Source of the DNA: Gracilibacillus lacisalsi DSM 19029
GTDB lineage: Bacteria > Bacillota > Bacilli > Bacillales > Amphibacillaceae
Length of the DNA: 64,000 nt
Assembly (NCBI RefSeq): GCF_000377765.1
Contig: NZ_KB898662.1
Coordinates: forward strand, 372,001 to 436,000
Direction of reading: 5' to 3'
Position 1 is the first letter of the stretch, and every line of letters begins with the position of its first letter. The notes under the pieces are model-generated. The model had not been told where the DNA came from and searched no databases. It was given only the letters and a program-made list of their open reading frames with translations. The position numbers and the translations under genes are program-made. Of the stretch, positions 1-64,000 are shown piece by piece.

Positions 1-376
1 TGGGCTTCATTGTAACCGTAGAATTGGGAAGGGACAGACTCTCTCTCCTATTGAGTCCCCTTCGGTTACCTAACCAAATTGAAACCCAGCCTTGTTTTTC
101 TATTACCCCTCTTGTTGCACGGTAGAGATCATTGGTTCCTATGAATTCACTACCTAGATTTGCTCATCTTGGTCGGTAAAGGGATCTTTTGGCATCATGG
201 TACGATTGTATGGCTGGATTTCACGGATCATTTGGGTAAAAGATATAAAAATTGTGAGGAACGTCAACTATGATTTCCCCCACGTTTTTATATTTTACTA
301 GGTTTTGTTCCTACCTCGCTATTCTTATGTCTTTCCTTTGTGGATAAAATCACTATAGTGTCCTTTCGTGGTCACT
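1..376. other. No confident gene at left edge
   Basis: No ORF of convincing length is seen. The first 90 bases contain complementary pieces (GTAACCG near 12, CGGTTAC near 63, and GGGAC/GTCCC-like blocks) that could fold. On the minus strand a stretch of about 25 codons ending near 155 reads like the end of a protein. Neither is recognised. The region may be the decayed tail of an element that extends past the window. Confidence 0.3.
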
Positions 377-454
377 GACACCAAGTTCATCAAGAAAACC
401 AAAAAATTATCACCTGAACAGAGTAAAACTAATCGAATTCTTAAAATTATTTAA
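377..454 (+). pseudogene. C-terminal remnant of a SinR-like XRE regulator
   Basis: The plus frame ending in TAA at 452-454 reads like the last 25 residues of the XRE regulator at 2847..3158: KKLSPEQ here against KKLSHEE there, followed by a similar basic tail. The same terminator hairpin follows both. No HTH part or start codon is present, so this is a truncated, decayed duplicate. The upstream boundary is uncertain. Confidence 0.6.
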
Positions 455-458
455 AAAC

Positions 459-498
459 AATAGTCCCAGGATGAACACAATTTCATCGTGGGACTATT
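459..498. terminator. Bidirectional terminator hairpin
   Basis: The arms AATAGTCCC...GATGAA and TTCATC...GGGACTATT form a long stem with an A-rich left and T-rich right flank. It is nearly the same as the hairpin at 3157..3196, consistent with duplication together with the XRE remnant. It could also end minus-strand transcripts from the sigma-factor gene at 582. Confidence 0.8.
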
Positions 499-581
499 AT
501 GGGGCTAGCCTCTACTACCTACCCATTCAACAACATCAAGCGCTAGTGACAGTACCTCTTAAGATTCGAGTCACTTCTTCT

Positions 582-1079
582 TCACCATTCAATATATTCC
601 TTCTCTACCATAACCTTCTGAATCTTCTTCCTAGCTAGCTTCCCCCAATTCTTCACAGCATTTTCTGTCACTCCTTCTTCTTCCGCTATCTTTCTAACAG
701 ACTGATCTTTCAACACGAATTTATCAAACCAACACCACTGCTTATCAGTCAGCGCTTGTTGAATATCTAATAAAAATGGCGTATCTACTTCCAACTCATC
801 CACCACTACCAAATCTTCTATTGTAATTTGATTAAACCATTGCTGAAATTGATCACGCTCGCGATTATCTTTACGAATCTTGTTAATGAATGTTCTTGTA
901 ATACCATAATAAGCATAGGTAGAAAACTTTGATTTTGATGGATCATAGTTTTGAAAAGCATTCCATAAAGCAATTAATCCTTCTTGATAAAACTCCCCAT
1001 CGACATCTCGAATTTGGTATTTGTGCATAATGTGATAAATCATTTTTTCACAATCCTTTAAAATATCCTCAAATCTCAT
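582..1079 (-). CDS. Sigma-70 family RNA polymerase sigma factor (SigH/ComX-like size)
   Basis: A compact sigma factor of about 165 residues that would direct RNA polymerase to a special promoter set. Residues 10-75 carry region 2, with YQEGLIALWNAF and the aromatic KFSTYAYY segment used in promoter melting. Residues about 105-160 carry region 4, with an HTH around SVRKIAEEEGVTENAVKNW. No N-terminal region 1 is present. The start is ATG at 1079 or TTG at 1082; TAGGAG lies just upstream. The size resembles SigH/ComX or phage-type factors more than SigA. It lies 550 bp from comK on the opposite strand, which invites a competence role, but that is inference. A small ORF ends at its ribosome site. 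Confidence 0.75.
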   Translation of the reverse strand: MRFEDILKDCEKMIYHIMHKYQIRDVDGEFYQEGLIALWNAFQNYDPSKSKFSTYAYYGITRTFINKIRKDNRERDQFQQWFNQITIEDLVVVDELEVDTPFLLDIQQALTDKQWCWFDKFVLKDQSVRKIAEEEGVTENAVKNWGKLARKKIQKVMVEKEYIEW

Positions 1080-1093
1080 CAATTGGTGAACTC

Positions 1094-1204
1094 CTACATG
1101 ACAAGCACTTGCCTCACGTATTCCGCGGTAAAGTGATCATATAAAAGTTCCTCGTCTATGTCATATGGTGATATTTGTATGGCTTCCTTTGAAAATAGCT
1201 CCAA
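1094..1204 (-). CDS. Possible small protein or gene fragment upstream of sigma factor
   Basis: An open frame of 36 codons starts at a TTG with no good ribosome site and ends in TAG at 1096-1094. That TAG overlaps the TAGGAG ribosome site of the downstream sigma gene. The acidic, protein-like tail (DIDEELLYDHFTAEYVRQ) suggests a real C-terminus, so it may be the end of a decayed gene translationally coupled to the sigma factor. The family is not recognised. Confidence 0.3.
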   Translation of the reverse strand: MELFSKEAIQISPYDIDEELLYDHFTAEYVRQVLVM

Positions 1205-1627
1205 TTACCATTATTTTTGGGATTTTCATCTGAGAAAATGGGATTATTGCATAAATCTATCATAGTTCATCGCTATTTATAGATTTTCTTTTACAGCACC
1301 ATAAATAATAACCAAAATGTGACTTACCCAAGAATACCTTTGAGTTATCAAAAGCTCTCTTTGATAATATCTAATCGTTTTTCTTTTTTTTGGTGACGGT
1401 TTGATGAGACTCCAGTATAAAAGATTGATAAACAGAATAGGTTGTAAAATCTGAATGTTCATTTCCCCATACTTGAACACAAGTAATCGCAATCTAATTA
1501 ACTTTTGTCTATCTTTTATTCACTAGATGATGCTGTTTATTGTTTTCCATATTTTGCTTAAAAGCGAATTATATTTCGTTCCAACCCCTTACTTATTTTA
1601 AGAGAATGGCTAAGAGGTTGGATTTTT
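1205..1627. other. AT-rich gap between sigma gene and XRE-comK operon
   Basis: No credible gene is seen. A 71-codon minus-strand frame at 1277..1492 has no ribosome site and low-complexity composition. The XRE-comK promoter should lie in the last 100 bases; a possible TATTTT/TTAAGAG -10 region is seen, but no clear -35. Confidence 0.3.
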
Positions 1628-1927
1628 ATGAATGATTTCGAAAAAGATAATTTTCTATACGTATTAGGAGAATATTATAAGAAACAGCGTATTGCCAAAG
1701 GCTGGACCCAAAGTGAAGTGGCCGAAGCTTTAAATATGAGTGTTCGTTCCATTCAACAATTTGAAAAGGGGGAGCTTAATCTAGCCATATCCCGCTTTGT
1801 AGAATTAACAGAGTTATTAAATGTACCTTATTCGATTGTAGAAGAACAATTCAAAGCATATAGCTACCATTCCTTTCAAGAACAAGTAAGAGAAGTAACG
1901 AATCGAAAGGAAAAGAAAAAGAGATGA
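1628..1927 (+). CDS. XRE-family DNA-binding regulator upstream of comK
   Basis: A 99-residue protein with a Cro/C1-type HTH (residues 9-62: GWTQSEVAEALNMSVRSIQQFEKG) and a basic tail ending KEKKKR. The stop overlaps the start of the ComK-like gene (ATGA), so the two are translated from one message and probably act together. Known B. subtilis comK is monocistronic, so a co-transcribed XRE partner is unusual. A likely role is control of comK expression or activity. It has no extra domain, signal or membrane segment. The ribosome site is GAGGTTGGAT, before ATG at 1628. Confidence 0.8.
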   Translation: MNDFEKDNFLYVLGEYYKKQRIAKGWTQSEVAEALNMSVRSIQQFEKGELNLAISRFVELTELLNVPYSIVEEQFKAYSYHSFQEQVREVTNRKEKKKR

Positions 1928-2382
1928 TAAAAGATTATAGGATAACTAGAAAAACGTTAGCCATTGTACCAAACAAAGATATATTCAATCAGTCCAAAAT
2001 AATTGAAAGGGAGAAAGAGATTTACCATTCATCTTCTCCATTTCAAATTATCAAAGAAAACTGTATGCATTACGGTGCCGCTTATGATGGTCGTAAAAAA
2101 TCGGTACAACACCATCTAGACTTTCACCAAAAGACACCCATCCCTGTAGCTCCTTCAAAAGGAATATATACCTTCCCTACCGAAACACCACAAAATTATA
2201 ATTGTTGTTGGTTGTTTTTCCATGGAGTGAAACGCATCCTTACCAATAAGGAAAATAACCCTCCAAATACAATCGTTCTATTCATTAACGAGAAATGGTT
2301 GACCTTAGATACTTCCACATATACTTTAAAAACTCAATATGATCGTACGGGAATGTGTAAGGTTGTTTTTGATCAATTATGA
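1924..2382 (+). CDS. comK: ComK-family competence transcription factor
   Basis: A 152-residue protein resembling ComK, the master activator of DNA-uptake genes in Bacillus and Staphylococcus. Diagnostic features are the early KIIE pair, FQIIKENC, then YGAAYDGRKKSV, matching the ComK pattern of Ile-Ile, Cys, Tyr-Gly and Gly-Arg-Lys. Next come a proline-rich segment and FPTETPQNYNCCWLFFHGVK. It is shorter than B. subtilis ComK (about 190 residues) and lacks most of the C-terminal tail, as do several non-subtilis homologues. The ATG overlaps the stop of the XRE gene. Whether the cell is naturally competent cannot be read from this window. Confidence 0.82.
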   Translation: MIKDYRITRKTLAIVPNKDIFNQSKIIEREKEIYHSSSPFQIIKENCMHYGAAYDGRKKSVQHHLDFHQKTPIPVAPSKGIYTFPTETPQNYNCCWLFFHGVKRILTNKENNPPNTIVLFINEKWLTLDTSTYTLKTQYDRTGMCKVVFDQL

Positions 2383-2462
2383 TAAGTGCTTTGATTACTG
2401 TCACTAACATTGCTAGCACTTACATATGAAAAAACGGGAGTTGTTGCAACAATAAAAATAAT

Positions 2463-2636
2463 TTATGTATCCTGCAACAATTTTTGATACACCTTAATTC
2501 GTTCATCTAATAATTGACTATATTCTAGGGTTGAGGATGCAGTTAATCCATCTCGTAATCCAATATTAACTAATTCTTCTCGCATTATTTCGATTTGTTC
2601 TAATAATGATTCTACGTCCATTTTACTTTTTCTCAT
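2463..2636 (-). CDS. Spo0E-like aspartyl-phosphate phosphatase
   Basis: A small (57-residue) two-helix protein of the Spo0E/YisI/YnzD family, which dephosphorylates Spo0A~P and holds back sporulation. The signature S-Q-x-L-D is present as SQLLDERI near residue 38, between two amphipathic helices. The start is chosen at ATG 2636 because GGGGGAAG lies about 9 bases upstream; a longer frame exists without a ribosome site. It converges with comK. A loop bounded by TTGTTGCA and TGCAACAA (2435-2485) may serve as a shared weak terminator. Confidence 0.8.
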   Translation of the reverse strand: MRKSKMDVESLLEQIEIMREELVNIGLRDGLTASSTLEYSQLLDERIKVYQKLLQDT

Positions 2637-2846
2637 TTTTAAACGCTTCCCCCATCTCCAATCAACAAACGATATAGTAGCACTTTTACTCAAAATGGAA
2701 AAAAACTATATAGTCAAACATATTTTATACCTATTTGTACTATTCAGTCAATATATTAATGAATATTAGTTCTAATTAATCCTAATAATACAGTTTGATG
2801 TTTATTCAAGCTAAAATATAATTAAAAGTTCTCGAAGGAGTATTTT

Positions 2847-3158
2847 ATGGAAGATCTAAATATAGGGGATAAACTGAAAAATCGAAGAAAGTTATTAAAC
2901 CTTACTACACAAGAAGTAGCAAAAAGAGTGAATATTTCACAATCATATATTAGCCGATTTGAGAATAATCGGGCAATTCCAGACATCGATATGTTGTCAC
3001 GCATTCTCAAAGCGTTAGATACTGATTTACCTACATTTTTCTCTACTCAAAAGGAAGAATTACCTGATGACTTGGTACATTTGATGGAGACAGCAAAAAA
3101 ATTATCGCATGAAGAAAGAGTAAAACTAACCGAATTTCTAAAATTAATAAAAAAATAA
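2847..3158 (+). CDS. SinR-like XRE repressor
   Basis: A 103-residue regulator. Residues 8-62 form an XRE HTH (LTTQEVAKRVNISQSYISRFENN). The C-terminal 30 residues (LSHEERVKLTEFLKLIKK) form an amphipathic dimerisation helix like those of SinR and ImmR. The ribosome site GAAGGAG sits 8 bases before ATG. In B. subtilis SinR represses EPS operons. The PAPS and EPS loci begin right after this gene on the other strand, so a similar role is possible but unproven. No SinI partner is adjacent. A decayed relative lies at 377..454. Confidence 0.75.
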   Translation: MEDLNIGDKLKNRRKLLNLTTQEVAKRVNISQSYISRFENNRAIPDIDMLSRILKALDTDLPTFFSTQKEELPDDLVHLMETAKKLSHEERVKLTEFLKLIKK

Positions 3159-3196
3159 TAGCCCCAGGATGAAAACAACTTCATCGTGGGACTATT
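3157..3196. terminator. Bidirectional terminator, SinR-like gene / cysQ
   Basis: The arms ATAGCCCCAGGATGAA and TTCATCGTGGGACTATT form a strong stem directly after the XRE stop codon, with A and T runs on both sides. It serves the plus-strand XRE gene and the minus-strand cysQ operon. It closely matches the hairpin at 459..498. Confidence 0.85.
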
Positions 3197-3212
3197 ATTG
3201 ATTTTAATAATA

Positions 3213-4007
3213 CTAATCTCTACTAACTAAAAACCACCCATTCAACAATTCTTCCCGATTATAATAAAACCGCTCATCATCTTCGTAGCGAGTAACCTTG
3301 CCACCTGCTGCTTCCACAATTGCTTGTCCTGCACCAGTATCCCATTCCATTGTTGGAGCATAACGAGGATAATAATCTGCTTTCCCTTCCGCTACTAAGC
3401 AGAACTTAAGTGAACTTCCTGATGAAACTACATTCACTTCACCGTCTAGCTTTTTAATAAATGCTTCTGTCTCTTCAGACATATGAGAACGACTAGCTAC
3501 TACATTTGTAATATTACTATCTTGGACTTCTGGTAATTTAACACTTTGACGGATCAAATCTTCTGAACTTGTAATAGTTACTTCTGATGCATCCTTTAAC
3601 TTATATGCTCCTTCACCATTCACACCAAAATAAAATGTATCCAATGCTGGTGCATAAATAACTCCCAATTTTGGGTATTTTCCATCAATTAAAGCGATAT
3701 TAACCGTGAATTCACCATTTTTCTTTATAAACTCTTTCGTTCCGTCTAGTGGATCTACTAACCAGAATTGTGCCCAGTCTTTACGCGCTTCATATGGAAT
3801 TTCTTTACCTTCTTCGCTTAATACCGGAATACTGGCATCGATTTTCTCCAAACCTTCTGCAATGGCATAATGTGCTCTCTTGTCTGCTAAGGTTAATGGT
3901 GAATCATCTTCTTTAAACTCAACATCAAAGTCTTGTTGATATACATCCATAATCTCTTTTCCTGCGTCTAAACAAACTTGAAACAAATCAACTATGTATT
4001 TGCTCAT
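3213..4007 (-). CDS. cysQ: 3'(2'),5'-bisphosphate nucleotidase CysQ
   Basis: A magnesium-dependent phosphatase of the inositol-monophosphatase fold that converts 3'-phosphoadenosine 5'-phosphate (PAP) to AMP, or PAPS to APS. Seen in the 264 residues: an early DSPLTLADKRAH segment, the metal site VDPLDGTKEF (residue about 82), and a C-terminal WDTGAGQAIVEAAGG block, all standard for CysQ. The start is ATG 4007, with GGGTGGG upstream. It is the last gene of the cysD-cysNC-permease set. PAP is the by-product of PAPS-dependent sulfotransfer, so CysQ fits recycling for the sulfotransferase at 9117. Confidence 0.9.
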   Translation of the reverse strand: MSKYIVDLFQVCLDAGKEIMDVYQQDFDVEFKEDDSPLTLADKRAHYAIAEGLEKIDASIPVLSEEGKEIPYEARKDWAQFWLVDPLDGTKEFIKKNGEFTVNIALIDGKYPKLGVIYAPALDTFYFGVNGEGAYKLKDASEVTITSSEDLIRQSVKLPEVQDSNITNVVASRSHMSEETEAFIKKLDGEVNVVSSGSSLKFCLVAEGKADYYPRYAPTMEWDTGAGQAIVEAAGGKVTRYEDDERFYYNREELLNGWFLVSRD

Positions 4008-4030
4008 TTTATTCCCACCCTTTCTTTTAA

Positions 4031-5809
4031 TTAAAACCATACCATGTTCACGATGGTTACAGTCACAAGCATAACAAGAATACTTAACGGAGTACCTACC
4101 TTCATATAGTCACTAAATGTATATCCACCGGGACCGTAGACAATGAGATTAGTTTGATAACCAATAGGTGTGATAAAGCTAGCTGAAGCGGCAATCGCAA
4201 TCGTAACCGCAAAACCCATGTAATCAACGCCTAATGAACTCGCCATCTCTAGTCCAATCGGAAGCATCAGCACTGCTGCTGCACTATTCGTAATAAGTTC
4301 CGTAAATATATTGGTTAATAGATAAATCGCAATTAACAAAGCAATAATGCCTAGCGGTTCACCGATGCCAAGGATTCCTTTGGCCATCCACGATGCAAGT
4401 CCCGTTTTCGTCATTGCTGTTCCAACTCCGAAAGCACTAGCTATTAATAAAAGCACATGAAACTGAATATTTTTCTTGGCCTCTTCAGGAGTTATAATTT
4501 TAGTTATAATAAAAATAAACACAGCTAATAGCATAGCTTTAAACATCGATAACAAACCAAATGTAACAGCTAGTATCATCGCAATTAAAACGACTAGAGA
4601 AAACCAGCCTTTACCTTTGTTCTCATTTAAGTTATTAGGTGTATCTAGTGTTGATACAACATAGAAGTCATTAGAGTTGTTATAGGTTTTGATAAAATCA
4701 GAACCTGCTAGTAAAAGTAAGACATCACCTGGTTTTGGCACAATATCACCAATTTTACTTTTAATTCGTTCATTGTTACGGTGTACAGCCAATACTCCTG
4801 CATCATATCTTGAACGAAATTGAGATTGCTTAAATGATTTGGATAATAAGGATGATTGGTGAGACACCACCGCTTCTACTAACTGGACTTCTCCATTTTT
4901 AAGATCATCTAAATCTAAATGTGTACCTGTTTCTAATCTTAGTCCTTTTATCTGCTGTAATTCTGCTATAGTAGAAATCAACCCTGTAAAGATTAACCTG
5001 TCTCCTGCACTCACCATAGTAGTAGATTTAACAGGAGAGATTCTTTCATTCTCCCGGATAATTTCTATTAAATACAAGCCTTTCAAATCACGTAAGCCAG
5101 CTTCCTGAACGGATTTGCCTAGGAAAGGGAATTCACTGGTTACGGACATTTCGGCCATATACTCACGCGTATCCTTCTTAACTTGTTCACTAAAGCCTTT
5201 ATTGTTTGGCAAAATTTTATATCCTATTGTGAAGAGGTAAATAAAACCTAAAATCAATACGGGAATACCGACAATCGCTAATTGAAAAAGGGTAAATCCT
5301 TCTAACCCATAATCAATCAACATACCATGGACAACTAGATTAGTAGATGTCCCCATCAAAGTCAGCGTTCCACCTAAAATGGTGACATATGATAAAGGAA
5401 TTAAGTACTTAGAAGGAGCAATCCCTCTTTCTTGACACCACTTCTTGATCATTGGTGTAAATGCAACCACAATCGGTGTATTATTTAAGAATGCAGATGA
5501 AACAGAAACAGGTAAATAAAAACGGATCATAGACCCTTTCTTTTGGCTGCTTTTATTTAACCAACTTGTCATCATACGTTCTAGGATTCCATGTTTTTGA
5601 ACAGCTCCTGCTACGATAAATAATAAAGCAATGGTTAGCATACCTTGATTAGAAAAACCTTTAAATGCCTCTTCAGGAGTTAATAACCCCGTTAAAACAA
5701 ATATAACTAACGCTGCAAATATAATCATGTCAGGTCTTGCCACTTCGAAAAGCAAGGCCAAAAACATGGCAATAATAATGATTAAAACAAAAGCCATTTC
5801 CAATGTCAT
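4031..5809 (-). CDS. SLC13/DASS-family anion permease with central RCK_C domains
   Basis: A membrane transporter of 592 residues, probably for sulfate or a related divalent anion. Each half has several transmembrane helices with the NTPIVVAFTPM and ITNSAAAVLMLPIG reentrant motifs of the SLC13 family. Between them, residues about 205-380 form two soluble RCK_C/TrkA_C-like domains, an arrangement common in bacterial sulfate permeases. The start is ATG 5809, preceded by a near-perfect ribosome site (AAGGAGGTGAT); a longer frame runs back into a hairpin. Being between cysNC and cysQ points to sulfate supply for PAPS. The substrate is inferred from context. Confidence 0.85.
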   Translation of the reverse strand: MTLEMAFVLIIIIAMFLALLFEVARPDMIIFAALVIFVLTGLLTPEEAFKGFSNQGMLTIALLFIVAGAVQKHGILERMMTSWLNKSSQKKGSMIRFYLPVSVSSAFLNNTPIVVAFTPMIKKWCQERGIAPSKYLIPLSYVTILGGTLTLMGTSTNLVVHGMLIDYGLEGFTLFQLAIVGIPVLILGFIYLFTIGYKILPNNKGFSEQVKKDTREYMAEMSVTSEFPFLGKSVQEAGLRDLKGLYLIEIIRENERISPVKSTTMVSAGDRLIFTGLISTIAELQQIKGLRLETGTHLDLDDLKNGEVQLVEAVVSHQSSLLSKSFKQSQFRSRYDAGVLAVHRNNERIKSKIGDIVPKPGDVLLLLAGSDFIKTYNNSNDFYVVSTLDTPNNLNENKGKGWFSLVVLIAMILAVTFGLLSMFKAMLLAVFIFIITKIITPEEAKKNIQFHVLLLIASAFGVGTAMTKTGLASWMAKGILGIGEPLGIIALLIAIYLLTNIFTELITNSAAAVLMLPIGLEMASSLGVDYMGFAVTIAIAASASFITPIGYQTNLIVYGPGGYTFSDYMKVGTPLSILVMLVTVTIVNMVWF

Positions 5810-5834
5810 AAGAGGGATCACCTCCTTTTCAGAG

Positions 5835-5870
5835 AAAAAGCTACTACCATGAAAGTTGATAGTAGCTTTT
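5835..5870 (-). terminator. Hairpin between cysNC and permease
   Basis: AAAAGCTACTA and TAGTAGCTTTT pair around a 13-base loop, followed by a T run on the minus strand. It starts 6 bases after the cysNC stop and precedes the permease ribosome site, so it should cut read-through and lower permease expression relative to cysDNC. Confidence 0.75.
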
Positions 5871-5875
5871 ATCAT

Positions 5876-7702
5876 TTAATCTATATGTTTCATAATTTCT
5901 TTTACTACATAATCGGTAGCTTCTTCTAAAGAATATTTACTTGTATCGATCTCAATTTCAGGGTTTTCTGGCTCTTCATAAGGACTAGAAATACCTGTAA
6001 AGTTAGGAATTTCGCCAGCACGTGCTTTCTTGTAAAGCCCTTTAACATCTCGTTCTTCACATACTTCAAGTGGTGTACTAACAAATATTTCAATGTAGGA
6101 ATCTCCGATAATTTCACGTGCATTTTGTCTATCACTCTCATATGGGGAAATAAATGATGTTAACGCAATAAGACCAGCATCATTCATCAATTTACCAACC
6201 TCTGCAATACGACGAATGTTTTCCACACGATCTTGTTCTTTAAAGCCTAAGTTTTTATTTAAACCGTGTCGAACGTTATCACCATCTAATAACATCGTAT
6301 GGTGCCCTGTTGCTACAAGGCGTTTTTCAACTTCGTTAGCAAGTGTAGACTTACCAGATCCGGAAAGACCTGTAAACCATAACGTTAATGGTTTTTGACC
6401 TTTTTGTTGTGCTCTAACTTCACGTGTTACATCTGTTTCCTGCCATACGACATTTGTTGATCGACGTAATTCATGTTTAATGACACCACAAGCAGACGTC
6501 ATATTTGTCACTCGATCAATTAGAATCAAACCACCAAGAGATTCATTGTTTTCGAATTTATCAAAAACCATATTCTCAGATAGTGAAATATCACATTCTA
6601 CTAATTCATTTTTGAAGATTTTATCAGCTGGAACCTCTTTACCCGTATTGATATCAATTTTATTTTTAATAGACATCACTGTACCTGGTAATAGTTTGGT
6701 TCCTACTTTTACTAAATAGTTACGTCCCTCTACTAATTCCGTATCATCCATCCATAAAATAGTAGCTGTAAACATATCGGTAACCTGAATATTTTCTGAT
6801 GTTGTTAAAACACACCCTCGTGAAACGTCTACTTCTCGGTCTAATTGTACCGTTACAGGTTGTCCTGCTCCAGCTTCAGATACTTCATTATCTGTTACGA
6901 GAATACTTTTAACATTAGCCTTTTCCTGACTAGGCAGTGTAATAAGCTCTTCACCGACTTTAATATGGCCAGCTTCAACTTGCCCTTGAAAACCACGGAA
7001 TGTATGATTTGGACGACTTACACGCTGAACAGGCATCACAAATTCCTCTTGATCTACATCTTCTTCTACTTCAATATCTTCTATATATGGTAACAATGCC
7101 TTACCGTCATACCAAAGTGTATTTTCCGATTTTTTGGTAATGTTATCCCCCTCTGTAGCAGAAACAGGAATAACTTGAACACTTTCAAGATTAAAACCGT
7201 ATGTCATTTGTAAGAAATCATTTTTTATTTCTTCAAAACGTTTTTGATCAAAGCCAATGAGGTCCATCTTGTTTACTGCAAGGACGACATGTTTAATCCC
7301 CATTAATGCACAAATACGGGCGTGACGTTTTGTTTGGGTGATAACACCTTTCGTTGCATCTACTAAAATAACTGCTAAGTCAGCAAAGGACGTACCAACA
7401 GCCATATTACGAGTATATTCTTCATGTCCCGGTGTATCTGCAACAATAAAGGAACGGTTATCGGTTGTGAAATAACGGTAGGCAACGTCTATCGTGATAC
7501 CTTGTTCACGCTCTGCCATTAAACCATCAAGTAGTAAAGAGTAGTCAATTTCACCACCGCGACTACCAACCTTTGAATCTAATTCCAAAGCTTTTTCTTG
7601 ATCCGCAAATAATAGTTTTGCATCATAAAGCATATGTCCAATTAATGTAGATTTTCCATCATCAACACTACCGCATGTAATAAATTTTAATAAACCCTTC
7701 AT
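5876..7702 (-). CDS. cysNC: Bifunctional ATP sulfurylase large subunit / APS kinase CysNC
   Basis: It makes PAPS in two steps. The N-terminal GTPase (residues 1 to about 430) drives sulfate adenylation with CysD, and the C-terminal kinase (about 435-608) phosphorylates APS. Visible motifs are P-loop [12 protein letters not shown] (10-21), DTPGHEEY and NKMDL in the GTPase, and [14 protein letters not shown] opening the kinase, with [10 protein letters not shown] after it. The start is ATG 7702, one base after the cysD stop. CysDN with a CysNC fusion is typical of Proteobacteria and of NodPQ-type sulfation systems; Bacilli usually use a Sat-type sulfurylase, so acquisition by transfer is plausible. 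Confidence 0.93.
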
Positions 7703-7703
7703 T

Positions 7704-8603
7704 CTAGAAATACCCCTCTCTCTTACGACGTTCCATGCTTCCAGCAGCTTCTTGGTCAATGACACGGCTTGTACGTTCAGATGAAACAGCTCCTAATGTC
7801 TCTTCAATGATTTCATCTAACGTTTCAGCCTCTGATTCAACACCGCCAGTAAGAGGGTAGCAACCTAATGTACGGAAACGAACTTTCTTATGCTTGATTT
7901 CTTCACCCGGTTCTAGTTTCAAACGGTCATCATCGACCATCACGATATTACCGTCACGTTCTACTACAGGGCGATCTTTAGCGAAATAAAGTGGAACAAT
8001 ATCGATGTTCTCCCGTTTTATGTATTGCCAGATATCCTTTTCTGTCCAGTTAGATAGTGGGAATACACGCATACTTTCTCCTTTGTTAATTCGGGTATTG
8101 TATAACTTCCACATTTCTGGTTTTTGATTTTTAGGATCCCAAGCATGATTTTTATTACGGAAAGAAAATACACGCTCTTTCGCACGTGATTTCTCCTCAT
8201 CACGACGGCCACCACCAAACGCAGCGGTAAATTCATATTTATCAAGAGCTTGTTTTAAGCTTTGGGTTTTCATAATATCTGTATAGGCAGAACCGTGATC
8301 AAACGGATTAATGCCTTGTTCTACTCCTTCTTGATTGATATGTTCAATCATTTCAATACCCAATTCTTTTGCTTTTTGATCACGGAAATCTATCATTTCT
8401 TTAAATTTCCATGTTGTATTCACATGTAAAAATGGAAATGGTGGTTTTTCCGGATAGAAAGCTTTCATTGCTAGATGTAGCATCACAGAACTGTCTTTAC
8501 CGATTGAATATAGCATTACTGGGTTTTCACATTCTGCGGCTACTTCTCGTATAATATATATTGCTTCTGCCTCGAGTTGGTCGAGGTGTGATAATTTTTT
8601 CAT
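7704..8603 (-). CDS. cysD: Sulfate adenylyltransferase small subunit CysD
   Basis: The 299-residue PP-loop subunit joins sulfate to ATP, giving APS, with CysN hydrolysing GTP. The pyrophosphate loop [14 protein letters not shown] is at residues 32-45. The [21 protein letters not shown] block and the C-terminal [25 protein letters not shown]-type tail are characteristic; length is standard. The ribosome site AAGGAGTATTACCT precedes ATG. It opens the set cysD, cysNC, permease, cysQ. No cysH, cysIJ or sirohaem genes lie nearby, which argues for PAPS use in sulfation rather than cysteine synthesis, at least locally. Confidence 0.95.
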
Positions 8604-9116
8604 AGGTAATACTCCTTTTAAATTTCACATTATATAAGGTGTGTTGTTCTTTTGTATATACTTTTTTGAGATTATTTCTGCACTATATACTTATCCTCTT
8701 ACTCTTTTTTCTGAATATTTTTTGTCAATCAGTACAGTTAAACTAGGTAAAATGAATAAAACAATAATAATTGCTGTCTTTATATAAAAAATATTAGTAG
8801 TTAACTTTTATTAATAAATCTTGATGATAATTTATAGTATAAGTGCCCTAAAAATAACCCTTCTATGTAAGCTAAAACACAAAATGTTTTGAAGAATAAC
8901 AAAGCAAATTAAACTCCTTCAAAAGTAGAACAGTAACATGTTAGATAATCTCTTATAAAGGAACTTAAAATATTCTTCATTTAGCTTATTTGAAAAAGTA
9001 CGCCCCTAATAAAAGAGACAGGAAACTTTGATAATCGATTGATAAAGGAAAAATCATCTGTTATAAATTAATTTGAACCGTAATATTTTTTATTATTTAA
9101 ATTGATAGAATTATTA
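8604..9116. other. AT-rich gap between EPS locus and cysD
   Basis: No gene is seen. On the minus strand a TATAAT (8629-8634) lies 25-30 bases before cysD with no clear -35, and a TTGACA (8723-8728) lacks a good -10. So cysD probably has its own promoter here, but its position is uncertain. I see no clear terminator after the sulfotransferase, so read-through from the EPS operon is possible. Confidence 0.4.
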
Positions 9117-9860
9117 TTATCTGTTGCTATAATGTAATATATCTTTATATACTTTCGATATATCAATATTCAAGAATTGTTTACAAAGCAAAAGAATTCT
9201 ATTATATAAAGTTGATTTATTCTTTTTACTCCTATAATAAGAATTATCTCGACAATCTATTAATTTCATATTTACAAACTCTGATAATTTATCAAATTCT
9301 CCTCTTGATGACATAAGGTTAGTATAATCAATTATTAGTATTTCATTATTATTATTTTTAATTATCTCTAAAACATGTTTATTATATATATACCATGCTC
9401 GCAAGGCTAAAATTGCTATAGCAAGTTGTGCTAGTTTATTCCTTTTCTTGCCTTTTTTCATATAATGTAGCCAAACTTCGTGTGGATCTCTTACAACCAC
9501 AATTAACTTATGATCACTAATAATTTGTTTCCAAAAAGTATATGTTAAACAAGTTCGAGGATCTTTAAAACCCCAATCCGTATATTTAATATCCAAATTT
9601 TGTACTGCTGAATATGCCTTCTCATATATTTTTCCATCTATTTTATTCGATTTAACCTTTTTTGTTACTAATAAGCTACTTTTTCTCCCACACCTAAGTA
9701 TCTCTTTATTAATTACATTAAATTCTTCTCTCTCGAATTGATTTCCCGAATCGTAATCTATACTTTCATCAAATACGCCCATATTTAAATTAGATTTATG
9801 AAGAATCCTCGAAACTAAAGTTGTTCCAGATTTGTGCATCCCTAAAATAACATACCTCAT
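9117..9860 (-). CDS. PAPS-dependent sulfotransferase family protein
   Basis: A 247-residue protein of the sulfotransferase fold. The N-terminal LGMHKSGTTLVSRIL (6-20) is the 5'-phosphosulfate loop. VVVRDPHEVWLHYMKKG (about 123-139) is the 3'-phosphate site with its conserved Arg. The expected product is a sulfate ester on a sugar, using PAPS. It is the last gene of the EPS transcript, with AGAGGAG before ATG, and is followed after 500 bp by cysDNC. It has no signal or membrane segment, so it would act on a cytoplasmic lipid-linked repeat unit. The acceptor sugar is unknown. Similar folds also occur in kinases, so activity is inferred. Confidence 0.82.
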   Translation of the reverse strand: MRYVILGMHKSGTTLVSRILHKSNLNMGVFDESIDYDSGNQFEREEFNVINKEILRCGRKSSLLVTKKVKSNKIDGKIYEKAYSAVQNLDIKYTDWGFKDPRTCLTYTFWKQIISDHKLIVVVRDPHEVWLHYMKKGKKRNKLAQLAIAILALRAWYIYNKHVLEIIKNNNNEILIIDYTNLMSSRGEFDKLSEFVNMKLIDCRDNSYYRSKKNKSTLYNRILLLCKQFLNIDISKVYKDILHYSNR

Positions 9861-9926
9861 AAATATTTCTCCTCTTTGTTATTAATTGTATGGATTAGCT
9901 TCATACAAAGAACATTCAGTAACTTG

Positions 9927-11324
9927 TTATAAACTATCTTTTATCATTTTTTTTATATTTTTTAACATTTTTTTAAGAAAAAAGGGCGTTGTATCTTTAT
10001 TGTAATCTTTAATGAACGGATCCATATGTTTTATAAGTGTATTAAAGTCACCAGAATCCTCAGCGATTTTATAGGCTTTGAAACTTTCCTGAACAAGTTT
10101 TTGTCTCTTTATATATATTTTTTTTCTTTTCGAGCTTAATTTATCATTAGGTTCAACTCTTTTAGTAGGTCTCCATTCTTTATTCATATCTTTCAAAAAC
10201 AAACGATAAGCTAATCCTTCTCTTCTATGACGAAATCCGCCAGCTTGTGATTTATATACTTTATCGGTACTAATTTCGTTCAAGAATAATTGATCCTTGT
10301 TATCATTAATAATATTTAAAATATCAGGATTTCTAACTACTATCACATTTGTCCCTTGACTATCCCTCAGATATTCTGGTAACCATGCATCTCCAATAGT
10401 TATATCTGCTGTTTCTGCTAACACATCATCACAAAAATCACATGCATTATACTTAAAAAAACCATGTCCCCAGTTTGTTGTATAAAGTTCCTTCGTAGGT
10501 GAGCTTTTAGTAACTATTTCACCATTTATATTGCCTTGGACCTCAACCCCATATTGATTTGCTGATCTACCAGCTAATTTCTTTCTGAAATCAATATTTA
10601 TTAGATTCTCAGGTTTTATTCCTAATTGCCAGCCAATTGATTTGGCAAACATGTCGCTTTTCAAATGGCCACATACCAAACCTATAAAATATTTTATACT
10701 GTTTTTAATTTTTACATCTTGATCTGCTAATAATCTTACAGATTTTATATAACATGGTATCCCAACCAAGGCGAATCTCTTATCATGTTTTCTAACAAAA
10801 TTAACTACCTCAGAAAGCTCAATAGGGTAATATTTTGACTTTGCTCCGTTCGATAATTCACCTTCATTATATGAAATACTATATTCAAATAATTTTTTTT
10901 CTTCTTTAGATGGTTTTATGTGAATAATACCGTCTACAAGATCATTTTTTAATAATTGTGCAGCAACCCAACTCCCCATTCCTCCGGAGCTTCCTTTACT
11001 TCTATACTCTCCCTCTTTCACATATCCTGCAAAGTTCTTAATAAAATATCCTGTATATTCATTAAAACTTGCCTCAGGGTTTCGACTAAAAACTTCGGAT
11101 CCAATTTCTGTTTCATTTTTACTTTCTTTAGAAAAAGGACATACTGATAATACTTCGATTTCTTTTTCCGCTTCTATATTATTATTTATTACTGGTTTAT
11201 ACTTCCCATTATCGTCCATCTCCATTGACAGTGGTGAGTTATATACACTAGCACATATTCCACAGCCAATGCAATAATCATTAGAAACTACGGTGTCTAG
11301 CAATTCCTTTACATTACTGTTCAT
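9927..11324 (-). CDS. FrhB-like Fe-S protein of polysaccharide loci (F420 hydrogenase beta-subunit family)
   Basis: A 465-residue member of the coenzyme F420 hydrogenase/dehydrogenase beta-subunit family often found in EPS clusters next to pyruvyltransferases. The N-terminus carries a ferredoxin-like cysteine set (CIGCGICASV, then a Cys in SVCPFSKE). A further set appears at CGHLKSD and YNACDFCDDVLAETADITIGDAW. It probably transfers electrons or reduces a glycan or its precursor. Its exact reaction in EPS loci is not established. The ATG overlaps the flippase stop (ATGA). The C-terminal 70 residues are basic and low-complexity. Confidence 0.8.
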   Translation of the reverse strand: MNSNVKELLDTVVSNDYCIGCGICASVYNSPLSMEMDDNGKYKPVINNNIEAEKEIEVLSVCPFSKESKNETEIGSEVFSRNPEASFNEYTGYFIKNFAGYVKEGEYRSKGSSGGMGSWVAAQLLKNDLVDGIIHIKPSKEEKKLFEYSISYNEGELSNGAKSKYYPIELSEVVNFVRKHDKRFALVGIPCYIKSVRLLADQDVKIKNSIKYFIGLVCGHLKSDMFAKSIGWQLGIKPENLINIDFRKKLAGRSANQYGVEVQGNINGEIVTKSSPTKELYTTNWGHGFFKYNACDFCDDVLAETADITIGDAWLPEYLRDSQGTNVIVVRNPDILNIINDNKDQLFLNEISTDKVYKSQAGGFRHRREGLAYRLFLKDMNKEWRPTKRVEPNDKLSSKRKKIYIKRQKLVQESFKAYKIAEDSGDFNTLIKHMDPFIKDYNKDTTPFFLKKMLKNIKKMIKDSL

Positions 11325-12853
11325 TTTCTATATTCTCCTTTTTTAGGTATTTGTCTTAAATTATTTATAATTGAGATAGTTAATTTTTTTTCATAGTCGT
11401 TCATTCCTAATGTCCATAAACATAATACAAATAAAAAACAGTATATAATTATCTCTAAAATTAAAAATATAATACTATCATTTGGAGAAAGATAACCGAT
11501 TACTCTACCAATTAGCAACGAAAAAATTACAGGTATCGTTAATTTAATTATATTCCTCCAAAAAAGAGGAATATCAAGTCCTATTTTTTTCTGATAATAA
11601 ATATTCATAGCTATAATATTACCTAAGACTAATGATAAAGCAGTTGCGATAGCAACACCAACCCCAGAATATTTTTGTGCCAACGGAATAGAAATAACTA
11701 CATTGAAAGTAGCTATAAGAATTAATACAATTGACCTAAATGCTTGCAAGTTCTTAGCGTATAATATTGAAATACCTATATTTTGAATAAGTGGCACACA
11801 TAAAGGAATCATTATTAATATTACTATGTAGTAAGCTTCAGTATAGTCTGATCCAGCCCATACATTAATAAATGAATAACCGTATAATGTAAACCCACTT
11901 AATATAAAAGCTAAAATAATAAATTGTAATCTTCCATATTTAATCATTATCTCAGTAAGCTTATCACTACTTGCATTCTTAGCAACTAACATTGAAACCC
12001 TTGGTAAGAATAGTCCACTAATAGAAGTTGAAAACTGCTTGTATAAAATAATGAACTGCATAGCTATAGCATATATGGCCACTGGCACTGTGCCTGTTAC
12101 CGCCCCCAAAATAAATTGATCTGTATTCCAGTAAATTTGATCGACAATAACCCCTAAAAAAACAAGGGAAGAATATCCTATTATTTCTCTAAGAAATGTT
12201 AAATCCACCTTACCAAATTTCAATCTTATTTTTATATATCTTATACAATAGAATAAATTAAAGAGCAGACACGATATATTAACAATTGTAGTAACTACTA
12301 CCATAGTTACTGATCCATAGCCTAGAAATAACAATGGTAAGGTTATTATCGGTGATAATATGGTTCTAATTATCGCTACCAATTTTGATATAACGAATTT
12401 TTCATAAGCTTTAATGATAGAACTAAAAACAGTTAATGGAAATGATAATGAAAAGTTTATAATAAGTATGATTACCATAATTTTTGCTTTTATCAATTCG
12501 CTATCTGTTAAACTATTACCAAAAAAAACTTCAAGCTTATTCAAGAATATCATACCAATTAATATGGTTACTACACCAATAATAGAGTACATCAACATAA
12601 AGAGTCCATTGAGATGGGCTTCTTTTTGTTTATTTCCCTCTACTCTATTCCTTGCGTTATATCTAACAATAGCATTTCCTAATCCCATATCCATAATACT
12701 AAAATACGAAGCTATTGAACCAATTAATGCATATAGACCATACTCTGATTGCCCTAATAGTCTAATTACAATTGGTGTGTATAACAAGCTTATTAAGAGA
12801 GTAATGAATAGTGAAAAATAAGATAATAATGCTCCAGCTTTCATTTGACTCAT
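11321..12853 (-). CDS. Wzx-type polysaccharide flippase
   Basis: A 510-residue MOP-superfamily transporter with about 14 hydrophobic helices. It flips undecaprenyl-linked repeat units to the outer face of the membrane. The N-terminal LYTPIVIRLLGQSEYGLYALIGSI matches the start of Wzx/RfbX proteins. With the EpsG-like polymerase and the EpsL-like initiator in the same operon it defines a Wzx/Wzy pathway. Base composition is strongly AT-rich, as in its neighbours. Confidence 0.88.
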   Translation of the reverse strand: MSQMKAGALLSYFSLFITLLISLLYTPIVIRLLGQSEYGLYALIGSIASYFSIMDMGLGNAIVRYNARNRVEGNKQKEAHLNGLFMLMYSIIGVVTILIGMIFLNKLEVFFGNSLTDSELIKAKIMVIILIINFSLSFPLTVFSSIIKAYEKFVISKLVAIIRTILSPIITLPLLFLGYGSVTMVVVTTIVNISCLLFNLFYCIRYIKIRLKFGKVDLTFLREIIGYSSLVFLGVIVDQIYWNTDQFILGAVTGTVPVAIYAIAMQFIILYKQFSTSISGLFLPRVSMLVAKNASSDKLTEIMIKYGRLQFIILAFILSGFTLYGYSFINVWAGSDYTEAYYIVILIMIPLCVPLIQNIGISILYAKNLQAFRSIVLILIATFNVVISIPLAQKYSGVGVAIATALSLVLGNIIAMNIYYQKKIGLDIPLFWRNIIKLTIPVIFSLLIGRVIGYLSPNDSIIFLILEIIIYCFLFVLCLWTLGMNDYEKKLTISIINNLRQIPKKGEYRK

Positions 12854-12926
12854 ATTTGTAACATCTTCTTTCTTCGATTCGATAACATAAAACTGTCATG
12901 AACATTGGAAATGATTTATTTTGCCT

Positions 12927-14057
12927 TTATTTTAATACATTGTTTAGGTATTGCTCAGACAATAATTTTTGCTTTTTTATTATATTGTGAATCTCATTAT
13001 AATCGGGTGTTTTCATTAAACAATTCTTAGTATTCAAGTCATCACTACTACTAATAATAAAATCCTCAATATTATATCTTGTGGCAAGGTCCTTAAATCT
13101 AGTAGAACGCATCTTTTCTGCATAGTAGGCTATAAAACATTTTTTGAATTTTAATGAAAATAGAGTTCCGTGATATGAATCTGTATAAATAAATGTTGCA
13201 TTTTTAAATAAGCTTATCCATTCTTCAGGACCTAGATCATAAAAAACCTTATCAGAATAATCAGCAATGTTGAATTTCATAGTGGGTATTACTATGGAAT
13301 ATACAGGAATATTTCCGTATACCTCTTTAATTTTGTTTATTACATATTTGTTAGACCCATTAATCTCTTTACCTAATGCATAAACTAATATATACTTTTG
13401 CCCTTCAGGTATAAAGTTGTTTTTTTCAAACTGATTAAAATTTAGTAACAAAGTAGGGTCTACTACAATTGGTGGTGAGAAGTTAAGTAAACTCTTTACA
13501 AAGTTACTTGAATGTTCATTTCTAACCGAAATTGCTGTAAAATCATTTAACTCTTGTTCCAATTTTGATTTATGTGTTGATTTAACATCTGATATTGTGG
13601 AATCTGCAGCGTAACTTACTTTTTTTCCATTAAAGTTATCAAAATTTAAAAAATACTCCTTTTTATCTCTTTGTCCAGGTCTCCAAACCTGATCGCTACC
13701 TACAATTATAATCTCATAATTATTAACTATTTTAAGCAAGCTACTTTCATCTACTTTTTCACTTAACTTCATACTTTGACTTCTAAATGCATCAAATTTC
13801 TTTATGATTTTCTTATTGTATTTTACTTTAATATAAATTCTTTTTATCAATGTTTGTATATTTAATATTTGATCTATAATATTCTTCTTTAACCCTATAG
13901 ATCTTAATATTTTATGGTTTTTGTAATTAGAAGGTATAAAATTTATTACTTCAACTTGGTAACCTTTGTCTTCGAGATATTTTTGAAGTGCATAACTTTG
14001 TAATACACCTCCAAAGTTATTAGAGTAATGATACGTTAGTATTCCAATTTTCTTCAT
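12927..14057 (-). CDS. Polysaccharide pyruvyl transferase family protein
   Basis: A 376-residue enzyme of the CsaB/WcaK/EpsO family, which adds a ketal-linked pyruvate to sugars from phosphoenolpyruvate. Seen are the opening IGILTYHYSNNFGGVLQSYALQ, VGSDQVWRPGQ near residue 118, and the SYHGTLFSLKFKK segment (about 292-304) typical of the C-terminal half. It lies two genes from the FrhB-like protein, a pairing common in EPS loci. Pyruvate groups would add negative charge to the polymer. The start ATG follows AAAGGGGAATCTTA. Confidence 0.88.
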   Translation of the reverse strand: MKKIGILTYHYSNNFGGVLQSYALQKYLEDKGYQVEVINFIPSNYKNHKILRSIGLKKNIIDQILNIQTLIKRIYIKVKYNKKIIKKFDAFRSQSMKLSEKVDESSLLKIVNNYEIIIVGSDQVWRPGQRDKKEYFLNFDNFNGKKVSYAADSTISDVKSTHKSKLEQELNDFTAISVRNEHSSNFVKSLLNFSPPIVVDPTLLLNFNQFEKNNFIPEGQKYILVYALGKEINGSNKYVINKIKEVYGNIPVYSIVIPTMKFNIADYSDKVFYDLGPEEWISLFKNATFIYTDSYHGTLFSLKFKKCFIAYYAEKMRSTRFKDLATRYNIEDFIISSSDDLNTKNCLMKTPDYNEIHNIIKKQKLLSEQYLNNVLK

Positions 14058-14076
14058 TAAGATTCCCCTTTACAAT

Positions 14077-15153
14077 TTAGTATTCCCAAAAGAAATAGTA
14101 TGGAACAATTCCATTTCCATCACTCTCAAGATTATTTATATAATAATAGGATACTGCCAAAATGATTATCATAGTAATTAATAGTTTTATTACCTTAGTT
14201 TCCTTAATAGTTAATTTTACAGGTAGTTTATCTAGATTATTTATAATATGTGGTATATACAAAATAATAAAAATGAAGAAAAACATATTCAATCTAGTAA
14301 ATAAATAGGAAAAAGAACTAAGTGATTGAATAAAAAACGCTATAACCATTATATTTGCTAAAATCGTATTTTCCCTGCTATTGTATTTTATTGGACTATA
14401 TACATATATCCCCAGTATTATTACTATCAATATTAATATAGCTAAGCCACCTATATTATCTGAACTAGTGTATCTATCTAAACTGTTTTCTTCATAAAAT
14501 AATAAAGTTAGCAACTCTCCAATTGGTGCTCTTAATAAGAATAACAGGATATAACTTCCTATTAAGTATAAAATATATTGATAATTCCACCTTATCTGAG
14601 CAATATAATATATAGGTAAAAATATTATAGCTGCATAATGAAAAGTTGCGGCAATTAATATTATTATAAAGAACTTCATAAACTTTTTATCTAATATATA
14701 TTTGAATGAGAATAAAACTAAAATAATAGCAATAGTTTGACGAATACCTGTAAAAGAAAAATTAAAAAAACCTAACCCTATAAACAATAAATAACTAATA
14801 AAATAATTCTTTGAATACTTATAAATAACTAATCCAAGTAACGAAAATACAAATACCGCTACACTTAACAGCCAAAAATTAAAATTGTCCGAAAAAAGCA
14901 AAAAAAGCTTTTGGGCTACCTCATAACCAATCTCACTTATACCACTAATAGTATCACTAGAAAGACTTTGAAACTTTCTCTCATATCTTATAGTATCAAT
15001 ACCAACAGTAAAATGTCTCAAACCATTTACCAATGCAAACTGTATTGTAATAATTACTATAAAAAGCTTTGTAGTAATTCTCGATTTAGCAAAAGTTAAT
15101 AATGTCAACGAATAGAAAATAAATAAATAAAAGTTTAACTCTATAACGCTCAT
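14077..15153 (-). CDS. EpsG-like polysaccharide polymerase (Wzy)
   Basis: A membrane protein of about 358 residues with at least nine hydrophobic helices and little soluble sequence. The early RHFTVGIDTIRYERKF loop (residues about 46-61) is the EpsG-family signature (G-x-D-x-x-x-Y). It should link flipped repeat units outside the membrane. I place the start at ATG 15153, since TAGGTG lies at a good distance from it; a GTG three codons earlier is possible. It sits between pyruvyltransferase and glycosyltransferase genes. Confidence 0.85.
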   Translation of the reverse strand: MSVIELNFYLFIFYSLTLLTFAKSRITTKLFIVIITIQFALVNGLRHFTVGIDTIRYERKFQSLSSDTISGISEIGYEVAQKLFLLFSDNFNFWLLSVAVFVFSLLGLVIYKYSKNYFISYLLFIGLGFFNFSFTGIRQTIAIILVLFSFKYILDKKFMKFFIIILIAATFHYAAIIFLPIYYIAQIRWNYQYILYLIGSYILLFLLRAPIGELLTLLFYEENSLDRYTSSDNIGGLAILILIVIILGIYVYSPIKYNSRENTILANIMVIAFFIQSLSSFSYLFTRLNMFFFIFIILYIPHIINNLDKLPVKLTIKETKVIKLLITMIIILAVSYYYINNLESDGNGIVPYYFFWEY

Positions 15154-15213
15154 ACAAAACACCTACATATGTTCATGATCAATAAACTCCTTAATATTCA
15201 TTAATATAAAGAA

Positions 15214-16353
15214 TTACTCATTATTAACGATAATATTTCGTGAATAAATTTCATAAAACAACTCCGAAGTCTTATCTATATCATAATCTGGTTTCTTTAA
15301 AGCCTGTTGTTTTCCCTTATAATACTTAATATGATTTAAAATTTCGCTCTCCCATACTTTTTCATTAATAGGCAGATAAGTAACATTTCCCAAGTTTGTA
15401 TTAGTGGGAACACGGTTTGAAGCAATACATTTAAGTCCCATAGCTTGTGCTTCCACTAGCACTATACCAAACCCTTCCCATTTCGAAGGTAGTAAAAATA
15501 AATCCATGCCAGCTAATATTTTAGGTATATCATCACGAGCTCCCAAGAATGATACTCGATTATTTATATTCTTCGATATCACATATTGCTGTATTTCTTC
15601 TTTAAGTTTTCCCTCTCCCACAAACGATAAATGAACATTGCTAAATTTTTTTGAGATATTTGTGAAAACATCTACTATGAATTTATGATTTTTAATTTTG
15701 ACAAAGCGCCCTACCAATACTAAATGAATAAGATCGTGATTGAGCTTTAATTCTTTTAAAACATCATTCCTATTATATAATTCTAAATCAAATCGTTTAT
15801 AGTCAATGCCATTAGGAATAATAGTTGTTCTTTTATCATTTATTCCTTTCCTTCCAAATAAATAGCTAGCAGCTTCATATGATGGTGCAATCATATCTGT
15901 AGAATACTTTAAGATAAGATTTCTCATTAAAATTTCATACATTTTTCTCAGAATACCGATTTCCAGATTGGATTTATCGGTATGTGAGTGAGAAATTCTA
16001 ATTGGAATGTTAGCTAACTTAGCTAACAACATATAAAAACCTGAAAAAAACAAACTGTGAGAGTGTATAGTATCAAAAGGACCTTTAGCTTTTATAAGCT
16101 TCAACAGCTTATAAAAGCTAATTATTTTATCTAAATTATTTTTTTCACGATGGAAATGAATCTGTATTCCATTATCCTCTAATTTTTTCTTATATGTTTG
16201 TTTTCCATTTAACACAGTAGGACTAAAAAAGTGAACCTCAACATTCTTTTTATTCATTTTTATTGCATTATCAACCATCAATGCCTCTATTCCACCTATA
16301 GTAATTCCAGATATGTTAAGCACTTTAACTTTTCTATAAGTATTTTCACTCAA
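15214..16353 (-). CDS. Glycosyltransferase family 4 (EpsF-like)
   Basis: A GT-B glycosyltransferase of about 379 residues. The N-terminal domain opens KVLNISGITIGGIEALMVD, and the acceptor-side loop HSHSLFFSG follows. The C-terminal nucleotide site has LVGRFVKIKNHK and LPSKWEGFGIVLVEAQAMG, the EX7E motif of GT4. The frame can be read from 16371, but the best start is TTG 16353 behind AGGGGAAAAG; it overlaps the stop of the upstream glycosyltransferase (TTGAGTGA). Donor and acceptor sugars are not known. Confidence 0.85.
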   Translation of the reverse strand: MSENTYRKVKVLNISGITIGGIEALMVDNAIKMNKKNVEVHFFSPTVLNGKQTYKKKLEDNGIQIHFHREKNNLDKIISFYKLLKLIKAKGPFDTIHSHSLFFSGFYMLLAKLANIPIRISHSHTDKSNLEIGILRKMYEILMRNLILKYSTDMIAPSYEAASYLFGRKGINDKRTTIIPNGIDYKRFDLELYNRNDVLKELKLNHDLIHLVLVGRFVKIKNHKFIVDVFTNISKKFSNVHLSFVGEGKLKEEIQQYVISKNINNRVSFLGARDDIPKILAGMDLFLLPSKWEGFGIVLVEAQAMGLKCIASNRVPTNTNLGNVTYLPINEKVWESEILNHIKYYKGKQQALKKPDYDIDKTSELFYEIYSRNIIVNNE

Positions 16354-17554
16354 TATCTTTTCCCCTAACAATTTTATTTTTTAGTGGAAATCCAAATTCT
16401 GTATTTAGTATCCTTCTTAATTCTTTATAATATCTCTCTGGACTGTATTTATCTTTAACTAATTCTAAACTTCTTTCACCCATAATTAGATGTTTTTTTC
16501 TCTCTTTAATAATTTTTGTGATTTTATTCTCTAAATCATCGACATCATCACTTTTAAATACATAACCATTGTAATTTTCTTCAATATAGTCTTGTGCACC
16601 AGCAGTATCACTACATATAACAGGTAATTTATGGGCCATTGCCTCCAAAACTGATACTCCTAGTTCTTCATTTATTGATGGAAGTATAAATAGATCATGA
16701 TTGAGATATTCCTGTTGTACTTTATTAAACTCCAAATTGGTCTTTATATTCACCAAACCTTCTAAATGATTTTCACTAATGAAATCTACTACTTTTTTAT
16801 ACTCTATCTCATGTATTTCTTTCGTTAATTCACCTATAATTGTCAAACTTATATCGTATTTTTTTTTCAGCCTTTTAACAACTTCCAACAATAATAAATG
16901 TCTTTTCCTTGGTACAAACTTACCTATAGAAATTATATTAATTCGATCCTTGCTAAAATATTTTTTTTCTTTTAATTTTTTTTCATTCACTTTAATAATA
17001 AAAGGCAAGTAATAAGTTCTAGAAGGACATTCCGGATTCATTATTCCTTTACCGTTTATAGGTGTTATCATTACCTTTGGCATTATTTTCTTTATTAAAA
17101 TTTGATATATTAATAATTTAAGTTTTTTTACAATTTTCATGCTTTTTTTCGACTTATGAACATGTTTAGGAATTTGCCTATATAATATTACATTAATACC
17201 TAATTTTCTACATAAAATAAAAGTTAATAATCCAAAAAAAAATGTATCCCTAACTATAACATAATCTGGTGAAAAATTTTTAATATAACTTAAATAATCT
17301 TTAATAGGTGGAATTCCGAACTGCCTTTCGAATCTAAAAGATTCGCGTGAGGTTTTATTAATAAAATTATATAACTTTTTAAAAAATAAAAAAAATTTAC
17401 TATATCCAAATATTTTCGGGGTTATTAAACTATGATCTTCACTACCACCAACATATTGAGAAACATAGATTACTTCATCTCCATTTTTTAGTAATGTATC
17501 CACTACATAATACTGATTTGTATGAAACCTTGGCGCAACAAACATTACTTTCAT
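16346..17554 (-). CDS. Glycosyltransferase family 4
   Basis: A GT-B enzyme of about 402 residues. MKVMFVAPRFHTNQYYVV opens the N-terminal Rossmann domain. The C-terminal half has IISIGKFVPRKRH and LPSINEELGVSVLEAMAHKLPV, the GT4 donor-binding EX7E region. The frame extends 29 codons further upstream into the preceding gene; ATG 17554 is chosen because GGAGGTT precedes it. It is one of four GT4 genes in the operon, so the repeat unit probably has at least five sugars including the priming one. AT content is very high. Confidence 0.85.
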   Translation of the reverse strand: MKVMFVAPRFHTNQYYVVDTLLKNGDEVIYVSQYVGGSEDHSLITPKIFGYSKFFLFFKKLYNFINKTSRESFRFERQFGIPPIKDYLSYIKNFSPDYVIVRDTFFFGLLTFILCRKLGINVILYRQIPKHVHKSKKSMKIVKKLKLLIYQILIKKIMPKVMITPINGKGIMNPECPSRTYYLPFIIKVNEKKLKEKKYFSKDRINIISIGKFVPRKRHLLLLEVVKRLKKKYDISLTIIGELTKEIHEIEYKKVVDFISENHLEGLVNIKTNLEFNKVQQEYLNHDLFILPSINEELGVSVLEAMAHKLPVICSDTAGAQDYIEENYNGYVFKSDDVDDLENKITKIIKERKKHLIMGERSLELVKDKYSPERYYKELRRILNTEFGFPLKNKIVRGKDIE

Positions 17555-17576
17555 GACTAACCTCCACGTAAAATTC

Positions 17577-18686
17577 CTAAAAGTTTTTAAGAGCTTCAGT
17601 ATAGAATTTCTCATACCACTTAACTGTCGAATTGACATCAAATCCAGATTCTGTGAATTCCTTTATATGATTTTTTCTAATATGTTTAAAGTAATTCTCC
17701 ATTAAACTTTCAGCCCAAAATTCAGGTGATCTTTCCAAAGGTATAAATGTTACATTTTTCGTTATTCTCACTTCTTTTGTTATCTGATCTGATATTATGC
17801 ATGGAATTCCAGCAGCTTGTGCTTCCAACACTACACCTGGTAACCCCTCATACAAAGAAGGAAAAAGAAGTACGTCAGCTGCTTGTAAAAAATCTGACAC
17901 ATCTGACCTTATACCTTTAAAAAATACCGCATTTTCTAAGTTCATAATCTTAGTCTGTTTTTCAATTTCTTGTTTTAAAGGTCCATCTCCTATTAATATT
18001 AACTTTGAATTTTTTTGTTTTTCGTTAACTTTCTTGAAAATCTCAAGTAATAATCTATGATTTTTTTGAGGATGAAACCTTCCGACATGGACTATTACTA
18101 ATTCATCCTTAAATCCTAATTCTGACCTTTTTGCAATTCGTGTATCTTGGTTAAATAAAAACCTACTTGTATTAATGGCATTTGGAATTACTTTAACAGT
18201 ATTATTTTTAACTGCCTTTTTTCCAAACTCACTTATTCCAGCTTTTTTTGATACAGCAAATAAGTTTGTTGCATTAAATCGTGATAATTTACATAAATAT
18301 TTCTTTATAACATTTTCTTTATTAGAATTTCTTGAATGTGCTATTCTAATTGGTACACTCTTTTTTCTAGCTTCTCTCAAATATACAAACGCTGTACTAG
18401 TTTGGTGACCATGTACTATTCTATACTCAGTATGTTTAGAAAAAAAATCTCGCCAAGCTTTCTTATATGATAGATAATTTTTTCCGGTGAAACGTGGTAA
18501 ACTGTAGATTTTACCCCCCATTGATCTTATTTCACTAGAAAAATAGCATTCATCTGTAGTATGAATCGCAAAATCAAATTGGACTTTAGTTCGGTCTATT
18601 GACCTATAAATATCCATCGTCCTACTTTCTGCACCTCCAGCATCCAATCTTCCAAAAATGTGTAAAACCCTTATCGGTTCTTTCAT
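17577..18686 (-). CDS. Glycosyltransferase family 4 (EpsF-like)
   Basis: A 369-residue GT-B enzyme. VLHIFGRLDAGGAESRTMDIY at residues 7-27 is the typical EpsF/CapH start. IVHVGRFHPQKNH and FPSLYEGLPGVVLEAQAAGIP provide the donor site with the EX7E motif. The ATG overlaps the stop of the upstream gene (ATGA), showing translational coupling. It probably adds one sugar of the repeat unit on the cytoplasmic face. Confidence 0.87.
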   Translation of the reverse strand: MKEPIRVLHIFGRLDAGGAESRTMDIYRSIDRTKVQFDFAIHTTDECYFSSEIRSMGGKIYSLPRFTGKNYLSYKKAWRDFFSKHTEYRIVHGHQTSTAFVYLREARKKSVPIRIAHSRNSNKENVIKKYLCKLSRFNATNLFAVSKKAGISEFGKKAVKNNTVKVIPNAINTSRFLFNQDTRIAKRSELGFKDELVIVHVGRFHPQKNHRLLLEIFKKVNEKQKNSKLILIGDGPLKQEIEKQTKIMNLENAVFFKGIRSDVSDFLQAADVLLFPSLYEGLPGVVLEAQAAGIPCIISDQITKEVRITKNVTFIPLERSPEFWAESLMENYFKHIRKNHIKEFTESGFDVNSTVKWYEKFYTEALKNF

Positions 18687-19789
18687 GCGTTTCCCTCAAT
18701 CTTTGAAATTCTTTTCAGGTATTCTCTAACAACTATTTCTCTATTAAACTCTCTTTCCACTTTATTCCTTCCCTCTATACCCATTTTTTCCATTGTTTTA
18801 TAGTCCATTTTTAAAAACTCTTCAATTTTATTTATGAGTTCCTTAGTATTTTTCGGTTCAATGATATAGCCATTTACATTATCTTCGACTATTTCTCTAC
18901 ATCCACTTCTATTTGTAGTAATAAGTGGCCTTCCCGAGGCAGCGCTCTCTAATAATACATTTGACATCCCTTCAGGATAATATGTTGGGTGTACTGTACA
19001 GTGTACTTTTTCTAATATTGTTCTTATATCTCTAACCATACCATGATATTTTATTATTCCTTCACTCTGAAGTTGATTCAACAAAGATTCATAATTCTGT
19101 TCGCAAAAACCACAAACATGAAAAATAGTGTTTGGGTATTTCTTTTTAATATACTTTGCTGTATCTAAATATTGATCGACTCCCTTTTCTTTCATTATCC
19201 TTGATATAAAAACAAACTCTATATTTTCACTGTCGGGAAACTCTAATCTAGAAAACTGTTGAAGATTCACTCCAGAACCCGGTAAAATTTCATGTTTATT
19301 AATTGCAATATTGTTTTGTTCAAAGAATAACTGATTTTCTTTGTTTTGAAAAAAAACTGTCTTAACTTTGGAAAAAGCAAACTTGTATAATAATACAGAT
19401 ATTTTTTGCATTAAGCCTCCATTTTCTACTGCAGTACCAAGACCGGTGATGTTGGAAATATACGGAATGTTTAGCGCCTTTGCTGCTATCCCACCATAAA
19501 TATTCGGTTTAATCGTAAAAGTCAAAACAACATTTGGCTTAATTTCCCTCATTATTCTCTTGTAATAGCGAAGTAACTTTAATTCTTGAAAAGCATTTTT
19601 TCCATGCCTTTGCATAGAGGCTTCAATGTATTTACAACCTAGTCTCTTCAAATCTTCTATTCTTTCGCCATAAGGAGATGAAACATATACTTGATAACCT
19701 TCTTCAAGCAATTTTTCTACAATCTCACGTCTAAAGTTGTATATTACAACATCGTGATTAACTAAAAAAAGTACTTTCTTCTGTGCCAC
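18683..19789 (-). CDS. Glycosyltransferase family 4 (EpsD/CapM-like)
   Basis: A 368-residue GT-B enzyme. KVLFLVNHDVVIYNFRREI at the N-terminus and NITGLGTAV (about 115) are typical of the CapM/EpsD/PglA group, which often adds an amino sugar to the lipid-linked primer. The donor site includes FISRIMKEKGVDQY and HPTYYPEGMSNVLLESAASGRP. The start is GTG 19789, with AGGGATTAATT upstream. It follows the epimerase and primer genes closely, in keeping with an early step. Confidence 0.87.
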   Translation of the reverse strand: MAQKKVLFLVNHDVVIYNFRREIVEKLLEEGYQVYVSSPYGERIEDLKRLGCKYIEASMQRHGKNAFQELKLLRYYKRIMREIKPNVVLTFTIKPNIYGGIAAKALNIPYISNITGLGTAVENGGLMQKISVLLYKFAFSKVKTVFFQNKENQLFFEQNNIAINKHEILPGSGVNLQQFSRLEFPDSENIEFVFISRIMKEKGVDQYLDTAKYIKKKYPNTIFHVCGFCEQNYESLLNQLQSEGIIKYHGMVRDIRTILEKVHCTVHPTYYPEGMSNVLLESAASGRPLITTNRSGCREIVEDNVNGYIIEPKNTKELINKIEEFLKMDYKTMEKMGIEGRNKVEREFNREIVVREYLKRISKIEGNA

Positions 19790-19791
19790 AA

Positions 19792-20658
19792 TTAATCCCT
19801 GCTTTCAGTAGATGCAATGGAAGATCGTAAATCATGTACTATATAATCTTCCTTGTAATTACTTAGATCTCTTTCATAATATAAATCCCCGAATACTTTA
19901 TTAATTAACACTAACCTGTTCCTCAATAAATTTATTATTGGATTAAAAATTTTTGTTGTTTTTATAGTCTTATTATGTGCTTTTGCAATTTCTTCTACCA
20001 TATTACTTGTTTGGACATAATCTTTATTTTGGGGAAAAAACAATCCACATTCTTTATTTTGAATCATAAGCTTTATAAACTCTGACAAGTTATCTATATG
20101 CAACATGCTTCTACGGTTATAGAAATTAGGAAAAACAGGAGACATAGTAGCAAATTTAGCTAATCTAGGGTAGTTTCCTTTAGAATTCTTCCCGTATATC
20201 ATCGGCGGACGAATTATGACAATTTTAAAACTTTTACTTTCTAAGTCTTTTAATCCATTTTCTGCTTGCAATTTGCTGTCTCCATAATAGTTACTTGGTT
20301 TTGGAATAGTTCTTTCTCTTATTACTCCAGTATTATTAATGCTATCACCATATACAATAATACTACTTAAGAAGATAAACTGTTTTACACCTTCCAAATT
20401 CGCCTTAGTAGCTATTTCCATAGTCAAATCACGATTAATTCGGTAATATTTTTCTCGCAGACTAGGATCAGTTGAAACATGCGCTATCCCAGCGACATGC
20501 AAGACAACATCATAAATGGAAAAGTCTACACTTTTCCATTCATCCGTACGTAAGCTTATTTTATCAATTTGAAACTCTTCAGGATAATTGTCTGTTACCC
20601 ATTTTTCGAAAGAGTTACCTACATAACTATTCTTACCAGTAATTAACACTCGCTTCAT
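19792..20658 (-). CDS. NAD-dependent sugar epimerase/dehydratase
   Basis: A short-chain dehydrogenase-like enzyme of 288 residues acting on a nucleotide sugar. The N-terminal ITGKNSYVG is an altered Rossmann GxxGxxG loop, VLHVAGIAH follows, and the catalytic YxxxK is YYGDSKLQ near residue 149, with a Ser in FLSSIIVYG. It resembles proteins that accompany EpsL-like primers and reduce a 4-keto sugar made by the EpsC-like dehydratase. Its product, perhaps a deoxy amino sugar such as QuiNAc or FucNAc, is inference. Its ATG overlaps the upstream stop. Confidence 0.8.
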   Translation of the reverse strand: MKRVLITGKNSYVGNSFEKWVTDNYPEEFQIDKISLRTDEWKSVDFSIYDVVLHVAGIAHVSTDPSLREKYYRINRDLTMEIATKANLEGVKQFIFLSSIIVYGDSINNTGVIRERTIPKPSNYYGDSKLQAENGLKDLESKSFKIVIIRPPMIYGKNSKGNYPRLAKFATMSPVFPNFYNRRSMLHIDNLSEFIKLMIQNKECGLFFPQNKDYVQTSNMVEEIAKAHNKTIKTTKIFNPIINLLRNRLVLINKVFGDLYYERDLSNYKEDYIVHDLRSSIASTESRD

Positions 20659-21281
20659 TTTGATGCGGACTCCTTCTGCTCATACTTTCTTGTACCTGTT
20701 CCACCTTCTACAACACCATCACTTTTAAGAACACTTATAAAGGTACCAACAAAACATTTTAAATCAAATAATGGACCAATACGCTTTATGTATTCACCGT
20801 CTAGCTTTGCTTTAATATCAATTGGCAATTCATCTCGCCCGTTAATCTGCGCCCATCCGGTTAAACCAGGGAGAACATCATTTGCTCCATACTTATCACG
20901 TTCTTCAATTAGATCATATTGGTTCCATAATGCTGGCCGTGGTCCAATGATAGCCATTTGTCCAACTAGAATATTTAAAATTTGTGGCAATTCATCTAAG
21001 CTTGTTTTTCTTAAAAATCTCCCGACACGTGTAATATATAAATCTGGATTGTCCAATAAATGAGTAGGTGTATCTTTTGGTGTATCAATTCGCATCGTTC
21101 TAAATTTGAGAATATTAAAGTGCTCTTTGTTTTTGCCAACTCTTTTTTGTTTAAATAGAATTGGCCCTTTTGAATCGATTTTAATGGCAATAATTAAGAG
21201 TACAATAATTGGTGATAAGACAATTAAACCTATCAACGCTAAGAAAAAATCTATTATTCTTTTAACTTTTATATAGAACAT
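20655..21281 (-). CDS. Initiating phosphoglycosyl transferase (EpsL/WcaJ-like)
   Basis: A 208-residue monotopic enzyme that transfers a sugar-1-phosphate to undecaprenyl phosphate, starting the repeat unit. One N-terminal membrane helix (residues 9-32) is followed by the family marks KFRTM, RKTSLDELPQ (the catalytic Asp-Glu), and GLTGWAQINGRDELP. The size is that of the small EpsL/PglC-like group. The ribosome site GAGGTGATAAGTGT precedes ATG. The operon order puts it right after the EpsC-like gene that would make its donor. Confidence 0.92.
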   Translation of the reverse strand: MFYIKVKRIIDFFLALIGLIVLSPIIVLLIIAIKIDSKGPILFKQKRVGKNKEHFNILKFRTMRIDTPKDTPTHLLDNPDLYITRVGRFLRKTSLDELPQILNILVGQMAIIGPRPALWNQYDLIEERDKYGANDVLPGLTGWAQINGRDELPIDIKAKLDGEYIKRIGPLFDLKCFVGTFISVLKSDGVVEGGTGTRKYEQKESASK

Positions 21282-21304
21282 ACACTTATCACCTCATCAT
21301 TTTG

Positions 21305-23131
21305 TTAAGAAGGTTGCTTAGCTATCCTTTGTTCTTTGTAAACTATATCCATGACATTCTCTTTTAACTCTTTTATTTCGTAATTATTAAAGCTATTTAT
21401 TAATTGAATAAACGCCTCTCTATCTACTTCTACCGTTTTACCAACATAAATCTTCTCATAAACTGCATCCGGATGAATTTCGTCTTCGCCGAGAAGTTCT
21501 TCATACATCTTCTCTCCTGGGCGTATACCACTAAATTCAATAGGAATTTCTTCTTCTGTATAACCTGATAGCTTAATAAGGTTTCTCGCTAGATCTACTA
21601 TTTTCACTGGTTCTCCCATATCTAAGACAAATATTTCTCCACCTTTGGCTAAGGTTCCAGCTTGGACAACTAATCGTGAAGCTTCAGGAATTGTCATAAA
21701 ATAGCGGGTCATGTCTGGGTGTGTAACCGTGACTGGTCCCCCTTTTTCAATTTGCTTCTTGAATAGTGGAATAACACTGCCACGACTTCCAAGTACATTA
21801 CCAAATCTTACCGCAACAAATTTTGTTTTACTTCGAGCTGATAAGTCTTGTACAACCATTTCTGCTATGCGTTTCGTTGCTCCCATCACGTTAGTAGGGT
21901 TTACGGCTTTATCTGTAGAAACTAAAACAAACGTATGAATGCCAAATGCATCTGCCGCTTCCGCTACATTTTTCGTTCCGATAATATTATTTTTCACCGC
22001 TTCGTGCGGGTTGTATTCCATTAGCGGTACGTGCTTGTGAGCTGCTGCGTGGTAAATGATTCTTGGGTTATGTTCTTGTACAACCTCAAAAATACGTTGT
22101 CGATCTTGTACATCTGCAATAATTGGTATAATTTCTATTTCTTCTTGTTGATATTTTTGACGAAGTTCCATATCAATGGAGTAAATACTAAATTCGCCAT
22201 GACCGACTAACAATATTTTCGATGGTTTAAATCGCATTAACTGTCTACAAATCTCCGACCCGATTGAACCACCAGCTCCAGTTACCATAACCGTGTTGCC
22301 TGTAACATATTCTGATATCGAGTTGATGTCTAATTCAACTGGATCGCGTCCCAGTACATCTTCGACATCTACATTTTTCAAGGAACTTACGGATATTTTC
22401 CCTGAAACAATGTCTTCTATCTTCGGTACCATCTGAACCTTAACATTGGTACTATTACAGATAGCGACTAATTCTGATAATGCTCCGTTTGCTAAAGATG
22501 GAATAGCTATTACAATATGATCGATCTCTAAATCTTTTACTAAATCAGGGATCTCTTTTGTAGCACCTGCAACAGGTAAATCATAAAGTTGCATTTTATG
22601 TTTTGCCATATCATCGTCTGCGAAAGCGACAGGTAAAAGATCGGTATGTTGCTGTTCATTTTTTAGTTGTCTGGCAATCATTGCACCAGCTGCACCAGCA
22701 CCGACAATTAATGTTCGTTTTCTATTAGTCTTATCTTGCATATAGTGGTCGCGATAGACTCTCCAGACAAACCTTGAACCACCAATTAATATGATATGTA
22801 ATAACCAAGTTACAATAAGTGCTCTTCTATAAATGGTGAAATCATTTGCTAGGAATTGAACAATACCTGTTGCTACTATTGTAAAAGTGATTGCTTTCAC
22901 GATTGCCATTAACTCCCCAATACTCGCATATGCCCAAACTTTATGGTAAAGCTTGTAGACAAACGCAAAGAGATGGTGAAAGAGAAGTAAGGCGATAGCC
23001 GTAATCGCCATGACATCTAATTCACCAAATGAATGAGTTGGGTAAACAATCCATGAGGCTATAAAAATAGCTGTACTAACAATGAGAGAGTCTAATAATA
23101 GTAATAAGAAAATTCGTTGTTTGTAACCCAT
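21305..23131 (-). CDS. EpsC/CapD-like UDP-sugar 4,6-dehydratase
   Basis: A large membrane-bound dehydratase of about 608 residues. It has four N-terminal membrane helices (residues about 5-115), a CoA-binding-like Rossmann domain (GAGAAGAMIARQLK) and a catalytic SDR domain starting VTGAGGSIGSEICRQ, with a VSTDKAVNPTNVMGATKR segment. In this family the SDR Tyr is replaced by Met (the VMGATKR site), as in FlaA1/PglF-type inverting enzymes. It should convert UDP-GlcNAc to a 4-keto-6-deoxy sugar. ATG 23131 has the best-spaced ribosome site (GAAGGG); upstream ATGs are possible. Confidence 0.9.
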   Translation of the reverse strand: MGYKQRIFLLLLLDSLIVSTAIFIASWIVYPTHSFGELDVMAITAIALLLFHHLFAFVYKLYHKVWAYASIGELMAIVKAITFTIVATGIVQFLANDFTIYRRALIVTWLLHIILIGGSRFVWRVYRDHYMQDKTNRKRTLIVGAGAAGAMIARQLKNEQQHTDLLPVAFADDDMAKHKMQLYDLPVAGATKEIPDLVKDLEIDHIVIAIPSLANGALSELVAICNSTNVKVQMVPKIEDIVSGKISVSSLKNVDVEDVLGRDPVELDINSISEYVTGNTVMVTGAGGSIGSEICRQLMRFKPSKILLVGHGEFSIYSIDMELRQKYQQEEIEIIPIIADVQDRQRIFEVVQEHNPRIIYHAAAHKHVPLMEYNPHEAVKNNIIGTKNVAEAADAFGIHTFVLVSTDKAVNPTNVMGATKRIAEMVVQDLSARSKTKFVAVRFGNVLGSRGSVIPLFKKQIEKGGPVTVTHPDMTRYFMTIPEASRLVVQAGTLAKGGEIFVLDMGEPVKIVDLARNLIKLSGYTEEEIPIEFSGIRPGEKMYEELLGEDEIHPDAVYEKIYVGKTVEVDREAFIQLINSFNNYEIKELKENVMDIVYKEQRIAKQPS

Positions 23132-23158
23132 TTGGGCCATCCCTTCCATCGTTAAAAA

Positions 23159-24040
23159 TTATTGTTTTACCTTACTTTCCTTAGCCAATTGGTTAATAAT
23201 TTTCTGTACTTCTTCACCGATTTCTTCATTTTGTAACGCAAACTCAATAGTTGTCTTGATAAAACCAAGCTTTTCTCCCACATCATAACGTTTACCCGCA
23301 AAGTCATATGCGAATACACTTTGAGATTCATTTAATCTTTGAATCGCATCGGTTAATTGAATCTCACCACCAGCACCTACTTCTTTCTGTTCTAAATATT
23401 TAAAAATAGTAGGTGATAATACGTAACGTCCCATGATCGCTAAATTGGAAGGTGCTGTTCCTGGTTCAGGTTTTTCAACAAACTTATTCACAGAATAATT
23501 ATCACCATGCTGTTCCTTTGGATCCACAATTCCGTAACGATGGGTTTCATGGTCTGGAACCTGTTGCACACCGATAATGGAACCACCTGTACTTTCATAT
23601 TCATCAATTAGTTGCTTTAGACATGGAGTTTCTGATTGAACAATGTCATCTCCTAGTAAAACCGCAAATGGTTCATCTCCAATAAACTTACGTGCACACC
23701 ATACGGCATGTCCTAATCCTAGAGGTTCTTTTTGACGTATGTAATGAATATCTACTTCCGCAGGTTGTTTTGTTTTTTCTAGTAACTCGAACTTACCTTT
23801 TTTTAATAAGTTGTCTTCTAATTCGAAGTTGTGGTCGAAGTGGTCCTCGATTGCACGTTTCCCTTTACCAGTTACAATAATAATATCTTCTATTCCAGAA
23901 GCAATTGCTTCCTCCACAATATATTGAATGGTTGGTTTATCAACGATTGGTAATACTTCTTTTGGCATTGCTTTTGTCGCAGGTAAAAATCTAGTCCCCA
24001 GCCCTGCTGCTGGAATGATCGCTTTTCTTACTTTTTTCAT
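23159..24040 (-). CDS. galU: UTP-glucose-1-phosphate uridylyltransferase
   Basis: It makes UDP-glucose from glucose-1-phosphate and UTP for EPS synthesis. The N-terminal [23 protein letters not shown]-type nucleotide loop, the [24 protein letters not shown] block and EKPEPG are diagnostic of GalU/GtaB. The 293-residue length is standard. The start is ATG 24040; a GGAGG lies 13 bases upstream, rather far. It may be one of several galU copies in the genome. Confidence 0.94.
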
Positions 24041-24127
24041 AATAGATAACAATCCTCCAAAATATAATGATAACATTCACTTAAAATACACTTTTTAAAG
24101 TATACTTTAAGCTTTAGTACTTTACAA

Positions 24128-24895
24128 CTATAAAATTCCCATGATTTTCTTTTTTTTAATTTTTTCTGGCACATCTCCTACTACATGGTCTCCATTAACT
24201 AAATATTGTGCATTTTCCATAAACCAATACACCAAAGAAGTACCATATTTGTCCTTGATCACTGTATGAGCTTCTTGCATAACAAAACCTCTACTCGTAA
24301 TATTATGCGCATCAGATGCAATAAAATGCGTTAAGTTTGCTTCAATTAATTGCAGGCTGAATTTCTTAATTTTCTTACCAAATTTTCCAGCGATACTCGC
24401 TGCAGTAACTTGTGTCAATGTCCCATTACTCACTAAGTCATATAATATATTTGGGTTTTCGATTAACTCTTTATTTCGTTCCGGGTGCACAATAATTGGT
24501 TTGATCCCTTGTAATTGCAAATCAAACATTAATTGTTTCGTATAACGTGGAACGTGATTGGATGGAAGCTCCACGAATAAATATCCACTTGTATCATTCA
24601 GTGGCAATAGTTGTCCATTCTCTAAGTCAGTTAACATATCTCCGTTTATCCGTGTTTCTTGACCAGGAAGAATAGTTAGGGGAATTTCTTCTTCTTGTAA
24701 TCTTTTATTCAATTGATCTACAGCTAATAATATGTCATCTTTATAGTTATCATAACTACCATTTAAGTGATGTGGTGTGGCAATAATCGTGTTAATTCCT
24801 TGTGATACGGCACTTTTCGCCATTTGCACACTATCTTCCATATGTTTCGCACCGTCATCCACACCAGGCAGGATATGACAATGAATATCGATCAT
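24128..24895 (-). CDS. CpsB/YwqE-type PHP tyrosine-protein phosphatase
   Basis: A metal-dependent phosphatase of the PHP fold that dephosphorylates the tyrosine kinase of EPS loci. All metal ligands are visible: HCHILPGVDDG (5-15), ATPHH (about 40), the Glu of VELPSNH, VHPERN (about 136) and SDAHN (about 196). Its 255 residues match YwqE and CpsB. Its C-terminus KKKKIMGIL is almost the same as that of the next gene upstream, showing they are paralogues. The 158-base gap to that gene has no obvious terminator. Confidence 0.93.
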   Translation of the reverse strand: MIDIHCHILPGVDDGAKHMEDSVQMAKSAVSQGINTIIATPHHLNGSYDNYKDDILLAVDQLNKRLQEEEIPLTILPGQETRINGDMLTDLENGQLLPLNDTSGYLFVELPSNHVPRYTKQLMFDLQLQGIKPIIVHPERNKELIENPNILYDLVSNGTLTQVTAASIAGKFGKKIKKFSLQLIEANLTHFIASDAHNITSRGFVMQEAHTVIKDKYGTSLVYWFMENAQYLVNGDHVVGDVPEKIKKKKIMGIL

Positions 24896-25053
24896 AGCAA
24901 TTCATCGTCCTTTCTGATCATAAATATTTTATTTTAACGTCATAATATCATACTAAAGTATAACAGGAAACAAGCCAATTGAAAATAGCATTTAACAGGC
25001 GATTATTGTCGAATATACTTTAAATATTGTAAACTTCGCCTAATTTCTCCATA

Positions 25054-25815
25054 TTATAAAATGCCGAAGATTTTCTTCTTTTTAACGCGCTCTGGTTCTT
25101 CCCCTTGAACCATTTTATTGTCTAATAGTAGATTTTGATTTTCTTGTAATAAATACCACTGATGGAAAGAAATATTGCGTTTCATCGACTTCCATGCCGA
25201 TTGCAAGTGATATTCTTTTGCTTCTGAGGTGTCTGAACCGACGAAATGAGCGAGGTTATTCTTCAGAAATTGTTGGGTTAGTTTTTGTAGCTTTTTACCT
25301 TTCTTACCGACAATGCTTTTAGCACTCACTTGTACTAACACACCATTCTTGACCATACTGTAGAGATGATCATGGTCATCCTGAATCTGCAGGTTTTTTT
25401 CAGGGCTCATAAAGACAGGTTTATAACCTTTCAATTGAAGTTCATAGCATAGTTGTTTGGTATATTCCGGGATATGATCATGCATTAACTCCATAAAGAC
25501 ATATTTCGGTTCTGCCCCATAAGTAATTAAGCTGTCTGTCTCTAAATCTTCTTCCATGTTTCCATAGATTCGGATCGTTTGTCCAGGAATGATTTCCACG
25601 TCTATATTTTCTTCCATTAGTTGTTGATTAACCTTTTCCACCAAATTAATAATGGTATCTTTATTAATTTCCTGTTTTCCTTGTATGTATCTAGGTGCTG
25701 CAATAATTTTTCTCACGTTCGCTTTTTCTGCTTGCTTTGCTATTGCGATTGATGAGGAAATATTTGTTACACTTTCTCGATTAATTGGAAGAATATATGG
25801 ATTAATATCCAACAT
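25054..25815 (-). CDS. Degenerate CpsB/YwqE paralogue lacking metal ligands
   Basis: A protein of 253 residues, alignable end to end with the phosphatase at 24128 but with the metal site destroyed. HCHILP is replaced by NPYILP, TPHH by APRY, HPERN by SPEKN and SDAHN by SDTSE. The frame is intact, with a ribosome site (AAAGGGTGG) before ATG 25815 and a conserved KKKKIFGIL tail, so it looks maintained rather than decaying. It is probably catalytically inactive. It may bind the kinase tail or the active phosphatase as a scaffold or decoy; this role is inference. Confidence 0.82.
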   Translation of the reverse strand: MLDINPYILPINRESVTNISSSIAIAKQAEKANVRKIIAAPRYIQGKQEINKDTIINLVEKVNQQLMEENIDVEIIPGQTIRIYGNMEEDLETDSLITYGAEPKYVFMELMHDHIPEYTKQLCYELQLKGYKPVFMSPEKNLQIQDDHDHLYSMVKNGVLVQVSAKSIVGKKGKKLQKLTQQFLKNNLAHFVGSDTSEAKEYHLQSAWKSMKRNISFHQWYLLQENQNLLLDNKMVQGEEPERVKKKKIFGIL

Positions 25816-25972
25816 ATGCACCACCCTTTCTTGTCATCCTACTCACACATACTAGACCTTAGTCCCATTATATGTAAAGAATAGCATATTCGTTGTTGTT
25901 TGGAAAGTAATAACATCAAGACCCTATCTATATACATTAGTTTTACATCTTTATTTTATGGGGATTTATTCA

Positions 25973-26016
25973 AAAAAATACCTTTCGACTATTTGTTGAG
26001 TCGAAAGGTATTTTTT
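25973..26016. terminator. Strong bidirectional terminator
   Basis: CCTTTCGACT and AGTCGAAAGG pair around an 8-base loop, with an A run on the left and a T run on the right. On the minus strand it lies between the tyrosine kinase gene and the degenerate phosphatase. It should therefore split the EPS genes into a wzz-kinase transcript and a downstream transcript, unless bypassed. Confidence 0.85.
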
Positions 26017-26047
26017 AATAGGAAAGTATAAATATTGGGTAGCTGTC

Positions 26048-26182
26048 TACGCAAGCGCCCAGAAACTAGGCGACTTCACGAATCGCCCTACGATAAGTTA
26101 TCATCGGTTCGTAAACTCACCTTGATTCCTTTATCTCAGTTGATTCGCTCCAGTCGCTACGTTTCTAAACGGGCGATCTGCG
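26048..26182. repeat. Imperfect inverted-repeat element (~135 bp)
   Basis: The ends are complementary with small bulges: CGCCC...AGAAAC...TAG(G)CGACT near 26055-26075 and its complement near 26148-26178. An inner dyad (CGAATCG, CGATAAGTTATCATCG) lies near 26078-26112. It contains no gene and ends 7 bases from the kinase stop. It has the look of a short non-autonomous intergenic element, or of a stable RNA hairpin protecting the kinase mRNA end. Other copies would have to be sought in the genome. Confidence 0.55.
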
Positions 26183-26188
26183 TTTTTC

Positions 26189-26881
26189 TTAATTTCCATA
26201 ATAGTAATAGTGACCTTTTTTCTGTTCACGGTCATTAAGTACAACACCTAATAGTTTCGCATTACCAACATCCAATAATTCTTTTGCCTTGGTTGCGGCA
26301 TCGTATTCTGTCTGATTACTACGGACAACCATTACTGCACCATCACAGGTATTGGCAAGAATTTGCGCATCTGTCACAGCTAATACTGGTGGAGTATCAA
26401 ATAGCACTAAATCATAATCCAAGCTGGCGTTAGCAATCAATGTTTCCATCGCTTTAGACCCTAACAATTCAGATGGGTTCGGTGGAATTGGTCCACAAGA
26501 TAATAAATCCAGTCCTGCTACGTCACTGCTTGTAACAGATTCTTTTAATTCTGTTTCACCGACTAGCACACTGCTTAATCCTTTGCGATTATCAATGCGG
26601 AAGGTATAGTGTAATGTTGGTTTACGCATATCTGCATCAATTAACAATACTTTTTTTCCTTGTTGAGCAAACACAATCGCCAAGTTTGCCGTTGTAGATG
26701 ACTTCCCTTCTGAAGGTCCAGAAGAGGTTACCAGCATTGTTTTTAGTTCTCCATCCACAGAAGAGAATTGCAAGTTCGTTCGAATCGTTTTATATTGTTC
26801 TGAAATCGGAGAACGAGGGTTCATCTTGGTAATTAAGTGTCTTACGTTTTTTAAATTAGACTGTTTTTTTCCTTTGACCAC
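26189..26881 (-). CDS. BY-kinase, capsular/EPS tyrosine kinase (CapB/YwqD-like)
   Basis: A cytoplasmic tyrosine autokinase of 230 residues that works with the membrane modulator next door to control chain length. Walker A is SSGPSEGKSSTTANLA (about 54-69), Walker A' LLIDADMRKP, and Walker B LVLFDTPPV. The C-terminus ends in the tyrosine cluster GHYYYYGN, the autophosphorylation site. The start is GTG 26881 behind GAGGGGGAGC, overlapping the modulator gene by 26 bases. This split modulator/kinase arrangement is typical of Firmicutes. Confidence 0.93.
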   Translation of the reverse strand: MVKGKKQSNLKNVRHLITKMNPRSPISEQYKTIRTNLQFSSVDGELKTMLVTSSGPSEGKSSTTANLAIVFAQQGKKVLLIDADMRKPTLHYTFRIDNRKGLSSVLVGETELKESVTSSDVAGLDLLSCGPIPPNPSELLGSKAMETLIANASLDYDLVLFDTPPVLAVTDAQILANTCDGAVMVVRSNQTEYDAATKAKELLDVGNAKLLGVVLNDREQKKGHYYYYGN

Positions 26882-27620
26882 TAAAGCTCCCCCTCTCCGT
26901 TTTTTGGTTGATGGACGCAGGCTTTGCCATAGACATCATATCTTTTTCGTCAATATGCGAGACTACACCAAGAATCGGTAGTTCCAATTTGTCTTCTACA
27001 TCCTGTTCTGTTTTAATCGTGTTATCTAAATATTCTAGCAAGAATGCTAAACCTACACCAACCATCGCCCCAAGCACCATAGCGATTGCGATGTTAAGCA
27101 TTGGTTTTGGATTTACAGGCTTCGGGTTTGCTGGGACTACCGCTTCAGATAGAATGTTCACATTGTTAACGTTCATCAATTCCGGAAGATCTTCGCGGAA
27201 TACTTCCACCGTTGTATTGGCAATACCTGCCGCTACCTCAGGATCATAGTCAGTCGCAGTAAGTGTTACAACCTGAGAACTTTCTGCACTAGAGATCGAT
27301 ATTTTCTCTCCTAAAGCGCCCGGTGTTATTGTTAAGTTCATTTCCTCGACAACTTGATCTAAAATTCGGTTACTTTTAATTATCTCTTTATATGTATTGA
27401 TGATTTCGACATTAGAGCGAATTTGGTTAATGTCAACATTATTTACCTCATTCGTATCTTGATTAACTATAAATTGCGTACTAGATTGATAGGTTGGTGT
27501 TAGAATAAAAAAGCTAATGATTGCACTAATACCCGCAGCACCAACAATTAATAATATAATCAATAATAAACGTTTTTTCAGAACTTCGAAAATCTCTTTC
27601 AGCGATATCGTTTCTTCCAT
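26856..27620 (-). CDS. Wzz-type chain-length determinant / kinase modulator (CapA/YwqC-like)
   Basis: A membrane protein of 254 residues with a helix at about 20-42, an extracellular domain, and a second helix at about 175-197 preceded by the proline-rich VPANPKPVNPKPMLN segment typical of Wzz proteins. The cytoplasmic C-terminus activates the tyrosine kinase. The start is ATG 27620, with GGAGG 9 bases upstream; six extra codons are open upstream. It is the first gene of the EPS locus. Confidence 0.92.
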   Translation of the reverse strand: MEETISLKEIFEVLKKRLLLIILLIVGAAGISAIISFFILTPTYQSSTQFIVNQDTNEVNNVDINQIRSNVEIINTYKEIIKSNRILDQVVEEMNLTITPGALGEKISISSAESSQVVTLTATDYDPEVAAGIANTTVEVFREDLPELMNVNNVNILSEAVVPANPKPVNPKPMLNIAIAMVLGAMVGVGLAFLLEYLDNTIKTEQDVEDKLELPILGVVSHIDEKDMMSMAKPASINQKTERGSFSGQRKKTV

Positions 27621-27694
27621 TATTCGTAACCTCCGCATATAATTCTTTCAGATGAATTCGGTCGTTTATTGCATACGATCACACCATAAACGAA

Positions 27695-27724
27695 ATTATA
27701 ACATAAACTGTTTTTATTTGTCAT
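27695..27724 (-). promoter_or_regulatory. Candidate EPS promoter
   Basis: On the minus strand ATGACA (27719-27724) and a perfect TATAAT (27695-27700) are 18 bases apart. They lie about 75 bases upstream of the first EPS gene and after the terminator of the LuxR gene. SigA-type spacing is good; the -35 box is imperfect, which leaves room for activation. Confidence 0.6.
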
Positions 27725-27775
27725 AAATATCTTGTGATTTTTTGTGAATTTTCTAGGTACTATTTGTCATTCGCA

Positions 27776-27811
27776 CAAAAAAAGAGCCCATGTTACCTAT
27801 CAACACAGGCT
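27776..27811 (-). terminator. Terminator after LuxR-type regulator gene
   Basis: AGCCTGTGTT and AACATGGGCT pair (with wobble pairs) around a short loop, followed by a T run on the minus strand. It separates the regulator transcript from the EPS operon. Confidence 0.8.
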
Positions 27812-27819
27812 TTACTTTA

Positions 27820-28449
27820 TTAAGATACATGGAACCATTGATTTTTCAATGCTGTGATTACAGCATTCGTCCGATCAGGTACTTCTAATTTTCTTAAAAT
27901 CGAGCTGATATGATTTTTAACTGTTTTATCTGTGATATACAATGTCGAGCTGATGCGATTGTTACTATACCCTTGCGTTAAGAGCTCCATTACTTCCCAT
28001 TCACGATTGGTGAATACACCGACCGGTCGCTTATCTTTACGGTTGTGGATTTCGCGATAGTCTCCTAATAGAATTTGGGTTAATTCTTCGTGGATATAGT
28101 TTTGGCCAGATATAATTTTATCGATGGCATGAACTAACTCTTTTTTCTCCATACCATTAAAGAAGTAACCATTAAGGTCCATTTTAAATAATTCTGTAAG
28201 GTCTGGATGATCATTGTCTTCTGTCCACACGATAATTTTCTTGTTGTTTTTCATGTACGTGTTAATTAAACTTATGGTATCTATGTCTGTGTCAATATCA
28301 ATGATGAGCAGGTCGATAATATAGTCTCGTAGTTTTCCTTGTTGTTGTGGTTCAACCGCAATGATATCATAAGCTTGAAACTCATTCGAAAGCACCCCTA
28401 CTAGACCTTCTCGATAGATAGAAGCTTCTTTCACTATTGCTATACGCAT
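27820..28449 (-). CDS. LuxR/NarL-type regulator with degenerate receiver
   Basis: A DNA-binding protein of 209 residues. Residues about 145-200 form a LuxR HTH (FTNREWEVMELLTQGYSNNRISSTLYITDKTVKNHISSI in family terms). Residues 1-115 align with DegU-type receivers. However, the acidic pair after the first strand is replaced by Lys-Glu (IVKEASIYREG), and the conserved Lys position reads YFFNGM. An Asp near the usual phosphorylation site remains (IIDIDT). Control by phosphorylation is therefore doubtful. No kinase gene is adjacent. The gene sits behind a c-di-GMP riboswitch and terminator and just before the EPS operon, so it probably regulates that operon. The ribosome site is AGGAGG. Confidence 0.82.
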   Translation of the reverse strand: MRIAIVKEASIYREGLVGVLSNEFQAYDIIAVEPQQQGKLRDYIIDLLIIDIDTDIDTISLINTYMKNNKKIIVWTEDNDHPDLTELFKMDLNGYFFNGMEKKELVHAIDKIISGQNYIHEELTQILLGDYREIHNRKDKRPVGVFTNREWEVMELLTQGYSNNRISSTLYITDKTVKNHISSILRKLEVPDRTNAVITALKNQWFHVS

Positions 28450-28482
28450 TGATATTTCCTCCTGTTTCCTTTTTTTAAAATA

Positions 28483-28514
28483 AAAAGGCTATTTCTCTTT
28501 GTGCAGAAATAGCC
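28483..28514 (-). terminator. Riboswitch-linked intrinsic terminator
   Basis: On the minus strand AGGCTATTTCT and AGAAATAGCCT pair around an 8-base loop, followed by TTTTTATTTT. It ends about 30 bases before the LuxR gene start, so it decides whether that gene is transcribed. Confidence 0.88.
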
Positions 28515-28540
28515 TAAAATACTTACGATGATTTATTGGA

Positions 28541-28630
28541 ATATTTAGGTAACCAGGCGATCATAGGCATTTTTACCCTTAGACCCTAGGCTTTGCGTCC
28601 TGATTTTTCAAACAGTTTGCCTTTTTCTTA
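28541..28630 (-). ncRNA. Cyclic di-GMP-I (GEMM-I) riboswitch
   Basis: On the minus strand the conserved elements appear in order: GGCAAAC, a hairpin with a GAAA-type loop (TTGAAAAA), GACGCAAAGCC, GGTCTAAGG, then TGCCTATGATCGCC and GGTTACC. This matches the GEMM-I aptamer of Vibrio Vc2. P1 can form between GAATA...GTAA on the 5' side and TTAC...TATTC on the 3' side. The 3' strand (CCTAAATATT) can instead pair with AGTATTTTAGG overlapping the terminator stem. That suggests c-di-GMP binding favours termination, but the direction needs experiment. Confidence 0.9.
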
Positions 28631-28943
28631 CTATTCAATTCTGTCTTATATATTACCGTTTTCCTATATTTATTTCAATATTTAGGGAGAAATAATTTTT
28701 AAAATAAGTATTTTGATGTATTGTTTGGAAAACAAATGGATAATTTGTAGGTTTATATACCCTTATTTTTTGTCGGTTTGTGACGCTTTTTGTTGCCAAA
28801 ACGGAAATCGATTTCTTTATTTTAGCATTTATTCGGGGAAATTCTAGTTATTTTGAAGGTTTTTATCATTATAATTAGAGGGTGTTTGACAAGATTGTCG
28901 AAAAGAAGCGATCGGAGGGTATTACCCAACAATTGGTCGTTGT
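28631..28943. other. Regulatory gap upstream of riboswitch
   Basis: No gene is seen. An inverted repeat (TTTGACAA and TTGTCGAA, 28885-28902) and a TATAAT on the minus strand (28870-28875) lie here. Their spacing to a -35 box is poor. The transcript carrying the riboswitch must start in this region. Confidence 0.35.
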
Positions 28944-29390
28944 TTATTTTGATAATAAATCCTCAACTAGTATCTTTTGCTCATGGAATAAATTGTTTGG
29001 TAGGGCTTTTAATGAAAAGAACTTAGTTTGCTGCGACTCCTAGTTACTTTCTACTAACTTGTCACTATATTGTTTACAAGTAAATAATACGAGAACTAGC
29101 GATACTTGGTCACCATTGGAGAATTTTTTGTCATATTGAGGACCAGAGTAAATCCCAAATAGCTCAAGTTCTTCTAATTTAAGTCCTGTTTCTTCGTACA
29201 CTTCTCTTATTGCTGTATCTTGGATGCTCTCTCCTAGTTCCATAAATCCCCCTGGAAATCCCCATTGGCCATTATCAGAACGTTTTTGCATTAGCACTCG
29301 ATTATCTTGATCAAAAACAAATGCCCCAGCTACTACCATAATGACCTTCTCGTTCCCAACCATTGATCTTAAATGTTGTATATAATCCAT
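28944..29390 (-). pseudogene. Nudix hydrolase gene with an in-frame amber stop
   Basis: Residues 1-116 form a Nudix hydrolase with a full Nudix box (GGFMELGESIQDTAIREVYEETGL in family terms, residues about 46-69), after QKRSDNGQWGFPGG. A TAG at 29042-29040 stops the frame. Past it, the same frame runs a further 31 codons (ESQQTKFFSLKALPNN and on) to TAA at 28944, giving the 148-residue size and the typical C-terminal SLKALP motif of the family. So one nonsense change splits an otherwise intact gene. The truncated protein keeps the catalytic box and might fold; alternatively the stop is read through. The ribosome site AGGAGAAATG precedes the start. Confidence 0.8.
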
Positions 29391-29407
29391 TTTTCATTTC
29401 TCCTCAT

Positions 29408-29863
29408 TCAATAAGCTTTCTTCATTAATCTATGGATTTCTTTACCTAAATTCTCTTTTAATTCACCATATGTTTCATTAGAGTATTGGTATTTAGGATT
29501 ACGCCATTTTTCACTAGAGTATTGCCAAACGGGGTAAGGAATTCGTTCCTCTGGCTCCCAATTGTAGCGTGGGAACACATGCGCATGTAAGTAAGCGTCG
29601 GTATTCCCGTAGATGGAATAATTAATTCTTCTCGGTTCACATACTTTTAGAATCGCCTCTCCAATCAAACTCATATCTAATAAGTAATCACTTCGAAGTT
29701 TAAAATCGAGTTCTTCTAATGAGCGATACATTTCAAATGGTAAAAGCACACAATATCCTGGTAAAAATTGAGTATCGCCAATGGCAGCAAAACCACTCCT
29801 CATTTTTGTAATAATCATAGGATTTTCCCCACGATGTGCAGATGCAATTCTATTTTTTTCCAT
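29408..29863 (-). CDS. HIT-family nucleotide hydrolase-like protein
   Basis: A protein of 151 residues with the histidine-triad segment AYLHAHVFPRY (about 90-100), in which the usual third His is replaced. The upstream SLIGEAILKVCEPRRINYSIYGN strand-helix pattern is as in HIT hydrolases or transferases of dinucleotides. It is next to the Nudix gene, in the same direction. A short ORF with the stronger ribosome site (AGGAGAG) overlaps its ATG, so either translational coupling or a slightly different start is possible. Confidence 0.7.
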   Translation of the reverse strand: MEKNRIASAHRGENPMIITKMRSGFAAIGDTQFLPGYCVLLPFEMYRSLEELDFKLRSDYLLDMSLIGEAILKVCEPRRINYSIYGNTDAYLHAHVFPRYNWEPEERIPYPVWQYSSEKWRNPKYQYSNETYGELKENLGKEIHRLMKKAY

Positions 29864-29894
29864 TCATTATTTATTCTCATAATATATCTCTCCT

Positions 29895-30190
29895 TAGATT
29901 AATACCGTTGTGCAATACGATAGCAGGTAGGATACTTCCTGAATTGGCTCTGAAATTCCAGTAAAGATCAAGCTAGTAGGATCAATGACAACGCTTAAAC
30001 GATTGTCAACGGTGATACCATGAATGAAGGCAAATAACAACGTAGTGATGATAAGATTCCAACCTACTTTACTCGTAACTAAAACTTGCACGTGGTGCGG
30101 TGAACCCGATATCCTTCCACGTTAGTCCAGACTATACTGTAACGAATAGGAGTGTAAACGCTAGTATAACCACATTTTGGATCTGGTTTT
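29895..30190 (-). pseudogene. Decayed CPBP-family membrane protease
   Basis: Pieces of a CAAX protease/bacteriocin-processing (CPBP) protein lie in different minus-strand frames. An upstream helix is followed by a stop and TWKDIGFTAPR, then LIITTLLFAFIHGI (the Phe-x-x-x-His motif), then SGSILPAIVLHNGIN (the C-terminal His motif). The frames are broken by at least two shifts, and the Glu-Glu-x-x-x-Arg motif is missing. It lies just upstream of the HIT gene. Confidence 0.65.
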
Positions 30191-30232
30191 CTTCACATAT
30201 TTCTTCCCTTTTCTTGAACCTCAAATGTGTTG

Positions 30233-30454
30233 TTACATAATTGGTTTGAGTATTGTATCAAATATTTTTTGGTAACCAAAGGGAAGTATTGAAGCTACTA
30301 ATAAACCTATTAAGATCGACGAAGCTGCTAAAGCTCTAAATTTCCTAAGCGATATTTCTTTTCTTTGATAGGCAATATGGAAAGCTTTAATCAAAACATA
30401 AATCGTCATGAATATAATAATGGCAGAGAAAATACTGATTAAAATGACTTCCAT
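30233..30454 (-). CDS. Small two-helix membrane protein
   Basis: 73 residues with two hydrophobic helices (about 2-24 and 44-62) and a basic loop between them (YQRKEISLRKFR). The ribosome site AAAAGGAGTTTATTCAA precedes ATG. It is the downstream member of a run of four small membrane-protein genes. The family is not recognised. Confidence 0.6.
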   Translation of the reverse strand: MEVILISIFSAIIIFMTIYVLIKAFHIAYQRKEISLRKFRALAASSILIGLLVASILPFGYQKIFDTILKPIM

Positions 30455-30469
30455 TTGAATAAACTCCTT

Positions 30470-30631
30470 TTATTTGTTTTCTAAATCTTCTATTCGCTTT
30501 TCCAAATGATCTATCCTTTGCATTAATTCGCGATTGGTGGTGTTAATTCGATTGGATATCATTTTTATAAGTGAAACAAGGAATAAGACTAAGACGACAG
30601 CACCTAGAAAATATCCAATGATGATTTCCAT
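30470..30631 (-). CDS. Small membrane protein with C-terminal coiled coil
   Basis: 53 residues: one membrane helix (4-25), then a charged heptad-like helix (RELMQRIDHLEKRIEDLENK) likely to form a coiled coil. The start is ATG 30631, chosen because AAGGAGGAG lies before it. Such helix-plus-coil proteins often self-associate, but no function is known. It is in a cluster with 30233 and 30660. Confidence 0.6.
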   Translation of the reverse strand: MEIIIGYFLGAVVLVLFLVSLIKMISNRINTTNRELMQRIDHLEKRIEDLENK

Positions 30632-30659
30632 TGTGTGTACTCCTCCTTTTTTCAACTGG

Positions 30660-30857
30660 TTATCTTGATGAGTTCTCGCTATTTTTCTTTTTGGCGAAAT
30701 AATTCCAAGTATACAATATAGACCAAAATACAATGATTATTAGAAGTGAATAGTAGCTCGCATACTCATTTGGAAGGGAGAATAAAAGGATTACAGCAAT
30801 TATAAAAAATGGTGGCACTAGTATCCAATATCGCTTATTTTTAAAGTGTTTAATCAC
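30660..30857 (-). CDS. Small membrane protein
   Basis: 65 residues with two hydrophobic helices and a Lys/Ser-rich tail. The start is GTG 30857, with CAGGAGGGAATC directly upstream; a longer frame has no ribosome site. It follows the YvrL-like gene with a short gap and is probably co-transcribed with it. Confidence 0.6.
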   Translation of the reverse strand: MIKHFKNKRYWILVPPFFIIAVILLFSLPNEYASYYSLLIIIVFWSILYTWNYFAKKKNSENSSR

Positions 30858-30873
30858 GATTCCCTCCTGTTCT

Positions 30874-31317
30874 CTATTCTTTATCACTATCAAAAACTAT
30901 TTCTAATATGGCAAGTAATAATGCGATGATGATCTCTGCTTTCAAGGTCAATGTGATACTCTTCATAAATTCGTCCACTGTAAACAGCACTAACCAGTTT
31001 GATAGGAAGTCAAAACCAAATCGTAAAAATCCTATCTTTACTTTACCTATCATATTTCGAACGGTTATCTTGTAGAAAACCTTGAAAAACAAATCGACAA
31101 ATATTCCTAACACAAAGAAACTAGTAACAAAGACTAGCAATGACCAGATGGAATGATACCGAACACCGAGAAGTTCAAAAAGCCCTGCCAATCCAAAGAA
31201 AAAAACGCCTATTACAAAGCCGACTACAAGGAAAATAAGAAGCGTTATTGCTGCAACAGTTATTACTTTTTCTCTTTTATTCATATCGCGAAATGAATCA
31301 TTATTTTGTTCTGACAT
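30874..31317 (-). CDS. YvrL/YrvL-like membrane regulatory protein
   Basis: A protein of 147 residues with four predicted membrane helices. The N-terminal SFRDMNKREKVITVAA segment and the FFGLAGLFELLGVRYHS stretch resemble the YvrL group, a membrane anti-sigma factor of the SigO-RsoA system in B. subtilis. The resemblance is by eye and moderate. A sigma factor (582) and a YvrJ protein (63724) lie elsewhere in this window, but neither is adjacent. Confidence 0.5.
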   Translation of the reverse strand: MSEQNNDSFRDMNKREKVITVAAITLLIFLVVGFVIGVFFFGLAGLFELLGVRYHSIWSLLVFVTSFFVLGIFVDLFFKVFYKITVRNMIGKVKIGFLRFGFDFLSNWLVLFTVDEFMKSITLTLKAEIIIALLLAILEIVFDSDKE

Positions 31318-31359
31318 TGGACTGTAGCTCCTTTTTCATCACTAACAACTCTTGGTGAT

Positions 31360-31536
31360 TTAATTTACTTTTCTCCGCAAGATTCTTTGGAGCTTTTTCT
31401 GACACTTTTCTTGATAAGCTTCTTTATAGAACCTCTTACTATTAACCAACTCACGGACATCTTGATCGTGAATGATTAGTTTTTTGTATGTGTCATGTAG
31501 AAAATAATCCCGGAAACATTGTTGCTCTTTCAGTAA
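31360..31536 (-). pseudogene. Unrecognised C-terminal gene fragment
   Basis: A minus-strand frame is open for 58 codons and ends in TAA at 31360, with protein-like charged sequence (DYFLHDTYKKLIIHDQDVRE). It has no start codon or ribosome site. It is probably the end of a lost gene. The next 180 bases toward 31722 contain a 16-codon ORF behind GAGGTGAT (ATG at 31563) that overlaps an AGCAATT/AATTGCT hairpin with a T run. This may be leader-like, but it is too short to interpret. Confidence 0.35.
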
Positions 31537-31722
31537 TTAATGGAGAAGAGGTGATAAAACTTATGAGATTCAAAGCAATTTTTTCAACTGAATTGCTCCT
31601 TTTTTCGGAATAGCTTTTGGTATATTTTAACACAAAGTGAATATTTCTTCAGTGGATATCTAATCGTTACACTTTGGGAGGAATTTTACTATTTATGTCG
31701 AATAATTTGGTATAGAAAGGAT

Positions 31723-32697
31723 GTGATTTCAATTATTATCAAAAAACGAAAGGAACCGGAAAGTATTTTGATGCTTAACCGTGGACTAAAACGAATTAGA
31801 AAACGAAGGCGTGACATGGAGCTAGAACTTCGCAATATTGAACAAGGCTATCAAGCTGAATGTCAACTCGATTTTTACTTGGAACGAATCGGCATTAACT
31901 CAAACGATGTAGTTCTTCTTCAAGACCTCCGCCTCCCCGCTGCAGATCGGCAGTCCTTTTTTCAAATCGATAACCTTCTCCTTACTGCACACTTCGCTGT
32001 CAACATTGATGTAAAAAGCCAACCAGGTACATTCACCTTTCAAAACAATGCGCGAAATTTCCAGTACGCTTTGCATGGAAAGAAATACGGGATGATGCAC
32101 CCTATATCACAGGTAGAAGAACAGTGTGATCAGCTCCGCTCATGGCTTGGTACTCAGTGGGAAAATTATCCGATCGTCAATCTTGTAGCTTTAGCGGACC
32201 CAAATGCAGAGATAGTTACGGACTCGAGTAGTGATTGGGTATATGATTGGGTTATGCCTTTTGCTTTATTGAAGAAATCATTTAAACGTGCTGCTGATCA
32301 ATATACGCAATCCCTTTTTCAATTAAGTGAGCTGACGCGTGTTGGTTATCAGTTAGCACAGGCACATTGTAAACCAGAGATGCATTATTGGAAAAGGTTT
32401 GGACTTGAACAAGGGGATGTCGAAAGCGGGGTGCTGTGCCCTTTTTGCGGTAGCTTGGCAATGGATCGCTTACGAGTAATTTGGGATTGCCCTCATTGTG
32501 GCGGGCGAGATCGTCGCGCACATGTCATGAGCCTGCTCGATCATTTTGTATTTGTGAAACCAACAATGACGAACCAAGAGTGTAGGGAGTTTTTACATGT
32601 GGAAAAAGAATATACCGCTAGAACATTAATGACAAACGCTGGAATATTAGATTGGTACGGCAGTAAAAGCGGACGAGTTTATGTTTTGAAGAAGTGA
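31723..32697 (+). CDS. NERD-domain protein with C-terminal zinc ribbon
   Basis: A protein of up to 324 residues. Residues about 38-150 form a NERD (nuclease-related) domain, with GYQAECQLDFYL, then FQIDNLLLT and FAVNIDVKSQPG carrying the Asp and Lys of the predicted nuclease core. A zinc ribbon follows near 235 (CPFCG, 12 residues, CPHCGG), with a winged-helix-like end. The annotated start is GTG 31723. However, AAAGGATGTGA looks like the ribosome site itself, and relatives begin at the IIKKR position, so an ATT start at 31732 is possible. Function is unproven; DNA processing is inferred from the fold. Confidence 0.8.
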   Translation: MISIIIKKRKEPESILMLNRGLKRIRKRRRDMELELRNIEQGYQAECQLDFYLERIGINSNDVVLLQDLRLPAADRQSFFQIDNLLLTAHFAVNIDVKSQPGTFTFQNNARNFQYALHGKKYGMMHPISQVEEQCDQLRSWLGTQWENYPIVNLVALADPNAEIVTDSSSDWVYDWVMPFALLKKSFKRAADQYTQSLFQLSELTRVGYQLAQAHCKPEMHYWKRFGLEQGDVESGVLCPFCGSLAMDRLRVIWDCPHCGGRDRRAHVMSLLDHFVFVKPTMTNQECREFLHVEKEYTARTLMTNAGILDWYGSKSGRVYVLKK

Positions 32698-32744
32698 TGT
32701 TACTTGAGCAAGTTCTATCATTAAATTTAATTTAAGGGAAGAGG

Positions 32745-33265
32745 GTTTTTCCTTGGAAAAGGATTTCTCTTCCGGGGATAAGTCGGGGATATTTGCTTCC
32801 CTTCCATGGATATATCATCTTATCCCGGGAAGATGATGCTTTTTCCTCGGAAGGGAGAGCTTTTTCCTTGGAACAGGATTTCTCTTCCCGGGATGTGTAC
32901 TCCGCTTCCGGGGATATTTGCTTCCCTTCCATGGAAATATCGTCTTATCCACGGAAGAGGAGGATCTTTCCTCGGAAGGGAAGACTTTTTCCTCGGAGCA
33001 GCATTTCTCTTCCGGGGATATGCGCTCCGCTTCCAGGGATATTTGTTTCTCTTCCCTGGATATATCCTCTTATCCACGGAAGGAGAGGTTCTTTCCTCGG
33101 AAGGGAGGGCTTTTTCCTTGGAGCAGCATCTCTCTTCCGGGGATATGCGCTCCGCTTCCGGGGATATTTGTTTCTCTTCCCTGGATATATCCTCTTATCC
33201 ACGGAAGGAGAGGTTCTTTCCTCGGAAGGGAAGGCTTTTTCCTTGGAACAGGATTCTGCTGTAAT
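32745..33265. repeat. Long tandem-repeat array, TTCCGGGGATAT family (copy 1)
   Basis: About four to five degenerate units of roughly 105-130 bases. Each contains TCTTCCGGGGATAT, CTTCCGGGGATATTTG, CTTCCCTGGATATATC, TATCCACGGAAG and CTTTTTCCTTGGAACAGG elements. Many words are near-palindromic (CCATGG, GGATATATCC, TTCC/GGAA), so both strands fold. Open frames on both strands are by-products of the repeat. It fills the gap between the convergent NERD and SRPBCC genes. The same family recurs at 60595..61190. Confidence 0.85.
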
Positions 33266-33282
33266 ACTCTGCATGCTTCCCC

Positions 33283-33762
33283 TTAACTTAAACAAGACGA
33301 AGCAGTTTTAGCGTTTCTCTCAGCAATTGCTTTTAACCCTTTTGCTCTGCTAATAATAAACCTTGTCATATATTTTTCTAGAAACAACTTGTCAGCAATT
33401 CTTCCTATTAACCCAAAAGGTGACTTATACTCAAATGCATCAATCATTATGGTTCCACTTTTTTCTTCTACAAATTGATGTGTATGAGTAAATGAACTAA
33501 AGGCTCCTTTTACCATGATATCAACAAACTCAGTTGGCTTGTTCATATGAGTTACTTTTGCCGTTAGCCTTTGTTTAATGCCAAAGTGAGTAGCTTCCCA
33601 AGTGACTGTATCACCCTCATTTAATAACCCGTGTGTAACGCCACCAACAACTCTTTCCTTCGATTTAGCTGTTGTTTTAGTATGTATATCTACGCTTCTT
33701 GCAAGATTAAAACATTCTTCTACAGATGCTTCAATAAATTGCTTATGATAAACAATAGGCAT
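33283..33762 (-). CDS. SRPBCC (START-like) family protein
   Basis: A protein of 159 residues with the helix-grip fold of SRPBCC proteins. It opens HKQFIEASVEECFNLARSVDIH and has DTVTWEATHFGIKQRLTAKVT strands and an IDAFEYKSPFGLIGRIADKLFLEKYM end helix, as in cyclase or cell-division-inhibitor-like members. It probably binds a hydrophobic ligand. The ribosome site AAGGAG precedes ATG. Its stop borders the repeat array. Confidence 0.75.
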   Translation of the reverse strand: MPIVYHKQFIEASVEECFNLARSVDIHTKTTAKSKERVVGGVTHGLLNEGDTVTWEATHFGIKQRLTAKVTHMNKPTEFVDIMVKGAFSSFTHTHQFVEEKSGTIMIDAFEYKSPFGLIGRIADKLFLEKYMTRFIISRAKGLKAIAERNAKTASSCLS

Positions 33763-33791
33763 TTTTTTATTCTCCTTGTTCTATGCGCCCA

Positions 33792-34199
33792 TTACGATTG
33801 ATTGTTAATACTATCAATAATTTGGTTTGCTGTTTCCTCCGTATAGTCTCCCTTAATTACAAAATCTGTACCTGAAATAGTGGAAACTATCATTGGAGAG
33901 CTTATCAACTCTTCACCGAAATATAGGTAAATGGATTTACCAGTATGACTTTCTGTAATTTCTTCTAACTTTCCTTCTTCTCTAAAGCTTAATTCAATAA
34001 CAGATTGGTTGGATTGCTCTAAATCCTCTAGTTTAGCTTTAGTGAAGTCAGACGTTGATGCCAAAATGTCTCCTTCATCATTCTGGATAGTGATTGTTTC
34101 ATCTTTAGTGGGCTCTACACCTTTATTTGTCGTTGCACAAGCCGATAATAGGAACAAAAACAAGATAACAATTAATAGACAATATAAAGGTTTGTTCAT
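33792..34199 (-). CDS. Small lipoprotein
   Basis: 135 residues with a lipoprotein signal: basic start, hydrophobic run, then LLSAC (Cys about 20). The mature part is acidic and has an ITESHTGKSIYLYFGEELISSP segment followed by FVIKGDYTEETANQIIDSIN, which recalls the SecDF-P1-like or YpeB-like small domains. The start is ATG 34199 after GGGAGGAAAATATA. No specific function is recognised. Confidence 0.7.
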   Translation of the reverse strand: MNKPLYCLLIVILFLFLLSACATTNKGVEPTKDETITIQNDEGDILASTSDFTKAKLEDLEQSNQSVIELSFREEGKLEEITESHTGKSIYLYFGEELISSPMIVSTISGTDFVIKGDYTEETANQIIDSINNQS

Positions 34200-34263
34200 T
34201 ATATTTTCCTCCCACTTCTTCATCATTTGTTTTGCTCTACTTGAGTAGCTTTACAAGGCTTTT

Positions 34264-34740
34264 TCACCAGATTAACTTCATAACAAATTGCTCACCAATT
34301 GGGCCATGTTTTCTGATTTCTGTATCTTGAAATCCCACTTTTTCATACAGTTTTTGAGCAGCTATGTTTTTGTGATTAACAGCTAAAACAATTTCATTAC
34401 AATCTGGAAATTCTGCGCTAACGAATTTTCTGAGTGATTTCATAGCTTGCTTTGCGTAGCCTTTTCCCTGTTTAGTTTGGTTTATCGATAATGAGGTGAG
34501 CAACATCGCCTGAGTATTATCCGAATACTCCTTTACTCTGTCGGTTTCGTGCAAGAGAAAAAAGCCCACCGGCTCCATCTCGTCTAAAATAACGATTCGA
34601 TGCTGTCCTTCTGTTACTTCTTTATAATTGATAGGCAACGATGTATATTGCGCTTGTTCATTAGGGAGTTCAAAGGAATTTAATACTTCTAAATGTTCAT
34701 TTGAAAAATGTCTTAATTCGATCATATCAGTTTTATTCAT
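34264..34740 (-). CDS. GNAT-family N-acetyltransferase
   Basis: 158 residues with the acetyl-CoA fold: LTSLSINQTKQGKGYAKQAMKSL (about 85-107) carries the Q/R-x-x-G-x-G/A pyrophosphate loop. AVNHKNIAAQKLYEKVGF is the typical end motif. The substrate is unknown. The ribosome site AAAGGAG precedes ATG. It lies in a run of minus-strand accessory genes. Confidence 0.85.
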   Translation of the reverse strand: MNKTDMIELRHFSNEHLEVLNSFELPNEQAQYTSLPINYKEVTEGQHRIVILDEMEPVGFFLLHETDRVKEYSDNTQAMLLTSLSINQTKQGKGYAKQAMKSLRKFVSAEFPDCNEIVLAVNHKNIAAQKLYEKVGFQDTEIRKHGPIGEQFVMKLIW

Positions 34741-34755
34741 ATAGCAAATCTCCTT

Positions 34756-35124
34756 TTAAGTTATGATACCGAAATGTATGGAGCCATAAACAATCAAGCC
34801 CATAATAAATAACACGCAAGTTACCGAACTTAGGAGATATGTTTGGTTATCTGTTGCAAACTTCCACTTCATGATGGCACGAAAAGCAAACATCAGACTA
34901 GGAACAATAAAAAGGAACAGTCTAAGCTGATGATAATCACTTATTGATGCAGCTATCAATAGCAAAGTTGCCCAGTGAAGGATATTCTCCACATATTTAT
35001 GTGTTTTATTTACATATCTATTCTCTAAGTCAGCCGCTTCGATGTTCATCTTTTTTATTAGTTTTCTATTAATAAGCTGATCCAAGATAAAGATGCAAAA
35101 TATAATGACGATAATAGCTATCAT
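34756..35124 (-). CDS. DUF4181-like membrane protein
   Basis: 122 residues with four hydrophobic helices. The NRYVNKTHKYVENILHW segment after the first helix and the FAFRAIMKWKFATDNQTYLLS segment resemble DUF4181 proteins of Bacilli. The start is ATG 35124, behind AAGGAAGGGATTTCT. Function is unknown. Confidence 0.65.
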   Translation of the reverse strand: MIAIIVIIFCIFILDQLINRKLIKKMNIEAADLENRYVNKTHKYVENILHWATLLLIAASISDYHQLRLFLFIVPSLMFAFRAIMKWKFATDNQTYLLSSVTCVLFIMGLIVYGSIHFGIIT

Positions 35125-35177
35125 AGAAATCCCTTCCTTACAGATGCTAAATCTAATTCTAACATAAAATACCAAAT

Positions 35178-35717
35178 TTAAACCATTTTATGCAAAAGTT
35201 GGTTCGCCATAGATAATGCTTGTTGATCTTCATATATTTCACCTGGCTTATTACCAACTCCAAGGACATAGCCATCAAATGAAATACCAATGAAATCAAA
35301 AATATATTGAAATTGTTGGATCAAAGGCAATCCTTTTAATCGCGGATTATCCCCTCCTACAGCTATTACAAAGGCGTTTTTGGATTGCATTTGTTTTTTA
35401 AATTCCGGAAAGTTCGAATCCCTAAGTGTTTGAGACCAGCGATCAATAAAGGTTTTCATTTGCCCAGTCATACCAAACCAATAAATAGGTGTTGAAAAAA
35501 CTAAGGTATCATGAGCTAACAGCCGCTTTATTAATAAGTTATAATCATCATCGATATCTTGAAATCCTTCTTTTGCATGCCGTGAATCTTTGATTGGGAC
35601 TATCTGATAATCATCCAAATAAATGCGTTCAGCTTGCACACCATGGATTGCATGTTCCGTTAGAATTTCCGTATTTCCGTTTTTTCGTGTCCCACCGTAG
35701 ATAACTGCTATAGACAT
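35178..35717 (-). CDS. YwqN-like NAD(P)H-dependent FMN oxidoreductase
   Basis: A flavodoxin-fold protein of 179 residues. AVIYGGTRKNGNTEILTEHA is the FMN phosphate loop, and FSTPIYWFGMTGQMKTFIDRW is the second flavin-binding segment of the NADPH-dependent FMN reductase group. The start is ATG 35717, with AAAGGAGTGGATAGG upstream. It is transcribed away from a LysR gene, as is ywqN from ywqM in B. subtilis. Confidence 0.85.
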   Translation of the reverse strand: MSIAVIYGGTRKNGNTEILTEHAIHGVQAERIYLDDYQIVPIKDSRHAKEGFQDIDDDYNLLIKRLLAHDTLVFSTPIYWFGMTGQMKTFIDRWSQTLRDSNFPEFKKQMQSKNAFVIAVGGDNPRLKGLPLIQQFQYIFDFIGISFDGYVLGVGNKPGEIYEDQQALSMANQLLHKMV

Positions 35718-35846
35718 CCTATCCACTCCTTTATTATTCATATCCTTTGAGAAAAGGTTATTCATATCATAAAATAAAAACAATAATTAATAAAACTGAA
35801 TATTTTGATTGCATCAATCGACATATTCGATTACAGGAGAATGAAT

Positions 35847-36749
35847 ATGGATATCAAACAGTTGAATACTTTTAAAATAGCAGCAGAAACTTTAAATTTT
35901 ACCAAAACTGCTAAAATCTTAAATTTTGCTCAATCAAGTGTCACCTCTCAAATTAAATCTCTTGAAAAAGAACTTGATGCAAAGTTATTTGAAAGATTAG
36001 GTAAGAAATTATATTTAACGGAAACCGGAAAGCAATTCAAGACTTACGCAGACAAAATGATTGACTTATCCGAAGAAGCAAAATCCATTGCAACAGGTGG
36101 CGATGAACCGTCAGGCACATTGATTATCGGAGCACAAGAAAGCCAATGTACCTATAGGCTCCCACCTTTACTAAAGGAGTTCCAACAACAATTTCCAAAG
36201 GTCAAATTAATATTTAAACCTGCTCATTCAGATGAAGTCGCGAAGGAACAATTACTAAAAGGAGATTTAGATGTGGCTTTTATCATGGATGAAGTGAGAT
36301 ATACTGATTCTTTGGTGGTTGAGCCATTGATAAAGGATGAAATGAAGATTGTGGCATCGCCCAATCATCGATTAGCCAATCATTTAGAAGTGTATCCTCA
36401 GGATCTGAAAGATGAAACACTATTATTGACGGAAACAGGCTGTTCATATCGTAGCCTTTTTGAAAATATTTTAACGAAGGCAGAAGTATACCCTTCCAAC
36501 AGAATAGAATTTGTCAGTATCGAAGCACTTAAACAATGTGCGATAGCAGGACTAGGAATAGCTAAGCTAGCATATATGGCCGTAGAGAAAGATATAAGTA
36601 CCGGTAGATTGAAAGAACTAAATTGGCAAAGTGATGCACCAGCTTTTTTCACACAAATCGCATGGCATAAGGATAAATCAATGAATCTCCCATTAAAATC
36701 TTTCATAGATTTGACTTGTCAGATGTTAAAGGATACAGAGGAAATTTAA
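35847..36749 (+). CDS. LysR-family regulator (YwqM-like)
   Basis: 300 residues. Residues 1-60 hold the LysR winged HTH (FTKTAKILNFAQSSVTSQIKSLEKELDAKLFERLGKK in family terms). The rest is the periplasmic-binding-like effector domain. The start is ATG 35847, with CAGGAGA upstream. The 129-base gap shared with the divergent oxidoreductase gene should hold the operator. It probably activates that gene in response to an unknown inducer. Confidence 0.88.
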   Translation: MDIKQLNTFKIAAETLNFTKTAKILNFAQSSVTSQIKSLEKELDAKLFERLGKKLYLTETGKQFKTYADKMIDLSEEAKSIATGGDEPSGTLIIGAQESQCTYRLPPLLKEFQQQFPKVKLIFKPAHSDEVAKEQLLKGDLDVAFIMDEVRYTDSLVVEPLIKDEMKIVASPNHRLANHLEVYPQDLKDETLLLTETGCSYRSLFENILTKAEVYPSNRIEFVSIEALKQCAIAGLGIAKLAYMAVEKDISTGRLKELNWQSDAPAFFTQIAWHKDKSMNLPLKSFIDLTCQMLKDTEEI

Positions 36750-36845
36750 TGTAGGTTATATCACATCCTGGGCACTTAACTCTCAAAATCATACAAACAT
36801 CCTCTCGAGAGTTCCATTTTCATTATTGAATAAAAAGCAAAAGAT

Positions 36846-36874
36846 TTGTAAAAAAAGTTAATTTATGCTATAAT
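36846..36874 (+). promoter_or_regulatory. Promoter of methyltransferase gene
   Basis: TTGTAA (36846-36851) and TATAAT (36869-36874) are 17 bases apart, a near-consensus SigA promoter. Transcription would start near 36881, leaving a leader of about 75 bases with an intrinsic terminator in it. Confidence 0.75.
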
Positions 36875-36901
36875 GTAATATTACTAATTAGGTGCTATAA
36901 T

Positions 36902-36935
36902 AAGGTTCTCCTGGCCAGGGGAATCTTATTTTTTT
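36902..36935 (+). terminator. Leader terminator / attenuator before methyltransferase
   Basis: AAGGTTCTCCTGG and CCAGGGGAATCTT form a fully paired 13-base stem (two G-U pairs), followed by seven T. It lies between the promoter at 36846 and the ribosome site at 36942. Full-length transcription must pass it, so expression of the methyltransferase is probably conditional. Confidence 0.75.
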
Positions 36936-36954
36936 GTATAGGAGGAAGATGTTA

Positions 36955-37869
36955 ATGAAGCAGAATGAGTCTAGTCTAACTTCCTTAGTATCGGCTTTTG
37001 GCCGAGCATATCACCATGAATACGATACACCTAAAATTTTCGATGATTTTATTGCCACCGATTTACTTTCCGAAGAAGAGTTTTCAGCTGTTAGTAAAAA
37101 TATGATAAACGGCATTCAGTTTTTCAACAAAGAAATTGGAGAGCGTTTTAAAGATCAGCCAGAAGAAATTTTGCAATGGATTACACAAGTACAGCTTTCT
37201 CCTACACCATTAGCACGTGCAGCATATTGTGAGAAAGTACTACTTCATGAAATTGAGTTAGGTTCATCACAGTATGTCATACTCGGAGCAGGATTAGACA
37301 CATTTGCTTTTCGGCACCCAGAATTGACAGATAGGTTGAATATATATGAAATTGATTTTCCTGCTACACAAGCATTTAAAAAACAAAAGTTAGCTGTTGC
37401 TAATTTTGATATCCCTGAAAATCTCCACTTTGTTGCGATGGACTTTACTACTACTTTCTCTCATCAAGATTTAACAGATCAAGGATTTGATAACAAAAAA
37501 ACTTTTTTTAGCCTTTTAGGTGTTTCCTATTATTTAACGAAAGAGGTAAATGCGAATTTGATCCAACATTTATTTGCTGACCTTCCTCCAGGCAGCTCTA
37601 TTATTTTTGATTATGCAGACGAAAAACTCTTTGAAGAAAAGGGTATTTCTAATCGAGTTGAAAATATGGTTAAAATGGCTGCGGCAAGTGGGGAACCAAT
37701 GAAATCTTGTTTTACTTATTCGGAGATTGAGAGTTTGTTAGAGAAAGCAGGATTGCAAATTTATGAACATTTATCACCGACTGACATAAATGAGTATTTC
37801 TTTAGCAATAGGACAGATTATTTAACTGCTTTTGAGACGATTCATTTTATTCATGCTGTGAAGCGGTAA
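36955..37869 (+). CDS. SAM-dependent methyltransferase, LCMT/Ppm (TcmP-like) family
   Basis: 304 residues with the LCMT layout. RAAYCEKVLLHEIELGSSQYVILGAGLDTFAFRHP holds SAM motif I (GAGLDT), YEIDFPATQAFKKQKL is motif II, and TFFSLLGVSYYLTKEV is motif IV. Members methylate carboxyl groups of small natural products; the substrate here is unknown. The start is ATG 36955, with TAGGAGGAAGATGTTA before it. The upstream attenuator suggests inducible expression. Confidence 0.82.
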   Translation: MKQNESSLTSLVSAFGRAYHHEYDTPKIFDDFIATDLLSEEEFSAVSKNMINGIQFFNKEIGERFKDQPEEILQWITQVQLSPTPLARAAYCEKVLLHEIELGSSQYVILGAGLDTFAFRHPELTDRLNIYEIDFPATQAFKKQKLAVANFDIPENLHFVAMDFTTTFSHQDLTDQGFDNKKTFFSLLGVSYYLTKEVNANLIQHLFADLPPGSSIIFDYADEKLFEEKGISNRVENMVKMAAASGEPMKSCFTYSEIESLLEKAGLQIYEHLSPTDINEYFFSNRTDYLTAFETIHFIHAVKR

Positions 37870-37903
37870 TAACACACAAAAGTGATATTACTGCTTAAAA
37901 AAT

Positions 37904-37931
37904 AAGGGGATGGAATCGAATTCATCCCCTT
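37904..37931. terminator. Bidirectional terminator
   Basis: AAGGGGATG and CATCCCCTT pair around a 10-base loop, with an A/T-rich tail on each side. It separates the methyltransferase gene from the converging gene remnant. Confidence 0.8.
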
Positions 37932-38146
37932 TATAGTTTCATTCCTTCGGTTATTTTATCGATCCACTTCTCCACAAGTCCATAGTATTTCGGAAGTCGT
38001 TGAAATATTTCAAAGGACAACTCATCATTATAGGTATGCACAGGCAAGTTGCGGTCATCTACCATTTTAAGTGCATTTACTGCTTCTTCATCATTAAATA
38101 CTTCCCGACAATTGCGAATCACACCCTTTGGTGATTCGATATCCAT
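37931..38146 (-). pseudogene. N-terminally truncated HI0074-like nucleotidyltransferase partner
   Basis: 71 residues matching the C-terminal half of nucleotidyltransferase substrate-binding (HI0074/HepT-like) proteins: SPKGVIRNCREVFN, MVDDRNLPVHTYNDE (a conserved Arg-Asn-x-x-x-His-x-Tyr motif) and KYYGLVEKW. The family is usually about 130 residues and sits next to a nucleotidyltransferase gene. Neither the N-terminal half nor such a gene is found, so this is a leftover of a toxin-antitoxin-like pair. No clear ribosome site. Confidence 0.7.
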
Positions 38147-38161
38147 CCGCTCTACTTTTTC

Positions 38162-38371
38162 TTACTGTTTCTTTTTGTTATAACTCCTGCTATTCCAAGA
38201 CCAGTCATATAAAACCAATATAATTGCAAAAATCAAGGAGGTAACTAAAATATCAGTTAGATTAAAGTTCTGTTGTGTCAATAAGTTCCAAAATCCAAAC
38301 CAATTCCATCCAAGTATAATGATTAATACGAACATTCTCTTTCTTGATTTTTTAAAGAATTTTAGCAACAC
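38162..38371 (-). CDS. Small two-helix membrane protein
   Basis: About 69 residues with two hydrophobic helices and a basic end (RSYNKKKQ). GGAGG lies 5 bases before a GTG (38371) and 8 before a TTG (38368), so one of these is the likely start rather than the ATGs further up. Not recognised. Confidence 0.5.
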   Translation of the reverse strand: MLLKFFKKSRKRMFVLIIILGWNWFGFWNLLTQQNFNLTDILVTSLIFAIILVLYDWSWNSRSYNKKKQ

Positions 38372-38514
38372 GAATACCTCCATGGAATAACTCATATTTA
38401 CATATTCTTCTTTTATGATACTGTCTCAAGGCCTAAAAACTCAAGAATCTCATTTTTATATTTCCCTCTCTAACTTGCTCAATACAACAAGATTATTCTT
38501 GATGATTAAGCCTG

Positions 38515-38543
38515 TTGTTAAAAACCGTGTAGTGCGGTATAAT
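38515..38543 (+). promoter_or_regulatory. Promoter of antitoxin RNA, TA copy 1
   Basis: TTGTTA (38515-38520) and TATAAT (38538-38543) are exactly 17 bases apart. The same TTGTTA-17-TATAAT arrangement precedes the second copy at 46674, although the spacer sequences differ. Confidence 0.8.
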
Positions 38544-38550
38544 ATATAGT

Positions 38551-38692
38551 GAAAAGACATAACATATTAAAAACCGTAGACGCTAGAACGTCTACGGTTA
38601 CAATAGACCGAACCCCGATAAGAGGGGCGGCGCTTATATCAGAGGAAAATAACCCCTAACGCTCGCTAAGCATATGAGGGGTTATTTTTTAT
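38551..38692 (+). ncRNA. Candidate antisense antitoxin RNA, type I TA copy 1
   Basis: Transcription from the promoter at 38515 would run through a hairpin (CCGTAGACG/CGTCTACGG) and the conserved GACCGAACCCCGATAAGA stretch. It would end at the terminator ATAACCCCT...AGGGGTTATTTTTTAT near 38690. The RNA of about 140 nt is complementary to the 3' end of the toxin mRNA, including the last codons, as with RatA/SR4-type antitoxins. The CCGTAGACG hairpin doubles as the terminator of the toxin mRNA on the other strand (T run). Confidence 0.75.
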
Positions 38693-38768
38693 CATTTTTA
38701 TTGGACATGATAAACGCAATTAATATACCAAACGAAATCATCAGTGTCAATACGTTTTCGATATCCAT
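38682..38768 (-). CDS. Type I toxin, BsrG/TxpA-like holin-like peptide (copy 1)
   Basis: A 28-residue peptide: a short start, one membrane helix around LTLMISFGILIAFIMS, and a polar basic tail (NKNDKK). It has the LMxxFGxLIxFI pattern of the TxpA/BsrG/YonT group, which damage the membrane when not silenced. The ATG at 38768 follows a strong ribosome site (GGGGAGGTGA) and a long structured leader containing CATATGAGGGGTGGCGC, which may mask the start. An antitoxin RNA is encoded on the opposite strand at its 3' end. A near-identical locus lies at 46839. Confidence 0.82.
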   Translation of the reverse strand: MDIENVLTLMISFGILIAFIMSNKNDKK

Positions 38769-38975
38769 AGGCGTCACCTCCCCTCCCAGGAAGTCTCCTA
38801 ACAAGACTAACGGCAGGACAACGGTGCGCCACCCCTCATATGAAACCAGTCTATTGATGAATCTATTATAACATGTATAAATTTTTAATAGAATTTTTCG
38901 ACAAGGTTTTTAGATTATGTCTTTACAACTGTTAGTAGTTTGTTATATTGTCTGCTAATTATAATGCTTTTAATC

Positions 38976-39016
38976 AAAATGGCATACCAATCTTAATATG
39001 ATTTGGTATGCCATTT
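38976..39016 (-). terminator. Terminator of sugar ABC operon
   Basis: AAAATGGCATACCAA and TTGGTATGCCATTTT form a 15-base stem with A and T runs. It lies 26 bases after the last permease gene on the minus strand. Confidence 0.88.
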
Positions 39017-39041
39017 TTTGATTGAAAGAGAACTAATCACC

Positions 39042-39857
39042 TTACCCTTTTACCGACCCAGCAAGTAAACCACGTACAAAATATTTACCTAATAAAATAT
39101 AAACTAACAATGTCGGCATAGCAGCGAGCAATGCCCCTGCCATCTGGACATTCCATTGTACGATTTGACTTCCGGACAGATTTTGTAATGCGACCATGAC
39201 TGGTTGTGCATTATTGTTCGTAATCGTTACGGCGAAAAGGAATTCGTTCCAAATGTTCGTGAATTGCCAAATCGCTACGACAACAAATCCGGTAATCGAC
39301 AGTGGCAGAATGATTTGACGGAAGATTCCAAGGAAACTTGCACCGTCCACTTGTGCTGCTTCAATCATCGAATCAGGAATGTTCGCATAGAAGTTACGGA
39401 ACATCAAGGTTGTAATCGGTAGTCCGTAAACCACATGGGTAAAAATCAATCCAATGATCGAGTTATAGAGATTAATAGAGTTCAAGAATTGGATTAATGG
39501 AATCAGAATACTTTGATATGGAATAAACATGCCGAATAGAATCATTGTAAATACAACTTCGGAGCCTTTGAATCTCCATTTTGACAATACATATCCATTC
39601 ATCGCCCCTAGTATCGCTGACAATAATGTTGCTGGGATAACGAGATAGAGACTGTTCATTAAATTTGGTGCGAGCTCCGAGAATGCGTGCGTATAACTGG
39701 AAAAGTCAATCGCTGATGGCAGTGACCACATTTCAGATAACGATACTTCATCAAGTGGTTTGAAACTGGTAATCAGCATGACACAGACCGGTGTCAGGAA
39801 AAAGAGAGCGATCGCGATTAGTACGGCATATTTAGCAATTTTTCTCACTACCATCAT
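39042..39857 (-). CDS. Sugar ABC transporter permease (MalG-like)
   Basis: 271 residues and six helices. The EAA loop, IEAAQVDGASFLGIFRQIILPLS (about 167-189), contacts the ATPase. The N-terminal TSFKPLDEVS segment is typical of MalG/LacG-type CUT1 permeases. The ATG overlaps the stop of the partner permease (ATGA). No ATPase gene is nearby; Bacilli commonly use a shared MsmX-type ATPase. Confidence 0.92.
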   Translation of the reverse strand: MMVVRKIAKYAVLIAIALFFLTPVCVMLITSFKPLDEVSLSEMWSLPSAIDFSSYTHAFSELAPNLMNSLYLVIPATLLSAILGAMNGYVLSKWRFKGSEVVFTMILFGMFIPYQSILIPLIQFLNSINLYNSIIGLIFTHVVYGLPITTLMFRNFYANIPDSMIEAAQVDGASFLGIFRQIILPLSITGFVVVAIWQFTNIWNEFLFAVTITNNNAQPVMVALQNLSGSQIVQWNVQMAGALLAAMPTLLVYILLGKYFVRGLLAGSVKG

Positions 39858-40762
39858 GATGCCCCCCTTCTTGAATTAATCAAATATGGCACGATAAATA
39901 CGGCAACAAGTAGCAACATGATGATCGCGATTGCTGCACCATTTGCGTAATAGTTACCACGGAATGTTGTTTCAAACATGTAGACACCTGGTACATCGGT
40001 GACGAAATTGGCACCAGAACCTGTCATCGCATAGATTAGGTCAAATATTTTTAGTGAAATGTGTGCCATAATGATCACCACACTCATGGTAATTGGTGTG
40101 AGCATCGGTAGAATGACTTTTCGATAGATTTGCAGTTCGGATGCACCATCAATTCGTGCCGCTTCTCTGAGCTCATCTGGAATTCCAGTAAGTCCTGCGA
40201 CATACATCGCAAGTGAGAATCCTGTCATTTGCCAGACAGCCGCTATTACAACAGCAATCATGGCGACAGGTAAACCGAATTCAATACTTCCCCACTGGAA
40301 TCCCGCCAAAATATTGGTATCGGTATACCATTTCGGTTGAATGCCGAACACTTGCAAGAATTGATTGAAACCAGTAGACGGATTCAGTAGCCATTGCCAA
40401 ACGACACCCGTTACGACGAAAGATAACGCCATTGGAAAAAGGAATATGTTGCGGAATAACGAATTTCCTTTTTTCGTTTGATCGAGTAAAATCGCTAAGC
40501 CTAAACCTAGGATAATAACAAATCCGATAAAAAGAATCGTAAAAAAGACGGTATTACGTAAATCTGCTTGGAAACGATAATCTCCAAATAGATAGATATA
40601 GTTCTTCAAACCAGCAAATGACATATCAGGCACAAGGGTATTCCAATTACTTAAGGAAACCCAACCAGTCCAACCAATAAACCCATAGACGAATATAACA
40701 ATGAGCAAAAAGGATGGGGCTAAGAACAATAATGCCATCAGCCGATCTCTGGTAATTTTCAT
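39854..40762 (-). CDS. Sugar ABC transporter permease (MalF-like)
   Basis: 302 residues with six helices and the EAA loop ELREAARIDGASELQIYRKVILPML. It pairs with the MalG-like permease for import of a sugar or oligosaccharide. The start is ATG 40762, with GGGAGG 9 bases upstream. An open frame reaches further up to 40879, but that part translates the tandem repeat and is not real. Confidence 0.92.
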   Translation of the reverse strand: MKITRDRLMALLFLAPSFLLIVIFVYGFIGWTGWVSLSNWNTLVPDMSFAGLKNYIYLFGDYRFQADLRNTVFFTILFIGFVIILGLGLAILLDQTKKGNSLFRNIFLFPMALSFVVTGVVWQWLLNPSTGFNQFLQVFGIQPKWYTDTNILAGFQWGSIEFGLPVAMIAVVIAAVWQMTGFSLAMYVAGLTGIPDELREAARIDGASELQIYRKVILPMLTPITMSVVIIMAHISLKIFDLIYAMTGSGANFVTDVPGVYMFETTFRGNYYANGAAIAIIMLLLVAVFIVPYLINSRRGAS

Positions 40763-40840
40763 CGCGATTGTCCTCCCATCTGAAGTAATTTCTTTATTTT
40801 TATTGAAGTGATTGTTGTTTTGGTTTGCATAAAAAGAGTG

Positions 40841-41040
40841 GGTTATTTGCAGCTTTACAGATTTATTTGCAACTTTCACCTTTTATTTGCAACTCTGCAG
40901 ATTTATTTGCAACTTCCGCTTTTTATTTGCAGATTTGCAGATTTATTTGCAACTTTCATTTTTTATTTGCAACTCTGCAGATTTATTTACAACTTTCACT
41001 TTTTATTTGCAACTTTGCAGATTTATTTGCAACTTCTGCG
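40841..41040. repeat. Tandem repeat of TTTATTTGCAACT units
   Basis: About nine copies of a 21-22 base word (TTTATTTGCAACTYT...), arranged as pairs with a 43-base period and alternating GCAG and TTTT joints. It lies in the gap between the substrate-binding gene and the first permease gene, within the operon and right after a hairpin. In the message (minus strand) it reads as repeated GTTGCAAATAAA. No protein is encoded; frames open on both strands are by-products. Confidence 0.85.
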
Positions 41041-41053
41041 CTTCTTTCAAAAG

Positions 41054-41078
41054 GAAGGCTCGCACAGGGCGAGCCTTC
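41054..41078 (-). terminator. Intra-operon hairpin after substrate-binding gene
   Basis: GAAGGCTCGC and GCGAGCCTTC pair around a 5-base loop, with CTTTT following on the minus strand. It begins 5 bases after the binding-protein stop. It should stabilise or end the binding-protein message, so that this protein is made in excess over the permeases. Confidence 0.8.
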
Positions 41079-41082
41079 AATT

Positions 41083-42426
41083 TTAAAGATCTCCTGCTAT
41101 TTGTTGTAGTTTTTCGATAAATTGGTCGACATCTTGTTGGGTGACGAAGATATTTACTTCTTGATTTGCTTTCGTTAAGTATCCCTCTGATGCTGCTGAA
41201 CCGTGCGCTAAGCTTGGTGCTAGGTTGCTGTTTTGGAAATCTTCCATTGTGTCGGTTCCGTATTCATCATATTTAGATGGATCAGCATCGACACGTGCTG
41301 GGATTGAACCTTTTAATGGGTTGAATGCATCTTGGCCATCCACGGAACCAAGGACGTTCAAGAATTCTTTTACTGTATCTGGATTTTCTACACCTTTTGG
41401 TAGACCGAATGTATCAGTGATAACCATAAAGTCCTCTGTTGTACCTGGGAATGGGAAGTAACCAAAGTCTACATTGGTTTCTAAATCTAAGTCATTAGAG
41501 AAGTAACCTTTTGCCCAGTCCCCCATGTTAGTCATTGCTGCTTCTCCTTCACCAACAAGTTGGGAAGCGTCTTGCCAGTTACGGGATGCATGATCTTCGT
41601 TGACATAACCTAGGATGGTTTCGAAGTATTCTGCTGCTTGGCGAACACGATCGTCGTCAAAGCCTACTTCGCCTTCCCACAATGCGCGATAGTCATCGGG
41701 ACCAAGTGTTGCTAGTAGTAAGTTTTCAAAAATTTGTGTTGCTGTCCACGCTTCTTTATCACCCATTGCAAGCGGTGTCACCCCTGCTTCATCTAGCTGT
41801 CCTAATACATCGACAAATTCCTCTAATGTCGTTGGTACTTCAATACCGTGCTCCTCAAATACTTCCATGTTATAGAAGATCACATTTCCACGGTGAATGT
41901 TTACTGGTACGGAGTAGATATCTCCGTCTTTACTTACCATGTCAATTAATTCTTCTGGAAATTTATCCATTAAATCATTTTCTTCATAAAAGTCGTTCAA
42001 CGGTTCCATCTTGTCAGCTGCAACCCAGCTCTCATTTAGTTCTGCTCCACCATGTACCTGGAACGTGGATGGCGGGTCATTCCCTTGCATTCTCGTAGCT
42101 AGAACGGCTTTTGCATTCGTACCTGCGCCACCTGCTACTGCAGCATTTTCCACTGTAATATCTGGATGTTGTTCTTCGAATAAATCAATCAGTGCAAGTA
42201 AACCATCTTCTTCCCCTGCACCAGTCCACCAGCTGAAGATTTCTACTGTTCCGCCATCTCCTGACGATTCAGCACCTTCTCCCTCACTTGCTCCATCATC
42301 TGAAGTATCTTCTGTTTGATCGTCTGTGGTGCCTGAATCATCTGTCGTCTCTTCATCTCCTCCGCATGCCGCTAAGGCAATCATGAGGATGAACATAAAT
42401 AGAAACGCTAAACTCTTTTTTAACAT
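41083..42426 (-). CDS. Sugar ABC transporter substrate-binding lipoprotein
   Basis: A 447-residue extracellular solute-binding protein of family 1. The lipobox is ALAAC (Cys 21), followed by an acidic Asp/Glu/Ser/Gly-rich linker (22-60) common in halotolerant Bacilli, then the EIFSWWTGAGEEDGLLALIDLFEEQHP-type start of the binding fold. ATQIFENLLLATLG and AAMTNMGDWAKGYF are typical of oligosaccharide binders. The start follows CGAGGGGG. cre-like sites lie at its promoter. The sugar is not known. Confidence 0.92.
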   Translation of the reverse strand: MLKKSLAFLFMFILMIALAACGGDEETTDDSGTTDDQTEDTSDDGASEGEGAESSGDGGTVEIFSWWTGAGEEDGLLALIDLFEEQHPDITVENAAVAGGAGTNAKAVLATRMQGNDPPSTFQVHGGAELNESWVAADKMEPLNDFYEENDLMDKFPEELIDMVSKDGDIYSVPVNIHRGNVIFYNMEVFEEHGIEVPTTLEEFVDVLGQLDEAGVTPLAMGDKEAWTATQIFENLLLATLGPDDYRALWEGEVGFDDDRVRQAAEYFETILGYVNEDHASRNWQDASQLVGEGEAAMTNMGDWAKGYFSNDLDLETNVDFGYFPFPGTTEDFMVITDTFGLPKGVENPDTVKEFLNVLGSVDGQDAFNPLKGSIPARVDADPSKYDEYGTDTMEDFQNSNLAPSLAHGSAASEGYLTKANQEVNIFVTQQDVDQFIEKLQQIAGDL

Positions 42427-42447
42427 GTTTCTACCCCCTCGGATTAA

Positions 42448-42490
42448 TATAAGCGCTTTCAGCTATCATTATATAGCGAAAACGCTTACG
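42448..42490 (-). promoter_or_regulatory. Promoter with two cre-like CcpA sites
   Basis: On the minus strand a TATAAT (42468-42473) lies between two sequences close to the catabolite-responsive element: TGAAAGCGCTTATA (42448-42461, after the start site) and CGTAAGCGTTTTCG (42477-42490, between -35 and -10). The -35 region is weak, which fits activation by the YesN-like regulator encoded just upstream. Expected behaviour: repression by CcpA when glucose is present. Confidence 0.6.
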
Positions 42491-42531
42491 GTCTGATGTT
42501 ATTTTTCTGTATTTTATTACGATAATCTGTA

Positions 42532-43851
42532 TTATTTTACGATTTGGCTTTGGTATTGCTTTGGAGAGAGACCAACGTGTTTTTTGAACACACGGCTGAA
42601 ATAGTTCGGATCTTTATAGCCAATTTCATAGCTGATCTCCTTCAATGTCGCATTGTTCGCCTGCAACAATTCTTTTGCTTTCTTGATCCGGATTTCTGTT
42701 AAGTAATCGATGAAAGTAGTGCCAGTTGCTTCATGAAATAAATTGGATAAGTAATTAGTGCTTAATTCGGTAAAGGCTGAGACATCGTCAAGATTGATTG
42801 GGTTGTGATAGTTGCTTTCGATAAAATGTTTTGCTTTGACAATTTTGTCTTGTGATTGGAAAAAGTGTTTCATTTCTTTACAGACGTGCTGAATGAATTC
42901 CTTCCAGTCTTCCGTTGTGATTAATTCTTCTGGTGTCATGCCCAGTTTTATCCCTTTATCGTCTGTGATTTGTTTAATTTGCACAAATAATTCGATATTC
43001 GCATGTGGTGCGATTGCATCAAATAAAACCCGGACTTTCTCTTCCTCGCCATCACGAATCGCTTCCAATAATTGCTCAGTTGGAACCTCTTCTATTTCAT
43101 AGCTGGCAAATCCGTAATTCTTTTGTTTCGCCTGCAATAGCTGTCTTAATGCTTTCTTTGCCTGATAATAAGATGTTGTAAGGTCTTCTGAGGATTGATA
43201 CGGATGACCTGCACCAATATAGTAGTCATCACCGAGTGATAATTGCAGGCTGCGAATTTGTTTTAACACATCGGCATTGTCTAAGCTTTCGTTGGATATA
43301 TACAAGGCGATATTATCTTGTGTGATATAGCTATCTGATAACGTGAGAGGCTTATTCGCCATCATGAAATAACCGCTCTCCATATGGGGATAAAGACTTT
43401 GTTGAAGCGTATCCGCATCTTCTCCTTGGATCACCTTTGTTAGAAAAAGCGCACGGCGATTTTCAAGCATTTGCTTATCTTGTTCCAGTTCGTTTTTGAC
43501 ATTTAAAATAGCGCGAATAATCTCCTCCTTTTTGCTCGGTTTGAGAATGTATTCGCGTACTCCTAGCTTCATCGCTTGTTTAGCATAATCAAATGAATCA
43601 TAGGCGGTTACCATAATAAACTTTGTTAACGGGAATGCTTGGCAGATCGACTCCATCGCATCTAAGCCATTGATGCCTGGCATCTTGATATCCATTAACA
43701 TAATATCCGGCTGGATGGTTTCTGCTATTTCGATCGCTTTCCGACCGTTCACCGCTTCTTCAATTTGTTCAATATCAGAAAAGTGTTCCTCTAAAAATTT
43801 TCGCATTGCTTTTCTCTCTAAAAATTCGTCTTCTGCAATCACTACTTTCAC
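42532..43851 (-). CDS. YesN-like AraC-type response regulator
   Basis: 439 residues. The N-terminal receiver (1-120) has the acidic pair (AEDE) and phospho-acceptor Asp in DIMLMDIKMPGINGL. A long linker follows, and two C-terminal AraC HTH motifs (about 335-437: LSTNYLSNLFHEATG, LKEISYEIGYKDPNYFSRVFKKHVG in family terms). It should turn on the sugar transporter next door when phosphorylated by the kinase at 43848. The GTG start overlaps the kinase stop (GTGA). Confidence 0.92.
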   Translation of the reverse strand: MKVVIAEDEFLERKAMRKFLEEHFSDIEQIEEAVNGRKAIEIAETIQPDIMLMDIKMPGINGLDAMESICQAFPLTKFIMVTAYDSFDYAKQAMKLGVREYILKPSKKEEIIRAILNVKNELEQDKQMLENRRALFLTKVIQGEDADTLQQSLYPHMESGYFMMANKPLTLSDSYITQDNIALYISNESLDNADVLKQIRSLQLSLGDDYYIGAGHPYQSSEDLTTSYYQAKKALRQLLQAKQKNYGFASYEIEEVPTEQLLEAIRDGEEEKVRVLFDAIAPHANIELFVQIKQITDDKGIKLGMTPEELITTEDWKEFIQHVCKEMKHFFQSQDKIVKAKHFIESNYHNPINLDDVSAFTELSTNYLSNLFHEATGTTFIDYLTEIRIKKAKELLQANNATLKEISYEIGYKDPNYFSRVFKKHVGLSPKQYQSQIVK

Positions 43852-45305
43852 GCTAATACCCCCAGTTCTTGCTGTTGTTTATCCTGTAAATATAATCGAA
43901 TCGTCGTTCCTTTTCCTAAGCTCGAATCAATTTCGAGAACATCCTCTGTTTGATAGAACATTTGCAGTCGTTTGATGACATTAACTAGTCCGATTCCTGT
44001 CATATGACCAACATGCTGCTCTGTTTCTGTTGTGGATTGAATTAATTGACTGCGTTTTGCTTCTGGCATTCCGGCACCATTATCAGTAACTTCGACGATA
44101 ACGCCACTATGATAGGTTTTGAGATGGACTGAAATCTTGCCGCCTTCCTCTAATGATTCCAGACCATGGATAAAGGCGTTTTCGACAAGTGGCTGTAAGG
44201 TTAACCTTGGCAAAGGTATATTACAATCTTCTGGCAATTGGTCCATATGAAATTCGATTCGTTCCATAAAACGCATTTTCTGAATCGCAACATAATCCTC
44301 GACCATTTTTAATTCTTCTTTTAATGTCGTTGTTTTCTTCAAATCACCAAGGCTGTGCCTCATCATTGATGCTAACGAGTCAATCAAGTTGGATGTTGTT
44401 CGGGCTTCTTCTAAGTAGGCCATTTTTGATACGGTGTTTAACGTATTAAATAAAAAATGTGGCTGGATTTGATTTTGTAAATGTTTGAGCTCCAGCTCTT
44501 TCATTAATCGCTCCTGTTCAGACTGGTCTTTAATCTCTTTAATTAAATTGCGGATATTGTCGCGCATTTTGTTAAAAGAGTCACCTAACAGCTTTAATTC
44601 ATCAGGTGCCTGAATCTGGACCGATTTGCCATCGAATTTCCCAACAGAGACTTCTTTTGCTGCTCGGGATAATGCTTGAATCGGGCGATGAATGCCTCTG
44701 GAAAAACGCACTGTAATAAAAGCACCGAGAAGGATCGATGTAATTAATAAGTAGATGGTAAAATATTTGAATGCTTCATTGCGCTCACGAATATCCGCAT
44801 ACAAGGACTGATATTCTGTCAAGCTGCCATCTAATAATTCCAATGTCGATTCCTGAATATAAGAAGCTGTTTGCTGGACTTCTTTTACGTGCATCGAGTA
44901 GCGTTCCATATCATCACGAAGTACAAATCCTGTCGTTAATTCGGTTTGATAACGGAGTGCGTCGATTAAGTTAATATAATTTTTATAGCGTACCGAATTC
45001 GTTTCTTGCATAATCGGAGATGTTCTGTCATGAAACGTTTCTCTTGCTTCGTAATAAGCTGCTAAGTCTTCTTGCTCTCCACTTAATACATATGCTTTCG
45101 TTTTGTCAGATAGATCCTGAGCCGCTTGTGATATCGTGTTCAAGTTCAGTAACGTTTCAAATTCTTGATGGTATTGTTGCATTAACTGGGTCGAGCTAAC
45201 ATAAATCGAGATCGTCACAATATTAAATAAAATAATGATTCCAGCAAAAATAAGCGTTAATTTCGACTTTATCGTCCGACTGTTTAGTAGATTCTTTAAC
45301 CGCAT
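43848..45305 (-). CDS. YesM-like sensor histidine kinase
   Basis: 485 residues. A membrane helix lies at about 13-34 and an extracellular four-helix (CHASE3-like) region follows to about 180. Then come a second helix, a HAMP domain (RGIHRPIQALSRAAKEVS), the HisKA_7-type phosphorylation site LQNQIQPHFLFNTLN and an ATPase domain (VENAFIHG, DNGAGMPEA). Together with the membrane-anchored binding protein upstream it forms a three-component sugar sensor. It is co-transcribed with its regulator. Confidence 0.92.
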   Translation of the reverse strand: MRLKNLLNSRTIKSKLTLIFAGIIILFNIVTISIYVSSTQLMQQYHQEFETLLNLNTISQAAQDLSDKTKAYVLSGEQEDLAAYYEARETFHDRTSPIMQETNSVRYKNYINLIDALRYQTELTTGFVLRDDMERYSMHVKEVQQTASYIQESTLELLDGSLTEYQSLYADIRERNEAFKYFTIYLLITSILLGAFITVRFSRGIHRPIQALSRAAKEVSVGKFDGKSVQIQAPDELKLLGDSFNKMRDNIRNLIKEIKDQSEQERLMKELELKHLQNQIQPHFLFNTLNTVSKMAYLEEARTTSNLIDSLASMMRHSLGDLKKTTTLKEELKMVEDYVAIQKMRFMERIEFHMDQLPEDCNIPLPRLTLQPLVENAFIHGLESLEEGGKISVHLKTYHSGVIVEVTDNGAGMPEAKRSQLIQSTTETEQHVGHMTGIGLVNVIKRLQMFYQTEDVLEIDSSLGKGTTIRLYLQDKQQQELGVLA

Positions 45306-45307
45306 GT

Positions 45308-46285
45308 TTACTCACCTTCTTTCAAAAATACCTCGCCATTCATAATGTCTTCTTTCTTAATCACACCTGTTTTGGTATGGTGAATTTGCTCAGGGCTGCC
45401 GTTTTGATACAACTGATACATTTCTTCGACCGCCTTTTGCCCCATTTCCTCTGGGTACTGGGCTATGGTGGCTTGAATTTTGTCGTCTTCTATTAAATCA
45501 ATCGTTTCAGGGAGAATATCGAATGCTAGCACATATGGTCTTGTCGTCGGTTGAAATTCCTGAATTGCTTGTACGATACCCATCCCATCTAACGCAGTAA
45601 TGCCAAAAATAGCGGTAATATCAGATCGACTTTTGAGCAATTGATAGGTGGCATCCGCAGCACCTAGTTCCGTAATATTTGATTCAGCCACTGCGACTAA
45701 CTCAATCCGCTTTTCTTGATTAATTGCTTGCTCAAACCCTTCTAAACGTTCCATTTGATTCTGCGCATCTTTTTGCCCAATGATGACGACAACCTTTTGT
45801 TCTCCTTCTGTTTCTTCGATTAGTGTCTTTCCTGCGAGATAACCTGCTTCGAAATTATCGGTGCCGACATAAAAATCTCGTCCACTTGTGGCATTATCGG
45901 TATCAATTGTTGCAACCGGGATATTGTGTTCCTTCGCTTTTTGAACGAGCTGACGAAACCGCGGATCACTCATCCCTTTTGTAATAATGGCATCGACGTT
46001 AGCAGCAATCATGCGATCCAAGGTATCGAGACGTTCATCAGTATCTGTTACCTTTGGGCCTACATATTCTAAATAAATGTTAAGCTCTTCCGCTCTCTGC
46101 TTGGCACCTTTTTCTATCAAACGCCAATAATTATTCCCGACTTCTTCTGTTACTAGTGCGAAATGATAATCATACATCTGCTCAGAGGCAGCTTGTTGGT
46201 CAATATAAAACGTTTCTTTGCCGTAATAAAGCATAAGACTGAACGGGATAAGAAAAAAAATAGTAAAGAAGATTTTTCGTAACAT
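45308..46285 (-). CDS. Membrane-tethered sugar-binding sensor protein (LacI/RbsB-type fold)
   Basis: 325 residues. An uncleaved-looking N-terminal helix (5-22) anchors a periplasmic-binding-protein type I domain: FALVTEEVGNNYWRLIEKGAKQRA opens the fold, with the hinge segments TIDTDNATSGRDFYVGTDN and ALDGMGIVQAIQE. As the first gene before the kinase and regulator, it most likely reports sugar binding to the kinase, as in XylFII/LytS-type three-component systems. The ribosome site GAAGGTGTATAACG precedes ATG. Confidence 0.85.
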   Translation of the reverse strand: MLRKIFFTIFFLIPFSLMLYYGKETFYIDQQAASEQMYDYHFALVTEEVGNNYWRLIEKGAKQRAEELNIYLEYVGPKVTDTDERLDTLDRMIAANVDAIITKGMSDPRFRQLVQKAKEHNIPVATIDTDNATSGRDFYVGTDNFEAGYLAGKTLIEETEGEQKVVVIIGQKDAQNQMERLEGFEQAINQEKRIELVAVAESNITELGAADATYQLLKSRSDITAIFGITALDGMGIVQAIQEFQPTTRPYVLAFDILPETIDLIEDDKIQATIAQYPEEMGQKAVEEMYQLYQNGSPEQIHHTKTGVIKKEDIMNGEVFLKEGE

Positions 46286-46335
46286 CGTTATACACCTTCT
46301 TTTTGAAATTGAGATATCTTTACTTTTGATTTGAT

Positions 46336-46349
46336 TGTAAGCGTTTTTT
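46336..46349. promoter_or_regulatory. cre-like site upstream of sensor operon
   Basis: TGTAAGCGTTTTTT matches the 5' half of the cre consensus and part of the second half. It lies about 50 bases upstream of the sensor gene, where CcpA could block the operon promoter. It is a weaker match than the sites at 42448. Confidence 0.4.
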
Positions 46350-46359
46350 TATCGGTTGT

Positions 46360-46670
46360 CTATTTTGGTTAGGAAACGTTGGCTCCCTTTGCGTGATCCC
46401 TTCATGATCTCGGGATAAGAGACAGTTCTCTTCTAACAGACAGAAATTTTTCTTGAAATGATTCGATTATTCGTAGTTTTAAGGATTTTACTTCTTTCGG
46501 TTTTTCTCCTTTTTCGCTACGAGAGGGCTTCACGAAGACAAGTTCTTTCGATTTTTCTCTTTTTTTGTCCTCGACTGATCTAAGGGATCTAAAAAATAGT
46601 ATGTTGTGAGAGTCTTCTATTCTCAAATCCATTGAAAAGAAGCTTGAGTTCTCTCAAGCTTCTTTATCTG
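46360..46670. other. Low-complexity gap before TA copy 2
   Basis: A T- and C-rich stretch with repeated TTCTTTC and TTTTTCT words and no credible gene; an open 76-codon minus frame has no ribosome site. Near 46639-46664 AGAAGCTTGAG and CTCAAGCTTCT form a hairpin with a T run. At 46600-46642 lies one copy of a direct repeat that recurs at 47134-47173. Confidence 0.5.
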
Positions 46671-46673
46671 CAG

Positions 46674-46702
46674 TTGTTAAAAATTCTGCAATCGGGTATA
46701 AT
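46674..46702 (+). promoter_or_regulatory. Promoter of antitoxin RNA, TA copy 2
   Basis: TTGTTA (46674-46679) and TATAAT (46697-46702) are 17 bases apart, as in copy 1. Confidence 0.8.
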
Positions 46703-46708
46703 AGAACT

Positions 46709-46852
46709 AGAAAAGACATAACATATTAAAAACCGTAGACGTTGCACCGTCTACGGTTACAATAGACCGAACCCCGATAAGAGGGGCGGCACTTTCAGGA
46801 GATAATCCCTCAGAGCCTAGGCAAAAGCATATGAGGGGTTATCTTTTGTTAT
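46709..46852 (+). ncRNA. Candidate antisense antitoxin RNA, type I TA copy 2
   Basis: The transcript would begin near 46709 and pass the CCGTAGACG/CGTCTACGG hairpin and the conserved GACCGAACCCCGATAAGA stretch. It would end at TAATCCCTC...GAGGGGTTATCTTTTG. It is antisense to the 3' end of the toxin message. The hairpin stem is the same as in copy 1 but its loop differs (TTGCAC against CTAGAA), and the stretch before the terminator differs too, so cross-silencing between copies may be limited. Confidence 0.75.
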
Positions 46853-46925
46853 TTTTGTCGGACATAATAAACGCTATTAACATCCCAAAGGATATCATGA
46901 GCGCTAAAGTATTAGCTATGTCCAT
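46839..46925 (-). CDS. Type I toxin, BsrG/TxpA-like holin-like peptide (copy 2)
   Basis: A 28-residue peptide very similar to copy 1, with ALMISFGMLIAFIMS as the membrane helix and DKNNKR at the end. The ATG at 46925 follows GGGAGGTGACGCTT. The leader carries CATATGAGGGGTGGCGC as in copy 1. A TATAAT near 47015 on the minus strand is the probable toxin promoter, about 90 bases upstream. Confidence 0.82.
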   Translation of the reverse strand: MDIANTLALMISFGMLIAFIMSDKNNKR

Positions 46926-47225
46926 AAGCGTCACCTCCCTTCTCTTGGAAGTATCCAAAGAAGGTACAACAAGGTGCGCCACCCCTCATATGAAGCCGAT
47001 CTATTGTTGAATCTATTATAACATGTATGTAACTTTAATAGAGTTATTCAACATAGATATTATATCATCATCTGCTGTATCGACATCCTCTCTCAGTAGA
47101 GTCTCTTCATCTGCCGACACTGCGAATACCATCGTATTGTGAGTCTTCTATTCTACACACATTGAAAAGAGGCCGGGACATAACTAAATAGGTAGAACGA
47201 GTACCCGAACAATCTGAACTAAACG

Positions 47226-47534
47226 TTGGGACATCCATCTATACAGAACCACTTATGGAGCTTATATGTGACACGCAGTGACGACAGATTGGCTCATCCA
47301 TTTCTAGAAGAAGGTTATCGCGATGTTACCAATGCGTATGTAACAGATAAGAACGGTAAAATGGGTAAATATGCTGTCCTTGAATTAGCAATCGGTCCTG
47401 ATCTGACGTTAGGTTCACCTATGAATTATGATGGATTTAATGATTGGATCCAAATGGATTATACAATCACGCAAGAAAAAGGAATTCATGCTCCTTATGG
47501 AGAGAACAGAAAATGTTTGGTTGCGATTCTTTGA
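47226..47534 (+). pseudogene. Fragment of an unrecognised protein
   Basis: A 102-codon frame with protein-like content (GYRDVTNAYVTDKNGKMGKYAVLELAIG, then MNYDGFNDWIQMDYTI). It has no ribosome site, and the first 20 residues look random. It probably is the end of a secreted or carbohydrate-related protein, cut at both sides. It overlaps a GH3 remnant on the other strand. Confidence 0.45.
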
Positions 47535-47692
47535 CAGCGATTTCGAAACCTTTCAAATAAATTTCACGTAATGCCTGTTGGGAAACAATCGTGTCAATGA
47601 TTTCCCATCGCTGTACCGACTTGTTCTGCAACAGCTGTATCCCATGAGGAAGCTACAGCTGTTGCGATAGGAAATGCCGTGATTTTATGGAC
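47490..47692 (-). pseudogene. Remnant of a GH3 beta-glucosidase
   Basis: In one minus-strand frame FPIATAVASSWDTAVAEQVG appears, the N-terminal segment of GH3 enzymes. A stop follows, and in the next frame DTIVSQQALREIYLKGFEIA, the conserved segment normally some 70 residues further on. So an internal deletion with a frameshift has occurred and both ends of the gene are missing. It lies next to the sugar-uptake module and may have been its hydrolase. Confidence 0.72.
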
Positions 47693-47829
47693 AAATTTAA
47701 AAATAGGACAAGCGTTTAGGTAGACTTTACCATAGGTTAGGTCGAGATCATCATTGAATTACACAGCAAAAATCAAGACGAATTTTCTCTCCCTTACCAG
47801 TACACTAAATGCTATAAAGGAGTGAAAAT
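47693..47829. other. Upstream region of APC permease
   Basis: A short gap with no gene. The ribosome site AAAGGAGTGAAAAT ends it. No clear promoter or riboswitch is seen. Confidence 0.4.
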
Positions 47830-49092
47830 ATGAATAATAAATCTATCGGATTATTCCAAGGAATTGCATTATACATGGCAGCTATTCTAGGATCAGGTGT
47901 CCTTTTTTTATCGTCTGTAACGGCAGCAATTGCAGGCCCTGCATCTATTGTATCTTGGCTTATTGTTATTTTAATTAACTTTCCACTTGCATATTCGTTT
48001 GCTAGTTTGGCACAGAAATATCCTGATGCCGGTGGAGCAGCAACTTTTGTTAGAAATTCTTTCGGATATCATCTTGGCAATATCGTTGGATGGTTTTACT
48101 TTGTTACAGCAGCAGTCGGCCAAACAATTGTATCCTTAACCGGAGCTTTTTACATCAGTCAGGCATTTGGACTTTCACATTTTGAATCAACTATAACTGC
48201 CATCTTTATATTGGTCATTGCAGGTGTTTTCAATTATTACGGCGTCAATGTCAGTAGTAAAGTTGCAGTTATTTTAAGTTCTTTATTACTGTTTCTTTTA
48301 GTGTCTGCCGTATTAGTGTCATTTACAAGGATACAATGGGGAAATTTCACTCCCTTTGTTCCGAATGGATGGTTTTCTGTCGGGAGTGCTATAACGGTTA
48401 TCTTTTGGTCATTTTTCGGTTGGGAGGCGATTTGTAATCTGGCAGAGCGCTTTAAAAGTCCGGAAAAAGATATGGTCAAAGGCGCGGTTGTTAGTGCAGT
48501 TATCATTGGATTATTATTTTTGTCGTTAAGCGTTGTTACGATTGGAACGGCAACGTATGGTAGTCAGGAAAGTAATCTATCTCCTATTGGTGTTATAATG
48601 GAAGATACAGTAGGCATTGGTGCTAAAGCCATCACTGCTGTTTTAGCGTTAATTATTTGTACTGGAACAGCCAATGCTTTTGTAGCAAGTCTAACACAAT
48701 TAGGATATTCACTAAGCAGGGATGGTGCTTTTCCCAAATTTTTCTCAAGACTACATGGTACTACTCAAATTCCAAGACAGATGGTATTGTTTGTTATCTG
48801 TTTTTCGATAACAGGTGTTTTAACGACGAATGCTTTGTCACTGACGTTTGATGATATCTTGTTTATACCAACATCTCTAGGGATATTAGTTTATGTTCTT
48901 TCAATGGCAGCAGGCGTTAAATTGCTTAAAAATTACACACCTGCATGGTGGGCATCGTTCATCTCTTTTATTTTATGTATGCTAGTAATTCCTTTTTTTC
49001 AGCTGTATTTATTTGTTCCGTTAGTGATCGTCATTTTATATATGGTTTATATGATAAGTAAGAAAATGAAGGGAGAGTCTGATGATGAGTGA
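47830..49092 (+). CDS. APC-superfamily amino acid permease (YjeH-like)
   Basis: A 420-residue transporter with about 12 helices. The N-terminal ALYMAAILGSGVLFLSS is the unwound helix 1 of the APC fold (Gly-Ser-Gly). FWSFFGWEAICNLAERFKSP matches YjeH, an exporter of methionine and branched-chain amino acids. Its direction and substrate are not proven. It overlaps the start of adaA by 8-11 bases, so the two are co-transcribed. Confidence 0.82.
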   Translation: MNNKSIGLFQGIALYMAAILGSGVLFLSSVTAAIAGPASIVSWLIVILINFPLAYSFASLAQKYPDAGGAATFVRNSFGYHLGNIVGWFYFVTAAVGQTIVSLTGAFYISQAFGLSHFESTITAIFILVIAGVFNYYGVNVSSKVAVILSSLLLFLLVSAVLVSFTRIQWGNFTPFVPNGWFSVGSAITVIFWSFFGWEAICNLAERFKSPEKDMVKGAVVSAVIIGLLFLSLSVVTIGTATYGSQESNLSPIGVIMEDTVGIGAKAITAVLALIICTGTANAFVASLTQLGYSLSRDGAFPKFFSRLHGTTQIPRQMVLFVICFSITGVLTTNALSLTFDDILFIPTSLGILVYVLSMAAGVKLLKNYTPAWWASFISFILCMLVIPFFQLYLFVPLVIVILYMVYMISKKMKGESDDE

Positions 49093-49675
49093 AAATAATC
49101 TATCCAAAGGAACCATGTGGCAAGCAACGACATCTTGTGATCCAGCTTTTGACGGGATTTTCTATTACGCCGTAAAGACAACTGGGATTTTCTGCCGACC
49201 ATCTTGCAAGTCAAAGGTTCCCAATCGAGAAAATGTAGCTTTCTTTTCAAACGCAGAAGAAGCTAAAACGGCAGGTTATCGCCCATGCAAGAGATGTCGA
49301 CCAGATCTAAGTATTAAAAACTATGATCCGCTCGAATTCATTTTAGAAGATACTATGCAATTGATAGAAAGTAACTATGATGAAAAAATGTCTTTACACG
49401 AAATTGCCTCAAGGATAGGAGTTAGTCGTTTTCACTTAAATCGGATTTTCAAAGAAAAAACAGGATGTACTCCACGAACATATTTAGAAAAAGTCAGAGT
49501 TAAGAAAGCGAAGGAACTTCTCTTAACAACAGCATTTAATAATACAGAGATTGGTTATCAGGTAGGTTTTCGGAGTATGTCCAGCTTTTATCATGCATTT
49601 AAACGAAACACAGGACTTTCACCTAGTCAATTTCGTGCTTACTATAGTGGAAATACGCCGAAGTCAAGAACTTGA
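49085..49675 (+). CDS. adaA: AdaA-type methylphosphotriester repair protein and activator
   Basis: A 196-residue protein that takes methyl groups from DNA phosphotriesters onto a cysteine and then activates the adaptive response. The zinc site is seen as GIFCRPSC and GYRPCKRCRPD (four Cys in the first 80 residues). The C-terminal 100 residues are an AraC double HTH (ASRIGVSRFHLNRIFKEKTG, VGFRSMSSFYHAFKRNTGLSP). The start is ATG 49085 or 49082. No adaB/ogt gene is adjacent. Coupling to a permease gene is unusual. Confidence 0.92.
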   Translation: MSENNLSKGTMWQATTSCDPAFDGIFYYAVKTTGIFCRPSCKSKVPNRENVAFFSNAEEAKTAGYRPCKRCRPDLSIKNYDPLEFILEDTMQLIESNYDEKMSLHEIASRIGVSRFHLNRIFKEKTGCTPRTYLEKVRVKKAKELLLTTAFNNTEIGYQVGFRSMSSFYHAFKRNTGLSPSQFRAYYSGNTPKSRT

Positions 49676-49813
49676 ATGAATTCACGTTCTTAACACAAGA
49701 CAGAATGGATAACAATGGTGTTTAGTACTAACTATATGGATGTACTTACTCTTTAACATCCACTAACATTTGATTATAAAATTACTTAAAAAGGTCTAGT
49801 ACACACGGTATAA

Positions 49814-50359
49814 CTAACCGTTTTGGGCTTGCATCAGTTCATATATCTTACGAGCAGTGTTGACATTCCTTATAGTAACTTGTTTGTATATCTTTGAGCC
49901 AACGATCTTTGACATACCGCTTTTGGTTATATTTTTCTTATCAACCGACCATAGGATTGCGCCAGGAACATATTTTACTGTATCTATATTCGGTTTAATA
50001 ACTAAATTCCCCAGTACAGATTCATCATCTATTTCATCCCACAAAAACATGACATCACTTTTCATGTCTTTGTCATTTTTCCACGTGTCTGGAATAGCGT
50101 TCATAATTTCGCTTACATCTTTAATACTTCGAACTACCACCTTAATTTGTAATCCGAAATCATTATGTATCGCTTCTTCCAATAAACGTGATATTTCGGT
50201 TTTGGAAAGACCATTATATGAAAAGACAATATTACCCGTATTGATGTACGTGATCACATCATTCATTCCAACTTGTTCAAACGTTTGTTTCAGTACCTTC
50301 ATGTCTATTTTATTCTTTCCACCCACATTAATCCCTCGAAGAAGAGCAACATAAATCAT
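49814..50359 (-). CDS. DUF1697 family protein
   Basis: 181 residues. YVALLRGINVGGKNKIDM and YINTGNIVF near the start are diagnostic of DUF1697 (YbbN-like). The middle has DVMFLWDEIDDESVL, and the end has GMSKIVGSKIYKQVTIRNVNTARKI. Function is unknown. The start is ATG 50359, the one with proper spacing from AAGGAGG. Confidence 0.88.
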   Translation of the reverse strand: MIYVALLRGINVGGKNKIDMKVLKQTFEQVGMNDVITYINTGNIVFSYNGLSKTEISRLLEEAIHNDFGLQIKVVVRSIKDVSEIMNAIPDTWKNDKDMKSDVMFLWDEIDDESVLGNLVIKPNIDTVKYVPGAILWSVDKKNITKSGMSKIVGSKIYKQVTIRNVNTARKIYELMQAQNG

Positions 50360-50431
50360 AACCATCCTCCTTGATTTTTGATTTAACATTCCATTAATTC
50401 TTATCAAAGCACATTTGTTTTCCTCACGTTA

Positions 50432-50539
50432 TTATGTTGTAGAACTCAATGGAACGGGAGAATAAACAATATGTAATAATACGCTGATGAAAGCTATTAA
50501 TGAGATGAAGATATGGAATACTAACTTAATATTGACCAT
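50432..50539 (-). CDS. Very small membrane peptide
   Basis: A 35-residue ORF with one hydrophobic helix (LVFHIFISLIAFISVLLHIV) behind a good ribosome site (AAAGGAGTAGTGTG). There is no homology I can name. It could be a real small membrane protein between the SMI1-like and DUF1697 genes. Confidence 0.4.
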   Translation of the reverse strand: MVNIKLVFHIFISLIAFISVLLHIVYSPVPLSSTT

Positions 50540-50579
50540 CACACTACTCCTTTTGCGGCAGTGCAAAAAGTCATTCCAA

Positions 50580-51017
50580 CTAAATACTAATCTTACCAGT
50601 TATCCAATCTTCAACAAATTGTTTTAAGGAATTTGCAATCCAAGTTCTACTGTCATCCTCATGATTCCAAGCAAAAATATCGTTTTTTTCAATGCTTCCG
50701 TTTTTTTGGATTGCATAACAAAATAAGTCGCCATTACCTGCGTCTGAAAACAAGAAAAGATTATCAAACGGCATATAAATATCTCTATAAACTTCAAACC
50801 TCCTAAAAAATAGATTGTCCTCAATAATCCGAGAGGTCGACCAAATTAAAGGACAATTCCAACTATCAAACACACCATTGGTTTCATTCAATAAGGCAGC
50901 TAATTCTTCTGGTATTTTAACATTTAACTCTTTTTGAATTTGAGAAATCTCATACTTTGATGCAGGTTCTTTAAAGTGATATTCCTCTGAAATGGAAGTG
51001 ATAAATTCTTTCCACAT
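50580..51017 (-). CDS. SMI1/KNR4-family protein
   Basis: 145 residues of the SUKH fold. The N-terminal PASKYEISQIQKELNVKIPEELAALLNETNG is the standard first part, LFLFSDAGNGDLFCYAI the strand-turn, and IFAWNHEDDSRTWIANSLKQFVEDW the end. Many members are immunity proteins against secreted toxins. No toxin gene is in the window, so it may be an orphan immunity gene. Confidence 0.85.
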   Translation of the reverse strand: MWKEFITSISEEYHFKEPASKYEISQIQKELNVKIPEELAALLNETNGVFDSWNCPLIWSTSRIIEDNLFFRRFEVYRDIYMPFDNLFLFSDAGNGDLFCYAIQKNGSIEKNDIFAWNHEDDSRTWIANSLKQFVEDWITGKISI

Positions 51018-51125
51018 ATCCTTTCCCCCTGAATTAGATGAATATATTTTATATTCAATTTCTATTTATGAAAATCCTGCATTTAAGGAAGGTAATTTTC
51101 CTATTAAAAAAAGAAAAATGATATT

Positions 51126-51386
51126 TTACCGTCCAACACTGCCCAACACAAAAGATACAATGGAAAACATGCCTAAAAAGAAACCAAGAAACCCATAAGA
51201 GGCACCTTCAAACCCTCTAATGTTAACAAAACCTATATAGAATAGAACAACAGCAGCTATAATCGTTATGATTCCAGGCAACAATCTTATAGATAAGGAA
51301 AAACCCTTTTGGCTGAACCACCAAGTCAACGCCAAAATAATCAGCCCCGGAATAAGAGCTATTAGAAAAGGTGCTAAAAGCATCAT
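51126..51386 (-). CDS. Small membrane protein (YesK-like)
   Basis: 86 residues with three hydrophobic helices (3-24, 33-53, 66-84) and little else. The arrangement recalls the YesK-like family. The ribosome site GAGAGGAGGGGATATCA precedes two ATGs. A decayed copy of its first 80 bases, with its upstream region, lies at 55905..55974. Confidence 0.55.
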   Translation of the reverse strand: MMLLAPFLIALIPGLIILALTWWFSQKGFSLSIRLLPGIITIIAAVVLFYIGFVNIRGFEGASYGFLGFFLGMFSIVSFVLGSVGR

Positions 51387-51425
51387 TGATATCCCCTCCT
51401 CTCACCATATTAATCTATATTCCAA

Positions 51426-51935
51426 CTATTCATCAGTTGAATGGAGTTTTTCTTCTAATTCCTCAGCCTGTTTCATAAACGAGTCCATACTACTACTTAT
51501 TGACATATTCAAACCTAAACCTACATCTCGCAGCATTTCTCGTAATTGTTCAAAATTCTTCTTATCATCTTCTGTTAAATCAACGAAACGATATAATTCA
51601 TCATTAGGATATTGATGTAATTTTGAATATAAACGGTTTAACGTTTGCTTATCACTATTGGAGAGTGTCCCTAATTGTTCACCAGTAGTGATCCCAAGAG
51701 AAATGCCTTCCAATATATCTCTTAATTCAGTTGTCACTAAGTTAGGTTCTGACCAATTGTTCTCACTTTGATGAGCAATTAAACCTTCTAATTCGACTAA
51801 GTTATATTGGACTTCTGTTAAAAGGACTTGTTCTTTTACGAAGTTCATTTTAATAAATCCCCATATTACGATAGCGATAAGTAAAATATTTACTCCTATT
51901 AAAATCCTAAAAATTAACTTCCTTTTTTTACTCAA
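51426..51935 (-). CDS. Membrane-anchored protein of unknown function
   Basis: 169 residues: an N-terminal basic end and membrane helix (about 5-27), then a mainly helical extracellular domain with many Leu/Glu heptads (VELEGLIAHQ, SDKQTLNRLYSKLHQY, MKQAEELEEKL). TTG 51935 is the likely start because GAGGGGGGT lies before it. Not recognised. Confidence 0.55.
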   Translation of the reverse strand: MSKKRKLIFRILIGVNILLIAIVIWGFIKMNFVKEQVLLTEVQYNLVELEGLIAHQSENNWSEPNLVTTELRDILEGISLGITTGEQLGTLSNSDKQTLNRLYSKLHQYPNDELYRFVDLTEDDKKNFEQLREMLRDVGLGLNMSISSSMDSFMKQAEELEEKLHSTDE

Positions 51936-51978
51936 TTTACCCCCCCTCATATGAAAGGTAGTAAGCAATTGCCATCAG

Positions 51979-52278
51979 TTAGCTTAATAGTGAACCTAAA
52001 ATAAATGGTACAATAATCAGTATTATGGAAGTGAAGGTTAATGTAATGGAAACCTTTCTCGGCAATTTCTCTCGCCCATCTCCCTGATACCAACCAGAGA
52101 ATTGTAATTTGTTTCTATATAATACAAAAAGCAAAACTAATATCGCTAATGCACCGAGCCACGAATAACCTTCAGTTGCTTCATTGATCGTATAAAGATC
52201 TCCTAGAATTGCCCAACCTAAATTACCAAGTAATACGAAAATAATTATGATGCGTAGTAGTTCTAATAATGTCCTCAT
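51979..52278 (-). CDS. Small membrane protein
   Basis: 99 residues with three hydrophobic helices and a central charged loop (GWYQGDGREKLPRK). It is 43 bases from the previous gene and probably shares a transcript with it. Not recognised. Confidence 0.5.
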   Translation of the reverse strand: MRTLLELLRIIIIFVLLGNLGWAILGDLYTINEATEGYSWLGALAILVLLFVLYRNKLQFSGWYQGDGREKLPRKVSITLTFTSIILIIVPFILGSLLS

Positions 52279-52455
52279 TACTTATCGCTCACCTACCTCT
52301 TTTATATAAGCACCCGTTAATTTAAGTGTACTATTTCCCATAATGAATACTGACATTTAATTAAACCTGCCCCATTACTTCGATAAGTGATAGGAGTTGT
52401 CAAACCCGATAGCTCCGTATACCACTAAAGTACCCTGTTTGTTCAATGAAAGTTA

Positions 52456-53013
52456 TTAGTTTTGGTAGCAAGTCTCATATTCATCTTTCATTAACAAACT
52501 TTTACAAGCTAATCCAGTTTCGTGATAAATCTCTTTACCGATTTCTAATTCGATGCTTCTATTTGAATTGGGATAATCAGGGTCGTCATTTAGAATGTAC
52601 AGTGTATTCCCATCCAGCCATTCCATCGAAATATTACTTTTTGCATCACTATAATAAACAGTTTGCATTTTGTTTTTCTCATTATTATCTGTGATTTCAA
52701 CCCATACATTAACACCGCCTGCTGCACCACCATATGGTTCATAATAAGCATTAGCTGTATATTCCTCAGTGGGAGAGCTTAGGGGTCCAGGTCCCTTTTG
52801 CATGGATTCTCTATCAATTTCACTAAATGTAAAAAAGTACGTTTCATATATATAGATTGAAGAAACTAGAACAACCCCACACAAAGTTGCAATCAATAAT
52901 TTTTTAGGAAAAGGCTTATTTTTAATGAAAGAAATTATTATTCTAGTACATAAAATCAAAAATAATATAACGCTAATAAAAAATATTAAGAGACCAAATA
53001 AAATTAAAATCAT
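52456..53013 (-). CDS. DUF5412-like membrane-anchored protein
   Basis: 185 residues. Two N-terminal helices (4-26, 41-60) are followed by an extracellular domain with TANAYYEPYGGAAGGVNVWVEI and VYYSDAKSNISMEWLDGNTLYI, the pattern of DUF5412 proteins. The ribosome site is GAAGGGGGAGATT. Function is unknown. Confidence 0.65.
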   Translation of the reverse strand: MILILFGLLIFFISVILFLILCTRIIISFIKNKPFPKKLLIATLCGVVLVSSIYIYETYFFTFSEIDRESMQKGPGPLSSPTEEYTANAYYEPYGGAAGGVNVWVEITDNNEKNKMQTVYYSDAKSNISMEWLDGNTLYILNDDPDYPNSNRSIELEIGKEIYHETGLACKSLLMKDEYETCYQN

Positions 53014-53394
53014 AATCTCCCCCTTCTATGTTCACCAACAGTATCTCAAATACTGAAATATTGTAATACTTTTATTCAACTCTTCAGCTTAAATAGTGAA
53101 TAAGCGTGACTGCTTCTTCTCCAGATTATAAATCTAATCCTTTAATGGGTAGCAAATATCAAAAATATTCCTTCTTATGCAAGAAAGCACCCGATTGCGA
53201 AAGTTGAAAAAAGGTGTTAATTAAGTTCCCCTTTTCCTTAAAGCTTAACATAATTATGTAGTTTAAAATTCATTAAAACTCAAATGTTGTTATTCTAACC
53301 TGCCTTGTTAGGTGTGACGAAGGAATGCAAGGGCAAGTTTTCGTTACCTTACAAGTAATTATTAATTTCTTTTTAAAAATTTTTCATTTACCTA
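53014..53394. other. Gap without a recognised gene
   Basis: No ORF with a ribosome site is seen on either strand. The composition is mixed, and the right end leads into the MerR-type promoter. Parts may be remnants of lost sequence. Confidence 0.4.
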
Positions 53395-53425
53395 TTGAAC
53401 AACACGTAACGTGCTGATTTATACT
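53395..53425 (+). promoter_or_regulatory. MerR-type promoter with 19-bp spacer and dyad operator
   Basis: TTGAAC (53395-53400) and TATACT (53420-53425) are separated by 19 bases instead of 17. The spacer contains the dyad CACGTAACGTG (53403-53413). This is the classic layout for MerR-family activation by DNA twisting. It lies 27 bases upstream of the MerR gene, so the operon is probably self-regulated. Confidence 0.78.
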
Positions 53426-53451
53426 AAAGAAAATAAAGTTGAGGTGAAGTA

Positions 53452-54189
53452 ATGTACACGATTGGAGAACTCTCGAAAAATACAGAAGTTACTGTGAGGA
53501 CATTGGATTATTATGATGAAATTGGTTTGATTAAACCTTCATCAAAAACGGAGGGAGGGCACCGCTTATACAGTGAAGATGACGTTATGCGGCTGGAACG
53601 AGTTTTAGCTTTAAAATATATGGGATTTTCTCTGGAGCAAATTAAAGATATCCTGGAAAATTCCACTTCGACCTGGCAAGATTCGATCCAGCAGCAGCTG
53701 GAATTAGTTAAACGAGAACAGGAACGACTGCAAGTCCTAGAGCAAGCACTGCTTGGTATCTCGTATTCCATTGAGATCGAGGGAGAAATTAACTGGAAAA
53801 TTATTTTTAGTATTATTCAGCTTTATCAACAGGATCCTGAAGATGCCTTACAGCAATATAAAGATTACTTGAATGACGGTGAAATGAAAAAAATCATGGA
53901 TATGAATGTGAAAAATATGAGTGAGGAAGATATAAGGAAATGGATAAAGGTCATTCATGACATCAAAAATAATCTTAACATTGATCCGGCTTCAGAGAAG
54001 GCACAGCAGCTGGTGGAAAGCTGGTTAAACCAAGCAGAGAAAATGTATGGAAATGATGAAAAATTACTTGGAGATATGTGGCAAGCACTGCAAAATTTAA
54101 AGGAAGGCATTGCTTTTTACCCAATGAACAAAGATGTTATCCAATTCATTGAAAGTGTTTTTATTGCAAAGGAGGAATTAAAAAAATGA
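53452..54189 (+). CDS. MerR-family regulator of an ABC exporter
   Basis: 245 residues. The N-terminal 70 form the MerR winged HTH (YTIGELSKNTEVTVRTLDYY, EIGLIKPS). A coiled coil (about 75-105) follows, and then an effector domain of about 140 residues resembling TipAS-type ligand binders, with aromatic and acidic residues. It probably senses a drug or other toxic compound and turns on the ABC genes that follow. Its stop overlaps the ATPase start (ATGA). Confidence 0.9.
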   Translation: MYTIGELSKNTEVTVRTLDYYDEIGLIKPSSKTEGGHRLYSEDDVMRLERVLALKYMGFSLEQIKDILENSTSTWQDSIQQQLELVKREQERLQVLEQALLGISYSIEIEGEINWKIIFSIIQLYQQDPEDALQQYKDYLNDGEMKKIMDMNVKNMSEEDIRKWIKVIHDIKNNLNIDPASEKAQQLVESWLNQAEKMYGNDEKLLGDMWQALQNLKEGIAFYPMNKDVIQFIESVFIAKEELKK

Positions 54190-55121
54190 TTCTCGATATA
54201 AAAGGTGTTACGAAGGTTTTTCCTGGTAAAGGAGAATCCAAAAATGTTGCCAATGACAATCTCACATTTACGATTAATAAAGGAGAAATATTTGGGCTTC
54301 TTGGACATAATGGCGCGGGAAAAACGACGTTGGTTAATCAAATATTAGGACTATTAACACCTGATCATGGTGACATTCATTTGCTGGGTGAATCAGTAAT
54401 GCAATCACCTGCACGTGCCAGGTCCATTTGTTCCGTACAGCCGCAATCTCAAGTGTCATTGGGCTTACTTACTCCAAAACAGGCAGTAACACTGATAGGG
54501 AAAATGCGGATGGGAAAGAAATTTGAACCAAAGCGAGTGGAAGCGCTCTTCGAAACATTGGATATGGGGGCTTGGGCGAATACAGAAGGCGAAAAACTAT
54601 CAGGTGGCGTGCGAAGGCTGACAGCCTTTTGTATGGCGGTGATCGCCCCAGGTGAGTTAGTTATCCTTGATGAGCCAACCAATGATGTTGATCCGGTTCG
54701 CAGAAGTTACCTTTGGCAGGTAATACGTGACTTGGCGAAAAACGGGAGTTCCGTTATTTTAGTAACGCACAATGTTCTGGAAGCAGAAAAGGCAGTGGAT
54801 CGGGTGGCTATTATGGATAAAGGAAAAATATTGACACAAGGGGATCCAGCGGAAGTAAAAAGTTTAGTAGGAGACCGGATGCGAATTGAACTTAGTCTGG
54901 AAAAGGAATTTAAAAATATCGAGGTTCCTGGCTGGGCACTTTCACCGCATCAGAACGGATCCCGTCTAATTTTCTCTTTAGATCCATCAAAAGTATCATC
55001 CACGATTGATTGGGCAAAGAATCAGGTAGATAAAGGTCTTGTTATAGACTATTCCCTGTCTCCAACTACAATTGAGGATGTTTATATTGAATTAACTTCT
55101 AAAAAGGGGGCAGTTTCGTAA
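54186..55121 (+). CDS. ABC transporter ATP-binding protein
   Basis: 311 residues. Walker A is GHNGAGKTT (about 38-46), the Q-loop lies at SVQPQSQ, the signature is LSGGVRRL and Walker B is LVILDEPTNDVDP, followed by the switch His in LVTHN. A C-terminal extension of about 90 residues is typical of ABC-2 exporters for drugs or lantibiotics. It is translationally coupled to both neighbours. Confidence 0.94.
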   Translation: MILDIKGVTKVFPGKGESKNVANDNLTFTINKGEIFGLLGHNGAGKTTLVNQILGLLTPDHGDIHLLGESVMQSPARARSICSVQPQSQVSLGLLTPKQAVTLIGKMRMGKKFEPKRVEALFETLDMGAWANTEGEKLSGGVRRLTAFCMAVIAPGELVILDEPTNDVDPVRRSYLWQVIRDLAKNGSSVILVTHNVLEAEKAVDRVAIMDKGKILTQGDPAEVKSLVGDRMRIELSLEKEFKNIEVPGWALSPHQNGSRLIFSLDPSKVSSTIDWAKNQVDKGLVIDYSLSPTTIEDVYIELTSKKGAVS

Positions 55122-55852
55122 TGAATTTGGTCAGCCATTATAAGTATGTTTTTCAAATGCAGTTTCTTAGAAATGCCGGGTTTTTTATATTTATGGCTTT
55201 ATTACAAATACTGATATCCATAGGGATTGTTATAGGCTTTTCCTATCTTATGCCAAATCCGGATACGGAAACGACTCTATTTTTAGCAACAGGAGCCCCT
55301 ACGATTATTTTGATTATTGCAGGAATGGTTATCCTGCCTCAGCAAATTGGTACTGCAAAGACAGATGGATATATGGAGTACATGCGTACCTGGCCAGTGA
55401 ATCGCTCCGTTATCCTTGGGGCAGATACAACCATATGGTTATTGATTACCTTGCCGGGAATAATCGTTTCATCTATTGTTGCACATCTCATGTTCACTCC
55501 GGGATATGATATCTCTTGGACGGTAGTACCGGCATTCCTGATGATTGCATTAACGTCAATTGGTGTTGGATATGGTTTTTCCTATCTGTTGTCACCTACA
55601 GCATCAATGGGGATTTCCCAGATTGTTGTATTTGGAGCACTTATGTTTTCACCGGTAAATTTCCCAATGGATCGGCTGCCCCAATGGCTTCAGTCCCTTC
55701 ATGAAGTGTTACCAATTTATTCGATGGCAGAAGTGATGCGTGCTTCCCTAGCTGCATCTACCTTTGATGCAACGATGGGAAATTATATTAATTTAATGGT
55801 ATGGTGCATTTTAGGGTTTGGCGGAGCTGTATTTATTTTGAATCGGAAGTAA
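55121..55852 (+). CDS. ABC-2 type transporter permease
   Basis: 243 residues with six hydrophobic helices; the ATG overlaps the ATPase stop (TAATG). The LPQWLQSLHEVLPIYSMAEVMRASL segment is the typical ABC-2 periplasmic signature. With the ATPase it forms an exporter under MerR control. Confidence 0.9.
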   Translation: MNLVSHYKYVFQMQFLRNAGFFIFMALLQILISIGIVIGFSYLMPNPDTETTLFLATGAPTIILIIAGMVILPQQIGTAKTDGYMEYMRTWPVNRSVILGADTTIWLLITLPGIIVSSIVAHLMFTPGYDISWTVVPAFLMIALTSIGVGYGFSYLLSPTASMGISQIVVFGALMFSPVNFPMDRLPQWLQSLHEVLPIYSMAEVMRASLAASTFDATMGNYINLMVWCILGFGGAVFILNRK

Positions 55853-55878
55853 CGGTAAAAAATATTCCATTTCAGATG

Positions 55879-55907
55879 AAAAAGGGACTTGGAGGGAAGT
55901 CCTTTTT
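55879..55907 (+). terminator. Terminator of MerR-ABC operon
   Basis: AAAAAGGGACTT and AAGTCCTTTTT pair around a 6-base loop with a T run. It lies 27 bases after the permease stop. Confidence 0.85.
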
Positions 55908-55974
55908 GCTAAACCACCAGGTTAACGCCAAAATAATCAATAAGTGCTATTAGAAAAGGTCCTAAAAGCATCAT
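55905..55974 (-). pseudogene. Truncated duplicate of the gene at 51126
   Basis: Reading down from 55974, ATGATGCTTTTAGGACC and the following bases match the start of the small membrane protein at 51126..51386, together with its ribosome site (GGAGGGAATATCA). An 8-base loss shifts the frame after 12 codons, and the match ends at the terminator of the ABC operon. It is a dead fragment from a local duplication of about 120 bases. Confidence 0.8.
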
Positions 55975-56045
55975 TGATATTCCCTCCTCTTACCATCTTA
56001 ACGTTATATTCCATTTTTGCAGCGTTACACCTATTCCATTGATCC

Positions 56046-56549
56046 CTAATTAGTCCACATGTAATAAACAAACTTTAGATTTTGTCCATCTATTTCTTCA
56101 GCGTCTGTTCTAATATGCTCAAAACCGTTTTTCTCCAATACTTTTTGTGATGCTATATTATTATTTGTTGTCTTGGCTAAGAGCTGTTTTATTCCTTGCT
56201 CACTTACTGTTTCTATTAATAGCTTTAACGCTGTGTAAGCAATTCCTTTTCCGGTATATGATTCTCCTACTCGATAACCAACATGTCCCGAATAACCCGA
56301 TTTATCTATATCTACCAAATTCATTCTTCCGAGAATTTCTCCACTGATATTCTTAATTAAATAAAAATATGATAAACCTTGTGCTTGTTCATCTAATAAG
56401 GCTTGATGCCGTTTTTTAAATATCTCAAAGTCATAATAATCATCTCCACGACTTGGTACCATTTTTTCAAAAAAATTTCTGTTTTCAAGTTCAAATTTAA
56501 ATAATTTATCTGCATCTTTGTACTGTAATTGCTCAATTAAAATGTCCAT
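56046..56549 (-). CDS. GNAT-family N-acetyltransferase (RimJ/RimL-like)
   Basis: 167 residues. GYSGHVGYRVGESYTGKGIAYTALKLLIE holds the acetyl-CoA loop, and TNNNIASQKVLEKNGFEHI is the end motif of the ribosomal-protein acetyltransferase-like group. The start is ATG 56549 behind AAGGAGGTGGGAACT. The substrate is unknown. Confidence 0.88.
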   Translation of the reverse strand: MDILIEQLQYKDADKLFKFELENRNFFEKMVPSRGDDYYDFEIFKKRHQALLDEQAQGLSYFYLIKNISGEILGRMNLVDIDKSGYSGHVGYRVGESYTGKGIAYTALKLLIETVSEQGIKQLLAKTTNNNIASQKVLEKNGFEHIRTDAEEIDGQNLKFVYYMWTN

Positions 56550-56588
56550 AGTTCCCACCTCCTTAAACGTTTGTGAATATCATCTATT

Positions 56589-56993
56589 CTAAAAGAGAGA
56601 CTTTATTGATTTAATCGTATCCGTTAAAAATAGAACTGTTAAAACTCCGATTATCATAAACATATTTGAGAGTGAATCATTAGAAATATATATACTAAGA
56701 AATACTAACATAATTCCTATATAAAACCCTGGGTCTGAGAATTGATCAAAGCTTTCTTCTTCATCAATACTTATCTTATCTTGTAAGTCTTTATCACTTC
56801 TTATCAAATCATCAATCGTCACATTAAAAATATCACTTATTCTAATAAGATTATGTATATCCGGATAACCTTTATTCGCTTCCCATTTATAAACCGCTTG
56901 ACGTGACACATTTAATTCCTTAGCTAAGTCATCTTGAGACCAAGCCCTTTCTTCTCTTAATGTCTTCAGTTTATTACCAAATTCAATATCCAT
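56589..56993 (-). CDS. XRE-family regulator with C-terminal membrane segment
   Basis: 134 residues. An XRE HTH covers 5-60 (ERAWSQDDLAKELNVSRQAVYKWEANKG). A linker (IDDLIRSDKDLQDKI) and two hydrophobic helices (about 85-130) follow, so the repressor is tethered to the membrane. The start is ATG 56993 with AGGAGGTGCTAAT; the longer frame to 57107 lacks a ribosome site. Targets are unknown. Confidence 0.82.
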   Translation of the reverse strand: MDIEFGNKLKTLREERAWSQDDLAKELNVSRQAVYKWEANKGYPDIHNLIRISDIFNVTIDDLIRSDKDLQDKISIDEEESFDQFSDPGFYIGIMLVFLSIYISNDSLSNMFMIIGVLTVLFLTDTIKSIKSLF

Positions 56994-57218
56994 ATTAGCA
57001 CCTCCTAAGAAAACACTACAACAATATGACATAATAAGAAATAAACTTATAGTTACAAGTGCAAACTCTTTGTTTACATCATTTAATAGCCTTATATAAA
57101 TTCGCACTTAATGCCTACTTTATTTCTTTTACTGATTATTGATCTGTGCAGCTCCAACAACTAACTATTTGAGTATTTTAACATAAAATTCCAAGAACCA
57201 TGTTAAATGTAAATTATA

Positions 57219-57250
57219 AGAAAAAGATCGCCACAATGGACGACCTTTAT
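57219..57250 (-). terminator. Terminator after methyltransferase gene
   Basis: On the minus strand GGTCGTCC and GGCGATC pair imperfectly around ATTGT, followed by TTTTTC. It lies about 35 bases after the methyltransferase stop. Confidence 0.6.
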
Positions 57251-57281
57251 GTTTGTTTATGCATGTTTTAGATTTTCCAAT

Positions 57282-58022
57282 TTACTTTTTAGCTATCAGA
57301 AGAAATCTTTTAGAGTTTGAGCGAATTCCTTTTTCACTGCTATAGTTCTCTATGAAATCATTCAACATTTCAAAGTCCTTTTTATCTTGACCAAAGTCAG
57401 GAATAATTGGTGTATGTTTCAGCAAAAAAAGAAGATCTTCTGGTCTTTTAAAATATTCTATTGCATCATATTCAAAAGATTGAATGTCAGAAAAACCCGC
57501 TTCTTTCAGTTCATGAACATATCTTTCTTTTAATACTCCATCGGTTTGATGATAAGCTTGCCCTCTACCAAATGCTTTTTTTATATTTAATTTATCCGCT
57601 TCACTTACTTGTTCTGTCAAAAACCAACCATCGTTCTTTAATACCTTAGCTATTTCTGTTGCCGAAAAGGGTGCATGACAGCACGAAACAATGTCAAAAA
57701 AACAAGTAGGGAATCGCAACTCAGCAGACGACATTTGAAAGAACTTTACGTTTGGTATGGTTGATTTCTGTAAATTAGATTGAGCTGTTTCCACCATTGA
57801 GTTGGATAAATCAATTCCAACCAAGAAAAGTAGGGAAGGTGCAATTCTTAATAAGTTTTCACCGCCACCAGTACCAATATCCAAAAGTACGTCTGTTTCC
57901 AAACATCTATTGATTACTTCTTGATAAAAATCCCATTTAACACCTTCAGAGGAAGACTCTATATGAGTAAAATCCCAACCATTTAATTTTCCAACTTTAT
58001 CGTAAAATTTTTCATTATTCAT
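57282..58022 (-). CDS. Class I SAM-dependent methyltransferase behind an attenuator-like leader
   Basis: 246 residues. SAM motif I is LLDIGTGGGENLL (about 45-57), followed by LVGIDLSNSMVE and FDIVSCCHAPFSATEIAKVLKNDGWFLTEQVS. The N-terminal KLNGWDFTHI and the C-terminal KRPEDLLFLLKHTPIIPDF segments are seen in a group of uncharacterised Bacillus methyltransferases. The substrate is unknown. The leader (58027-58220) has a small ORF and terminators, an arrangement typical of antibiotic-resistance genes, so an rRNA or drug-related substrate is worth testing. Confidence 0.8.
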   Translation of the reverse strand: MNNEKFYDKVGKLNGWDFTHIESSSEGVKWDFYQEVINRCLETDVLLDIGTGGGENLLRIAPSLLFLVGIDLSNSMVETAQSNLQKSTIPNVKFFQMSSAELRFPTCFFDIVSCCHAPFSATEIAKVLKNDGWFLTEQVSEADKLNIKKAFGRGQAYHQTDGVLKERYVHELKEAGFSDIQSFEYDAIEYFKRPEDLLFLLKHTPIIPDFGQDKKDFEMLNDFIENYSSEKGIRSNSKRFLLIAKK

Positions 58023-58046
58023 TTTTTACCGCCTTTCAAATGTAAA

Positions 58047-58072
58047 AAAACAAGACTATAGTGTCTTGTTTT
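58047..58072 (-). terminator. Leader terminator directly before methyltransferase
   Basis: GAAAACAAGAC and GTCTTGTTTT pair around a 6-base loop, followed by seven T on the minus strand. It ends about 25 bases before the ATG and just ahead of the AAAGGCGG ribosome site. It must be bypassed for expression. Confidence 0.8.
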
Positions 58073-58177
58073 CATCGTAATATCAATGACTTACCAACAC
58101 TGTTCAAAATATAGGTTCTTAAAAAAGGGCATACTTCTCCCTTGACGGCTGGTACGCGTTTTTTCCAACTCGAAAAC

Positions 58178-58207
58178 CTAGATACTTCGAACAAGACGGT
58201 AAGACAT
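58178..58207 (-). CDS. Candidate leader peptide (9 codons)
   Basis: ATG 58207 to TAG 58178 encodes MSYRLVRSI, behind GGGGTGA at a good distance. The stop codon is the first base group of TAGGTTTT (58180-58173), which can pair with AAGAACCTA (58120-58112), enclosing a small AAGGG/CCCTT hairpin with a T run (58121-58143). A ribosome stalled on this ORF would change that folding. It is too short for certainty; the arrangement is the evidence. Confidence 0.45.
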   Translation of the reverse strand: MSYRLVRSI

Positions 58208-58226
58208 TCCATTCACCCCATTTGAA

Positions 58227-58255
58227 AGATTAGGTTAAATATAACAATTTGACAA
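58227..58255 (-). promoter_or_regulatory. Candidate promoter of methyltransferase leader
   Basis: TTGTCA (58255-58250) and TAATCT (58232-58227) are 17 bases apart on the minus strand. Transcription would start near 58220, just before the ribosome site of the leader ORF. Confidence 0.5.
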
Positions 58256-58317
58256 CGTATTGTAAACCTTTTCTTCTTTGATTTTTTATGGGATTAAACA
58301 CAAGAATAACAGGGATT

Positions 58318-59325
58318 TTAATCCTTTGCTAAATCTTTACGATTAGCTGCCAATGGTGGCTGCTCTAACCATTCATTTGCAATCATAATATTTGCGAAAT
58401 CCTCCGAAAACTTCAACACCTCTGCTACTAATCGTGAATAATCCACAACTAAATCACTTCGTCGGCTCTCTGATATGGCTACTCCATAGTTTCCAATACC
58501 AGCATAAATCATAAGCCCAAAATGAAATAGCATTAATTTATCTGAAAAAGGAGATTCTGTTGAATCGGTTACTTCCTGATCAAAGGACATAGGTACAGGA
58601 AGAGAGTTCATTTCTAAATAACTACTAAAGACCTTAATATGTTTCAAGGCAATGTCTTGCCCTCTTAACAGAAAATTAAGAACTTTTTTAGATTGAGCAA
58701 CTTGGCTAAAAGCCACAGCTATACTTGTTCCTAATTGGTTAGTCTGAATATTGGCATGAAGGTTAGCTATCTCTGCTCCCGTAAGCGCTTCTCGTCTACC
58801 TAGCCCTTCTAATAAAAAGGATTGTTTCTGTACAAACTCTAATTTTTGTGGATACGGAATCGATGGAGGACGGATGGCTATTCCTTTTTCTAATAATAGT
58901 TTAGACAACTCCGTATCTAGTTCAATGGTAGATGTTAAACATTTGGAGAAAAAAGAACGGACATCTTGTCGATAGATATTGGATACTATTCTTCCATAAG
59001 TTTCTAACCCACCTTTAGCCATATTCTTCATATATTTTAAATAAAACACATCAGAAAAAAGTCTTTTGGCTTTTAGGTTTACATCTTGTTCTGTAAATCC
59101 TTGTGGAATCTGTATTCCTTCTTTTGTGAAAATATCTTCAATCATCGCCACATGTTGCTGAGATAAATCCAATGCGTGATTTAAAATCGATTCAACATCT
59201 TCGTCTTCAATGTGTTCAAGAAAATACTTAAATACACAAATAGCCATACTATCTCCCATGTATGTATTCCATAAATAGGAGGTTTCAGCGGCTGTTAATT
59301 TAATATATTCTTTATTATTTTCCAT
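58318..59325 (-). CDS. DUF3231 family protein
   Basis: 335 residues made of two similar halves, each a four-helix bundle of the ferritin-like DUF3231 type: LTAAETSYLWNTYMGDSMAICVFKYF in the first and GAEIANLHANIQTNQLGTSIAVAFSQVA in the second. Related genes occur in spore-formers, but no function is established. The ribosome site is AGGGAG. Confidence 0.85.
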   Translation of the reverse strand: MENNKEYIKLTAAETSYLWNTYMGDSMAICVFKYFLEHIEDEDVESILNHALDLSQQHVAMIEDIFTKEGIQIPQGFTEQDVNLKAKRLFSDVFYLKYMKNMAKGGLETYGRIVSNIYRQDVRSFFSKCLTSTIELDTELSKLLLEKGIAIRPPSIPYPQKLEFVQKQSFLLEGLGRREALTGAEIANLHANIQTNQLGTSIAVAFSQVAQSKKVLNFLLRGQDIALKHIKVFSSYLEMNSLPVPMSFDQEVTDSTESPFSDKLMLFHFGLMIYAGIGNYGVAISESRRSDLVVDYSRLVAEVLKFSEDFANIMIANEWLEQPPLAANRKDLAKD

Positions 59326-59466
59326 TTGAACAACTCCCTAATAATTAGTTAGGACTATTATCTCTCATAATAGAAAAAATTATGAAAGAACAACTCCAAT
59401 CATATTAGGGAAACTGTCTTCTGTATAGTTTGTTCATATTTTTTGGCGTTATATGTACTGCAAACC

Positions 59467-60462
59467 TTAAAATATACTTAAATCCCATTGTTTTGCTATA
59501 TGCCGAAGAAGTTTAATACCTGCGATACTATTGCCTTGTTTATCAAGCGCAGGGCCATATACTCCGATTCCACACCCTTCAAGGAAAGGAAGATCTTCCT
59601 GTCTTGCTCTAGGAGGAGACACGGCAATAATTCCACCAGAAACACCACTTTTTGCTGGAATTCCGACATACGCAGCAAATTTCCCAGAAGCATCATACAT
59701 CCCACAAGTCAACATCAAGGACTTTGCTAAACGAGCAAATTGCTTTGGAATAATTTCTATCTCTGTTTTCGGATCTCTACCGTCATTTGCTAATACCGTC
59801 CCTAAATGCGCCAAATCCTGAAGGGAAATTTCAATTGAACATTGTTTAAAATACGTTTCCAATGTCAGTTCTAACTCTGATTCCAGATAGCCAGTTTCGA
59901 CTAGATAATATCCAATAGCTCGATTTCGCATCGAAGTTTCTCTTTCCGATTCAAATACATCGATGTTTAATGAAGGACGGTATCCAAGAATAATTTCCAA
60001 CAACTGAAAAAGAGGCTCCAGTTTCTCATCAGATGTTTTACCATTCAATAGCGAAGATACGGTAATTGCGCCAGCATTCACGAATGGATTAAATGGCTTT
60101 TTGAGCTGCTTCATTTCTAGATGCATAATCGAATTAAAAGCCTGTCCAGTCGGCTCCACGTCAACCCGATCTAATACATAGGGAACGCCTCTTTCCATAC
60201 ATGCTACAATAAAGGTAAAAACTTTGGATATACTTTGTAGCGTGAATGGAATATCAACATTTCCAGACTCAATCGTAACTCCGTTAATCCCCATGATTGA
60301 AATTCCCAAGTGACTCTTTTCTGCTTGACTTAAAAGTGGTATATAGGAAGCAACTTCCCCTTCCTCTGTATGTTTCAAATAAAAATCCACCCAGTCATCC
60401 ACATAATTTTGCAACCAATCTTTAGTTAACTTTGTATTTTGATTAATAGCTCCTTGTACCAA
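59467..60462 (-). CDS. glsA: Glutaminase A
   Basis: It hydrolyses glutamine to glutamate and ammonia. About 331 residues, with the beta-lactamase-like Ser-x-x-Lys in FTLQSISKVFTF (the catalytic Ser-Lys pair), VEPTGQAFNSI, NAGAITVSSLL, LTCGMYDASGKFAAYVGIPAKSGVSGGI near the end and the closing QWDLSIF shared with B. subtilis GlsA1. GTG 60471 and TTG 60462 are both open; TTG has better spacing from GAGGTGG. In some bacteria glutaminase aids acid or salt tolerance. The repeat array lies upstream. Confidence 0.94.
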   Translation of the reverse strand: MVQGAINQNTKLTKDWLQNYVDDWVDFYLKHTEEGEVASYIPLLSQAEKSHLGISIMGINGVTIESGNVDIPFTLQSISKVFTFIVACMERGVPYVLDRVDVEPTGQAFNSIMHLEMKQLKKPFNPFVNAGAITVSSLLNGKTSDEKLEPLFQLLEIILGYRPSLNIDVFESERETSMRNRAIGYYLVETGYLESELELTLETYFKQCSIEISLQDLAHLGTVLANDGRDPKTEIEIIPKQFARLAKSLMLTCGMYDASGKFAAYVGIPAKSGVSGGIIAVSPPRARQEDLPFLEGCGIGVYGPALDKQGNSIAGIKLLRHIAKQWDLSIF

Positions 60463-60594
60463 AAAAACCACCTCATCTAGTAGTAGTTTGTGTATCTATT
60501 CGGGAAAGTTGCATGCAGAAAGAAAATATATACATTATTAAGTTCGGGATAACTGGTTACTCATAGATGCAAACATTCGATCATGATTTTAGGA

Positions 60595-61190
60595 TTCTCT
60601 TCCGGGGATATGTCCTCCGCTTCCGAGGATAATTGCTTCGCTTCCCTGGATATCCGCTTGTATCCACGGAAGGGAAGACTTTTTCCATGGAGCAGGGTGC
60701 TCGCTTTCGGGGATATGTGGCGCTCTTCCGGGGATATGCCCTCCGCTTCCGGGGATAATTGCTTCGCTTCCCTGGATATCAGCTTGTATCCACGGAAGCG
60801 AAGAATTTTTCCATGGAGCAGGGGACTCTCTTCCGGGGATATGTCCTCTGCTTCCGGGGATAACTGCTTCGCTTCCCTGGATAAGCTTGTATCCCCGGAA
60901 GAGAAGACTTTTTCCACGGAACAGGGAACTCTCTTCCGGGGATTGCCTCTGCTTCCGGGGATAACTGCTTCGCTTCCCTGGATATCAGCTTATATCCCCG
61001 GAAGGGAAGACTTTTTCCACGGAACAGCTTGCTCTCTTCCGGGGATATGTGATTCGTTTCCCTGGATATCAGCTTATATCCCCGGAAGAGAAGACTTTTT
61101 CCTTGGAACAGGTTGCTCTCTTCCGGGGATATGTTCTCCGCTTCCAGGGATAACTGCTTCGCCTCCCTAGATATTAGCTTGTATCCTTGA
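60595..61190. repeat. Long tandem-repeat array, TTCCGGGGATAT family (copy 2)
   Basis: About five degenerate units of roughly 80-130 bases with the same words as the array at 32745: CTCTTCCGGGGATATG, CTTCCGGGGATAA, CTTCGCTTCCCTGGATATC, TATCCACGGAAG, and CTTTTTCCATGGAGCAGG. Units shorten toward the right end. It lies between the nitroreductase gene and glutaminase. Open frames on both strands are by-products of the repeat. Confidence 0.85.
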
Positions 61191-61205
61191 GAGATACTTA
61201 TCCAA

Positions 61206-61239
61206 GAAAAAACACGCACATCTTATAAAATGTGCGTGT
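61206..61239 (-). terminator. Terminator of nitroreductase gene
   Basis: ACACGCACAT and ATGTGCGTGT form a 10-base stem with an 8-base loop and a T run on the minus strand. It begins 10 bases after the stop codon. Confidence 0.88.
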
Positions 61240-61248
61240 ACCAAAAAA

Positions 61249-61821
61249 TCAACCTCTAAATTCACCTTCCATAACCGTTTCTGTTAGTGGGCGACGGTCA
61301 GACGGTTGTTCACGTTCTTGGAATTTTTCCTCTAATTTTTCTTTTTCATCTTGGTAGCCGATTGCAACGACGGCATGGATTGCATATTGCTCTGGAATGT
61401 TTAATACTTCACGAGCTTTATCCTTATAAAATCCACCCATTGCGTGTGTGATGAGTCCTTTTTGCATTGCCTGTAAAGCTAAATAACCCCATGCTGTACC
61501 AGTATCAAAACCATGTGTTCCTCCAACTTCTGTATCAGAGATAATTAGTACATATGCGGGTGCCTTATCACACCAAGCAAGATTTCCATCCATAATAAAA
61601 GATTGAAATTTCTTGCGGTCCTCTTCTGTTCTCGCAATGATAAAACGCCACGGCTGCTTGTTACTTGCAGATGGTGCCCAGCGTGATGCCTCCAATACTG
61701 ACATCAATGTCTCTTCATCTACTTCTTGTTCTGAAAAAGACCGAGGTGACCAACGCTTTAAAAAGATATCATCAATTGGATAATCTGGTTTACGATAATC
61801 ATTAATATTAATGTTTTTCAC
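61249..61821 (-). CDS. Nitroreductase family protein
   Basis: A flavin-dependent NAD(P)H oxidoreductase of 190 residues. RWSPRSFSEQEVDEETLMSVLEASRWAPSASNKQPWRF is the FMN-binding N-terminal block in family terms. GTAWGYLALQAMQKGLITHAMGGF is the second conserved block, and HAVVAIGY the third. The start is GTG 61821, preceded by AAGGGGGAATATATC. The natural substrate is unknown. Confidence 0.9.
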   Translation of the reverse strand: MKNININDYRKPDYPIDDIFLKRWSPRSFSEQEVDEETLMSVLEASRWAPSASNKQPWRFIIARTEEDRKKFQSFIMDGNLAWCDKAPAYVLIISDTEVGGTHGFDTGTAWGYLALQAMQKGLITHAMGGFYKDKAREVLNIPEQYAIHAVVAIGYQDEKEKLEEKFQEREQPSDRRPLTETVMEGEFRG

Positions 61822-61940
61822 GATATATTCCCCCTTCAACCACACATTATATGCTAACTTGGAAAATATCTCAAAAATCACGATTTTGGGCGATTGTCAT
61901 AACTTATAGTAACCACATACTTAAAGGAGATAACAACACC

Positions 61941-62099
61941 ATGAAAAGGTTTTTTCATTATTGCTTCGTCATGATTGTTGGATTCGCCATGTTTATCATC
62001 TGGTTACTTTTTATTGTACCGTTGATTGGCTTAAAAACATTTATCATTTTACTCATTTTATTAATACTCCTCTTTTCTATTGAGATTATTTGTAAATAA
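61941..62099 (+). CDS. Small two-helix membrane protein
   Basis: 52 residues, almost entirely two hydrophobic helices with a short start (MKRFFHY). AAAGGAG lies about 12 bases upstream, a little far. It is next to, and in the same direction as, the HTH-TPR regulator. Not recognised. Confidence 0.5.
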   Translation: MKRFFHYCFVMIVGFAMFIIWLLFIVPLIGLKTFIILLILLILLFSIEIICK

Positions 62100-62185
62100 A
62101 TAGAATATTTTAGTAAATATATGTGGATTTTAGAATGATTCTATAGTATTATATATATTGTACTAAATTTTATGAGGAAAGTGAT

Positions 62186-63451
62186 GTGAAATCAGTGTAT
62201 GAAATAGGAAAAGTAATTCGTAAATATCGTAAAGAACACAATTGGACTCAAGGAAAATTAGCCAAAAAAGTGGACACGAGTGTTACAACCATCAGTAGAG
62301 TTGAATCGGGTCAATCTTACCCCTCTGAAGAATTAATGTCGAGGATCGCAAAAGTCCTGCAAATAGGAGAACTTTCCCATCCAGAATACCATCCGCTCAA
62401 TACTCAATTAACCTCCTGGCAACAAAGCATCAACCAAAGAAATTATGCGACCGCCAAAAAATACTACAAAGAGCTCAAAAAATTTCCGATAACCTATTTT
62501 TATAATCAACGTGTCATATATACATGGTGCAATTTCCAATATGCACTTAATCTTTTCCACACAGATGCAGCTGAGAAATTCTTAGAAGATGCTAAGAAAT
62601 TTGCTGATACCCTTACTCCTGCTCATAACTATCCTTTTCACAAATCAATCGGCTTATATTATTTGTTACTCGACCATATAAATGATGCATTCACTTATTT
62701 AAATATAGCGACCAAGCAGAATCCTGTTATGTTTGAAAAAGATGGTGAATTACACCTATACTATGCTCTTGCCTATGATAAAATCGGACAAACCTTATGT
62801 TCTGTTTCCTATGCCTCCACTGCACTATCGATATTTCAATCAACGCTAAATCAACCCAACATTTTATTATCTCGCATCATCAAGATTAAAAGTTCCCTTC
62901 GCAGCCAACAACTACCCATAAAGAATATCATTCAAGAATTACATACCATTCTTGATAACTACACAAGCATATATAGAAATTACATCTATTATTTATTAGG
63001 GACTGCTTACTTAGCAGACAACGATTTTGAAAGCGCACTAAAATATTGCAGAAAAGCAATCTACAATGAAAAAATAATTCCATTAAAAGTCATCTATAAC
63101 TTTTTTAACGCTCTTATATACGCATTGCTTGAAGATGAAGAGATGGCATTAGATGTGATTGATGGTGGAAACTCGCTTAACAAAAGTAAAAAGTATGACT
63201 ATTATTTCTACTTATTAAAAGGCATTATTCAAGGGACACACGGCTCTGAAAATTACCGAAACAAAATCACAAATGAAATCATCCCTTATTTCCAGTTGAC
63301 AGGAAATTCGCTTGATGTGAAATATTGTCATGCCATTTTAGGAGATATTTATTACCAGAAAAACGTCTACAAAAAAGCAGCTGATAATTATTATATTTAT
63401 CCTAAAAATTCTTACATTTCAGAATTGCTAGCCAAGTACCCGCAAAAGTAA
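62186..63451 (+). CDS. HTH-TPR regulator, RRNPP-like
   Basis: 421 residues. An XRE HTH occupies 8-62 (HNWTQGKLAKKVDTSVTTISRVESG). The remainder is helical and fits tetratricopeptide-like repeats (NYATAKKYYKELKKF, AFTYLNIATKQNP, DFESALKYCRKAI, YKKAADNYYIYP). This is the architecture of PlcR/NprR/Rgg-type quorum sensors that bind short secreted peptides. The start is GTG 62186 with GAGGAAAG. No peptide-precursor gene is seen downstream. The ligand and targets are unknown. Confidence 0.8.
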   Translation: MKSVYEIGKVIRKYRKEHNWTQGKLAKKVDTSVTTISRVESGQSYPSEELMSRIAKVLQIGELSHPEYHPLNTQLTSWQQSINQRNYATAKKYYKELKKFPITYFYNQRVIYTWCNFQYALNLFHTDAAEKFLEDAKKFADTLTPAHNYPFHKSIGLYYLLLDHINDAFTYLNIATKQNPVMFEKDGELHLYYALAYDKIGQTLCSVSYASTALSIFQSTLNQPNILLSRIIKIKSSLRSQQLPIKNIIQELHTILDNYTSIYRNYIYYLLGTAYLADNDFESALKYCRKAIYNEKIIPLKVIYNFFNALIYALLEDEEMALDVIDGGNSLNKSKKYDYYFYLLKGIIQGTHGSENYRNKITNEIIPYFQLTGNSLDVKYCHAILGDIYYQKNVYKKAADNYYIYPKNSYISELLAKYPQK

Positions 63452-63511
63452 ATTTTCCCACACATTATTTTGGATTCTTGAATCAGAATATCCATATAGG
63501 AGGTGTGTCAG

Positions 63512-63667
63512 ATGGCGAAAGATGTTAAATGTGAGGTAAATAACTGTAAGTTCTGGGCTGAGGGCAATAGATGTCATGCAGCTACCATCTATGTTGTCAG
63601 TCATACCGGGAAAAGTGCTGCCAATGAAAAAGAAACAGATTGCCAAACATTCGAACCGACCGTCTAA
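63512..63667 (+). CDS. DUF1540 small cysteine-rich protein
   Basis: 51 residues with the DUF1540 pattern: KCEVNNCKFWAEGNRCHAATI, then a C-terminal TDCQTFEP. Four cysteines are placed as in the family, probably holding a metal. A strong ribosome site (TAGGAGGTGTGTCAG) precedes ATG 63512. Such proteins are common in spore-forming Firmicutes; function is unknown. Confidence 0.9.
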   Translation: MAKDVKCEVNNCKFWAEGNRCHAATIYVVSHTGKSAANEKETDCQTFEPTV

Positions 63668-63682
63668 CAGCCTTCTTTAATG

Positions 63683-63713
63683 ACCTCAGCTAACTATGGG
63701 GGTTAGCTGAGGT
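63683..63713. terminator. Hairpin between DUF1540 and yvrJ-like genes
   Basis: ACCTCAGCTAAC and GTTAGCTGAGGT form a perfect 12-base stem. The T runs are short on both strands, so it may act as a weak bidirectional terminator for the two converging genes. Confidence 0.7.
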
Positions 63714-63723
63714 TAATCATTTA

Positions 63724-63861
63724 CTACCTCATTTTTTCAGGCAAAGCAACAATGGACTCAATTAATGTATTGAGCTTCGTTTCGATACGGTGCAACAAAT
63801 AAAAAGTCACCGCAACTGGAAAACCGAGATCGGTAACTAACGATATCCATGTTTGCTCCAT
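63724..63861 (-). CDS. YvrJ family protein
   Basis: 45 residues. MEQTWISLVTDLGFPVAVTFYLL is one membrane helix with the Gly-Phe-Pro turn, followed by HRIETKLNTLIESI, as in YvrJ of Bacilli and phage holin-like relatives. GAGGAGTTCATCAC precedes ATG 63861. In B. subtilis yvrJ lies beside the SigO genes; its role is unknown. Confidence 0.85.
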   Translation of the reverse strand: MEQTWISLVTDLGFPVAVTFYLLHRIETKLNTLIESIVALPEKMR

Positions 63862-63951
63862 GTGATGAACTCCTCTCCTTAAAGTAGTTGTATTTTGTTC
63901 GGATAATTTCAGAATGCTTTCTCCTTGAAACGTGCTTACATCACCTAAATG

Positions 63952-63981
63952 AAAAGGAGAGCTGATCTGCTCTCCTTTTTT
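63952..63981 (+). terminator. Intrinsic terminator at right edge
   Basis: AAAAGGAGAGC and GCTCTCCTTTT pair around a 6-base loop, followed by a T run. The gene it would end is not apparent; it may close a short transcript from 63880 on, or be bidirectional. Confidence 0.75.
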
Positions 63982-64000
63982 ATTGTCTTGAAAGCTATAA

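Follow-up and report, generated by a model that had tools for sequence, protein, structure and literature searches.

The EPS locus and the PAPS cassette

The window, a 64-kb stretch of Gracilibacillus lacisalsi DSM 19029, carries on its minus strand an exopolysaccharide (EPS) locus that ends in a PF13469 sulfotransferase (ST) gene, followed after 513 bp by cysD, cysNC, a gene for an SLC13-type permease and cysQ. Each of these last five genes is a single open frame on the minus strand. The identities that a preliminary description of this DNA had given to these five genes are borne out by profile matches. The cysD gene (7704..8603), encoding the sulfate adenylyltransferase small subunit, matches TIGR02039 at 498.9 bits against a cut-off of 396.6, and cysNC (5876..7702), encoding the large subunit fused to an APS kinase (PF01583), matches NF004035 at 868 against 715; its start is probably the ATG at 7702 rather than the GTG at 7765. 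The permease (4031..5875) carries TrkA_C domains (PF02080) and lies above the cut-offs of PF03600 and PF00939, but reaches 123.6 bits with the NCBIfam DASS model TIGR00785, under its cut-off of 198.6; judging from its family, it probably takes up sulfate. The product of cysQ (3213..4040) is a PAP phosphatase (TIGR01331, 287.9 bits against a cut-off of 228.8). The genes cysD, cysNC, cysQ and that of a predicted sulfate permease form one cluster, as in loci of the type found in the Gammaproteobacterium Cobetia marina. A sulfatase gene lies about 13 kb beyond cysQ; considered as a desulfation partner, it was rejected as a member of the module, and its sole relative among the stretches scanned is in a Paenibacillus locus (L121).

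The EPS locus is headed by a c-di-GMP-I riboswitch aptamer (RF01051; 28545..28631, minus strand, as are all features of the locus), which scores 86 bits against a gathering score of 35. Its first gene (27820..28449) encodes a NarL/LuxR-type regulator with PF00196 above cut-off, a weak receiver-domain match under cut-off, and NarL-like NCBIfam matches that are all under cut-off. There follow two genes for a Wzz-type co-polymerase and its kinase-like ATPase (26189..27638; PF02706/PF13807 and PF13614), two CpsB/CapC-type phosphatases (24128..25824; PF19567), and a galU-like nucleotidyl transferase with a CapD-like nucleotide-sugar dehydratase (21305..24076; PF00483 and PF02719). The variable glycan part (14077..21281; PF02397, PF01370, PF00534, PF14897) comprises a priming sugar transferase, an epimerase, four GT4-type glycosyltransferases and an EpsG-type protein, and is followed by a polysaccharide pyruvyl transferase family protein, a Wzx-type flippase and an FrhB/FdhB-like protein (9927..14057; PF04230, PF01943, PF04432/PF04422).

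Between the aptamer and the regulator gene there is a terminator-like hairpin (28486..28515, minus strand) with an 11-bp stem and a T run, which is a possible expression platform of the riboswitch. A comparable hairpin between aptamer and regulator gene occurs in eight of nine leaders, the exception under the criteria used being G034; these nine are drawn from ten leaders, G026 having been left out. At the 3' edge of the aptamer, an alternative pairing CCTAA/TTAGG overlaps according to the rule applied in five of eight cases (G000, G029, G030, G033 and G035). This short pairing hints at an OFF switch, and we do not claim that c-di-GMP activates the locus. A c-di-GMP-I aptamer lies 19-25 kb upstream of cysD, and on its strand, in 6 of the 9 CysD-positive Gracilibacillus genomes.

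The cassette had been described as lying directly downstream of the EPS locus. It is indeed downstream on the same strand, but the gap between the ST and cysD (8604..9116) intervenes. A promoter-like site stands at 8658-8629, just ahead of cysD; such sites are at chance level, with 38 found against a mean of 36.9 in shuffled DNA, while terminator-like sites number 6 against a mean of 3.5. A blastn comparison of the gap with the other fetched loci returned no match at E 1e-3. Sharing a strand, though across 513 bp, the cassette and the ST may be transcribed together.

The sulfotransferase and its association with the cassette

The ST (9117..9860, minus strand) matches PF13469 at 38.5 bits (cut-off 27) and PF00685 at 25.7 bits (cut-off 22), and has no match in NCBIfam. 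It stands within the polysaccharide locus, behind the EpsG, pyruvyl transferase, Wzx and FrhB-like genes, and it is the only PF13469 match and the only PF00685 match in the genome. It had been credited with both PAPS-binding motifs. The 5'-PSB loop, GMHKSGTT, is canonical as claimed. The 3'-PB motif of PAPS sulfotransferases has the pattern R-[DN]-P-x(5)-S; here the segment reads RDPHEVWLH, with His at the expected Ser, and departs from that pattern. We examined 41 other STs, of which all 31 with a pattern match have the Ser, many of these being near-copies of one PF00685-type protein; nine others lack a pattern match, and L025 apparently matched at a different place. This copy of the ST may therefore be altered. 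An AlphaFold model built with six distant sequences as input has a mean pLDDT of 48.7, too poor for judging the motif or the fold, and a phmmer search against the PDB gave nothing at E 0.1.

The preliminary description had raised the question of whether the cassette always accompanies an ST in related genomes. Among 159 genomes of the family, a PF13469 ST occurs in 13 of the 14 with CysD and in 21 of the 145 without it (p 2.8e-9, relatedness ignored), and 11 of the 14 have an ST on the same contig as cysD and no more than about 10.5 kb from it, counting G074, whose ST is of the PF00685 type and on the opposite strand. All 14 cassettes of the family include cysQ. In the order sample, 7 of the 12 genomes with CysD have PF13469, as do 46 of the 385 others, and two loci (G212 and G225) have a PF03567 gene and an NKWYS-type gene near cysD, these two types having been searched for inside the fetched loci. 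The association falls short of 'always': the stretches that carry cysDNC in G374 and G467 are of the assimilatory kind, the 20-kb stretch of G463 contains no ST, and neither PF13469 nor PF00685 finds a match in G101. Conversely, STs can live on Sat/CysC, since 21 CysD-negative genomes of the family have a PF13469 match; in 13 of these it is a conserved PF00685-type protein.

Within Gracilibacillus, a PF13469 ST occurs in 9/9 CysD-positive genomes, each time inside the EPS locus, and in 0/8 CysD-negative ones; all eight Gracilibacillus genomes without PF13469 or PF00685 STs also lack the cassette. The EPS head gene ywqC is nevertheless kept in 7 of the 8 CysD-negative species, and the EPS loci of these seven, two of them cut by contig ends, contain no ST; G023, for instance, has the same EPS head genes and neither ST nor cassette. 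The EPS-head proteins of 16 genomes give a tree with 6 changes of the CysD state, of which starred branches force at least 4; in all 16 rows the ST state equals the CysD state. Independent pairs on this tree agree in 4/4 cases, which alone gives p 0.125. Between loci the PAPS cassette is conserved, whereas the STs differ. Since relatives tend to have both the ST and the cassette or neither, gene content suggests that the host, a halophilic relative of Bacillus, probably makes a sulfated EPS.

A separate cysteine pathway and the descent of CysDNC

A search of the genome located cysH, a cysJ-type gene, a cysI-type gene, sat (PF01747) and cysC (an APS kinase, PF01583) together on another contig (C4), with a SAM riboswitch ahead of them. 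CysDNC is therefore not the only sulfate-activating system of this genome, and the refuting condition that the preliminary description had set for its own reading, CysDNC as the sole such enzyme beside a complete cysH/cysIJ pathway, does not apply; its remark that sulfite and sulfide genes are missing from the neighbourhood is correct. The cysDNC cluster contains no cysH with cysI or cysJ, the CysH of the genome being encoded on C4, and no SAM riboswitch scored above threshold in any of the 17 EPS-type cysD stretches scanned. The absence of that riboswitch is by itself no mark of a role in sulfation, because G025 and G034 also show none at cysD.

These two genomes bear on the explanation that CysDNC-SLC13-CysQ is a backup unit for sulfate assimilation that adjoins the EPS locus by chance. 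In both G025 (83% complete) and G034 (98%) we found CysH but no Sat, and the cassette is located away from the EPS locus, so that it may serve assimilation there; moreover, in G374 and G467, of the same order, cysDNC-SLC13 follows cysH, cysJ and cysI, and one of these two stretches shows a SAM riboswitch. However, Sat is kept in 12 of the 14 CysD genomes of the family, the cassette is missing from every ST-less Gracilibacillus, and cysQ, universal in the family cassettes, did not turn up in either assimilatory stretch. We consider a backup role unlikely for the locus described here.

CysDNC had been described as more typical of Proteobacteria and NodPQ systems, but its nearest relatives among the matches listed are from Bacillota. 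The best 80 CysD loci are nearly all from Bacillota, with a few from Fibrobacter and unassigned bins, and a proteobacterial origin is unsupported. In a tree of CysD plus CysNC with 40 rows (23 from the own order and 17 of the best 80 loci ranked by similarity), the window falls together with further members of its order, the base being weak (82/61); being based on similarity-ranked loci and 40 rows, the scan and the tree do not speak for all bacteria.

A probable glycan-sulfation module

We put a probability of roughly three in four on the reading that the locus is a glycan-sulfation module, in which a PAPS supply and an ST provide for a sulfated EPS beside a separate cysteine pathway. We infer the activities of the cassette enzymes and the ST, their common transcription, and sulfate on the polymer. 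The permease would import sulfate, CysD and CysN would convert it to APS and the fused APS kinase would form PAPS; the ST would then, still in the cytoplasm and ahead of Wzx export, move the sulfuryl group onto a sugar in the repeat unit of the EPS, and CysQ would clear the by-product PAP. At its tail end the locus would thus carry the four-gene cassette as a conserved plug-in, with glycosyltransferases and STs varying by species, the cysteine pathway standing behind a SAM riboswitch and the EPS locus behind a c-di-GMP-I riboswitch.

Somewhat less probable again than a backup role in assimilation is that the module sulfates a glycan outside the EPS, for example a flagellar, teichoic or lipid-linked one. 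The cassette of Oceanobacillus limi (G101) is surrounded by NeuB-type, cytidylyltransferase, aminotransferase, formyltransferase, Maf-type and flagellin genes, but an ST is within the EPS locus itself in the nine CysD-positive Gracilibacillus. That PAPS is mainly a signal raising matrix production rather than a sulfate donor is very improbable: according to a report on Vibrio vulnificus (PMC6113621), calcium-induced brp expression and rugosity depend there on cysD and cysC, and c-di-GMP raises cysDNC and lowers cysHIJ, but a signal leaves the tie to sulfotransferases unexplained.

The proposed sulfation module has counterparts elsewhere. Rhizobial NodPQ/NodH likewise pairs a second ATP-sulfurylase/APS-kinase set with a sulfotransferase, its target being Nod factors; to our knowledge it has no cysQ or SLC13 partner. 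In Cobetia marina KMM 1449 the capsule locus combines a bifunctional cysN/cysC, cysD, cysQ, a sulfate permease and ST genes in a polysaccharide locus, and the structure of its sulfated polymer is given (PMC11766843). Having the same gene set, the Gracilibacillus locus would be, on its genes, a version of a known type of locus in a Gram-positive host, but the Cobetia capsule is of the ABC-transporter type, whereas here we find a Wzx/EpsG-type EPS locus, a c-di-GMP riboswitch and a second Sat/CysC pathway. Vibrio vulnificus resembles our case in that c-di-GMP favours PAPS synthesis over PAPS reduction in matrix production, and differs in its single shared cysDNC operon, its regulator BrpT and the proposal of PAPS as a signal (PMC6113621). 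The synechan (xss) locus of Synechocystis is also a sulfated EPS locus, with two sulfotransferases, though in a cyanobacterium, and the word 'PAPS' is absent from the main text of the paper (PMC8205485). The wps-1 EPS locus of the Gram-positive Actinoplanes missouriensis has two predicted STs, and a nearby gene of the sulfate adenylyltransferase/APS-kinase family is required for normal sporangia; the activating enzyme is a different one, and sulfation is predicted there too (PMC13390465). Among the matches listed in a full-text literature search, no paper concerned a sulfotransferase-PAPS locus of Bacillaceae EPS, which is no proof of absence. For the halophile Virgibacillus dokdonensis, elemental analysis together with an infrared band is the sole basis on which sulfate was reported (PMC9570845); that paper cites one on a Gracilibacillus EPS (Gan et al. 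2020).

The locus is thus a possible genetic basis of sulfated EPS in a Gram-positive halophile, and its cassette would be a compact PAPS supply that includes PAP removal. Close relatives that naturally lack the whole module (e.g. G023 against G032) make the role that matrix sulfation plays directly testable. As a tentative generalization that we consider rather doubtful, these halophilic Bacillaceae might run two PAPS factories under separate control, one being Sat/CysC, controlled by a SAM riboswitch and serving cysteine, and the other CysDNC, controlled by a c-di-GMP riboswitch and serving a sulfated matrix, with STs swapped into a conserved cassette like serotype genes. If this is true, the matrix could be sulfated regardless of the sulfur-amino-acid status of the cell.

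Gene content of the EPS locus and sulfur assimilation in the genome

The EPS locus occupies ~28.6 to 9.1 kb of the minus strand and starts with a c-di-GMP-I riboswitch (28545-28631, minus strand). Its genes encode, in order, a NarL/LuxR-type regulator, Wzz and kinase-like proteins, two CpsB-type phosphatases, a galU-like protein and a CapD-like dehydratase, then a priming transferase, an epimerase, four GT4 glycosyltransferases and EpsG, and finally a polysaccharide pyruvyl transferase family protein (12927-14057, minus strand), Wzx, an FrhB/FdhB-like (F420-type) protein (9927-11324, minus strand) and the sulfotransferase (ST; 9117-9860, minus strand), Wzx thus sitting between the pyruvyl transferase family and FrhB/FdhB proteins. 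After a 513-bp gap follow, at tight spacing, cysD, cysNC, an SLC13-type permease gene and cysQ (the PAPS cassette). Between 2300 and 10500, promoter-like sites are as frequent as expected by chance (38 versus a mean of 36.9), and terminator-like sites slightly more so (6 versus a mean of 3.5, sd 2.0), so a joint transcript of EPS locus and cassette is a possibility.

The preliminary description regarded the cassette and the ST as one unit sulfating the EPS repeat unit. In agreement with this, a search of the genome (4.41 Mb, 99.99% complete) for sat, cysC, cysH and cysIJ located all of them on contig C4, and CysDNC is not the lone sulfate activator. The C4 run consists of cysH, a flavodoxin/FAD/NAD reductase gene (cysJ type), a sulfite-reductase-type gene (cysI type), the only sat of the genome and an APS kinase gene (cysC), with a SAM riboswitch (89.8 bits) ~50 bp ahead of cysH. 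Given this run, CysDNC is, on paper, surplus to cysteine synthesis. PF01507 matches CysH on C4, CysD in the window and, weakly, a third protein on C22, while the single PF13469 match and the single PF00685 match of the genome are both the ST gene of the window.

A sulfatase gene (PF00884, 114.5 bits) lies on the other strand ~13 kb beyond cysQ (C1:360111-361904, or 111-1904 of fetched locus L003); its product contains SCMPAR, matching the sulfatase motif C-x-P-x-R, and it could desulfate the polymer. Elsewhere in the window, two minus-strand matches to the BsrG RNA family (RF01412; 38575-38856 and 46734-47006; 59.6 and 66.4 bits, gathering score 55) are possibly type I toxin-antitoxin loci.

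Co-occurrence of CysD and sulfotransferases

CysD scored above the curated cut-off in 14 of the 159 family genomes, a weak match under the cut-off in genome G045 being counted as negative. PF13469 was found in 34 of the 159 at E 0.001 (33 above cut-off) and PF00685 in 32; PF13469 was present in 13/14 CysD genomes versus 21/145 others (Fisher p 2.8e-9, relatedness ignored), and within Gracilibacillus in 9/9 CysD-positive versus 0/8 CysD-negative genomes (Fisher p 4.1e-5, relatedness ignored). An ST and cysD share a contig, ~10.5 kb or less apart, in 11 of the 14. These include G074, where the ST belongs to the conserved PF00685 type and is encoded on the opposite strand; STs of G025 and G034 map to contigs other than that of cysD. 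STs in the 21 CysD-negative genomes, 13 of which have the conserved PF00685-type protein, indicate that an ST does not require the cassette.

In the order sample (397 genomes, 12 with CysD, three of these also in the family set), PF13469 was found in 7/12 CysD genomes, always on the same contig, versus 46/385 others (p 2.4e-4). Among the five PF13469-negative CysD genomes, G212 has a PF03567 ST near cysD and G225 an NKWYS-type gene, while G463 has no ST within its 20-kb stretch. Hence the expectation that the cassette is always accompanied by an ST in relatives held for 13/14 family genomes by PF13469, but not for Oceanobacillus limi (G101), G463 or the assimilatory G374 and G467. Outside the order, many of the cysDNC matches listed come from Paenibacillus and Clostridia. 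Profiles flagged an ST-like protein within 10 kb in four of the 80 named CysD loci among these matches, a count that misses STs past the 10-kb flank, as in L114; the hit in L119, an ORF antisense to cysD, was not counted, leaving L115, L181 and L189.

The full set of cysD, cysNC, SLC13 and cysQ is present in 13/14 family cassettes (SLC13 is missing in G011, and cysNC of G025 is two overlapping ORFs). The ST of the window matches only two genes in the fetched loci at E 1e-3, with ~31% identity, namely in G415 (L207, with CysD) and in G044 (L046 and L067, without CysD). The near-complete cassette and the strongly divergent STs suggest that the PAPS module is conserved while the STs it supplies change. 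Speaking against the sulfation reading, the 3' motif of the window's ST has His where Ser stands in all 31 other STs with the motif (41 inspected). In G225 (L202:5053-11009), the NKWYS-type gene is followed by genes for a MurJ-like flippase, cysQ, cysD and cysNC; since Sulfotransfer_1 gives a weak, sub-cut-off match to the NKWYS protein (E 0.014), PF10364 may include sulfotransferases.

EPS loci without the cassette and cassettes with other possible roles

Seven of the eight CysD-negative Gracilibacillus genomes have ywqC, the EPS head gene; the eighth is 73% complete. Profiles including PF03567 and NKWYS found no ST in these seven EPS loci, those of G022 and G026 ending at contig ends, versus 9/9 in CysD-positive Gracilibacillus, a count that is partly circular because most of those STs went into profile building. 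On the EPS-head tree, G023 is sister to G032. It shares the head genes, and its glycan genes are followed by sugar-nucleotide genes, with neither ST nor cassette. On this tree of 16 genomes, built from genes within one locus that might recombine, CysD changes state six times, at least four changes being forced by starred branches. ST and CysD states match in 16/16 rows, so that the ST follows in each of the four independent pairs that starred branches provide (p 0.125 by sign test).

Some cassettes might serve other ends. In G374 and G467, cysH, further genes, cysJ, cysI, cysD, cysNC and SLC13, with no cysQ, form an assimilation operon. Loci L126/L203 (Salimicrobium album) and L205 show this row without cysQ; CysDNC appears to replace Sat/CysC in assimilation there. 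Sat was undetected in two of the 14 CysD family genomes, G025 (83% complete) and G034 (98%); both have CysH, and theirs are the two cassettes away from the EPS locus. These cassettes may have a role in assimilation. In O. limi (L094, identical to L122), the neighbours of the cassette are NeuB-type, cytidylyltransferase, DegT-type aminotransferase, formyltransferase, Maf-type and flagellin genes; PF13469 and PF00685 searches found no ST in this genome. Sulfation of a flagellar glycan, or an ST from a family not yet recognised, is possible there.

Control of the locus and relation to known systems

In 6/9 CysD-positive Gracilibacillus, cysD has a same-strand c-di-GMP-I riboswitch 19-25 kb upstream; each of the 22 genomes searched contains one or more of these riboswitches somewhere. 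A SAM riboswitch precedes the assimilation operon in the window's genome and in G374; none scored above threshold at that of G467, in the 17 cysD stretches scanned at EPS loci, or at the four other cassettes scanned (G025, G034, G101 and G463). The PilZ domain is known for binding c-di-GMP, and a PilZ-domain gene (L083:10977-11345) precedes the detached cassette of G025 on the same strand. At 1628-2382 of the window, a small HTH-type gene is followed by a ComK-family gene (PF06338, 126.4 bits). Relatives adjoin the EPS stretch or the cassette stretch in L096, L231, L233 and L235, partly in L224, and, on visual inspection, in L086, L087 and L089; the two genes are a candidate regulator pair of the locus.

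In Vibrio vulnificus, PAPS is favoured by c-di-GMP, according to PMC6113621. Bacterial sulfated polysaccharides are described in PMC13390465 and PMC8205485 as cyanobacterial or scarcely known elsewhere. As outlined in PMC11766843, Cobetia marina has cysN/cysC, cysD, cysQ and a sulfate permease within the gene locus for a sulfated capsule whose structure is known. That locus has the same parts as the one in the window, but differs from it in lineage and export route. We file the window locus as one working like a Cobetia-type sulfation locus, in a Gram-positive variant, with the sulfate on its polymer putative.
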